Notes under the pieces: generated by a model | Seen by the model: only the letters and a program-made list of their open reading frames with translations | Databases searched by the model: none | Told to the model about the DNA's origin: nothing | Virus record (IMG/VR): IMGVR_UViG_3300042691_038073 | Span: 1 to 33,670 of that record | From: a virus | Direction: 5' to 3' (one strand) | DNA: 33,670 bases | Part shown: positions 1 to 33,670 of the stretch, in pieces | Layout: each line of letters starts with the position of its first letter | How positions within the stretch are numbered: position 1 is the first letter of the stretch | Position numbers and translations under genes: made by a program

Positions 1-167
1 CTCCTCTAGAGACTAAGTTAGCACTCACCCAGACAATAATTATGCCGGAAATATTTATGCCGGGTTAGTTGGCACCCACCCTCCTCTAGAGACTAAGTTA
101 GCACTCACCCAGACAATAATTATGCCGGAAATATTTATGCCGGGTTAGTAGGCGCCCACCCTCCTCT
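1..167. repeat. 80-bp tandem direct repeat, two copies plus a 7-bp start of a third
   Basis: Positions 1-80 and 81-160 match except at two bases near the end of each unit; 161-167 restarts the unit. Each unit contains TTATGCCGG twice in an AT-rich context and two related segments ending in CACCC. No coding frame is apparent. Such arrays in phages can be replication iterons, packaging-site elements or regulatory sites; nothing here decides between these. The window begins inside or at the edge of the array, so further copies may lie to the left. Confidence 0.9.
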
Positions 168-193
168 TACCGCTCCGGCCGGCCTCTCCAGGT

Positions 194-305
194 CTGTTGC
201 GAACTGTTGCGAAATAGTTATGGACAACCGACCGAAGTTGTGAGTCGAGCCTGTTGCGAACTGTTGCGAAATAGTTATGGACAACCGACCGAAGTTGTGA
301 GTCGA
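194..305 (+). repeat. 55-bp direct repeat (two copies, 57-bp period) with tandem CTGTTGCGAA boxes
   Basis: Positions 194-248 and 251-305 are identical. Each copy starts with CTGTTGCGAACTGTTGCGA, two 9-bp boxes on a 10-bp period (one helical turn). Nearly the same 19-mer lies upstream of three minus-strand promoters at 5979-5997, 7136-7154 and 7838-7856. The position upstream of the first rightward gene suggests a binding site for a phage or host regulator (inference). Confidence 0.85.
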
Positions 306-308
306 TTT

Positions 309-403
309 GGTCCAAGTCTGTTGCGGATCTTTACAATCTCTTGCGATTCAGTTACGTATTGGAGGGGGATTTAAGATAGAATTCTTCTTGTAGTTCAACT
401 TCA
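309..403 (+). promoter_or_regulatory. Probable promoter and leader of the zinc-ribbon gene at 445
   Basis: Further CTGTTGCG-type boxes occur near 318 and 340 (TTGCGATTCAGTTACG). A TAGAAT -10-like hexamer sits at 377-382. It is followed by a leader containing CTTGTAGTTCAAC, closely matching the CTTGTAGTACAAC that follows the -10 box of the minus-strand promoters near 7099 and 7801. No good -35 hexamer is present at 17 bp, which would fit activation through the upstream boxes. The shared leader argues for co-regulation of these units. Confidence 0.5.
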
Positions 404-444
404 TCAACCGACCCCCGAGGGGGTCAGCTACCAGGAGCAAGACG

Positions 445-957
445 ATGGGCAAGAAGAAATCCACCCCCGCGGCCGTGGCCGCCACCGAGACCCTCGTGGT
501 CGACGCCTCCTCGATCGAGGCCCCGGCAGATCAGACCCCCGTGGTCGACGCCTCCTCGATCCAGGCCCCTGCAGATCAGACCCCGGTCGCAGTCCCCCAG
601 GAAAACCCGACCGAGTTTGGGTGCCCCTCCTGCGGCGCCAACGACTCCCACCTCACCCCCGCAGGGCCCGAGGGGACCTTCCTCGGAGACGCGATCCTCC
701 GCTGCCACGCCTGCGGCGAGTCCCACAACCGGCACACCCGCCAACCCTTCGCCCTCCGGACCTTCAAAGGCAAGAGGGTGAACCTCAACCCCCAACCAGA
801 GATCGACGCCAAAGTGAAGGCGGTCGAGAAGGTCGGGGGCTCGTTGGGGTACGATCGCAAGGCGCGCCTCTGGACCCTGGGCCTGCCAGACCGCCCGGCG
901 GTTCACATGACCGGCCGCCAGTTCGCCGAGTTCACCGCCGCAACCATCACCCTGTAA
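445..957 (+). CDS. Hypothetical zinc-ribbon protein with a repeated N-terminal linker
   Basis: A 170-residue protein. The first ~50 residues are Ala/Pro/Val-rich low complexity containing two 15-residue repeats (VVDASSI[E/Q]APADQTP, encoded by a 45-bp direct repeat at 496-585). Residues ~59-93 carry CPSC and CHAC pairs, the pattern of a four-Cys zinc ribbon. The C-terminal half resembles a small compact domain with no family I recognise. The ribosome-binding site AGGAG lies about 9 nt before the ATG. Codon use is far richer in C at third positions than in the neighbouring genes. It is first in the rightward unit behind the 55-bp repeats and is followed directly by a terminator. A nucleic-acid-binding or regulatory role is possible but unproven. 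Confidence 0.75.
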   Translation: MGKKKSTPAAVAATETLVVDASSIEAPADQTPVVDASSIQAPADQTPVAVPQENPTEFGCPSCGANDSHLTPAGPEGTFLGDAILRCHACGESHNRHTRQPFALRTFKGKRVNLNPQPEIDAKVKAVEKVGGSLGYDRKARLWTLGLPDRPAVHMTGRQFAEFTAATITL

Positions 958-959
958 CG

Positions 960-986
960 AAAGGGGGCCTTAGGGCCCCTTTTTTG
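960..986 (+). terminator. Rho-independent terminator after the zinc-ribbon gene
   Basis: Three bases after the TAA stop there is a G-rich/C-rich hairpin (AAAGGGG...CCCCTTT with a short TTA-centred loop) running straight into six T residues on the plus strand. Placement and T-tract fit an intrinsic terminator ending the 445-957 transcript. Confidence 0.8.
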
Positions 987-1267
987 TCCCCCTGTATGTA
1001 GGTGGGTGCCTATCACAGGGGCCTGTTGGGGGCTCTTGCTCTGTGTGAGCCCCGGACTCTGGGCCCTGTAAGGCGCTAAAAGGGGTGGGGGCATAGGGTT
1101 ACCCATTCACCCCCACCCCGATCGAGCCGTATAGAGCGTTTTACGCGGTCCTAGACCCGGTTCGAAGGGGGGCTGGGAGGGAGGGGGGCTGGGAGGGGGG
1201 CGGAAGGCCAAAAAACCTTATGCCCCCCACCCAACCCCGGTCGCAAAATTTTTTGAAAGAAAAAAGC
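987..1267. other. Non-coding G-rich spacer with inverted repeat, G-run tract and A/T leader
   Basis: No gene seen. At 1082-1119 GGGGTGGGGG faces CCCCCACCCC, making a 10-bp stem with an 18-nt loop. At 1167-1203 the plus strand has repeated runs of three to six G (GGGGGGCTGGGAGGG type), a classical G-quadruplex pattern. At 1249-1265 lies TTTTTTGAAAGAAAAAA immediately before the ATG at 1268, preceded by a C-rich tract; the same composite element recurs at 9903-9919 and, in weaker form, near 2310. Confidence 0.6.
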
Positions 1268-1486
1268 ATGAACACTGCAGAAAAAGCACTTCCGATGGTC
1301 ACCACAATCGCAGGCAGTCGAAAGGAGACGATCGAACGAATCCTGTGGATACTGGAAACCTCGGACACTCTTGAAGAGGCACTGTCCTTGGTCCGAACGA
1401 CCTGCAGGGTCGGGGAACAGATCGAGAAACTGTACAACACCGAATTGAGGAAGAGGCTAGACCTACCCAAGGACTACAGCATCTAA
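1268..1486 (+). CDS. Hypothetical protein, small and helical
   Basis: A 72-residue protein from the ATG at 1268; an in-frame start at 1220 is unlikely because it lies in the C-rich leader. The predicted product is mostly helical and charged (ETIERILWILETSDTLEEAL), with no membrane segment or recognised motif. The leader TTTTTTGAAAGAAAAAA ends 2 nt before the ATG, exactly as for the gene at 9922, so both genes may share an unusual translation or transcription signal. A hairpin at 1497-1522 separates it from the next gene. Function unknown. Confidence 0.6.
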   Translation: MNTAEKALPMVTTIAGSRKETIERILWILETSDTLEEALSLVRTTCRVGEQIEKLYNTELRKRLDLPKDYSI

Positions 1487-1496
1487 CAGGCCTCAA

Positions 1497-1522
1497 CCGA
1501 CAGCCTTTGTTAGGGCTGTCGG
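1497..1522 (+). other. Perfect intergenic hairpin
   Basis: CCGACAGCC (1497-1505) pairs with GGCTGTCGG (1514-1522) across an 8-nt loop, between the stop at 1486 and the start at ~1554. There is no T-tract after it, so it is more likely an RNA-processing or attenuation hairpin than a full intrinsic terminator. Confidence 0.55.
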
Positions 1523-1553
1523 GTGCGACTTGCACTGACCCTAGGAGCCTATG

Positions 1554-1970
1554 ATGGATTTCAACAACGCCTTAATGACTCTCTTCAACCAAGCTGTCGG
1601 GGAAGTACTTGCCCCTGTTCTGGTTCGGAATCAGGAACTCGAAGCCCAGGTCCGGGTTTTGCAGGCTGACATCGAGTTGATCAAAGAGTCGATGACTCGA
1701 ACAATCCCTGTCGATGCAACTGTGTTACATGACCAGATCGAAGCCGCAGTCGAAAAGACTGTGTCGGAATTCGACTTCACAGACCAGATCACTGACGCTG
1801 TGTCGAACTGTGACTGGTCGGACCAGATCCAAGAAGCTGCATCTAGTTTCGATTTCTCGGACCAGATCCAAGAAGCAGTGACTGAACTCGCTACGAGCGA
1901 CTTGGATGACCTTGTGAGGGGCGTGGTCTTTCGCCTGTTGGCCAGAGCGCGAATCAATCTCGAGGACTGA
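1554..1970 (+). CDS. Hypothetical coiled-coil-like protein with 13-residue DQI repeats
   Basis: About 138 residues. Two adjacent ATGs exist at 1551 and 1554; AGGAG at 1543-1547 is 3 nt from the first and 6 nt from the second, favouring 1554. Residues ~1-45 look like an amphipathic helix (QELEAQVRVLQADIELIKE). The middle has repeats beginning DQI with a 13-residue period (DQITDAVSNCDWS, DQIQEAASSFDFS, then a diverged copy), strongly acidic. The end is a short basic segment. The composition suggests an elongated or oligomeric protein. No family recognised. Confidence 0.6.
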   Translation: MDFNNALMTLFNQAVGEVLAPVLVRNQELEAQVRVLQADIELIKESMTRTIPVDATVLHDQIEAAVEKTVSEFDFTDQITDAVSNCDWSDQIQEAASSFDFSDQIQEAVTELATSDLDDLVRGVVFRLLARARINLED

Positions 1971-1973
1971 CAG

Positions 1974-2147
1974 ATGAAAACCCGAATGGAACTGTTCCAG
2001 GCCTTGAAACTCGGCAGAAGTCTCGCTGCTGCTCAATGGTCCTGGCACCGTGTCACTGAGTTCCTCGAAGAGAATCGGTACGACAGGGTCACGTTGCTCC
2101 GGGTTCGTCGGGGGTTCGATGATTTCCTATTGACCCAGAAAAAATAA
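1974..2147 (+). CDS. Hypothetical 57-residue basic protein
   Basis: A short ORF starting MKTRMELFQALKLG, 3 bp after the preceding stop, ending at a TAA in an A-rich run. The product is basic, with Trp and Arg residues in a helical pattern (SLAAAQWSWHRVTEF), and has no recognised domain. The tight spacing to the upstream gene and the codon pattern support translation as the last gene of the unit. Function unknown. Confidence 0.5.
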   Translation: MKTRMELFQALKLGRSLAAAQWSWHRVTEFLEENRYDRVTLLRVRRGFDDFLLTQKK

Positions 2148-2164
2148 AGACAGAACAGCCCCAA

Positions 2165-2264
2165 GGGACATACCCCCTTGGGGCATACCCCCCTGCGGCA
2201 TACCCCATGGGGCATATCCCCCTCCCCGGGACATACCCCCTCCCCGGGACATACCCCCTCCCCC
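2165..2264 (+). repeat. Degenerate tandem repeats with core GGCATACCCC / GGGACATACCCC
   Basis: Six copies of a roughly 13-20-bp unit with core CATACCCC (one copy CATATCCC). The last two units are identical GGGACATACCCCCTCCCC. The strand is almost free of G outside the GGG starts, giving strong C skew and potential G-quadruplexes on the minus strand. It lies directly after the 1974-2147 gene. Possible iterons or transcription-terminating tract; function unknown. Confidence 0.75.
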
Positions 2265-2452
2265 ACAGATATTGTCCTTAGGCCCCCCTCCCTCCCCGGT
2301 CTCGCTAAGTTTTTCAAAGAAAAACCAACAGAGCTAAAGCGCGAGTTTTAGGTTCTGGCAGGGTCTTTTTCTGTGGTTGCGGTTCTTGTGGTTCTATTCG
2401 GTTCCGGGAGACGGTACCGGTACCGCAACCACGGGGGTCGAAACGCCAGGCT

Positions 2453-2505
2453 ACGCGTGCCTAAAAAAGGGGGGTCGTTAAGACCCCCTTTTTAAGGGCA
2501 CGCGT
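2453..2505. terminator. Large bidirectional hairpin terminator between convergent genes
   Basis: Two 24-nt arms (2453-2476 and 2482-2505) pair almost perfectly around a GTTAA loop. The inner stem is A-tract plus GGGGGGTC facing GACCCCC plus T-tract, so each strand shows a GC stem followed by T residues. The location between the rightward unit ending at 2147 and the leftward gene ending at 2624 fits a bidirectional intrinsic terminator. Confidence 0.7.
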
Positions 2506-2623
2506 GGCTTCGAGGGGTTGAGGTTCCGGGTTCCGTTTCACTATAGGGAATTGGAACCGAGACCACTAGTGAATTCAGGGGAGTAATAGGGATGAAAATT
2601 GAAAGAGAGGAAATCATCAATTT

Positions 2624-4729
2624 TCACCCTTGAGTTTCTGGTCCAGACGGTGCCTGAATCCTGGCCCTTTCGAGGGTTGCGGTTCCATCCACTTCCGCAG
2701 GTAGAACAACCTCTCTGACCCTATGATCAACAACCCCCGGAGGCGGTTCCACAACTTTCAGTTGCCCAGTTTCCACAAGAGCATTGATTCGCCGGAAGGT
2801 GTCAGTCCTACGCCCTCCTATCCGTTCAAAAACACCGCGTCTACTCAGTAGCTCTCCAGCCGCTGTCGATTCCCGGACGAGGGTCAAGATCTCTTGGAGT
2901 CGGTCGGCTTCTCGTTGTTCTTGTCGTTCTTCTCGTTCTTGTTCGCGGAGTTCCTGACGAGCTTCCTGCCTGTCCTCTCTCGACCCGATCTCTGCGACCC
3001 CATGAACATATTTCACTAGCTGTGGGTTCCCGTCCCATGGCACATCAATGATTTCATCATGTCCCCCGGTTCCGAAATGGATCTCGTTATAGACAGGGCT
3101 GAACCTCGATTTCCGGATTGCCAGGACTCGTTTATTGATCGCCTCGTCATGGAACAGAAAGAAGGTCGCATTCGCATCTGCTTCCCAGGCCCCTGCTCCT
3201 CGGAAAGTCATGTCGTCCACATCGGCCCGAACCATAGCCTTCGGCGTATGCCCAATCACCCAGACAGGTGGTGCTCCGGCATATTTCAGATGAGAGACGA
3301 TAGTCTTGACTTCCGCATTGTCGTTCTCGTTGATCAACTCGAAGTTAGCCGACAGCGTATCGAAGACAACCAATGGCTTGACGAGATACCCCTTGGAATC
3401 CGGGTATTCGAACCTCTCACAAACCCCTTCTAGAAACGAGCGTAGCGCTCTATACGACCTCGGAGCGGCCTGGGCAAGGTGAAACCATTCCCGAAGGGTA
3501 GAAAATCGATCAACAGATCCCCTCATCAACGAGATCAGTATCCGTTCGACTTGAGCCGGGTCTTCGCTGACCCAGACGACCTTCCGGCGGAGTTCCGCGG
3601 TGATCCCTTCGGACTTGAGAATCCCGGCAACCACTAAAGCAAGAGGAAGGATATTCGATGTCTTACCGATTCCCCAGGGAGCAGCGAATACCGACAGGGC
3701 ATTTGGAACAAACCCGTCCAGGGTGTATTCGATCGGTTTCGGTGTTTCCGAGAGTTCTATGAACTGGACTGCCGGACCCGCGTCCTTGTCAGTCTCCGAG
3801 TCGCTCAACCTGTTGTCCAGTTTCGATTTCGACCTTGGGTTCTCCCAGCCCCAGTTGTCCTGTGCCTCTTTGAATACTGCTCGAAAGTCGATTGTTTCAG
3901 GCCTAAAAGAGTCCCAGACTCGTTTTGCATCTTCGAGGTTGAACTTCTCGCTTCCAGCAGACCAGATACTCCAGAGGTGCCAGCCTCTATGTTCCAGGGA
4001 TCGAAGGGCCATGCCTATTCGTATCCAGAGTTCTCTATTGTCTGGGTTGATCGAGCCGAGGGCAGATTCGAGTTCTCGGATTGTTTTCGGGGTGACCAGG
4101 TGTTCGGATTTTGCATCCGCGCCTGTGTCCCTTGAGATGTCGAAGAACTTTAGTGCTTTTCGCCTTTCGGTCAGTGGCTTCCAGCCTTTCGAGTTCTTAT
4201 AGAGAGCACCAGTCAGTGTGACAAATCGTTTCTCCGCCCAGTATTCGACCTTATCCCTAGAGTACGGGTCTCGCATCTCTGTGGGTCCAAGGATTCGGAG
4301 ACCTGTGCCACTCGGACTGATTTCGATATACGCCCCGTCTTCAGCGAGTCGTTGGACAGTCTCATACCCTGCGTGGTCCGGCATAAGCTCACCGGTGACC
4401 AGATCGAGGCATTCATCTATATCGAATGCGCCGATCCCTTCTCCACATACAGCGAACCCTATACCTCTGTAGATGTCACTAGATTCGAATACCGAAATAG
4501 CTTCCTTGAAAGAGACCAACTTTCCAAGATCAACTTCGGTATCCAGGGTTCCGAACCTGGGGCTGCCGTTAGCATAGTAGGGAACTTTGCGGGGTTTACT
4601 CGGAGGATCGAGTATTTCTCGCCATAACAGGAACCGGGGTTGGGCGAGGATCTCGTCTGGGAGATGGGAGAACAGGTTGGTTTGAGAAAATTTGTAGCTA
4701 CTTCCGGCATTCCCGGCGTTTTGTGGCAT
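2624..4729 (-). CDS. Primase-polymerase / RepA-like helicase fusion protein
   Basis: A 701-residue replication protein. The N-terminal ~170 residues resemble the prim-pol domain of NrS-1-type and bifunctional primases, with an acidic metal-binding motif D103-I-D105 in GAFDIDE and a downstream SPSGTGLR segment. Residues ~225-310 look like the helical PriCT-type linker (ALGSINPDNRELWIRIGMALR). A RepA/AAA-type ATPase follows, with a Walker A-like APWGIGKTS (about residue 350) and Walker B-like LVVFDTL. The C terminus has a highly charged coiled coil (REDRQEARQELREQ) and a winged-helix-like segment. ATG at 4729 was chosen because AAGGTGAG precedes it; a TTG 51 bp upstream lies next to the terminator stem. 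The likely role is priming and unwinding at the phage origin. Confidence 0.8.
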   Translation of the reverse strand: MPQNAGNAGSSYKFSQTNLFSHLPDEILAQPRFLLWREILDPPSKPRKVPYYANGSPRFGTLDTEVDLGKLVSFKEAISVFESSDIYRGIGFAVCGEGIGAFDIDECLDLVTGELMPDHAGYETVQRLAEDGAYIEISPSGTGLRILGPTEMRDPYSRDKVEYWAEKRFVTLTGALYKNSKGWKPLTERRKALKFFDISRDTGADAKSEHLVTPKTIRELESALGSINPDNRELWIRIGMALRSLEHRGWHLWSIWSAGSEKFNLEDAKRVWDSFRPETIDFRAVFKEAQDNWGWENPRSKSKLDNRLSDSETDKDAGPAVQFIELSETPKPIEYTLDGFVPNALSVFAAPWGIGKTSNILPLALVVAGILKSEGITAELRRKVVWVSEDPAQVERILISLMRGSVDRFSTLREWFHLAQAAPRSYRALRSFLEGVCERFEYPDSKGYLVKPLVVFDTLSANFELINENDNAEVKTIVSHLKYAGAPPVWVIGHTPKAMVRADVDDMTFRGAGAWEADANATFFLFHDEAINKRVLAIRKSRFSPVYNEIHFGTGGHDEIIDVPWDGNPQLVKYVHGVAEIGSREDRQEARQELREQEREERQEQREADRLQEILTLVRESTAAGELLSRRGVFERIGGRRTDTFRRINALVETGQLKVVEPPPGVVDHRVREVVLPAEVDGTATLERARIQAPSGPETQG

Positions 4730-4782
4730 AATTTGCTCACCTTTGGGTTGAGGTTGGTCCCTGGATGGCACCAGAGACAAAG

Positions 4783-4820
4783 AAGCCCCTTCCGACGATC
4801 ATCGGAAGGGGCTTTTTCAT
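4783..4820. terminator. Bidirectional intrinsic terminator
   Basis: A perfect 13-bp stem, AAGCCCCTTCCGA (4783-4795) with its complement (4802-4814), around a CGATCA loop. It is followed by TTT on the plus strand and by CTTTGTC on the minus strand. It probably ends the leftward transcript coming from 5899/5070 just before the primase gene, whose own promoter would lie in the remaining ~50 bp, or it may allow partial read-through. Confidence 0.75.
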
Positions 4821-4863
4821 TCTAGGCCTAAGAGTCTCGGCCTTTCACTGAAAAGTGTGAATG

Positions 4864-5070
4864 TCAGATAGTTTCGATCGTGTCAATCCCGAGGTCCTCG
4901 ACAGCGTCCTGGAGATCTTTAGTCGCTTCGACCAGGGCCTTGAACGAGTCCTTCTCGGACTGGGACAGGTTGTCCCAGAAGTTTGCGTCCTCTTCTGCAA
5001 TCGCCGACAGAATCTGGTTGACAGCGAGGAGGGTATTCTCACACATACAATACGACATGTTGGGGTGCAT
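4864..5070 (-). CDS. Hypothetical 68-residue acidic protein
   Basis: It starts at the ATG 5070 (MHPNMSYCMCENT), preceded by GGAGAGATTG, a good ribosome-binding site. The longer in-frame reading to 5190 overlaps the DUF932 gene and the palindrome and is probably spurious. The product is acidic and helical (DNLSQSEKDSFKALVEATKDLQDAVEDLG), with two Cys near the N terminus and no recognised domain. It follows the DUF932 gene and a 36-bp palindrome and precedes a terminator, so it is likely the last gene of this leftward unit. Confidence 0.6.
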   Translation of the reverse strand: MHPNMSYCMCENTLLAVNQILSAIAEEDANFWDNLSQSEKDSFKALVEATKDLQDAVEDLGIDTIETI

Positions 5071-5090
5071 CAATCTCTCCTGAGTGTACC

Positions 5091-5126
5091 GTCTACTAGC
5101 AGACCGTATACCGTCTGCTAGTAGAC
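5091..5126. promoter_or_regulatory. 36-bp near-perfect palindrome (operator or processing hairpin)
   Basis: GTCTACTAGCAGAC (5091-5104) and GTCTGCTAGTAGAC (5113-5126) are exact reverse complements, separated by CGTATACC, which itself contains the palindrome GTATAC. It lies between the DUF932 stop and the start of the 68-residue protein. There is no T-tract, so a protein-binding operator or an RNase-processed hairpin is more likely than a terminator. Confidence 0.6.
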
Positions 5127-5137
5127 CGTCTAGTGGG

Positions 5138-5899
5138 TTAGTGAGTGGCCAGATCCGCGAACTCTTCGCCCAGCTTCCAGAGTTGGGCATTCAGCTTGTT
5201 CGACTTCTCGATGTTCTTGACCTGCGAGATCGTCCGTTCCTGGCCGTTGCGCCAGGCCCCAGGGATTCCTCCGCGGACCAAGTTCTCCTGGATCACATTC
5301 CACTGGGTGAACAGGTCTTGGGCGAGGTCGTCCCTACGGCGCGGCTGGAGGATCATCGAGGGTTCGACCAGGACCTCATCATTCGGGTAGCGCAGCTTCG
5401 CTGCCTGTTCGGCCATCTGCAAGTAGGTTCCTTCGTCGAGCTTGATTTCTTTCCATTTCTCGATGCTCTCGAAGACCCGTGAGGCAGTCTTCGCTGACTC
5501 TTGGATCTGCTTTATCAGTTCGTCTGCATAGTTCCCTATGTGGAGGAACTTCTTAGATTCCAGAAGGTCGCCAGTGACGAGGCCGTTCGAGCAGATGAAC
5601 CGGATCACGCCAGACACGAGCTGTGCCCGGCGAGTTCCGTCATATGAGTTGATGAACAGGATTCGAGGGGCCTCGCCCTTGGGGCGGGAGATGTCCTCCG
5701 GGCGGCGGAAGTCGATCTCGTGAACACCATAGGGTCCGCGTGCGGTCCGGGTCTCCGGCCTACGGAAGCCTGCGATAGCGAACCCGAGGTCAGCCATGTC
5801 CTTGATCACCTGCTTAGTGTCAAGGAACATGTAGCGGTCCGACAAGCCCTCGGGGGCTTTGTGATCTGGCAGGATCGAGAGAGCGGTCGAGATATCCAT
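5138..5899 (-). CDS. DUF932 family protein
   Basis: 253 residues from the ATG at 5899 (MDISTALSILPDHK), preceded by AAAGGA. The central segment, RILFINSYDGTRRAQLVSG followed by VIRFICSNGLVTGD, is the hallmark of the DUF932 family found in phages and plasmids, whose biochemical role is not established. The C-terminal half is helical and charged. The upstream promoter at 5942-5997 is of the shared type, so this protein is probably expressed together with the Api92-like and 70-residue genes. A longer in-frame start at 5974 would run through the promoter and is rejected. Confidence 0.8.
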   Translation of the reverse strand: MDISTALSILPDHKAPEGLSDRYMFLDTKQVIKDMADLGFAIAGFRRPETRTARGPYGVHEIDFRRPEDISRPKGEAPRILFINSYDGTRRAQLVSGVIRFICSNGLVTGDLLESKKFLHIGNYADELIKQIQESAKTASRVFESIEKWKEIKLDEGTYLQMAEQAAKLRYPNDEVLVEPSMILQPRRRDDLAQDLFTQWNVIQENLVRGGIPGAWRNGQERTISQVKNIEKSNKLNAQLWKLGEEFADLATH

Positions 5900-5941
5900 C
5901 GTGAAGTCCTTTCGGTTGGGTGAAGAAGTACTACAAGGAGA

Positions 5942-5997
5942 ATTCTGAATGAATTCCCGGGAGATGTAAATCAATCTTTCGCAACAAATCGCAACAG
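5942..5997 (-). promoter_or_regulatory. Leftward sigma70-type promoter with upstream CTGTTGCGA boxes (copy A)
   Basis: Read on the minus strand: tandem boxes CTGTTGCGATTTGTTGCGA (5997-5979), -35 TTTACA (5970-5965), 17-bp spacer, -10 CAGAAT (5947-5942), then CTTGTAGTAC. Boxes, hexamers and spacing match copies B and C exactly or nearly so. It drives the DUF932 gene and ends just inside the upstream gene's stop codon at 5998. The boxes adjoin the -35, an activator-like position. Confidence 0.7.
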
Positions 5998-6231
5998 TTA
6001 ACGGGGCATGTTCCGAAGCTGTGCTTCGAGGCTCTCGCAGGTTCCGGCGACGAACCGAGCCACCGCTGGTGAGTGAGACTTGCGGCTCTGCTCCTCCCAG
6101 CAGGCGTCGATAGTATTTCGAAGTTCCACGCGGTGTCGGTACTTCGGGTCTTTCATGTTTACCTCGTGACTGATCAACATGAATACAACCAGAACGATGG
6201 TGCCGAGAGTAATGTACTTTAAGATCTTCAT
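5998..6231 (-). CDS. Small single-pass membrane protein
   Basis: 77 residues from the ATG at 6231, preceded by AAAGGATG. Residues ~3-22 (LKYITLGTIVLVVFMLIS) form one hydrophobic segment suitable for an N-terminal membrane anchor; the rest is polar with two Cys (DACWEEQ and AGTCESL), possibly forming a periplasmic disulfide. The longer ORF to 6366 mixes in the frame of the upstream 48-residue gene and is not used. The stop of the upstream gene is 4 bp before this start, so the two are translationally linked. Function unknown. Confidence 0.55.
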   Translation of the reverse strand: MKILKYITLGTIVLVVFMLISHEVNMKDPKYRHRVELRNTIDACWEEQSRKSHSPAVARFVAGTCESLEAQLRNMPR

Positions 6232-6235
6232 GATT

Positions 6236-6382
6236 TCATCCTTTGAACAAAGCGTCGAATGCGTACAGCGTGGTGAAGACAAAGCCAGTGGCGATGAACG
6301 TGGCAAAGAGCAGTTCGACGAGGAACTCTTTGATCTTGTCGTTCCGCATCGCCTTTCTTTCGTCATGTGTTTTCGGTCTCAT
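6236..6382 (-). CDS. 48-residue membrane microprotein
   Basis: A short ORF, MRPKTHDERKAMRNDKIKEF followed by a hydrophobic stretch (LVELLFATFIATGFVFTTLY). A basic N terminus followed by a single membrane helix suggests N-in topology. Its ATG overlaps the stop of the upstream gene by four bases (ATGA), and it sits 4 bp before the next small membrane protein. Coupled spacing on both sides supports a real gene. Function unknown; small membrane proteins at this position in phages can act in superinfection exclusion or host takeover, but nothing here shows that. Confidence 0.5.
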   Translation of the reverse strand: MRPKTHDERKAMRNDKIKEFLVELLFATFIATGFVFTTLYAFDALFKG

Positions 6383-6849
6383 TTTCTATCTCCTTGAGTA
6401 AACCAATCAGGCGGAGAACGCCGGCGCCATGATACGAAGTCCTTCTTGTATTTCCGATAGTAGTTGCGATAGGCGATCACAGGGTCGGAGTCCTTGACAT
6501 CATCAGGCATCGCCTGAACGAACGCTGTACCGATCTTCTTGTCGAAGTCCGGCGTCTCGAGTTCCTCGATCACGTCTTGCGATGCGTGACGCCGACCATA
6601 ACGGAAGGTGTACTCGTTGCACAATGCGATTGCATGGTCGCGGCACCAAATCCAATTAGACAAACTCTCACCGACCCAGAGAGTGCACGGATGATTCGCG
6701 TGCGTCGGTTTATACCTAGCGACCCGACCCTTCGCGAACGCGACCGTGCACAACATCTGAGCTGATTCGAGCGGCATCTTGACGATATGCTTGTCGCATT
6801 GGGCGATTGCCGCATCGACTGGATCGTCATCGAGAATAAAGATGTTCAT
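6379..6849 (-). CDS. Pyrimidine-dimer DNA glycosylase-like (Pyr_excise-type) phage protein
   Basis: 156 residues from ATG 6849 (MNIFILDDDP). The sequence recalls a widespread phage family annotated as pyrimidine-dimer glycosylase-like, with the conserved run DKHIVKMPLESAQML, then KPTHANHPC and LWVGESLSNWIWCRDHA, and near the C terminus DPVIAYRNYYR with PPDWF. Catalysis has not, to my knowledge, been shown for this subfamily, so a repair activity is an inference from family naming. The start overlaps the stop of the upstream gene (TAATG), indicating coupled translation. Confidence 0.7.
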   Translation of the reverse strand: MNIFILDDDPVDAAIAQCDKHIVKMPLESAQMLCTVAFAKGRVARYKPTHANHPCTLWVGESLSNWIWCRDHAIALCNEYTFRYGRRHASQDVIEELETPDFDKKIGTAFVQAMPDDVKDSDPVIAYRNYYRKYKKDFVSWRRRSPPDWFTQGDRK

Positions 6850-7061
6850 TAGGCGTCCTTGCAATGGAACATACCCAGGTACATTGCCTCCGTCATCGGC
6901 CGGAAGTTGTCGACCAGGTACTCGGCCTCGATCGGCAGCGGCACCTGCCAGATTGCATAGTCAAACCCGCGCTTATCCATGAACTTGATCAAGCGGCGTA
7001 GGTTCGAATCGACATGGAACTCGACGAAGTTCGAAGCAAAGAAATGATACTTGGCAGACAT
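6849..7061 (-). CDS. Hypothetical 70-residue protein
   Basis: It starts at ATG 7061 (MSAKYHFFASNFVEFHVDSN), preceded by AGGAGAACAAC. The product is small, aromatic-rich and mixed alpha/beta in appearance, with no motif I recognise. It is the first gene after promoter copy B and is followed by the coupled Pyr_excise-like gene. The longer in-frame reading to 7151 crosses the promoter and is rejected. Confidence 0.55.
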   Translation of the reverse strand: MSAKYHFFASNFVEFHVDSNLRRLIKFMDKRGFDYAIWQVPLPIEAEYLVDNFRPMTEAMYLGMFHCKDA

Positions 7062-7067
7062 GTTGTT

Positions 7068-7154
7068 CTCCTGAAGGTTGAGTTGTACTACAAGAGCTAT
7101 TCTGAATGAATTCTTGAGAGATGTAAATTCGAAAATCGTAACAGTTCGCAACAG
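7068..7154 (-). repeat. 87-bp duplicated promoter-leader, copy B
   Basis: Nearly identical to 7770-7856: only the stretch around the -35 region differs (GAGAG versus GAAGG on the plus strand). It carries the tandem boxes, promoter, leader and ribosome-binding site ahead of the 70-residue gene. The duplication is recent in appearance relative to copy A at 5942-5997. Confidence 0.85.
7099..7154 (-). promoter_or_regulatory. Leftward sigma70-type promoter with upstream boxes (copy B)
   Basis: Minus strand: CTGTTGCGAACTGTTACGA (7154-7136), -35 TTTACA (7127-7122), 17-bp spacer, -10 CAGAAT (7104-7099), then CTCTTGTAGTACAAC in the leader. It probably serves the operon 7061 to 5998. Confidence 0.7.
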
Positions 7155-7193
7155 ACTGACGCCGGGTCTTTGGGACCCAGCGTCGCTGTTTGG

Positions 7194-7763
7194 TTAGTCT
7201 TCGTCTGACGCTTCGGCTTCTTCAATATCTTCTACTATGTTGAAGATATCTTGAAGTTGTTGCGGGACTATTGCTTTGACTTCTGACGAGCTCTTACCTG
7301 AAACACTGAAGTGTTTACTGTCTCCGTCGGTGTCGTAGATCCCACAGAAGCCAAGTTCCGATTCGTAGTAGAACAACTGGATCTTGACTCCCGGGTTCGC
7401 GTCAGCGAAATACTGCACCGCTTGGCGAGGCAGTGTCCCCTCGGTCTCGAAGCAACCTTTGACCGCAGCGTAGTCCGGGAAACCCTCCTCGTAGTGGAAG
7501 TCGAAGCGCATTTCCTCGCTTAACTCCTGCGTGGTGCCCCAGTTCTGCAAACGCCAGTCGTACCACGAGTGGTCAGTAGTCACAGGTTGAATCCCGGAGA
7601 CCTGCGGGAAAGTCGGAAGGACCTCGGTCTTGCTGTAGTCCGGTTCCGGGCGAAGATACCCGAACAACATCGGGTTATCCTCTCGGGTCATGACTTGATA
7701 CAAGGTCTTGATCACCGCTTTCGGTCCGGCGATTTCGAGGTAGTTCAAACAAATGTTTGCCAT
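7194..7763 (-). CDS. Api92-like (DUF1281-type) protein
   Basis: 189 residues from ATG 7763 (MANICLNYLEIAGPKAVI), with a ribosome-binding site inside the duplicated leader. The N terminus and the WYDWRLQNWGT segment, followed later by ADANPGVKIQLFYYESELGFCGIY, match my memory of the Api92-like/DUF1281 family with a ferredoxin-like fold found in phages and mobile elements. The C-terminal tail is very acidic (IVEDIEEAEASDED). No biochemical role is established for the family. It is the first leftward gene of the divergent region at 7764-7936. Confidence 0.7.
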   Translation of the reverse strand: MANICLNYLEIAGPKAVIKTLYQVMTREDNPMLFGYLRPEPDYSKTEVLPTFPQVSGIQPVTTDHSWYDWRLQNWGTTQELSEEMRFDFHYEEGFPDYAAVKGCFETEGTLPRQAVQYFADANPGVKIQLFYYESELGFCGIYDTDGDSKHFSVSGKSSSEVKAIVPQQLQDIFNIVEDIEEAEASDED

Positions 7764-7769
7764 GATTTG

Positions 7770-7856
7770 CTCCTGAAGGTTGAGTTGTACTACAAGAGCT
7801 ATTCTGAATGAATTCTTGAAGGATGTAAATTCGAAAATCGTAACAGTTCGCAACAG
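7770..7856 (-). repeat. 87-bp duplicated promoter-leader, copy C
   Basis: Second copy of the element at 7068-7154, placed identically relative to the start codon of the Api92-like gene. The two copies form a homologous-recombination target whose resolution would delete the Api92-like gene. Confidence 0.85.
7801..7856 (-). promoter_or_regulatory. Leftward sigma70-type promoter with upstream boxes (copy C)
   Basis: Minus strand: CTGTTGCGAACTGTTACGA (7856-7838), -35 TTTACA (7829-7824), 17-bp spacer, -10 CAGAAT (7806-7801). Same architecture as copies A and B. It drives the Api92-like gene. Confidence 0.7.
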
Positions 7857-7863
7857 CAAAAAT

Positions 7864-7906
7864 TTGACGGAACGCAGGAAAAACCCAAGGACTTATGTCT
7901 TATAAT
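7864..7906 (+). promoter_or_regulatory. Probable rightward promoter of the replication operon
   Basis: A perfect TATAAT lies at 7901-7906, 30 bp before the first gene of the long rightward operon. TTGACG at 7864-7869 is 31 bp away, too far for a canonical pair, so either the promoter relies on the -10 box or a weak -35 around 7878. It is back to back with leftward promoter copy C, so one regulator could control both directions. Confidence 0.45.
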
Positions 7907-7936
7907 CCAATCTAAATCAAATCAGAGAACATACAC

Positions 7937-8227
7937 ATGGATCTAAAAAAGCTTGCCGAAGGTCTCCGATTGATCGCGGATGCGATTGATCCCGACTTGG
8001 ACCCTCCGACCACAGAGCCTGTGGTCGCTGAACCGAAGCCGAAGGCTATTGAGTTGTTGGACATTCAGAATCTCGCGGTCCAGCTGATCAAGGCCGGGTT
8101 CAAGGAAGAATTCAAAGGGTACCTGTCGAGGTATCAACTTCCTAACCTGTCCGCAGCCGACCCTGCGAGTTACCAAGAGATGTTCGACTCGTTGAACGCG
8201 ATGGTGAAGCACTACTGCAATGGCTAA
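7937..8227 (+). CDS. Hypothetical protein with C-terminal phage helical domain
   Basis: 96 residues. The N terminus is helical (MDLKKLAEGLRLIADAID), followed by a Pro/Glu-rich linker. The C-terminal half (LAVQLIKAGFKEEFKGYLSRY...LPNLSAADPASYQEMFDSL) follows a pattern I recall in small phage proteins encoded next to recombination and ssDNA-binding genes, in which a helical hairpin carries the form KxGxxxExxxLLxxYG...LS. It is the first gene of the rightward operon and overlaps the next by 8 bp. Function unknown; a replication accessory role is inferred from context. Confidence 0.65.
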   Translation: MDLKKLAEGLRLIADAIDPDLDPPTTEPVVAEPKPKAIELLDIQNLAVQLIKAGFKEEFKGYLSRYQLPNLSAADPASYQEMFDSLNAMVKHYCNG

Positions 8228-9272
8228 ACATAGCGATCTGCCTCCGTCCAGTTCCGACAAATGGTTGAAGTGTCACGGCTGGTTCAAGATGAATCGGTCA
8301 ATCGAAAGGAAGTCGTCTGCTGCGGCCGAAGAAGGCACGCAGGCTCATGAGCTTCTAGAAGATCATTTGGCTGGCAGGAAGAATCTGGCCGACCAACCGA
8401 ACTCCGAGATGGTCGATCATCTCTGGGGCTGTGCCGATTGGATTCAATCCCAGGTCGAGAAGAGGGACGGGGTTCTTCACTGCGAGGTCCGGGTTGACTT
8501 CGGGGAGAAGTTCGGCTTCGTCGATCTGACTGGGACCTCAGACATCGTTATTGTTTCGGAGGATTCGATCCTGATCGCCGACCTTAAATATGGGTTCGGT
8601 CAGGTAGAGGTCCAGAACAATACCCAACTTCTGACATATTTAGTCGGGGCTGTTCATCTATTCGGACCCCGACCTAATTACGAGATAGCTGTCCTTCAGC
8701 CCCGGGGCCATCACCCTGACGGCCCGATTCGGACCTGTTATGTAACGCCCGAGGAATTGACCGAATTCGAAGATTCCCTTAACCGGGCGATCACTTTGAA
8801 CTACAACAATGGTCAGTTAGTCGTGGGGGATCATTGCCGCCACTACTGCCCGGCTCTCGGGGTTTGCCCCGCTGTTGCTAAAGCTTCGATCGAGAGGTTT
8901 AAGATGACACCGATTGATGACCCTGGAATCGACCTTGATTCTGTGGCTCGAGAACTGCCTTTGATCAAGTCATGGTTAACAGCTATCGAGGCTAAACTCC
9001 TCGAGAACCTCGAAGCAGGGTCTGAATATTCGAATGTGAAACTCGTCCCGAAACGAGCGACGAGGAAATGGTCCGAGGATGTCGACATCGTGGACATCCT
9101 AACGAACTTCGCAAGCTTGGATGTGGTTGCTCCTCGGGTTCCGTTGAGCCCCAGCCAGGCGGAGAAGGTACTCGGCAAATCGACTTTCCGTAAGTCGCTA
9201 GCCGAGATTGTGGTCTCAGAGTCGAGCGGCATGACTCTGGGTTATGTGACTCAATTGACTGAAGGGAACTGA
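8220..9272 (+). CDS. DUF2800 protein, Cas4/RecB-like PD-(D/E)XK nuclease
   Basis: 350 residues. The DUF2800 signature is visible: an early Cys in WLKCHG, EGTQAHELLE (about residues 37-46), a Gly-rich GTSDIV, the nuclease motif IADLKYGFGQVEV and QLLTYLVGA, then a C-terminal Cys cluster CRHYCPALGVCP. This arrangement matches Cas4-like nucleases, which bind a 4Fe-4S cluster through one N-terminal and three C-terminal Cys. In phages DUF2800 is normally encoded just upstream of DUF2815 and a family A polymerase, exactly as here, suggesting end processing in recombination-linked replication. The gene overlaps the previous one by 8 bp. Confidence 0.85.
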   Translation: MAKHSDLPPSSSDKWLKCHGWFKMNRSIERKSSAAAEEGTQAHELLEDHLAGRKNLADQPNSEMVDHLWGCADWIQSQVEKRDGVLHCEVRVDFGEKFGFVDLTGTSDIVIVSEDSILIADLKYGFGQVEVQNNTQLLTYLVGAVHLFGPRPNYEIAVLQPRGHHPDGPIRTCYVTPEELTEFEDSLNRAITLNYNNGQLVVGDHCRHYCPALGVCPAVAKASIERFKMTPIDDPGIDLDSVARELPLIKSWLTAIEAKLLENLEAGSEYSNVKLVPKRATRKWSEDVDIVDILTNFASLDVVAPRVPLSPSQAEKVLGKSTFRKSLAEIVVSESSGMTLGYVTQLTEGN

Positions 9273-9273
9273 G

Positions 9274-9804
9274 ATGCAGATTGTTACTCCCCCCGGCCAA
9301 GCGGCTTACGCTTGGGTGTTCCGCCCCCAGAAGGCGATGCAGGAAGGCAAGCCGGACCAGTACTCCCTCACGATTCTGTGGGACGAGAATGACACCCGGT
9401 TGGCTAAGCTGAAAGAGGCGATCAAACAGGTAGCAGTAGCGAAGTTCGGGGCGAAAGCTACCACTATGCTGGAGAAGGGTCAGTTGAACAACCCCCTCCG
9501 GTCCGGCGATTCCAAGACCGAAGAGGACTTCCAGGGTAAGGTCTTCCTGACTGCCCGCAGCAACGAGAAGCCTCAGGTTGTTGATTCCGACACCGAGCCG
9601 TTGATGGACCTGATGGACTTCTATTCTGGCTGCAAGGCTAGGATGGACATCTACCTGTTCGCCTACGACAAGGCTGGGAATCGCGGAGTCTCTGCGATCC
9701 TGAACTCGGTCCAGAAGCTTGGGGACGGAGAGAGGAAAGCAGGTAGGCGGTCCGCCAAGTCCGCCTTCGGAGACCTTGACGAAGCCGACGAAGCACTGAT
9801 GTAA
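9274..9804 (+). CDS. DUF2815 protein, probable single-stranded DNA-binding protein
   Basis: 176 residues. The beta-rich N terminus (IVTPPGQAAYAWVFRPQ, then YSLTILWDEND) and later FYSGCKARMDIYLFAYDKAGNRGVSAILNSVQKL are characteristic of DUF2815, which is related to T7 gp2.5-like SSBs. The acidic C-terminal tail (GDLDEADEALM) is typical of SSBs that recruit partners. It starts one base after the DUF2800 stop with GGGAACTGAG as ribosome-binding region. It probably coats ssDNA for the polymerase and nuclease encoded alongside. Confidence 0.85.
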   Translation: MQIVTPPGQAAYAWVFRPQKAMQEGKPDQYSLTILWDENDTRLAKLKEAIKQVAVAKFGAKATTMLEKGQLNNPLRSGDSKTEEDFQGKVFLTARSNEKPQVVDSDTEPLMDLMDFYSGCKARMDIYLFAYDKAGNRGVSAILNSVQKLGDGERKAGRRSAKSAFGDLDEADEALM

Positions 9805-9921
9805 GTAGCAACAGGGCAATGTTACCCTTGACAGGGTATGTTGCCTCCCCCGGGGAGGGGGTAAGAAAAAATCCTGCCCCCTCCCTCCCCCTCTCAACGA
9901 AGTTTTTTGAAAGAAAAAATC
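9805..9921. promoter_or_regulatory. Intergenic hairpins and C-rich/A-T leader of the next gene
   Basis: TACCCT-TGAC-AGGGTA (about 9823-9838) forms a small stem. It is followed by a CCTCCCC/GGGGAGG palindrome (about 9844-9858), then a C-rich tract that on the minus strand reads as consecutive G runs. TTTTTTGAAAGAAAAAA (9903-9919) ends 2 nt before the ATG at 9922, identical in sequence and spacing to the element before the gene at 1268. This is the only large gap inside the rightward operon, so it may carry an internal promoter or attenuator. Confidence 0.5.
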
Positions 9922-10170
9922 ATGTCTCTCGAATACTCTGGCCGCGGTAGGCCTCCGACCGAAGAAGCAATCAAGGATATGAAGGCCCTGATCAAGGGCG
10001 TCGAAAAGGAGCCGGGAATCCCTTGCGCCCTGCTTGCTCGCAAGCTCGGGATCAAGTCGATTCGCGCTTCGCATCTGGCCCACCGTCTGGCTGAACAAGG
10101 ACTCCTGTCGATCGAATTGAACGGTCGCCAGATCCTCCTCAACCTGCCTGCTACTGGGAAACGGAAATGA
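9922..10170 (+). CDS. Small winged-helix-like protein
   Basis: 82 residues from ATG 9922 (MSLEYSGRGRPPTEEA); the TTG at 9907 lies inside the leader and is not used. The sequence IPCALLARKLGIKSIRASHLAHRLAEQGLLSIEL followed by NGRQILLNL fits a compact helix-turn-helix with a beta wing, as in small phage DNA-binding proteins. It is preceded by the repeated A/T leader and couples to the next gene through an ATGA overlap. A transcriptional regulator role is plausible but not shown. Confidence 0.6.
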   Translation: MSLEYSGRGRPPTEEAIKDMKALIKGVEKEPGIPCALLARKLGIKSIRASHLAHRLAEQGLLSIELNGRQILLNLPATGKRK

Positions 10171-10355
10171 CGACTGAACCGGAAACCATCCCCTACAAAG
10201 CCGCTGCGGCCACCGATGTCCTTCAGACCTTTCGTCGGTTCGGTTGGGTCCCTCCTAGCGAAGATCCAGCCTACCACGAGAAATGGGCGAAGTTCAAAGC
10301 CGATTCCCTGTTGATCAACGTCTCTAAAGGGACTTCCAGTGTCATGGCACATTGA
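10167..10355 (+). CDS. Hypothetical 62-residue protein
   Basis: Starts at ATG 10167 (MTTEPETIPYKAAAATDVLQ) in a 4-bp overlap with the previous stop and ends 17 bp inside the polymerase gene. The sequence FRRFGWVPPSEDPAYHEKWAKFK is polar with several aromatics and no recognised fold. The coupled spacing on both sides is the main support for translation. Confidence 0.5.
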   Translation: MTTEPETIPYKAAAATDVLQTFRRFGWVPPSEDPAYHEKWAKFKADSLLINVSKGTSSVMAH

Positions 10356-12264
10356 CTTTGAAACCTATTCCGAACGAGACCTGAAAGAATCCGGGGCTTT
10401 TCGGTATGCGGAAGATCCGAGTACTGAGGCCCTGATCCTTGCTTTCTCGGACGGGCATTCTGACCCGGTTGGTGTCGACCTTACTCAACCGGACTTCTTG
10501 TCGAAACTTGCTCCCCTCTTCGAAGCGATTCAGAGGGGAGCAATTATCTGTGCCCATAATGTCCAGTTCGAACGTCTGATCTGGACTAAGGTCTGTAAGT
10601 TCCCTGTGACCCCTAAACCCGAGCAATGGGACTGCACCGCTGCCCGAGCTCGGATGATTGCTATCCCTGGGTCTCTGGCTGGCGCAGCTAAGGCCCTGGG
10701 GATTAAAGCTCAGAAGGACGACCGAGGACAGGACCTGATTCAGATCTTCTCTAAGCCGTCGAAGAAGCACGGTCGAATTCATCCGAGAGATCGACCGTCC
10801 GAGTTCCAGGAATTCATCGAGTACTGTAAACAGGATGTTAGAGTCGAAGTCACCCTTGACAAGATCCTTCCCCCACTTTCGGATATAGAACGGGAAGCAT
10901 TCATCCTCGACTACAAGATCAATGACACCGGGATTCCGGTCAACTTGGAGCTTGTCAGAAAAGCTGACCAGTTTGTTGGAGAGTATTCCGAGAAGTTGTT
11001 GGACCAAGCTCAGAAGATCTCTGGGTGTCGGCCAACCCAACGGGAACGAACCCTTGATTATCTGAAGTCCCGGGGGTGGGAAGTTCCGAACCTTCAAGCC
11101 CAGACTGTCGAGGATCTCGCAGCGACCGAAGGGCTGCCTTCCGACCTGCGTGACCTCTTGAATGCCCGGATTGAACTCAGTCGGGCCGGCACTAAGAAGC
11201 TTAAGTCGATTCAAGCTTCCGTCTCGGAAGACTCTCGGATCCGTGGAGGCTTCTTGTTCTCGGCCGCATCGACTCGGAGATGGTCCAGTACTGGCGTTCA
11301 GTTTCATAACCTTCAGAAACCCGAAGGCGAATCGAACCCGGAAGCGGCTCTGTCCCTTCTTCAACATGCCCCGGATATCTTGACCCTGTTCTTCTCGAGG
11401 CCTCTGACCGTTCTAGCCCAAAGTATTCGGGGATTCTTTGAATCGCAAGAGCATCTCCTGATCGCTGACTATTCCGCAGTCGAACCTCGTGGTCTCGCTT
11501 GGCTAGTGAATGAACACTGGATGGTTGAGGCCTACAGGAACAAACAGGACGTCTACAAGGTCGCAGCATCGAAGGTCTTTCATGTTTCACCAGACCAAGT
11601 AACTGGTCCCCAGAGGTTCCTCGGGAAACAACTAACCCTCGGATGCAACTACGGAATGGGGCCTCCTCGGTTCGTTGAGACAGTCAAGAAGTTCGGTCGA
11701 ACGATTGAACTTGAAGATGCTGTTCAGGCAGTCTCGGGCTACCGTCGGTCGGTTCCGAAGATCATTCAGTTCTGGTATGACATCGAGAAGGCTTGCGTCA
11801 AAGCGACCCGGGACTGGAAGGATGTGACTTTGGGCCGCCTGAAAATTTCTCCCCGTCTTCTAGCAAACGGGGTGAAAGTACTGTTCGTCGATATGCCGTC
11901 TGGTAGGATCGCCTATCCGATCCCGAGCCTCGGACTCGAAGAGTTTAATGGCCAAAGCAGGCAGACCTTTGAGTTCTATACGCCGCTCGGGTCCGGATGG
12001 GTCAAGACCGATACTTTTGGAGGCTCACTCACCGAGAACATAATCCAGGCTCTGACTCGAGACATCCTGCGTGATGGGTTGATCGCTGCTGACAAGGCGG
12101 GGTTCAAGATCATCGGTCATGTTCATGACGAAGCGATCGCCGAAGGTCGGAAATCCGAGTCGGACCTTCGAGAATTCGAACGACTCCTATGCTCTTCGAG
12201 TCCTTGGGCCGAGGGCTTTCCGATTGCGACCGAAGGGGCGATTGCAAAGCGGTATCAGAAATGA
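10339..12264 (+). CDS. Family A DNA polymerase with 3'-5' exonuclease domain
   Basis: 641 residues from a GTG at 10339 with AAAGGGA upstream. The N terminus HIDFETYSE is the Exo I motif (D-x-E) of a DnaQ-like proofreading domain, with CAHNVQFE as the Exo II-like segment. In the polymerase domain, motif A is LLIADYSAVEPR (about residue 374), motif B KQLTLGCNYGMG (about 429) and motif C HVHDEA (about 593). There is no 5' nuclease domain. This is the short phage PolA type that usually accompanies DUF2800, DUF2815, VRR-NUC and SNF2 genes. It is the presumed replicative polymerase, which in this phage would have to accept any modified nucleotide made by the downstream enzymes. Confidence 0.92.
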   Translation: MSWHIDFETYSERDLKESGAFRYAEDPSTEALILAFSDGHSDPVGVDLTQPDFLSKLAPLFEAIQRGAIICAHNVQFERLIWTKVCKFPVTPKPEQWDCTAARARMIAIPGSLAGAAKALGIKAQKDDRGQDLIQIFSKPSKKHGRIHPRDRPSEFQEFIEYCKQDVRVEVTLDKILPPLSDIEREAFILDYKINDTGIPVNLELVRKADQFVGEYSEKLLDQAQKISGCRPTQRERTLDYLKSRGWEVPNLQAQTVEDLAATEGLPSDLRDLLNARIELSRAGTKKLKSIQASVSEDSRIRGGFLFSAASTRRWSSTGVQFHNLQKPEGESNPEAALSLLQHAPDILTLFFSRPLTVLAQSIRGFFESQEHLLIADYSAVEPRGLAWLVNEHWMVEAYRNKQDVYKVAASKVFHVSPDQVTGPQRFLGKQLTLGCNYGMGPPRFVETVKKFGRTIELEDAVQAVSGYRRSVPKIIQFWYDIEKACVKATRDWKDVTLGRLKISPRLLANGVKVLFVDMPSGRIAYPIPSLGLEEFNGQSRQTFEFYTPLGSGWVKTDTFGGSLTENIIQALTRDILRDGLIAADKAGFKIIGHVHDEAIAEGRKSESDLREFERLLCSSSPWAEGFPIATEGAIAKRYQK

Positions 12265-12557
12265 AGACCGTTAAAGAGTCAACACTCGAGAAGAGACTGA
12301 CACGCGCTGTCAAAGACTCTAATGGCCTGTGTATCAAACTCCCAGCGTTCCTCTATCGAGGCATCCCGGATAGACTGATCCTTCTTCCTGGGGCAAGGAT
12401 CTATTTCGTCGAATTGAAAGCGGTTCGAGGTCGGGTCTCACCACACCAAGCCCGCTTCATTAAATTTTTGCGAACCTTGGGGTTTCCTTCTGATATTATA
12501 CAAGGCGAAGACCACCTCAAGGAATTCATCAATGTTAACATTAAAAACTCAGTTTGA
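12261..12557 (+). CDS. VRR-NUC domain nuclease
   Basis: 98 residues from ATG 12261, overlapping the polymerase stop by 4 bp. The compact VRR-NUC fold is visible: STLEKRLTRAVKDSNGLCIKL, then FLYRGIPDRLILLPGARIYFVELKA, where the GIPD Asp and ELK Glu/Lys are the PD-(D/E)XK residues, then LSPHQ-like VSPHQARFIKFL. Stand-alone VRR-NUC proteins of this size cleave branched DNA in related systems. In phages they lie between PolA and an SNF2 helicase; here the thymidylate-synthase-like gene is inserted between the two. Confidence 0.88.
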   Translation: MKTVKESTLEKRLTRAVKDSNGLCIKLPAFLYRGIPDRLILLPGARIYFVELKAVRGRVSPHQARFIKFLRTLGFPSDIIQGEDHLKEFINVNIKNSV

Positions 12558-13359
12558 TGCTGTTCTAGCTGACATCCGGTATAAGTTTGCTCGTGCCCCT
12601 GCTATCGAATCTGGGTCTTGGCAATCAACCAAGGCTCCAGATAGGATGGTAGAGATCCTGAACTATTCCTTCTGCCTGGACCTTCCGACAACCGACCTCG
12701 ATCTGTACCGAAAGGTTTTCAAACCGAGCCTTCCGTGGGCCGATGAACATTTCGAACAGGAACGAGTCAGCGGAGACCCGATCAACCCGGGTCTGACTTG
12801 GCGGATCTGGCCATTCAGTAAGTCAGCAGATACCCATCGCCGAGACGGAGAAGTCGATCCCCAGTTCGACCATTCATATGCTGAACGGTACTGGCCGAAG
12901 TTCGCTGGCCTGACCCCGGATGGTGTTCTACCAGAGACACCCGAGGACTCGAAGATCCGACAAGGGGTTCGGTTTCCTTATGGTGATCTCGATGATCTAG
13001 TCGAACTTCTAGTGGCCGACCCTACGACCCGACAAGCCTATCTGCCTGTCTGGTTCCCGGAAGATCTCGGTGCAGCTCGTCTCAACAAACGAGTCCCTTG
13101 TACTCTTGGGTATCATTTCATATGTAGAGACTCTCGGCTTCACGTTGTGTACCCTATGCGATCCTGCGATTTTTTTCGCCATTTTTTAGATGATATCTAT
13201 CTGACCGTTCGACTGTTAATCCAGATCTTAAATTCTTGCAAACTGGCTGATCCGGCCAAGTGGCACCACATAGTTCCAGGGGCATTCACGATGCACATCA
13301 CTTCTCTTCATATGTTCGAATCAGATAGGCGAATCCTCTCAAGGAGCTGGGAGAAATGA
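12532..13359 (+). CDS. Thymidylate synthase-family enzyme, probable dCMP (hydroxy)methylase
   Basis: 275 residues. The ThyA signature is clear: LLVADPTTRQAYLPVWFPEDLG, then RVPCTLGYHF with nucleophile C190, and YPMRSCDFF with phosphate-binding R210. The Cys-to-Arg spacing (20) equals E. coli ThyA C146-R166. The ThyA uracil-reading Asn177 corresponds to D221 here (Cys+31 in both), and Asn-to-Asp at this site is the known determinant of dCMP specificity in T4 dCMP hydroxymethylase and engineered ThyA. The later SLHMF matches ThyA DTHLY (H260). The protein ends only 15 residues after that His, so it lacks the usual ThyA C-terminal segment that closes over folate. The neighbours include a dNMP kinase. 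Product 5-methyl- or 5-hydroxymethyl-dCMP is inferred. Confidence 0.8.
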   Translation: MLTLKTQFDAVLADIRYKFARAPAIESGSWQSTKAPDRMVEILNYSFCLDLPTTDLDLYRKVFKPSLPWADEHFEQERVSGDPINPGLTWRIWPFSKSADTHRRDGEVDPQFDHSYAERYWPKFAGLTPDGVLPETPEDSKIRQGVRFPYGDLDDLVELLVADPTTRQAYLPVWFPEDLGAARLNKRVPCTLGYHFICRDSRLHVVYPMRSCDFFRHFLDDIYLTVRLLIQILNSCKLADPAKWHHIVPGAFTMHITSLHMFESDRRILSRSWEK

Positions 13360-14672
13360 GGCAACTTCGTCCTTATCAGATCGCTGCAATCGACTTCATG
13401 AAACAGACGCCTAGGGGCGGGTTGTTCATTGACATGGGATTGGGCAAGACCGCAATAGCTCTGCACGCGATGTTGGATCTTCCGAAACCGATCCTTCTAG
13501 TTGGTCCTATTCGAGTGATCGAGAATGTCTGGCGCCAAGAAGCCGAACTCTGGCCAGCGACCCGAGGACTCCGGTTCTCGTTGGTCCGTGGGTCGAAATC
13601 CGAACGCGCACTTGCTCGCAAACAACCAGCAGATGTCTACTTGACGAACCCGGAGATCCTAGAAGAGTCCTTAAAAACAGGGATCTTTAAGACTTTGATC
13701 ATCGATGAGTCAAGCCAGTTCAAGTCCCATTCGACAATGCGGTTCAAAGCAATCCGAAAGCATGTCGGAAGCTTTAGTAATCGGTACATCTTGACCGGGA
13801 CTCCGAGTCCAAACTCACTACTCGATCTGTGGAGTCAGATCTTCATCCTCGACCAAGGGGAAAGACTCGAGACCTCTTTCTCGCGGTTCCGGGACAGGTA
13901 CTTTGAACCCTCAGACTACATGGGCTATTCGTACAAGCCGCGTGAAGGAACACTTAACCAGATCACATCGAAGATCAGTGACTTGATCTTTCGGGTCGAA
14001 GCCGCTGGGAACCTTCCTCCGCGTGAAGTGATCCGTAACATTGTCTCGATCGACCTGCCTGCACCAGCAAAGAAGGTTTACAAAGACATCGAAAAGCGAG
14101 CCTTTGCTCAACTCCTCCAGACCACAGTCACTGTGGCCTCTGCGGCTGCTGGCCTGATGAAATTGCGACAGGTCGCAAGTGGCTTCGTGTATGACGACAA
14201 CCAAGTTGCTACCGCTATCCATACAGAAAAGATCAAAGCGGTAGAGTCGATCCTCGAAGAGACTGGATCCCCGGTTGTACTGGTCTACCAGTTCCTTCAT
14301 GAACTTGCTGCTCTGAAGAAAGCCTTTCCCCAAGGCAAAAATTTAGAAACGCACTTGTTACCCGACTGGAATTCTGGTAAAATACCTCTTCTCTTCCTTC
14401 ATCCTCAGTCAGGAGGCCATGGATTGAACCTCCAACAAGGCTCTCACACGATGATCATCTTCTCTGCTTCTTTTTCATACGAATATATGGCACAGACAAT
14501 GGCCCGTATCGACAGGCAGGGACAGCAACATCCAGTCGTGTTTCATTTCCTCGTCGCGAAGGAGACTGTCGACGAACTCCTCTTGGAAGTCTTGGATTCG
14601 AAAGAAACTGTGCAATCAAATGTCCTCAACCTAGTCAGGAGATATGCAATTGGAAAGACCAGTCATTCTTGA
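13356..14672 (+). CDS. SNF2-family DEAD/DEAH helicase
   Basis: 438 residues, starting in a 4-bp ATGA overlap with the TS-like gene. Motifs: Q-like LRPYQIAAIDF, motif I MGLGKTA (residues 27-33), motif II DESS (about residue 119), motif III LTGTPSPN, motif V GGHGLNLQ and motif VI ARIDRQGQ. This is the short phage SNF2 helicase normally following VRR-NUC in PolA-type replication modules. It probably remodels or unwinds recombination intermediates with the neighbouring nucleases. Confidence 0.9.
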   Translation: MRQLRPYQIAAIDFMKQTPRGGLFIDMGLGKTAIALHAMLDLPKPILLVGPIRVIENVWRQEAELWPATRGLRFSLVRGSKSERALARKQPADVYLTNPEILEESLKTGIFKTLIIDESSQFKSHSTMRFKAIRKHVGSFSNRYILTGTPSPNSLLDLWSQIFILDQGERLETSFSRFRDRYFEPSDYMGYSYKPREGTLNQITSKISDLIFRVEAAGNLPPREVIRNIVSIDLPAPAKKVYKDIEKRAFAQLLQTTVTVASAAAGLMKLRQVASGFVYDDNQVATAIHTEKIKAVESILEETGSPVVLVYQFLHELAALKKAFPQGKNLETHLLPDWNSGKIPLLFLHPQSGGHGLNLQQGSHTMIIFSASFSYEYMAQTMARIDRQGQQHPVVFHFLVAKETVDELLLEVLDSKETVQSNVLNLVRRYAIGKTSHS

Positions 14673-15171
14673 AGGCCCGGACGGCGCGGGAAAATCAACC
14701 CTCGCTGCTTCCTTGGCCCGAAGCCTGAATCGCGAAGTGTTCCATAGCGGTGGACCTCCGGTCAACAAGTTGATCTTGGAGGATAAACTCGATGAAGTCG
14801 AGCAGAAGTTCGATACCCATGTGATAGATCGGGTTCCGCATATCTCGGAACCGATCTATTCCCGAGTGTCAGTTCGTCGGTCCTTCATTCCGGAATTTCA
14901 ACTTCATGATCGGTTGAAACGGTTTGACCCCATCGTGGTCTACTGCCGGCTTCCTCAAATGTCCGACATGTTCAAGGCGATTGATCGGTCGAAGAAGCCA
15001 CACAAACCGTCTCAGCATCTCGAAGAGGTCCTGAAGCAATACCGGGCAGTCGTTCAGGACTACGACATCACGATGGACCTTCTCTCAAAGAGCGGCGTCA
15101 CCGTGATCATGTATGCTTGGACCCAGATGCCGGTCCATAAACTCGTCGAGCGCCTAACATGTGCGGGTTGA
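14644..15171 (+). CDS. Thymidylate kinase-like deoxynucleoside monophosphate kinase
   Basis: 175 residues from ATG 14644 with AGGAG 3-7 nt upstream, overlapping the helicase end by 29 bp. The P-loop EGPDGAGKST lies at residues ~10-19. The DR motif D62-R63 in IDRVPHISEPIYS matches the substrate-binding DR(Y/S) region of dTMP kinases. The protein is shorter than cellular Tmk (about 210 residues), with a reduced lid. Phages that make modified nucleotides encode such kinases to raise the modified dNMP to the diphosphate; with the TS-like enzyme upstream, 5-substituted dCMP is the expected substrate (inference). Confidence 0.82.
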   Translation: MQLERPVILEGPDGAGKSTLAASLARSLNREVFHSGGPPVNKLILEDKLDEVEQKFDTHVIDRVPHISEPIYSRVSVRRSFIPEFQLHDRLKRFDPIVVYCRLPQMSDMFKAIDRSKKPHKPSQHLEEVLKQYRAVVQDYDITMDLLSKSGVTVIMYAWTQMPVHKLVERLTCAG

Positions 15172-16472
15172 TCCTTGCCCCAACGAAGTTCAAGTCGGAT
15201 GCAGTAACCCGGGCCCTTGACAAGATGAGCTACCGCGGTTTGTCCTCAAAGTTACTAATCAAGAACGGGTGGTGGCTGGGGCACACCCGACTCGCGATTC
15301 AAGACCTCTCCGAGGAGGGAGATCAACCCTTCGACCTTCCGAACTTCGACTCAGTAGCCTTCGTTGGGGAGTTCTTCAACCACAACGGAATCGGGGAACA
15401 ACCCTATCTGATCGAACTGTTGAAGTCGGAAGACTATGAAGGGTTCCACGGAGCAGATGGGTTCTGGTCAGTTGTACATGTCAAGCAATCCCGTGAAGTC
15501 GTTGCTATGACCGACCACCTGTCGATCAAGCCTCTGTACTGGTGGCCTGAACATCAAATCATCTGTTCCGAGATCTTCCCGATGTTCGAACTCGCGCCTG
15601 CCCCCGAGTTAGACGAGATCTACCTGTCGAATTGCATCAAGTTCGGGTACGACTATTCCGGTCGGACCGGGTTCAAAGGGATCTACCAACTTCCTCCAGG
15701 TGCGGCATTGACTCTGAAAGGCGGAAAATCAAACCTTCGGACCTACTGGAACTGGGACGAGGTCCCTCGGTTCTATGACCTCGACAGAGCGATTACTGAT
15801 TCAGTTTCGAACCGGCTAATCAGCGATCGTCCTGTGGCTCTATTGCTCTCGGGCGGGCTTGATTCTTCGATCATCTACTACACCTTGAAGTCACTCGGCC
15901 AGAAGGTCGCTTGCTTCTCTGTCGAGAACGGTGAATCCGAGTTCCTTCCTCCCGGAGTCCGGACCCTGCCTGTATCCGAGGTCTCTCTATCCGAAGCGGT
16001 CTCGATCATGCAGGCCCCTTTGGACCTAGGGTCACTGTTACCTCAGATCCAGTTGGCGAGAGCGGTCAAGGAGGCTGGCTACCATGTTTGCTTAACTGGA
16101 GACGGGGCTGATGAACTCTTCGGGGGGTATTCCCGGGCCCAAGAGTACGACAGTCAAAAGTCCGACGTCTTCTGCGAGCTCCCTTACTACCATCTTCCTC
16201 GACTCGATCGAGTGATGATGAGGGAGACGATCGAACTCAGATCACCCTTCCTAGCTCCTACGATCGTCGCTATGGCTCTATCGATCCCTTGGGGATATAG
16301 AACCCAGAAGCAGGAATTGAAAATCGCCGCAACAGGGCTAGTCCCGGAGAAGATCATTCAGCGGAATAAGCATCCTTTGAAGTCCGCTGCAGTGCTTCAG
16401 AATCAACTTCAACATCGTGTTCAACTTGTCCAGGAGTTTAGAAATGCTGTCTCGAGTCTACGAGTTCAATAA
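15159..16472 (+). CDS. AsnB-like glutamine-dependent amidotransferase (asparagine synthetase family)
   Basis: 437 residues, shorter than cellular AsnB (about 550). The class II glutamine amidotransferase domain starts with C2 immediately after Met (MCGLI), with the substrate motif HTRLAI and a GEFFN loop. The ATP-pyrophosphatase PP-loop SGGLDSS spans residues 231-237. GDGADELFGGYSR and ETIELRSPFLAP complete the synthetase domain. All catalytic motifs appear intact, so it should hydrolyse glutamine and transfer ammonia to an adenylated carboxylate. The gene overlaps the kinase (13 bp) and MazG (29 bp) genes. Inside a nucleotide-enzyme block a simple role in asparagine supply looks less likely than amidation of a nucleotide or DNA-base substituent, but the substrate is unknown. 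Confidence 0.88.
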   Translation: MCGLILAPTKFKSDAVTRALDKMSYRGLSSKLLIKNGWWLGHTRLAIQDLSEEGDQPFDLPNFDSVAFVGEFFNHNGIGEQPYLIELLKSEDYEGFHGADGFWSVVHVKQSREVVAMTDHLSIKPLYWWPEHQIICSEIFPMFELAPAPELDEIYLSNCIKFGYDYSGRTGFKGIYQLPPGAALTLKGGKSNLRTYWNWDEVPRFYDLDRAITDSVSNRLISDRPVALLLSGGLDSSIIYYTLKSLGQKVACFSVENGESEFLPPGVRTLPVSEVSLSEAVSIMQAPLDLGSLLPQIQLARAVKEAGYHVCLTGDGADELFGGYSRAQEYDSQKSDVFCELPYYHLPRLDRVMMRETIELRSPFLAPTIVAMALSIPWGYRTQKQELKIAATGLVPEKIIQRNKHPLKSAAVLQNQLQHRVQLVQEFRNAVSSLRVQ

Positions 16473-16830
16473 GTCGGTCGTTAAGATCGGTGATAGGTCT
16501 CTCAAGCCCTTTCACTATGGTGAACAGGCCTGGTTAGTCGGAGCAATCCAAGAAGAAGCGGGTGAGCTCGAGGTCGCCGACAAGTTGGTCGATCAAGTCG
16601 ATGCTTTGGTCGACACGGTGATCTTCGCCCTTGGAGGTCTGGCTCGCTTAGGGTTGACCGAAGAACAGGCAGAAGCGTGCTTCAATGCGGTGATGGATGC
16701 GAACTTCGAGAAGAAGCGCGGAACCAAAGAATCGCGGGCTGTCGAAGGCGTAGCCGATGCAATCAAACCTGAAGGCTGGGTCGGTCCGGAACAACGGATC
16801 AAAGCAATTCTAACCGGGAGTAAGGCATGA
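16444..16830 (+). CDS. MazG-like all-alpha nucleoside triphosphate pyrophosphatase
   Basis: 128 residues from ATG 16444, preceded by CAGGAG. The all-alpha NTP-PPase pattern is visible: QEEAGEL (E37, E38, E41), then VDQVDALVDTVIFALGGLARLG with D50, D53 and D57 in the second metal-binding helix, and the C-terminal FNAVMDANFEKKRG typical of phage MazG/PRA-PH-like proteins. Phage members hydrolyse selected dNTPs, for example dCTPase/dUTPase of T4 and MazZ acting on dGTP in Z-genome phages. Here removal of host dCTP would favour incorporation of a modified cytosine, which is inference. Confidence 0.82.
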   Translation: MLSRVYEFNKSVVKIGDRSLKPFHYGEQAWLVGAIQEEAGELEVADKLVDQVDALVDTVIFALGGLARLGLTEEQAEACFNAVMDANFEKKRGTKESRAVEGVADAIKPEGWVGPEQRIKAILTGSKA

Positions 16831-17129
16831 CTGTAGCACACTTCTTGACTGCAGACCAACAAAAATCCCTGCGTGACTTAGGTGGTCCATCTGGTCGACT
16901 TGGGCTCTATGCAACGATCGAGGATCTCGATGCAATGATTCAGATGATCAAAGCCGAGAATCCTTATGCGTTCCATGACCCCGATTCATTAGAGAAGCGG
17001 GTCTTCTTTAACCAACCTCTCGGCCCTGTCCCCTATGCGGGGTTCAAGGTCGCTGCTCCGAGGGACTCGGTCTTAGGTTCTTTGACCGCCCCGAAAGTGT
17101 CGAAACCTCGAGGAAGATCAAATGCCTAA
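16827..17129 (+). CDS. Hypothetical 100-residue protein
   Basis: Starts in a 4-bp ATGA overlap with the MazG-like gene and overlaps the methyltransferase start by 8 bp. The N-terminal half is helical (FLTADQQKSLRDLGGPSGRLGLYATIEDLDAMIQMI); the C-terminal half is Pro-rich and basic, ending KVSKPRGRSNA. No family recognised. It belongs to the nucleotide block by position only. Confidence 0.6.
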   Translation: MTVAHFLTADQQKSLRDLGGPSGRLGLYATIEDLDAMIQMIKAENPYAFHDPDSLEKRVFFNQPLGPVPYAGFKVAAPRDSVLGSLTAPKVSKPRGRSNA

Positions 17130-18519
17130 GTCTGGTGGATGGATTCATCGTAAAGCTAACTCTGACGAGGAACGGTTTGGGTTGTTGGACGACCCTAAGG
17201 GTCTGAAATACAGGACCCAACCTGTCTTCCAAGAACCCGTCGGGTCTCCCAAGAACTCGGGCTTAGTTGCTTTTGGGTTCACGAGTGGTGTTGGGTCAAT
17301 GTTGTACGGGGCCCAAGAGCTCGGGTTCAATGTTATAGGGAACTTAGAGTGGCGCGATTATTATAGATATAGGTCTGATCCGAAAGCGAAGAGTACTTTC
17401 CTAGAGAACTTTCCCGGGGCCTATATGTCCCGTGGGTTGAATGACACTCCGAAAGACTTGATTCCGCAGCAGATTGATTTCTTGGCGGGACACCCGGAAT
17501 GTGGTAGGTTCAGTACACTTTCTCATTCCGTAACTTTAGGATCTGGCGAATACCAAGCGACTCGGGGTTCTGATGTCAGTGATATTCCGATGTTCATTCG
17601 GATGATCGGGATCTTGCGCCCTCGATTCTTTTTGATGGATGACCTGCCTGCTTCCTTCGGTCCTTTTCCGATGGAAGACTATGTTCGACTCCTGCCCGAC
17701 TATGACCTGTTCCCAGAATGGGTCTCGAACTACGGATACGGAAACATCCAGAAGCAAAGAAATCGAATGTTCGTCGTGGGAGCTTTGAAATCTGAGAGGT
17801 TTGTATTCCGACCTGACGAAAAAACTCATCAACTCTCGATTCAAAGCATGATCGCAGACCTGATAGACTCTTCGGGACAGGGCACGGTTCCGAACCATGC
17901 GACTGTTGACCTCGAACGAGCCCCGGGAAGGTATGTGAACCTTCGATTCTACGGAGATCGGCTGAAATGGAAAGAACTTCAGGAGATCGCAGCCGCCGAA
18001 CTCCGGGGGAATGTTCACTATTACAGCCCGGAAGGAGAGAGGAAAGTCCGGCCCGGAACCACAAATCCTCGATGGGACGGACCATGCCCTGTATTGTCCG
18101 GGGGGTATGACCCAATTCATCCCATTCGTAGATTACCTTTGACTGTGCGGGAACGGGCCCGAATCCAAGGCTTCCCTGACACCTTCATTTTTTATTCAGA
18201 TCCCGAGGGACCTTATCGTAAAATATGGGAACCCTATGATTCAGACGGTCAAAGGGGAATCAAACAAACCGGAAAGGCCATGCCCCTTCAGTTCTGTACT
18301 TTCGTTGCTGGACAAGTGAAGGCTCATATCGAGGGACGTCCTTTCCAAACCGAGGGGGGTCGAATTCTTAAACCCAATCCGATGGTATCACAAGCGAAAC
18401 TGGACTTCTGTTCTACATCTGGATATGCTGATCAGGAAGCGGCCTGCCAAGCCTGTTGGTTGAAAGACTCCTGCCATATCCGCAACTCCAAAGGACTAAC
18501 ATGCGACTCGGAAACATAG
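17122..18519 (+). CDS. C5-cytosine DNA methyltransferase homologue with variant motifs
   Basis: 465 residues. The C5-MTase order is preserved: motif I-like AFGFTSGVGSMLYGAQELG with the SAM-binding E in NLEW; motif IV HPECGRFS with putative nucleophile C127; motif VI region MDDLPAS in place of the usual ENV; motif VIII QKQRNRMFVVG; a ~110-residue variable target-recognition region; motif IX RERARIQGFPDTF; motif X KQTGKAMP. The ENV Glu appears replaced by Asp and motif IV has PEC instead of PPC, so activity or substrate may differ from ordinary Dcm-type enzymes. A C-terminal extension carries five Cys in CSTSGY...AACQACWLKDSCH, possibly metal-binding. It may methylate or otherwise act on cytosine, including a pre-modified cytosine. 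Confidence 0.85.
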   Translation: MPKSGGWIHRKANSDEERFGLLDDPKGLKYRTQPVFQEPVGSPKNSGLVAFGFTSGVGSMLYGAQELGFNVIGNLEWRDYYRYRSDPKAKSTFLENFPGAYMSRGLNDTPKDLIPQQIDFLAGHPECGRFSTLSHSVTLGSGEYQATRGSDVSDIPMFIRMIGILRPRFFLMDDLPASFGPFPMEDYVRLLPDYDLFPEWVSNYGYGNIQKQRNRMFVVGALKSERFVFRPDEKTHQLSIQSMIADLIDSSGQGTVPNHATVDLERAPGRYVNLRFYGDRLKWKELQEIAAAELRGNVHYYSPEGERKVRPGTTNPRWDGPCPVLSGGYDPIHPIRRLPLTVRERARIQGFPDTFIFYSDPEGPYRKIWEPYDSDGQRGIKQTGKAMPLQFCTFVAGQVKAHIEGRPFQTEGGRILKPNPMVSQAKLDFCSTSGYADQEAACQACWLKDSCHIRNSKGLTCDSET

Positions 18520-18752
18520 GACTGCTTCAAAAAAGCGCAATCGTCACATGCCTGTATCTCAACGGTCGATCGACTCTTCGAGACTTGGCTGAATTCTCTC
18601 TGGTGCTTTTGGATCGAAAGACCCAAGAACAGAAACTGAAAGATTTCATTTACTACCAAGACACGATCTCGACTCGGTTGTCCGAAATGATCACAGAGGG
18701 GATGGTCGAACGGGTTGATCGGGGCGTCTACACTCTTCGGAGTAGAACGTGA
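18501..18752 (+). CDS. Small winged-helix-like protein
   Basis: 83 residues from ATG 18501 (MRLGNIGLLQKSAIVTCLYL); the upstream in-frame start at 18456 would overlap the methyltransferase by much more. The sequence NGRSTLRDLAEFSL...DTISTRLSEMITEGMVERVDRGVYTLR looks like a winged helix-turn-helix with a beta wing at the C terminus. It overlaps the upstream gene by 19 bp and couples by GTGA to dCMP deaminase. A local regulator is possible. Confidence 0.6.
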   Translation: MRLGNIGLLQKSAIVTCLYLNGRSTLRDLAEFSLVLLDRKTQEQKLKDFIYYQDTISTRLSEMITEGMVERVDRGVYTLRSRT

Positions 18753-19192
18753 GACCAACCAGGGATGATATCTACCTTCGAATGGCCGAATTGATTGCGG
18801 AACGTGGCACTTGCATTCGCAGGCAGGTCGGTTGTATATTAGTGGATTCTCGGGGTCGAGTGCTTTCTATGGGATACAACGGGGTCGCTGCTGGTCGACC
18901 TCATTGTTCCGAAGGATGCCCATGCCCCGGAGCCAAGTTCCCCTCGGGTCAAGGGCTCGATAAATGTGAAGCGATCCATGCTGAACAGAATGCGATCATC
19001 CTTTTGTCGGATCCTTGGTCTGTGGAAACTGCTTACATCACGACTACACCCTGTTTGTCTTGTGTTAAGTTACTCCTGGGGACCTCTTGCAAACGAATCG
19101 TTTGTCGGTCCCTCTATCCTCACCATGAGGCCATTCAGTGGTGGCAAGAATCGAACCGCGAATTCATTTTCTTTGGAGATAAAGATGTATGA
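18749..19192 (+). CDS. Deoxycytidylate (dCMP) deaminase
   Basis: 147 residues from a GTG start overlapping the previous TGA (GTGA). The zinc-binding and catalytic motifs are intact: HAEQNAI (H77, E79) and PCLSC (C102, C105). The Cys/His-rich insertion HCSEGCPCPGAKFPSGQ between strands is typical of phage and eukaryotic dCMP deaminases that also bind a structural zinc. The enzyme converts dCMP to dUMP, feeding dTTP synthesis and drawing down dCMP. In T4-type cytosine-modifying phages the same enzyme partners dCMP hydroxymethylase and dCTPase, so its presence here fits the proposed block. Confidence 0.92.
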   Translation: MRPTRDDIYLRMAELIAERGTCIRRQVGCILVDSRGRVLSMGYNGVAAGRPHCSEGCPCPGAKFPSGQGLDKCEAIHAEQNAIILLSDPWSVETAYITTTPCLSCVKLLLGTSCKRIVCRSLYPHHEAIQWWQESNREFIFFGDKDV

Positions 19193-19382
19193 CCCGACCC
19201 CCAATCAGCATTACGACTGGTCGCAGGACACAATCGCAGCTGATAAAGCCTTAGCCACACTATCTGCCTGTTTGACTAATCGAGATTGGACAGGAGCCAA
19301 AGAGGCTGCGACCGAGATCGTGGTCCTGTCTCGCCGAATCTGGGTTCATGCCCATTCCCAACACGGGGATAAACATGACTAA
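19185..19382 (+). CDS. Hypothetical 65-residue protein
   Basis: ATG at 19185 (MYDPTPNQHYDWSQDTI), overlapping the dCMP deaminase stop by 8 bp and preceded by TGGAGATAA. The helical stretch IAADKALATLSACLTNRDWTGAKEAATEIVVLSRRIW resembles the short helical-hairpin proteins common in phage accessory operons. It overlaps the next gene by 8 bp. Function unknown. Confidence 0.55.
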   Translation: MYDPTPNQHYDWSQDTIAADKALATLSACLTNRDWTGAKEAATEIVVLSRRIWVHAHSQHGDKHD

Positions 19383-19701
19383 TCGTCAAGAAGCACTCGA
19401 TGACATCGCAGATTTGTTCGAGAGTTTCTTCTCGAAGAACAGTCGAGAGGTTCAAACCTTTGCGATGCTCGCCCATTCAATGGCCGCAGTCACTGTGATA
19501 GCCCTCGATCAGACACTCCCAGTCGAAGAGAAATTGACTCTGTTCAATAACGTGGTCAAGGTCGTTATGAATGATGTCTCTAAACATCTCGAGCTTACAG
19601 AGTCACAGGTTCATGATGCCTTCGCCTTCGCTCGGGTACTGAGTCTGCGACTAGCTCAACATGAGGGGGCCCTCTTTTCCGACAACAAATGGGGGCCCTG
19701 A
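19375..19701 (+). CDS. Hypothetical helical protein
   Basis: 108 residues from ATG 19375 (MTNRQEALDDIADLFESFF). It is almost entirely helical by composition, with acidic N and mixed C segments and no recognised motif. It overlaps the following gene by a single base (TGATG). It is the last gene with the TCGA-rich composition of the replication block. Confidence 0.6.
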   Translation: MTNRQEALDDIADLFESFFSKNSREVQTFAMLAHSMAAVTVIALDQTLPVEEKLTLFNNVVKVVMNDVSKHLELTESQVHDAFAFARVLSLRLAQHEGALFSDNKWGP

Positions 19702-19955
19702 TGTTAGAAGTATTGAAACAAGCCCTTGAGGCCATCGACCCCCAGACCGACGAGTCACGCCGTCGTGGAGTGAAGGTCGTGCGGGCCGAAGCCGCAGAAG
19801 CTCTTCGCAAAGTGATCGAGAGCTATGAGTCTCCAGTGACTCAAAGAGGAACTGTGTTAGCGGCTCACACCAGCAACACGCTGCTGCGGCAGCAGTTCGT
19901 GCTCAACGTCTGGCTCGATCCTGGCCAGCGTGTGATCTTGGAGAACAAGAAATGA
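19701..19955 (+). CDS. Hypothetical 84-residue protein
   Basis: ATG at 19701 overlaps the previous TGA by one base. The sequence MLEVLKQALEAIDPQTDESRRRGVKVVRAEAAEALRKVIES starts as a helical segment, followed by a beta-like region (VLAAHTSNTLLRQQFVLNVWLD). No family recognised. Base composition shifts across this gene: the first half resembles the replication block and the second half the GC-richer accessory and tail region, possibly marking a mosaic junction. Confidence 0.55.
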   Translation: MLEVLKQALEAIDPQTDESRRRGVKVVRAEAAEALRKVIESYESPVTQRGTVLAAHTSNTLLRQQFVLNVWLDPGQRVILENKK

Positions 19956-20227
19956 CAATCGAAGCAATGAAGCAGGAGCCGGTGGCGTGGAGATGGAAAG
20001 AACGCGTCAATAACGAGTGGGACAGTTGGGTGGTTACAGCATCCGAGCCACCACCTTACGCAATTGAAAGACACCCCCTCTACACCGCTCCGCGCCAATG
20101 GCAAGAGCTGACCGACGAAGAGATCCAAGCAGCATGGGCATCAATGAACCACGACCCGGCTGCGTTCGTGCATTTCGCGGGTGGTGCGTTGTGGGCTGAA
20201 GCAAAACTTAAGGAGAAGAACACATGA
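19952..20227 (+). CDS. Hypothetical phage protein with N-terminal EPVAWRW motif
   Basis: 91 residues, ATGA overlap with the previous gene. The N-terminal QEPVAWRWKERVNNEWDSWVVTASEPPP, followed by HPLYTAP, is a pattern I recall from many short phage accessory proteins of unknown role. The C-terminal half (LTDEEIQAAWASM...HFAGGALWAEAKLKEKN) is also common in that group. It is probably a non-essential accessory protein. Confidence 0.65.
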   Translation: MTIEAMKQEPVAWRWKERVNNEWDSWVVTASEPPPYAIERHPLYTAPRQWQELTDEEIQAAWASMNHDPAAFVHFAGGALWAEAKLKEKNT

Positions 20228-20418
20228 GCATGTGCCCGGACTGCGGGACTTGGAACACCCGCACGACCGCGACCCGACGCGACACTCGCTTCAACTGGGT
20301 CTGGAGAAAAAAGAAATGTAATGACTGCGGTCACAAATTCGAGACCTACGAGATGCCGACCGATTGTGTGGCCGCGCCCGAGGAATGGGCAAATCCAAAG
20401 GGGAGACTTATCAAGTGA
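20224..20418 (+). CDS. Small zinc-ribbon protein
   Basis: 64 residues, ATGA overlap. CPDCG near the N terminus and CNDCGHKFETYE in the middle give a four-Cys zinc ribbon resembling the N-terminal part of NrdR-type regulators (CNDCGxxFxTYE is the second half of that ribbon), but the ATP-cone is absent. It may bind nucleic acid. It couples to the next gene by a GTGA overlap. Confidence 0.65.
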   Translation: MSMCPDCGTWNTRTTATRRDTRFNWVWRKKKCNDCGHKFETYEMPTDCVAAPEEWANPKGRLIK

Positions 20419-20585
20419 GGGCTATCAAATTAGACGCCGATTACCGGCACACCACCACCGGCGTGGTCGTGATAATAATCGACGTTACTGCTGATTTTGT
20501 CCAGGTCTGGTGCGACGCGGAGAACCGGTTCTGGATGGTCGACCGGGACCGTTTTTCCCGCTACTTCCAGGAGATCCAGAAATGA
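20415..20585 (+). CDS. Hypothetical 56-residue protein
   Basis: Begins with a GTG at 20415 overlapping the previous TGA; the longer reading from 20364 overlaps the zinc-ribbon gene fully. The sequence RAIKLDADYRHTTTGVVVIIIDVTADFVQVWCDAENRFWMVDRDRF looks like a small beta-barrel. It ends in a 4-bp overlap with the GIY-YIG gene. Function unknown. Confidence 0.5.
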   Translation: MRAIKLDADYRHTTTGVVVIIIDVTADFVQVWCDAENRFWMVDRDRFSRYFQEIQK

Positions 20586-21424
20586 AATTCTACACCTACA
20601 TCCATAAGCGAGCCGATGACGGTGTCGTGTTCTATATCGGCAAAGGTCAGGGTAACCGGCACCAGGACACCAGAAGTCGCAATCGCTACTGGCGTAATGT
20701 CGTAGCGAAGCACGGCTTTACCGCTGAGATCTTGTCACATTGGCCCACGGAAGATGAGGCCTTCGAACATGAGAAACTGTTGATCGAGTGTTTTAGGGAC
20801 ATGGGGTATAAACTGGTGAACATGACCGACGGCGGCGAAGGTCCCTCGGGCATGGTGCACAGCGAAGAGACTCGTGCTCGCTTGAGCGAACAGTCGCGGC
20901 AATACTATGCCAACCCCGAGGCTCGTGCTCTTGCTGCCGAACAGTCGCGGCAATACTGGGACGACCCCGAGGCTCGTGCTCGCTTGAGCGAACAGATGCG
21001 GCAGCGGATGTCGTCGCCTGAGGCTCGCGCTCGCCAGAGCGAGAAGGTGCGGCAATACTGGGATGACCCCGAGGCTCGCGCTAGCCGGAGCGAACAGTCG
21101 CGGCAATACTGGGCTGACCCCGAGGCTCGCGCTCGCCAGAGCGAGAAGGTGCGGCAACAATGGTTATCTCCCGAGGCTCGCGCTCGCCGGAGCGAACAGA
21201 TGCGGCAATCCCATGCCAACCCCGAGGCTCGTGCTCGCTTGAGCGAACAGGCGCGGCAGCATATGTCGTCGCCTGAGGCTCGGGCTGCAGTCGGCGATCG
21301 TACACGCGGAAGCGTCTGGGTCACCAACGGAACAGCAAACCGTCAGTTAAAACCCGGCGCACCCATGCCCGCCGGGTTTCGTCGCGGCAAGGTTAAGCGG
21401 TCAGTTCCGTCGCGTGCTGCTTGA
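20582..21424 (+). CDS. GIY-YIG endonuclease with eight 17-residue NUMOD3-like repeats
   Basis: 280 residues from ATG 20582. The N terminus has YTYIHKR and VFYIGKGQGNR (GIY-YIG-type strands with catalytic Arg), followed by an ETxDEAFEHEKLLIE helix (E in TEDEAFEHEK) and the closing NMTDGGEG, matching phage homing-type GIY-YIG nucleases. Residues ~98-233 contain eight tandem repeats of the type RARLSEQSRQYYANPEA, similar to NUMOD3 DNA-binding motifs but unusually many. The C-terminal segment is basic (GRxxxGFRRGKVKRS). It overlaps the endolysin gene convergently by 32 bp at the border between rightward and leftward blocks, a typical position for a mobile nuclease. Confidence 0.85.
   Translation: MKFYTYIHKRADDGVVFYIGKGQGNRHQDTRSRNRYWRNVVAKHGFTAEILSHWPTEDEAFEHEKLLIECFRDMGYKLVNMTDGGEGPSGMVHSEETRARLSEQSRQYYANPEARALAAEQSRQYWDDPEARARLSEQMRQRMSSPEARARQSEKVRQYWDDPEARASRSEQSRQYWADPEARARQSEKVRQQWLSPEARARRSEQMRQSHANPEARARLSEQARQHMSSPEARAAVGDRTRGSVWVTNGTANRQLKPGAPMPAGFRRGKVKRSVPSRAA
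20873..21280 (+). repeat. Eight in-frame 51-bp tandem repeats inside the GIY-YIG gene
   Basis: Exactly 8 x 51 bp, each encoding 17 residues ending PEA. The GAGGCTCG(C/T)GCTCGC and AGCGAACAG parts are highly conserved at the DNA level, including synonymous positions. The middle codons vary (YYAN, YWDD, RMSS, YWAD, QWLS, SHAN, HMSS). The similarity at the DNA level indicates recent copy-number change or gene conversion. Confidence 0.95.
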
Positions 21425-21917
21425 CCGATGCGACGCGGTTCAGCCAGCCTTGGAGGAACCGCTGTTGCGTGGCATCGCTTTCGACGAGACCGTGATAGAA
21501 CTCGGACTTGACAGTGCTGAACATCTCGATCACCTCGAGCGGATTCTTCGCGGCGACAGCCGCCAGCGTTGCAGGGCCAATCGCGCCGTCGGGGTTCGCC
21601 CCGACAGCTTTCTGCAGGAACTTGGCAGCCCTGCCAGGGCCAGCGTTCACCGCGAAGTCGAACACGAGATAGTCGACACCGTCGGGCAGTTGGTCGCCTT
21701 TTATTGCGTCCCAGTAGCGCGTCTTATATAGAGGTTCCACCTGCTCTTTTGTGAGCGCCCGCATCTCGTCTTTTGTGACCGGGCGTTTGAGCCAATCTTC
21801 CCAAGTTTTTTGCGTTACGCCTAGCATAGTGGTTCCGCCCCGATCGAGGGGATCGTCTACAAACCCGCCCTCGGACTCGAGCATGTGGTCGAAAGCCGCG
21901 CTCCAATTCTCTTTCAT
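21393..21917 (-). CDS. Endolysin, GH108 N-acetylmuramidase-type
   Basis: 174 residues. The N terminus LESEGGFVDDPLDRGGTTMLGVTQKTW is the GH108 signature, with the catalytic Glu in SEGG (E16). The middle has YWDAIKGDQLPDGVDYLVFDFAVNAGPGRAAKFLQ. The second half, GANPDGAIGPATLAAV, is the small peptidoglycan-binding domain that follows GH108. No signal peptide is visible, so release depends on the holin encoded just upstream; the ATG overlaps the holin stop (ATGA). It cleaves the glycan strands of the cell wall at lysis. Confidence 0.9.
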   Translation of the reverse strand: MKENWSAAFDHMLESEGGFVDDPLDRGGTTMLGVTQKTWEDWLKRPVTKDEMRALTKEQVEPLYKTRYWDAIKGDQLPDGVDYLVFDFAVNAGPGRAAKFLQKAVGANPDGAIGPATLAAVAAKNPLEVIEMFSTVKSEFYHGLVESDATQQRFLQGWLNRVASVKQHATELTA

Positions 21918-22402
21918 TTCATTCCTTTCACAAGTGCGTCAGTCTTGTCCTTCGACGACTTTGAAGAGCCGAAGAAGAAGTTGAAAAAACCCGTCATCAC
22001 CGTTCCAATCAACACGCCCAGGATAGTGTCCGCGAACCGCGTGCCGCTTTGAGGGACTTCTCCGAAGGTGACAAAGGCGAAGTAGGTCGCGGCGAAGATG
22101 CTCCACGCAGCGGTGAACAGGTAGATGAAGTTCTTCGCGAACCAACTGTCCTGTTTCAGCGCCTCGATCTGCATCGCCCGGGCGTTGGCGCGATCTTCGT
22201 TCTCAAGCTCGAACTGGCGCAGATCTATCTCGGCCAACTTCATAGCCGCCGCCGGATCGGACTGGATCGCAGCCGCGACGCTTTCTTGGTCGGGTGCGCA
22301 GCCGAGCTTGTCGGCGATCGCCTTAACAGCCATGCCAGCCATTGGGCCACCGACGGCTGTTGCCAGCCCCGGCGCTACAGTCTTGAGTAGATCGAGCAAC
22401 AT
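21914..22402 (-). CDS. Holin of the three-transmembrane GTA type
   Basis: 162 residues. Residues ~1-30 are a weakly hydrophobic Gly/Ala-rich segment (LLKTVAPGLATAVGGPMAGMAVKAI). A charged helix follows (DLRQFELENEDRANARAMQIEALKQDSWFAKNF split by short gaps), and then two strong membrane helices (IYLFTAAWSIFAATYFAFV and TILGVLIGTVMTGFFNFFF), with a Lys-rich C terminus. This matches my memory of the GTA_holin_3TM family. It permits endolysin release; both neighbours overlap it by 1-4 bp. Confidence 0.82.
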   Translation of the reverse strand: MLLDLLKTVAPGLATAVGGPMAGMAVKAIADKLGCAPDQESVAAAIQSDPAAAMKLAEIDLRQFELENEDRANARAMQIEALKQDSWFAKNFIYLFTAAWSIFAATYFAFVTFGEVPQSGTRFADTILGVLIGTVMTGFFNFFFGSSKSSKDKTDALVKGMK

Positions 22403-22857
22403 CAGTCAGTCCCTCCTGCTTTGATGTCCGAGCCACGCTGAGTTGGGCGCAGCACGGAATGATCACTACCCTTCGAGACCGTGACACGCCCGTCAGGGCC
22501 AACGTCAACATTCATCGGTTGCTCACGCTCCGAGATCCGTTCGATCAAGGTCTCGATGATCTTGAATTCCGGCTTCTCTTGCTTGGGCGCGGTGCCAGCG
22601 ATGCCGTTCAGCATGCTGATCAGCGCGGTCAGCGACGCACCCAACAGCCCCATCACCGCTGCGATCTTCTCGTTCTCGAGCACGACGCTCGCGCCTACGC
22701 CGAGCACGACGATCAGCGTGATGTAGAACAGTCCTTGCCGCCCGATCGCCTTGCCTGCGACGTCCTTGGCCGAAGCCTGGGCCTGCAGCTTGTCGAGCTC
22801 AATTTTGGCCTGGATCTTAAGTTCCCGAATGCTCGGGCGCGGTTGCATGTCGTCCAT
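22402..22857 (-). CDS. Two-helix membrane protein of the lysis block
   Basis: 151 residues. An N-terminal charged coiled-coil-like region (IRELKIQAKIELDKLQAQA) precedes two hydrophobic segments (LFYITLIVVLGVGASVVL and AAVMGLLGASLTALISML), and the C-terminal ~70 residues are polar. The location between tip protein J and the holin suggests an antiholin, second holin or lysis regulator; no clear spanin genes were seen here. Start at ATG 22857 lies 2 bp after the J stop. Confidence 0.65.
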   Translation of the reverse strand: MDDMQPRPSIRELKIQAKIELDKLQAQASAKDVAGKAIGRQGLFYITLIVVLGVGASVVLENEKIAAVMGLLGASLTALISMLNGIAGTAPKQEKPEFKIIETLIERISEREQPMNVDVGPDGRVTVSKGSDHSVLRPTQRGSDIKAGGTD

Positions 22858-22859
22858 GT

Positions 22860-25800
22860 CTATCCTTGGTAGGTGAAGGTGTCAGAAATTGATCCAACTG
22901 CCGGGATGTCCAGCAGCGGTGCAACAGAGAAGATCGTGCCGTTGGTGATCGGGCCTTGCAGCAGCAGTTGCTCGCCGAGTACGTTGTAGGAACCGGCGGC
23001 TCTACCGGGCGGCTGGATCGTCACGATGCCCCCACGGGCGTTGACGCACTCCCACTCGACTAGGTGCCACCCAGACTCACAGTTTTTTTCGGTGACCGCG
23101 AGCCCTTGTATGCGGGCGACCAGCCTCTCGCCCGAGTCTCCGAGATCTGATTCGTCCGGAGGCCAAGCATCCGGGACAGGCCCGATAGGCCCAACACCGC
23201 CCGCATACTCGAACGACCACATCTCTGGGCGCTCGTCTGCAGCGGTGATCGACACGGTGCGCCCGTCAGCAGGCTCGACAGATGTGACGCGGAACTTCTT
23301 GCCGGGTGTTGCCTCTGGCCCGACATAGCAGACCCAGTCCTCGGGCACGGCGTCAGGGAACGCGGCAAAGTCGATGTTGACGCCGGTCACCGTAAGTTCG
23401 TGCGTGCCCTCGACGATTGTCGCCGTGCCTGTCTGTTCTGTGCCGTCGGGGTTGACGATGCGCACGAACACTGCGGTCGCGCCCATCGGCTCAAGCCGCC
23501 GCACCAGCCGCACGAAGGTGCCCGCAGAGCCGTCTGCGAGCCTCGAGGAGCCCGCCCAGTTGGTCAGATCATGCGTGATGAGGATGATGTCTCCCCGACG
23601 GATCAGAAGCCCTTCCTGCGCGGCCTGGAACGACACGCGGCGTCGCTGGAAGAACTGCCGTGCAGCCAAGATGCGTGCCTCACGGGTCGCCTGGGCTTTG
23701 CTCTTGCAGCCCCAAAGCCGGATCTGCAGCTCGTTGTTGGGCAGGATGAACCCCGGCACGGTCTGCCGGACCTCCCGCTCTTGCCAGTCAGAATCGGGGT
23801 CGGTATAGGACAACACGATCTCCTCGGGCACGTTCTCGCCGAGGTAGTTGACGGTAAAAGACCCTGCGAGAATCGACGGCATGCCGAAAGAAGCGACTGG
23901 CTGCGCTGCGGGGTCCTCCCAGATCACGCCGAGCTTGCCGGTGTGCCAGGACGGCGATCCGCGCCCGATCCGTGCGATCTTGGTGAGGATGTCGAACGCG
24001 CTCGATTGCTCGGTGACCACCGCGCTGAAGGTCAGATTCGAGGTCGTGCAGAAGGTCGCCCAAGTTGCGATCGACTCCACATCGATCCGTGCCCACTCGA
24101 CGCCGCATCCAGCGAGCCGGGTGCCGTCAGCGAGATCGGTGCCGACCATCCAGCCGAGACCGTTGAGCGGGTGGCCTGCAGCCGCTGCCCGGTGGCGGAA
24201 GATGCCCATCGTCCAATAGAGGTACCACCACGCCGGGTTCTCGGTAGCCTGCCAGGACCACCCGGCGCTCGGTGGCGCGGCAGTCGGTGTGCCGCCGCCA
24301 GTCCAGACCCAACACTTTGCCGACACGATCGCGTTCAAATCGGAGATTGTCCCGTTGATCTGGCCGCCCGCTCGGACACTGATGCCGTAACGGGTCTGCG
24401 CCGCGCCCCGGTCGACAGCCTCGGTCGCCGCCGCCGCCGCGTCGTAGTCGGGTCTGAAAAACTTGACCTGCGTGAACTCAAAGTCCTGTGTGAGGCGGGC
24501 ATCGTCGCTGTCGGTCGTGACCTTGCGGACACGCACCTCGTAACGCTGGCCGGTTGTCGTCGCCCATCCGAATGTGCGGCGAATCGGGAAGTTGTCCGCG
24601 TTCGAGATCGTGATCGTCGCTGGCACGCCGGGTGGTGTTACCCATACCCCGGCGACAGGGCGATACTGGATCTCGAAGTTGCAGGTCGCGAGCTCTGGTC
24701 CGCCATTTCCGCTGTACCAGAGCTGGCCCGAAAGATCGACCTGGATAAACTCGACATCGTTCGTGTAGCTCGACCGAGTCACGAAACCTGTGTCGGTCAC
24801 ATTCGCGTTCTGCCGGAGCTCTCCACCATCGACCGAGATCACGTTCTGCCGCCACGCGCTGTCTAGTGCGGTGTAGGGCGGGAACTCAGGCGTCGGTGCG
24901 CCAGAGAAGACCGTGCGGTTCTGCTCGAACGCAGCGAGCCGAGAGACCACACCCTTGTAGCTCGTGATCGGCACTTGCCCGAGCCGCACGTCGGTGACCG
25001 TCAGGTCGCCCAGGCCGAAGTTGAAGAACTGGTTGAGCTGAACAGTGGTCTCAGGGATCTGGCCTGTGATCGTGGTCTCGTAGCTGTAGGTCGTCGCCGT
25101 GGTGAAGTCGACCCAGGTCGGCGTTGATATGTTGGTCGTATACAACCCGGTCGTCGTGTTGTAGTACAGGTCGACGTAGGACACGGCTGTCTGGTTGATG
25201 AAGCAGAAGCTGCGGGTCCTGTAGATGTTCGAGCCGCTGAACAAGTACCAGTTCAACGTAAGCCCATATTGGGGACCGTTCGTCGGGTACGGCTGAAACG
25301 CGGCGATGCCAGTGTCAGCCCAATAGGTTGATCCGTCGCTGTCAACCTCTTCTTTCGCTGCGGTGTAGGGCTTTGTGACCGTCTCGATGTAGGTCTGCTC
25401 GCGGATGTTTTCCGGGTCGTTGACGAACTGAGTCCAGGGGCGGGCGTCAACGTCGGGCGTCATCCGCAGGTAGCCCATCGGGACAGGCAGACCGCCGTAG
25501 GCCCGGACGCTGTTGCTGGCCGCGCTGACGCTGTAAGCGTTGGGCGTGTCGTCGATCTTCCCCAGATCACTTTGATCGGGCTTAAAGATCGCGTTGACCG
25601 CGAAGTTCAGCGCAAGCGCCGCGCCTGCCTGCACAATGAATGTCGCGGCAGCGAGCTCAAAGCCGAAGAACAGACCGGCGTCAACGAAGAAGAAGGCCAG
25701 AGCACTTACCGGGTCTTCGACCTTGCGGTGCAGCGTCACCACTCGGGCCTCGACCGGATCTGCTGGGTCGACCGTCAGCCCGTTGGCGACGATCGACACG

Positions 25801-25922
25801 TCGTGCTGGACACCCATCAGCCGTGCCAGTTGCCCGTAACAGGTCGGCTCCAGGCTCACGACCGACCGCGTGATCCGACCCTCGCCGGTCAACGGGTTAG
25901 GGTAATAGTGAACGATGATCAA
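22860..25922 (-). CDS. Tail tip host-specificity protein, J-like
   Basis: 1020 residues. The most likely start is TTG 25922, overlapping the NlpC-like gene's TGA (TTGA); the upstream 118 codons that are open in this frame are a reading of the NlpC-like gene in the wrong frame. The order is an N-terminal region with a hydrophobic stretch (AAATFIVQAGAALALNFAVNAIF) that continues into KPDQSDLGKIDDTPNAYS, as in J-like tip proteins. A long central beta-rich region with fibronectin-like and baseplate-hub features follows (AFDILTKIARIGRGSPSWHTGKLGVIWEDP), then a C-terminal domain. The position, after M/L/K-like genes and before lysis genes, is that of lambda J. It should contact the host receptor. 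Confidence 0.85.
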   Translation of the reverse strand: MIIVHYYPNPLTGEGRITRSVVSLEPTCYGQLARLMGVQHDVSIVANGLTVDPADPVEARVVTLHRKVEDPVSALAFFFVDAGLFFGFELAAATFIVQAGAALALNFAVNAIFKPDQSDLGKIDDTPNAYSVSAASNSVRAYGGLPVPMGYLRMTPDVDARPWTQFVNDPENIREQTYIETVTKPYTAAKEEVDSDGSTYWADTGIAAFQPYPTNGPQYGLTLNWYLFSGSNIYRTRSFCFINQTAVSYVDLYYNTTTGLYTTNISTPTWVDFTTATTYSYETTITGQIPETTVQLNQFFNFGLGDLTVTDVRLGQVPITSYKGVVSRLAAFEQNRTVFSGAPTPEFPPYTALDSAWRQNVISVDGGELRQNANVTDTGFVTRSSYTNDVEFIQVDLSGQLWYSGNGGPELATCNFEIQYRPVAGVWVTPPGVPATITISNADNFPIRRTFGWATTTGQRYEVRVRKVTTDSDDARLTQDFEFTQVKFFRPDYDAAAAATEAVDRGAAQTRYGISVRAGGQINGTISDLNAIVSAKCWVWTGGGTPTAAPPSAGWSWQATENPAWWYLYWTMGIFRHRAAAAGHPLNGLGWMVGTDLADGTRLAGCGVEWARIDVESIATWATFCTTSNLTFSAVVTEQSSAFDILTKIARIGRGSPSWHTGKLGVIWEDPAAQPVASFGMPSILAGSFTVNYLGENVPEEIVLSYTDPDSDWQEREVRQTVPGFILPNNELQIRLWGCKSKAQATREARILAARQFFQRRRVSFQAAQEGLLIRRGDIILITHDLTNWAGSSRLADGSAGTFVRLVRRLEPMGATAVFVRIVNPDGTEQTGTATIVEGTHELTVTGVNIDFAAFPDAVPEDWVCYVGPEATPGKKFRVTSVEPADGRTVSITAADERPEMWSFEYAGGVGPIGPVPDAWPPDESDLGDSGERLVARIQGLAVTEKNCESGWHLVEWECVNARGGIVTIQPPGRAAGSYNVLGEQLLLQGPITNGTIFSVAPLLDIPAVGSISDTFTYQG

Positions 25923-26281
25923 GCGAGCACCTCGTAGATCCCTTCGATCTTCATCACTCGCCGCACGATGCGCATCGGTTGCAGCACCGCGCTCCCAGGC
26001 TTGTGCGCGGTGTGAAGCAGCGTCGGTTCTGGCGTATCGAGGCAAAGCAGACCGGCGTGCAGCAGCGGCGAGTCTGGCCGCATCAACACGACCAGACCAT
26101 CCCGCAGGGGCACCCCCGGCGGCACTCGCTGCGCCCACTCCCGGCGACGCTCCATCAACGCTGCGTGGTTCTCGATGTCCGGCAGGTCTTTCTCGATTCC
26201 GAACTCGCGTGCAGTGACGTACTGCACCAGATGGATGCAGGAGGCGAACTCTTTCCCAACGTACTTGGTGGCCCAACTCAT
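25919..26281 (-). CDS. NlpC/P60-family tail tip assembly protease, K-like
   Basis: 120 residues. GKEFASCIHLVQYVTAREFGI carries the putative nucleophile Cys15; PDSPLLHAGLLCLD carries the His of the pair, the typical NlpC/P60 C...H layout. It is shorter than lambda K because the Mov34/JAB half is absent. The start overlaps the DUF1833 stop by one base (TGATG). Such proteins process or assemble the tail tip and may cut the peptide cross-links during entry. Confidence 0.85.
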   Translation of the reverse strand: MSWATKYVGKEFASCIHLVQYVTAREFGIEKDLPDIENHAALMERRREWAQRVPPGVPLRDGLVVLMRPDSPLLHAGLLCLDTPEPTLLHTAHKPGSAVLQPMRIVRRVMKIEGIYEVLA

Positions 26282-26751
26282 CAGAACAGTCCCGGTTTGG
26301 TGGAGGGTCTGTAGGTCAGCGGCGTCCCCGGCCTATCGAGGATGTTGTCGAAGGTCAATGCGCAACTGAATTGCAGCGGTGTGATCGCTATATTACCGGC
26401 ACTTAGGGTGATCTCCGCTTCCCAGACATTCGGAGTCTCGCGAAACACCTGGATCAGCTTCACCCTTGCGCCGCGCAGACCGTAGGTGTCTTCGACGATC
26501 CGAACGAACGGACGCGACACATTGTCCAACACCAGTCGAGCCTGGGGGAGTTGGTTTTCCTGCTGCGGCGGCAGTTCCAGAGAAGCCGAGATCGCCTGAT
26601 ACCGATTGCCCTGGCTTTCGAGCGACTGCGTGTCAACGACGAACCGCAGCGGCTGCGGCAGCGCAGAGTGGCTGACCTCGAGCAACATGACCCATGTCTG
26701 GGTCGGCGAGAGTAGCCGGAATTGAGTCTTAGCGTTGGTGGTGTACGCCAT
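26281..26751 (-). CDS. DUF1833 tail tip protein, L-like position
   Basis: 156 residues. The sequence LLEVSHSALPQPLRFVVDTQSLESQGNRYQAISASLELPPQ is characteristic of DUF1833 and is followed by LVLDNVSRPFVRIVEDTYG. The family is found between the M-like and NlpC-like genes in many proteobacterial siphoviruses and replaces lambda L at that place. It lacks the Fe-S Cys cluster of lambda L. It probably forms part of the tail tip ring. Confidence 0.8.
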   Translation of the reverse strand: MAYTTNAKTQFRLLSPTQTWVMLLEVSHSALPQPLRFVVDTQSLESQGNRYQAISASLELPPQQENQLPQARLVLDNVSRPFVRIVEDTYGLRGARVKLIQVFRETPNVWEAEITLSAGNIAITPLQFSCALTFDNILDRPGTPLTYRPSTKPGLF

Positions 26752-26752
26752 G

Positions 26753-27124
26753 TCAGTACCAGCTCTCGATCACACCTTCAGCAAACCATATCCCGACTCC
26801 GCTCGCGAACACTTGTCGCGGCGTAGTGAAGGTCAGATCGCCGCCCACGAACCTGCAGCGCACGTCTTTCTGTTCCACAGGGTCATACATCGTCCACCAC
26901 GCCGCGCCGTTGCGCAGATCGTCTCTCAGCCAGCACTTGAACTGCTGCAGAGCTTCCAGCCCGCACAGTCGGATGCGGACATCGCGTTCGACCCGGCGGC
27001 GGCTGATCGGCGCGTCCTGGCGCACATAGCCGTCCTCGAACTCGCTGCGCAGCAGCGCAGGCACGACCCGCTCGCGGTAGCCCTCGAGCAGGATGGTTGC
27101 GTAGTCTGGGAGGGTGCTGATCAT
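26753..27124 (-). CDS. Minor tail protein, M-like position
   Basis: 123 residues, overlapping the tape measure stop by 4 bp. The sequence has mostly beta features (WWTMYDPVEQKDVRCRFVGGDLTFTTP, VGIWFAEGVIESWY) as expected for the small distal-tail ring protein, and the position between tape measure and DUF1833 is that of lambda M. Family identity not certain; assignment is from context. Confidence 0.65.
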   Translation of the reverse strand: MISTLPDYATILLEGYRERVVPALLRSEFEDGYVRQDAPISRRRVERDVRIRLCGLEALQQFKCWLRDDLRNGAAWWTMYDPVEQKDVRCRFVGGDLTFTTPRQVFASGVGIWFAEGVIESWY

Positions 27125-30100
27125 CGCCGGAGCCTATTCGCGTTTGTTATGCCCTGATAGATTGGACCGTTGCTGCGGATGTCATCGAGCAGCACGCTGA
27201 CCACCAGACCCTTGCCGTCGAACCGGGCTTCTGACTGGGCTGTCTTGCCGGTCCCGCTGTTCTGGATGTTGACTTGCACTGGGATGTCCTGCGATCGAGC
27301 GGGCGCGGCTGCGCTGTTCGACGAGCCCACCAACCCACCGGAGGCGTAGCCCCGCCCGCCCGTCGCAAGACCCAGTCGCGGCACCTGGAGCCGCCTCAAC
27401 GCTTCCATGAATTCAGCGCCGTAGAAGGAAACCGTGCGTGCTGGCTGCACAAATTCGCCGTTCGACAACCGAGCGGGGATGCTGTCGCTGGTGCCGCTGC
27501 CAGGACCACGCACCATGCCGCCATCTGCGAAGCCGAAGATCTTTCCAATGCCCGCGCCGAACGCGCTCCCGCCGAGCCCCCGCAGGATGCTCGCAGCGAT
27601 GTTCTGGCTGATGATCTGGGTGAAGGCGGCAGCGACAGACTGAGCGAGCGACTTGAAGGCGTCCTTGACCTTCGACGTCCCGTCCAGGAGCCCCTGGATC
27701 GCGGTCGCGAAGCCTTGCTGCAGGGCGTTGTTCAGTTGCACCGCTGCCGGAGTCAGCGAGGCGAGGCCGCGCTTGGCATTCGCGATGTACTGGTCGAGCT
27801 GCTGGCGGCTCTCTTCGGTCAGGTTGCCGCCGAGTTCATCCCGGAGCCGAGAATACAGATCGAGTTCGACCCGCGCCCGCTTGCGCGTGAGGTCATAAAC
27901 CTGCCGCTGGTACTCGGACTCAGTGATCAGCCCTTGCGCTCGAGCGAAGTCGATCTGTGCCCGTTCCTCGTCGAACTTGTTCGCCTCTCGGGAGAACTTG
28001 GTTCGCTCGGCAGCAAGTCGCTGTTCGCCCTCCTGGATCGAAATGATCCGCTCCAGAGTCAACGCACGCTGAATGTCAGTCTGACGCACACGCTCAAGCT
28101 CGACACGGTACTGCTCGAGGAGCAGCAACCGGCGCTGCTCGACAGCCAGGGCAGAGGTCTCTTCGCCTGTGAGCTCCTGGAGCTGCAGGATGCGCTCTGC
28201 GGTCAGTTTCTTGTCTGCCTCGCTGGCGTCCCTACGGTCGCGCTCCAGCGCGGCCTGTCGCTGTGCGTTGCGAGCTTGGAGGGCTGCAAGCTGGAACTCA
28301 GCTTCTCTGACATCACGGGTCGCCTGCGCCCGGTTCTCCGGCCCTGCTTGCTGCTGCACGCGCCTTGCGAGGGCCAGCCGCGCTTCTGCAACTTGACGCT
28401 CGTCCGCAAAGTCCTGGTCGAGGAACTCTTTGCGCAGCCGGAAATAGGTCTCAAGCGATGTGATGCCGCGCCTGTTGGCGTCCTCGATCGCGTCGATCTG
28501 CGCGGCATTCTGAGCGGCAGAAAGGTTCTGAATATTCTGCGCAGTCGCAAGCGCGTTCTGCAGCGACTGGTCTGCATCGCGCTCGGCCTTGCGGCGGTCT
28601 TCAGCGAGCCTCTTGAGATCCAGTGCGCTCTTCGCCCGCAGCGTGGTCAGTCGACTCTCGATCCCAACCAGCTGGGCGAGTGTTGCGTCTTCCTGCTCGA
28701 CCGGGACCCCTCGAGCCAGCCTGTCACGCAGGTCGCTGGCCTGTTGCTCCAGAACCTGAGCCTCGGCTGCAGCTTCCTGTCGGACCAAGTCCTGCCTGCG
28801 ATCGAAGTAGTTCTGCAGGCTGACGAGGTTGCGCTCGTATCCAATGTCGAGTTCTGCCCGCTGGTCTTCGATCGAAGCCTTGATCGCAGCAGTGCTCGCT
28901 TCGAGCGTGGCTTGAGACGCGCCTGTCTGGGTTCCGAGCGCGGCCCGAGCGATTCGGCGCTGCTCGGCTTGTTGCGCGAGCGCCCGCCGCCCTGCCTCTT
29001 CTTCTTCCGATTCCAACTCCGAACGAAGCCGAGCGAGTTCCGCTTGCAGCCTCGCCACTTCAGTCCTGTACCGCTCAACGATCGCACCACCGGCCTGGGG
29101 GTTCTCCGCGAGTCGAGTGTTGATCTGCGTGATCGCTGCTTCCAGCTGTTTGATCCGGTCGACCGTTGTGGTGTCGCGACCGATCTCTTTCAACTGATCC
29201 CAGAACTTTTTAGCCCCGTCTGTGACGCCGCGGTAGGCTTTCTCAAGCAGCCCAAGGTTCTGCTCTTGTTCCTTGGTCCGTTGATTGACCGCACGAGCGA
29301 GCGCGTCCTGTGCGACTCGAGCCGCGCCTTGCCTGTCTCCTTGGGCCTCAAGAGCCTTGATCTGCTTAAAGATAGATTCGGTCAAGAAGTTGAGCGATTT
29401 GTTGAGCCGAAGAGCCGAATCGACAGGTGTTTGTCCGAGTTGGATAAACAACTGCAGGGTCTCTTCGACCGCGGGACCACCGACCTTCTCGAGCTTCTGC
29501 GCGGCGATGACGATCTGTTCCATCGAATCGCCAGTCACCACTGCGGAGTTAGCGAGAATGGTGAGAGCTTTGGACGCAGATCCGACGGTGCCGACTGTTT
29601 GCGCCGCGCTGCGAGCGATCTGGTCAAGACCGTCCTTGGTGACTCCAGCCGCACCATCAGTCGAGTTCAGGGCCAGAGCCAGCGCCAGGGTCTCTTTCCG
29701 ACCCTGGAAAGCCGCAAGGCCGACACCGCCTAGAGCAACAGCGATGACCGACAATGGACTGATCAACGCCGCGAGCCCCTGCCCTAACGCCCTGATTGCG
29801 CCGCCGACGCCCCCGAACATGTCTTTGAGCTGCCCACCTTGCTGCAACAGAACTGTGAGCGGGGACTGCCCAGTCGCAAGACCGGTAACAATATCGGTGA
29901 TCTGGAAATTGATCTGTTGAAGCTGGTAGGATAACTCTCGAGCATCCCGAGTCTGCTTTTGAATCCCTTGTGTTGCTGCTTGGGTAGCTCCCGGGACGCC
30001 CGCCTGCGCTTGGGTTGGAGCCGCTGCAACTGCAGTTGCAACCGCTCTGGCTTGTGCAACTTGGGCTCGTTGGATTTCAGTCCGGGCTTCCTGAAGCAGA

Positions 30101-30393
30101 GTCTTCTGACTGGAGATCGCTTTTTTTAGGTTGTCCTCAAGGGTTTTATCAACCGCCCGACCAGATTGGACCGCCGCATCACGGAACCTCTGCATCTCGG
30201 TAGTGAGTTCCTGAAGCCTAAGACGGGCTTCTCTCCACCTAGTTCTAGCTTCGAGAACACTAAGAGCTTGTGCAGTAGCCTGCGAGGCTTGTTGCACATT
30301 ATTCAGTTGGTTGACGACTTGCTGGGTCGCTTGAGTCACTGCAGATACATCTGCAGTGAACTCTACTTTTGCGCCGGGGATGTTAGTCGCCAT
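27121..30393 (-). CDS. Tape measure protein
   Basis: 1090 residues. The N terminus (VEFTADVSAVTQATQQVVNQL) leads to the TMP_2 signature (YQLQQINFQITDIVTGLATGQ, then SPLTVLLQQGGQLKDMFGG). A hydrophobic region (AALISPLSVIAVALGGVGLAA) is followed by ~550 residues of charged coiled coil with many Q/R/A, and a C terminus of the lambda H type (FGFADGGMVRGPGSGTSDSI). At roughly 1.5 angstrom per residue it predicts a tail near 160 nm. It is preceded by the tail chaperones, whose frameshift product ends 31 bp inside this gene. Confidence 0.92.
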   Translation of the reverse strand: MATNIPGAKVEFTADVSAVTQATQQVVNQLNNVQQASQATAQALSVLEARTRWREARLRLQELTTEMQRFRDAAVQSGRAVDKTLEDNLKKAISSQKTLLQEARTEIQRAQVAQARAVATAVAAAPTQAQAGVPGATQAATQGIQKQTRDARELSYQLQQINFQITDIVTGLATGQSPLTVLLQQGGQLKDMFGGVGGAIRALGQGLAALISPLSVIAVALGGVGLAAFQGRKETLALALALNSTDGAAGVTKDGLDQIARSAAQTVGTVGSASKALTILANSAVVTGDSMEQIVIAAQKLEKVGGPAVEETLQLFIQLGQTPVDSALRLNKSLNFLTESIFKQIKALEAQGDRQGAARVAQDALARAVNQRTKEQEQNLGLLEKAYRGVTDGAKKFWDQLKEIGRDTTTVDRIKQLEAAITQINTRLAENPQAGGAIVERYRTEVARLQAELARLRSELESEEEEAGRRALAQQAEQRRIARAALGTQTGASQATLEASTAAIKASIEDQRAELDIGYERNLVSLQNYFDRRQDLVRQEAAAEAQVLEQQASDLRDRLARGVPVEQEDATLAQLVGIESRLTTLRAKSALDLKRLAEDRRKAERDADQSLQNALATAQNIQNLSAAQNAAQIDAIEDANRRGITSLETYFRLRKEFLDQDFADERQVAEARLALARRVQQQAGPENRAQATRDVREAEFQLAALQARNAQRQAALERDRRDASEADKKLTAERILQLQELTGEETSALAVEQRRLLLLEQYRVELERVRQTDIQRALTLERIISIQEGEQRLAAERTKFSREANKFDEERAQIDFARAQGLITESEYQRQVYDLTRKRARVELDLYSRLRDELGGNLTEESRQQLDQYIANAKRGLASLTPAAVQLNNALQQGFATAIQGLLDGTSKVKDAFKSLAQSVAAAFTQIISQNIAASILRGLGGSAFGAGIGKIFGFADGGMVRGPGSGTSDSIPARLSNGEFVQPARTVSFYGAEFMEALRRLQVPRLGLATGGRGYASGGLVGSSNSAAAPARSQDIPVQVNIQNSGTGKTAQSEARFDGKGLVVSVLLDDIRSNGPIYQGITNANRLRR

Positions 30394-30853
30394 CTCTCTG
30401 CCTCAAGTCGTCCGACCGCGTTCAGGAACCCTTGGATCTGTTTCAGGGTGTAGCCACGCACGTCGCTCAGGCTGTGGCCTGCGCTGACGAGGCATTGGAC
30501 TGCGTCAAACCAGTCATTCTCTCCTGAAGCTGCCTGACCGCTGTGGGCAGGCGGCGCACGAAAAAATCCACGTTCTCCTCGACGATCGCCGCGATCAGAT
30601 CGACCAGGACGCTGATGGGAAGCTGCTTGATCTCATCGACCTTGCGCCCGGTGACCGATGCGACCAGCGCGAACACCCGGTCGCTCTCTGTCTCAAGCAG
30701 CATGCCGATGCCCATCGCGTCGAAGTCGATCGCACGCGAGCCGAGAGCCGCGACCAAGGGGAACTCGCCCGCGACAAACTCCCGCACGCGGAACTCGACG
30801 CCAGAGATCGTGACGGTTCGAGGGGAAGGAAACAGAGTAGAGAGATCAGACAT
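30363..30853 (-). CDS. Tail assembly chaperone GT-type product by programmed -1 frameshift
   Basis: Translation of the 128-residue G-like frame can shift -1 at TTTTTTC (30566-30560; zero frame GAT TTT TTC) after residue 98. The new frame stays open for 65 codons, reading RAPPAHSGQAASGENDWFDA, then VQCLVSAGHSLSDVRGYTL and KQIQGFLNAVGRLEAERW, to a TAG at 30363-30365, inside the tape measure gene. The GHSLSDVRGYTLKQI motif is what the second frame encodes in G/GT pairs of related siphoviruses, so the open frame is not chance. Total length 163 residues. GT binds the tape measure and recruits tail tube protein in lambda. Confidence 0.78.
30467..30853 (-). CDS. Tail assembly chaperone, G-like
   Basis: 128 residues. 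The N-terminal segment MSDLSTLFPSPRTVTISGVEFRVREFVAGEF and the following FALVASVTGRKVDEIKQLPISVLVDLIAAI are typical of lambda G-like tail chaperones, which lie between major tail protein genes and the tape measure gene. The last 30 residues (read only without the frameshift) are Thr/Ser/Gln-rich. It prevents premature tube assembly by coating the tape measure. Confidence 0.85.
   Translation of the reverse strand: MSDLSTLFPSPRTVTISGVEFRVREFVAGEFPLVAALGSRAIDFDAMGIGMLLETESDRVFALVASVTGRKVDEIKQLPISVLVDLIAAIVEENVDFFVRRLPTAVRQLQERMTGLTQSNASSAQATA
30560..30566 (-). promoter_or_regulatory. Slippery heptamer for -1 ribosomal frameshifting
   Basis: The minus strand reads T TTT TTC in the zero frame (the last T of GAT, then TTT and TTC), a perfect X XXY YYZ heptamer. 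It lies 91 nt upstream of the zero-frame stop, a normal G/GT arrangement. Flanking GC-rich sequence downstream (GTGCGCCGCCTGCCC) could add a stimulating structure. Confidence 0.75.
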
Positions 30854-30862
30854 GGTGGTGTC

Positions 30863-32860
30863 CTATCGGGTGGTGGAAATCTTGTCGCCAACCGCAACCC
30901 ATTTGCCATTGGCGTAAAGCAAATCGTTGACTGAGCCGGTCGAGCCTGTCGGAGTGCGGTTGATCCACGACCCGGCAGCGGCAGTCGCCGATGAGTAGAT
31001 CAACCCATCGAGGCCGGAACCAATGACCCACTTGCCGTCACCGTACTCGACATTGGTCCAGTTGACCAGCGGGGTCGCTCCGACAGACCCGTCGACCCAT
31101 GTGATGCCGTCTGTCGAAGTCCTGATAATACCGTTGTTGCCGACCGCGACCCAGGTGTTGTTCGCGAACCGCACGTCGTTGAACTGCTGTGTCGTGCCGC
31201 TGGTGCGCAGCGTCCAGGTAACGCCATCCGGCGAGGTCAGGATCGCGCCGCTGGACCCAACAGCAACCCACAACCCGTTGCCGTAGCGCACAGCGTTGTA
31301 GACCATCAGGGACGTGCCGGGATTGGATCTGCTCGTCCAGGTCACACCATCGGGCGAGGTCCAGATGGTCTTGAATGTACCAACCGCAGTCCACAGACCG
31401 TTTGCAAAAAACACGTCCTGGAAAACTTCTGTGGTCGTCGAGTTTTGCGTTGTCCAGGTGGTGCCGTTGGTTGAGGTCAAAATGCTCTGTGACGTAGTGC
31501 CATTGCCGCCGACTGCAACCCACAGACCATTGTCGAAATGCACCGCCCGCAGTCTGGGGGTACTTCCAGAAAGCTGCGCACGCTGGGTCCAGGTCACACC
31601 GTCCGTCGAGGTCGTCACACGACCGGCCTCGCCGACATGCACGAACAACCCGTTCGCAAACTCGACTTCGTTTGTGGTCTCGCTGGCGGTCGAACTCGCA
31701 GGAGCGGTCCAGGTCACACCGTCCGTCGATGTGTTGATCGCGGCGTTCGTCGAGGTCGTGCCCATCGCCTGAGACGCGACCCAGACCCCGTTGCCGAAAG
31801 CAACAGCGCGATGAGCGAAGGTCGAGGTGCGCAGGAACCACGGGAAATCATTGATGACCGTGCCGCTGCCCAAATTGATGCTTGCGCTCGCCGCCTCGCC
31901 GCCTGCGCAAGCGTTCGTGAAGTTGTAACTCGCGTCCCAGGTCTGCCCTGCCACCGTCGGTGTGCCGGTCAATGTGACCGTGACCGTCGAACCGCTGGTC
32001 GTCGTGGTCGCTGTGATGCCGGTCGGTAGGTTGCCGGTCAGCGCGGCAGCGGTCGCTGGTGTTGCTGAGAAGGTCACCGCGCCGATTAGAGTGTTTGAAG
32101 TGAACACCAGCGGCAACGTCGGAGCGGCGATCACCGGAGTCGAGCACGGGCACAACTCCGTGCAATCACGCCGGGTGAAGTTGTACCAGACCGGGCTGGT
32201 AGCCTGGGGCAACAACGTGCCCTCGAGCGCCATCTCGCCCGCGTCCGTCTGATTGATCCAATCGAAAGATGACACAGAGCGGAGCCGGATCTTCGGGATC
32301 GTCAGGATGACTTCTGACCCGTCGAACGAGTTGGTTCCAGCGTACATCAACTCGTAGGTCTGGCTACAGGCTTCGCCCGCGTTAACCGTGCGAGCCTTGA
32401 GCCGCGTGTAGGTCACCGTGACCTGCCCCGCGCTCAGAACACAGTCTTTGGCGATCAGCCCGTAGCTGGTCGTCGTAAAGCCGATCGTTGACGTGCCCAC
32501 CACGATCGTGTCCGTGTCTGCCAAGCTGCTGAAGGGCAGCAGGGACCCAACATCGAGGCCGGTCCAGGTCAGAGTCTCAGTGACAGAACCTGCGGCGATT
32601 GATGTGGCCTCGCCGCCGAACCCGAGCAGAGTGTTTGCGTTGTCGAAGCAGCGCAGGACGATCTGCGCCTGCACTGCCTCGAACTCGCAACAGCTCGGGT
32701 CCAACTCACCGTTGAGCGGCAAGTATTCGCTGTTCTCGTGCGTGAGCCGGAACTGCGAGACATTGCCCAACGCTCGATAGACACCGCCCGCTGCGCGGAT
32801 GAAAAGCGTGCCGCGCAGAAATACGCAGCAGTTTCCTTCCGAGCAGCAGGGAGTCGCCAT
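30863..32860 (-). CDS. Tail-tube paralogue fused to Ig-like domain and beta-propeller
   Basis: 665 residues from ATG 32860 (TGATG overlap with the major tail gene). The first ~240 residues (MATPCCSEGNCCVFLRGTLFI, then VSQFRLTHENSEYLPLNGEL) look like a second tail tube-type domain. Residues ~250-335 (PLVFTSNTLIGAVTFSATPA, LPTGITATTT) are an Ig/He_PIG-like fold. The C-terminal ~330 residues hold seven full and one partial repeats of ~40 residues built on YGNGLWVAVG..GAILTSPDGVTWT, as in BNR/sialidase-type propellers. The strand-closing last partial repeat suits a closed propeller. It could form a tube ring bearing surface decorations that bind glycans or host surface. Confidence 0.72.
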   Translation of the reverse strand: MATPCCSEGNCCVFLRGTLFIRAAGGVYRALGNVSQFRLTHENSEYLPLNGELDPSCCEFEAVQAQIVLRCFDNANTLLGFGGEATSIAAGSVTETLTWTGLDVGSLLPFSSLADTDTIVVGTSTIGFTTTSYGLIAKDCVLSAGQVTVTYTRLKARTVNAGEACSQTYELMYAGTNSFDGSEVILTIPKIRLRSVSSFDWINQTDAGEMALEGTLLPQATSPVWYNFTRRDCTELCPCSTPVIAAPTLPLVFTSNTLIGAVTFSATPATAAALTGNLPTGITATTTTSGSTVTVTLTGTPTVAGQTWDASYNFTNACAGGEAASASINLGSGTVINDFPWFLRTSTFAHRAVAFGNGVWVASQAMGTTSTNAAINTSTDGVTWTAPASSTASETTNEVEFANGLFVHVGEAGRVTTSTDGVTWTQRAQLSGSTPRLRAVHFDNGLWVAVGGNGTTSQSILTSTNGTTWTTQNSTTTEVFQDVFFANGLWTAVGTFKTIWTSPDGVTWTSRSNPGTSLMVYNAVRYGNGLWVAVGSSGAILTSPDGVTWTLRTSGTTQQFNDVRFANNTWVAVGNNGIIRTSTDGITWVDGSVGATPLVNWTNVEYGDGKWVIGSGLDGLIYSSATAAAGSWINRTPTGSTGSVNDLLYANGKWVAVGDKISTTR

Positions 32861-33639
32861 CAGATCACCAGCGACCCATACTGGCTGAAAGTGCCCGTGC
32901 CGGTGCGGCACTCGTCCTTGAGAATCTCGAGCTCGTACTCAGCAGCCGCCGCCTCAGTGCCGAGGAGCGGGATGCCGCTGACAGGCTTGAGCTTCACCCG
33001 GTACAGAGTCACGCTGAAAGGGGCGCCGCCAAAACGGTTCACACCGTCGTAGAACAGCGTGAATTCCTTGGAGGTGGAGGTAAGCATCTCGACCAGCGAG
33101 TAACCGCTGTGAGTCACCGAGCCGGTGAAGCTGATCGGGGACGCGAAGTTCAGCGTGCTGCCTTCCGGGATGTAGATCCCGTTCGCCTTGACTTGGTAGT
33201 CCGTGCCCAGCGTGCCCAGACCCGTCACGGTGACGGTGGTCGTGTCGACATTGGTGATCGGGTTGCCGCTGGCGTCGACATACGGAATGAACGAGTCTGC
33301 AGCAACCGCTTTGCCGCTGATCGCCGAGGTCGTCGCAGCCTTCGCCGTAAGGTCTCCGGTCCAGGCCCGCGCAAAATTGGTCGCGTTCAAGCACAGACCA
33401 GTGATCGCAGCCGTGGCGGACTCGATCTGGCTGAACGAGCACTCCGTGCCGCCGCCAGCCGTCTGGTAGTTGGGCACCTTGACCTCGAGCAACTCGGCAT
33501 TCACAGCGAACGCAGACGAATTGCCGATTGAGAGGTAAGGCTGATCCGCGTTCGTGCCGTCGCAGCACGAACTGTATTCACGCAGATAGATCGTCCCCGC
33601 CCCCGCGAGGCAGCAATTCTTGGTGACGCAAGTAGCCAT
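32860..33639 (-). CDS. Major tail (tube) protein
   Basis: 259 residues from ATG 33639 with AGGAG at a good distance. The N terminus MATCVTKNCCLAGAGTIYLR, followed by a central beta-rich region (DTTTVTVTGLGTLGTDYQVKA, IYIPEGSTLNF) and a C-terminal strand segment (FGGAPFSVTLYRVKLKPVSGI), fits phage tail tube proteins encoded just upstream of G/GT chaperones. The N-terminal CC-rich stretch is shared with the next gene, supporting a gene duplication. It should polymerise into the tail tube around the tape measure. Confidence 0.78.
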   Translation of the reverse strand: MATCVTKNCCLAGAGTIYLREYSSCCDGTNADQPYLSIGNSSAFAVNAELLEVKVPNYQTAGGGTECSFSQIESATAAITGLCLNATNFARAWTGDLTAKAATTSAISGKAVAADSFIPYVDASGNPITNVDTTTVTVTGLGTLGTDYQVKANGIYIPEGSTLNFASPISFTGSVTHSGYSLVEMLTSTSKEFTLFYDGVNRFGGAPFSVTLYRVKLKPVSGIPLLGTEAAAAEYELEILKDECRTGTGTFSQYGSLVI

Positions 33640-33670
33640 TTTGAACTCCTAGAACGCTTCGGTTTTGAAC

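Follow-up and report, generated by a model that had tools for sequence, protein, structure and literature searches.

In phage T4 four support genes alone are enough for the production of DNA with 5-hydroxymethylcytosine (5hmC), and the set of functions in this replacement (the dCMP hydroxymethylase gp42, a dNMP kinase, a dCTPase and a dCMP deaminase) is the same as in the cassette described here. The signature of gp42 includes Asp145, a water-activating residue located three positions before the catalytic Cys (PMC6400193). In MetaGPA, a thymidylate synthase (TS) homologue with Asp177, together with MazG and dCMP deaminase, is the signature of phage contigs with modified cytosine, and the tailoring enzyme of the 5-carbamoyloxymethyl-dC pathway is a carbamoyltransferase (PMC8670742). 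As for the CmoA/CmoX/CmoY system, it produces 5-carboxymethyl- and 5-glycylcarboxymethyl-cytosine in Synechococcus phage S-B43, an AsnB-type ligase, paired with a C5-cytosine methyltransferase (C5-MTase) homologue, acting on C5-modified cytosine in DNA; GATase-type relatives are gp123-125 of Streptomyces phage TurkishDelight, and a GATase-type ligase cluster is reported to adjoin CmoX (PMC12783734). SpCmoX is supplied in vivo by E. coli CmoA alone, and its Arg350 occupies the position of M.HhaI Asn304, where the engineered M.MpeI N374K has Lys (PMC12783734). The pairing of AsnB with a C5-MTase, which the first-pass annotation could not match to any known pathway, thus has a published precedent. 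The present cassette very probably remodels cytosine in the viral DNA by a route not described so far, with a hydroxymethylase-like enzyme, an AsnB-like enzyme and an altered DNA methyltransferase; our literature search found no paper linking AsnB to dCMP hydroxymethylase in phages.

The gene run and its TS-like enzyme

The window (the whole stretch of 33,670 nucleotides analysed, IMG/VR virus record IMGVR_UViG_3300042691_038073) contains nine ORFs at positions 12532-19192, all on the plus strand and each overlapping the next one (Table 1). ORF coordinates and family matches place all six enzymes of the first-pass annotation where it had put them, in a single co-directional run, and the DUF2800, DUF2815, PolA and VRR_NUC genes that it had reported on the flank are present as well. 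The DUF2815 family is now named Enc34 ssDNA-bd. For MazG a longer ORF is possible from GTG 16417, the start at ATG 16444 being more likely.

Table 1. Genes of the run and the module hosting it.
Feature	Position	Strand	Evidence
DUF2800 nuclease-like, Enc34-type ssDNA-binding protein, PolA and VRR_NUC genes (replication module hosting the cassette)	8220..12557	+	family matches
TS-like pyrimidine C5 enzyme, predicted dCMP-directed	12532..13359	+	PHROG_160 96 bits; best PDB match CMP 5-hydroxymethylase MilA; 115-protein residue survey
SNF2-like helicase, replication-module gene within the run	13356..14672	+	Pfam SNF2-rel_dom 65.7 bits
P-loop deoxynucleoside monophosphate kinase-like protein	14644..15171	+	PHROG_761 'thymidylate kinase' 47.5 bits
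AsnB-like ATP-dependent ligase with class-II amidotransferase domain	15159..16472	+	Asn_synthase 121.9 bits and GATase
MazG-like (PRA-PH) nucleoside triphosphate pyrophosphohydrolase, candidate dCTPase	16444..16830	+	PF01503 23.6 bits, cut-off 21.3
100-aa protein overlapping both neighbours	16827..17129	+	no match in family searches
C5-cytosine-MTase-like protein with variant motifs	17122..18519	+	DNA_methylase 54 bits
Small winged-helix-like protein in the operon	18456..18752	+	weak HTH matches, all below cut-off
dCMP deaminase	18749..19192	+	dCMP_cyt_deam_1 63.9 bits; PHROG_174 136.7 bits

The TS-like protein scores 22.3 bits against Pfam Thymidylat_synt, slightly below the cut-off of 24.3. 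It has the catalytic Cys190, Asp213, Asp221 (at the position of E. coli TS Asn177) and His260, and terminates shortly past the His207 region, without the C-terminal tail. Our residue survey covered 115 TS-like proteins, 105 linked to AsnB and 10 unlinked; Asp at position 177, the base-reading residue already pointed out for the window, was found in 105/105 and 10/10 of them, and the catalytic Cys, Asp169 and His207 are likewise invariant, whether AsnB is present or not. Like the window protein, T4 gp42 has Asp (Asp179) at the Asn177 position, the catalytic Cys and no TS C-terminal tail; however, the window enzyme belongs to another subfamily (PHROG_160), with Arg187 replacing Asp145. This Arg, three residues N-terminal to the catalytic Cys, occurs in all 115 proteins, none of which, nor the window enzyme, has the T4-type Asp/Glu there; it was rejected as a mark of AsnB-specific TS, since the unlinked proteins have it too. 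The water-placing pair of Ser/Thr and Tyr is present, but adjacent in the alignment rather than two residues apart.

The earlier assignment of the run to cytosine-directed modification is supported by the invariant Asp177 together with MazG, the dNMP kinase and dCMP deaminase, of which MazG and the deaminase also occur in the MetaGPA contigs (PMC8670742). In these contigs, as in the window, a D177 TS, a PRA-PH/MazG-like protein and dCMP deaminase surround a tailoring enzyme; it is a carbamoyltransferase in the MetaGPA pathway and an AsnB-like ligase here, whereas T4 employs glucosyltransferases.

The AsnB-like ligase and the C5-MTase-like protein

The AF2 model of the AsnB-like protein (pLDDT 89.5) has E. 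coli AsnB 1ct9 as its top PDB match. The two-domain fold, Cys1 (Cys2 in the window) and the PP-loop are shared with asparagine synthetase B, and the glutaminase Gly-Glu is kept; on the other hand, the score against TIGR01536 is 171.3 bits, under the cut-off of 267.1, the oxyanion-hole Asn74 is replaced by Val69 and Glu348 by Asp315. In a survey of 115 family members Cys1 is conserved throughout and both replacements are found in nearly all, so that the description of this AsnB as intact holds for Cys1, the PP-loop and Gly-Glu but not for Asn74 and Glu348. Arg49 is lost in part of the members and Asn74 in most of them, so that the nitrogen may come from a donor other than glutamine. As a single-sequence query against viral contigs the window AsnB gave no matches, and alignment queries were required. 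A dNMP kinase-like gene recurs beside AsnB in relatives.

The C5-MTase-like protein carries HPEC (Cys127), DDLP in place of ENV, a kept QxRxR, Lys385 at the motif-X Asn and a conserved Cys-rich C-terminal tail (C430, C442, C445, C451), and its AF2 fold matches C5-MTases in Foldseek (M.HaeIII, M.HhaI, CmoX 8yf3). It defines a clade of uncultured viruses with 36 loci, in which Lys is present in every member with motif X resolved; the ordinary C5-MTases checked, where motif X was readable, nearly all have Asn at this position and none has Lys.

Linkage of the genes across uncultured viruses

The association of the cassette genes is beyond chance. All 24 loci of the C5-MTase clade with enough flank contain AsnB-like and TS-like genes; clustering at 90% identity leaves 23 groups of these loci, and the genes are arranged in 16 different orders. 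In a separate AsnB search, TS-like and dCMP deaminase genes accompanied AsnB in 43/43 well-flanked loci. Dozens of uncultured viruses that are unrelated to one another share this gene set, and conserved association, the absence of which had been named as a refuting result for the cassette, was what comparative genomics found. Conversely, AsnB is present in only 8 of 63 TS-like loci, which points to the TS cassette as a platform and to AsnB as a tailoring module. In large contigs of the T4-like type (157 and 115 kb) with TS, AsnB and deaminase genes, neither C5-MTase nor N6/N4-MTase nor CmoA was found; the C5-MTase step therefore does not extend to all cassettes, and we know of no enzyme in these contigs that would add a carboxylate. 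On their evidence we gave up the supposition that every cassette is accompanied by a methyltransferase, and weak 'C5MT' matches of 28-42 bits in marine loci turned out to belong to a different family, PF01555 (N6/N4-MTase).

The proposed pathway and its alternatives

We suppose that the TS-like enzyme would place a one-carbon group, most likely hydroxymethyl, onto C5 of dCMP, that the kinase would convert the modified dCMP to the triphosphate, that MazG would clear competing dCTP while the dCMP deaminase supplies dUMP for thymidylate, and that PolA would incorporate the modified nucleotide; the kinase, MazG and deaminase roles, dCMP hydroxymethylation and restriction protection are predicted from known families. 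The AsnB-like ligase should then install a nitrogen-bearing group (amide or amine) at the expense of ATP. In the window clade, the C5-MTase-like protein may flip out cytosine and cooperate with this ligase, its motif-X Lys probably holding an anionic group of the cofactor or substrate. Sequence comparison strongly supports that the cassette genes act together, and at the level of the pathway, cytosine hypermodification by the joint action of the TS-like, AsnB-like and C5-MTase-like proteins is probable. Against it speak the Arg at the T4 Asp145 position in all the TS-like proteins, the large contigs in which no C5-MTase was found, and the loss of Asn74 and, in part, Arg49 in the AsnB family. 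The product is most likely a 5-hydroxymethyl-dC-derived base with an AsnB-installed nitrogen group; the identity of this group, as well as the action of AsnB on the nucleotide or on DNA, is speculative, and any single detailed chemistry is doubtful. Tentatively, and a little short of even likelihood, we propose a new class of bases. Cytosine would first receive a C5 hydroxymethyl handle of folate origin, and an AsnB-family ligase devoted to this step, its glutaminase site remodelled, would convert the handle to an amide or amine; in the window clade, a former C5-methyltransferase would serve as a transferase on 5hmC with an anionic donor. Such bases would be common among uncultured viruses, with no example yet in cultured phages.

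Alternatively, carboxy-SAM from host CmoA could be used by the C5-MTase-like protein to carboxymethylate cytosine (at C5 or at the 5hmC oxygen), with AsnB amidating the carboxylate. The S-B43 system also has an AsnB-type ligase beside a C5-MTase homologue with a basic residue for the motif-X Asn, and the clade-wide Lys, absent from the ordinary enzymes checked and standing where SpCmoX has Arg350 and M.MpeI N374K its Lys, suggests carboxy-SAM chemistry. The C5-MTase fold is predicted to be common to CmoX and the window protein, the window ligase has Asn_synthase and GATase domains, as the GATase-type CmoY, and is 27% identical over its full length to TurkishDelight gp124; the ligase cluster adjoining CmoX and the sufficiency of E. 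coli CmoA for SpCmoX speak for this possibility. However, the window AsnB and the CmoX-linked ligases form two clades (support 99/100 each), the C5-MTase-like protein has HPEC instead of SPPC, Lys instead of Arg at the carboxy-SAM position and, unlike the CmoX loci, DDL instead of ENV, and the glutaminase site is altered, unlike that of the CmoX/CmoY system. TS-like genes are always, and MazG, kinase and deaminase genes usually, present in loci of the window type, while the CmoX loci examined lack these nearby. CmoA was not found in the window, which is a fragment, CmoA in the genome being usual for CmoX rather than strictly present; nothing convincing (a single match of 10.6 bits) was detected in 24 viral contigs searched whole, nor was CmoA found in two MAGs holding cassette contigs, which may be incomplete or misbinned. 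Besides, a free C5 is unavailable on a 5hmC platform, and two loci (L057 and L058) carry the motif-X Lys with no AsnB in their contigs. The window represents AsnB and C5-MTase clades separate from CmoX/CmoY, in another gene context. The TS-like linkage, the lack of CmoA, the other motifs and the separate AsnB clade led us to abandon plain CmoA/CmoX/CmoY as the leading interpretation, and carboxy-SAM chemistry of this type is unlikely.

We give a similarly low probability to AsnB working before polymerisation, activating 5hm-dCMP and exchanging its hydroxyl for ammonia or an amine (e.g., to 5-aminomethyl-dCMP), with the C5-MTase-like protein as a separate accessory. The TS, AsnB and deaminase genes are indeed adjacent in most marine loci, in many of which no DNA transferase was found; but the reaction would need a PP-loop ligase adenylating an alcohol, and we know of none, and the C5-MTase clade is still always accompanied by AsnB (24/24).

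As to plain 5hmC replacement, for which the four genes sufficient in T4 would do, with AsnB and the C5-MTase-like protein having unrelated roles (host metabolism, orphan anti-restriction methylation), it is very improbable: both strictly co-occur with the TS-like gene across rearranged gene orders, and the variant motif X is unexpected for a SAM methylase. Ordinary nucleotide metabolism, with the TS-like enzyme making dTMP and the DNA unmodified, is extremely improbable in spite of the weak similarity to thymidylate synthase, given Asp177 in 115/115 proteins and a separate ThyX gene in many relatives.

The cassette, read as a hydroxymethylase-type platform with AsnB tailoring, offers a concrete and testable gene set for a putative DNA base in many uncultured viruses. 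Its pathway would unite two known handles, the hydroxymethyl group and an amide-forming ligase, and its enzymes are candidates for DNA labelling chemistry. The filter by which carboxymethyl systems were found, SPPC plus Arg, overlooks the entire C5-MTase-like clade. For host defences, the cassette would be a new target to consider.

Gene content and predicted active sites

The first-pass annotation had described a codirectional overlapping run encoding a thymidylate-synthase-like (TS-like) enzyme, a dNMP kinase, an AsnB (asparagine-synthetase-like) ligase, MazG, a variant cytosine-C5-methyltransferase homologue (C5-MTase-like protein) and a dCMP deaminase. ORFs and profile searches bore this out, and the latter also confirmed the SNF2 helicase. 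The TS-like protein scores under the Pfam cut-off, yet is a clear member of PHROG_160, and its closest solved relative is a CMP hydroxymethylase. The Asp noticed earlier at its base-reading position is indeed there (Asp221, at the position of E. coli TS Asn177; the E. coli sequence is used here for numbering only). The 115 TS-like proteins compared share Cys146, Asp169, Asp177 and His207 without exception; in contrast to the T4 hydroxymethylase with its signature Asp145, all 115 have Arg at this position.

In the AsnB family, Cys1, Gly75 and Glu76 are present in 115 of 115 members and Asp98 in 110, while Asn74 is replaced by Val in 102 of the 115 and Arg49 is missing from much of the family, mainly in marine loci. 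As residues are partly kept (Cys1, Gly75, Glu76) and partly changed (Asn74, Arg49), the glutaminase site is remodelled and more than just inactivated. Glu348 is Asp in every member covering the position. The AF2 model of the window AsnB is confident (pLDDT 89.5), with E. coli AsnB as the best match; that of the C5-MTase-like protein (pLDDT 76) matches C5-MTases, including CmoX (8yf3). In two other contigs (L034, L024), mobile elements seem to have settled in conserved codons of the cassette. The 33,670-base window showed neither terminase nor capsid genes and is therefore probably an incomplete fragment of the genome.

Features of the window and of other contigs (L-numbers) compared with it
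Contig	Coordinates	Strand	Feature
Window	12532-19192	+	Nine genes overlapping head to tail (ORF reading)
Window	20510-21424		GIY-YIG nuclease-like start, then about nine PEARARxSEQxRQ repeats; Pfam search without match
Window	21393-33639	-	Lysis and tail genes (Glyco_hydro_108 endolysin, tape measure protein)
L018	5971-8562		CmoA, short AsnB-like ligase, then 2OG-Fe(II) oxygenase (PF13640)
L024	13036-14508		TS-like ORF, LAGLIDADG-like insert
L025	9962-12271		C5-MTase-like protein fused to N6/N4-MTase-like protein
L034	9932-12091		C5-MTase-like ORF, intein-like insert exactly at catalytic HPE/C
L057	5374-6375		C5-MTase homologue overlapping or abutting TS-like gene
L058	9992-10984		As L057
L139	11741-12568		Sugar-nucleotide 6-dehydrogenase-like gene directly after dCMP deaminase
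L205	6788-7906		As L057

Linkage of the genes

The window C5-MTase-like protein as the query retrieved 13 viral loci, and its alignment 36 viral loci and two in bacterial MAGs. A search for genomes that keep the gene set together had been suggested, and the association proved to be conserved: among loci with at least 3 kb on either side, counted as contigs, some of them related, AsnB and TS-like genes (detected with purpose-built HMMs) accompany the C5-MTase clade in 24 of 24 cases. At 90% identity these loci fall into 23 clusters, and they show 16 different gene orders, so the linkage goes beyond mere inheritance of one block. TS-like and dCMP deaminase genes are present in all 43 well-flanked AsnB loci (29 clusters at 90%) from the best 80 of 365 viral relatives found with the AsnB alignment, whereas AsnB occurs in 8 of the 63 well-flanked TS-like loci from the best 80 of 549 relatives, both sets being those most similar to the query. 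AsnB therefore needs the TS-like gene, while the TS-like gene does not need AsnB; such asymmetry is what characterises a tailoring module set on a platform, and resembles the placement of the carbamoyltransferase in the 5-carbamoyloxymethyl-dC pathway (PMC8670742).

An N6/N4-MTase-like protein (PF01555) is a third partner in part of the loci, fused to the C5-MTase-like protein in L025 and encoded separately elsewhere. In L139 and some other marine TS-AsnB loci, which share the 6-dehydrogenase-like gene, an AsnB-amidated uronic acid is conceivable. Neither C5-MTase, N6/N4-MTase nor CmoA was found in 157- and 115-kb TS-AsnB-deaminase contigs, themselves possibly incomplete; AsnB may thus be able to use the TS product directly, with no need of the C5-MTase-like protein. 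No close AsnB relative was found among 50,697 phage records, and hence no isolate is at hand.

Relation to the CmoA/CmoX/CmoY pathway

The AsnB and C5-MTase pairing, which at the first reading matched no pathway known to that reader, now has a neighbour in the literature (December 2025, PMC12783734), which employs carboxy-SAM from CmoA, carboxymethylation of cytosine by CmoX and ligation of glycine by the AsnB-like CmoY; a cluster of GATase-bearing ligases was noted there as well, for which soluble enzyme was unobtainable. Streptomyces phage TurkishDelight carries the C5-MTase, the AsnB-like amidotransferase and a CmoA-like synthase side by side, CmoA being assigned from TIGR00740 (89.5 bits, under its cut-off) and a match to PDB 4gek.

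Judging by the sequences, however, the window cassette does not appear to be this system itself. Motif-X Asn is replaced by Lys in every member of the window C5-MTase clade with the motif resolved, whereas CmoX of S-B43, TurkishDelight and PaBG has Arg; control ordinary C5-MTases with a readable motif X have nearly always Asn and never Lys. The clade's catalytic motif is HPEC (HPDC or IPDC in a few members), and DDLP or DNLP is common to members with few exceptions. The window-type AsnB proteins and the CmoX-linked ligases form separate clades (support 99/100 each). Each TurkishDelight-like ligase is accompanied by CmoA and CmoX but by no TS-like gene, while the well-flanked loci of the window clade have the TS-like gene and no convincing CmoA: it was found neither in the window nor in the two MAGs holding clade loci, and 24 related contigs searched whole gave a single 10.6-bit match, far under the cut-off.

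The motif-X Lys and AsnB are correlated but not locked, since L057 and L058 keep Lys (with QPSC in place of HPEC) and no AsnB was found in these contigs; none was found in L205 either, where motif X has the ordinary Asn. In Erwinia phage vB_EamM_Y3 (L018) and Yersinia phage fHe-Yen9-02 (L021), CmoA adjoins a short AsnB-like ligase and no C5-MTase was seen near the pair, which may be a carboxy-SAM system with another target.

Proposed route of modification

Gene content, conservation and linkage are the directly demonstrated part of the case for the cassette. The C5-MTase-like protein may draw on SAM, carboxy-SAM or a different donor, and its point of attack may be either the oxygen of 5-hydroxymethylcytosine or C5. 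For the rest of the chemistry, dCMP would be hydroxymethylated, phosphorylated and then incorporated, dCTP would be removed, and AsnB would add nitrogen at the expense of ATP.
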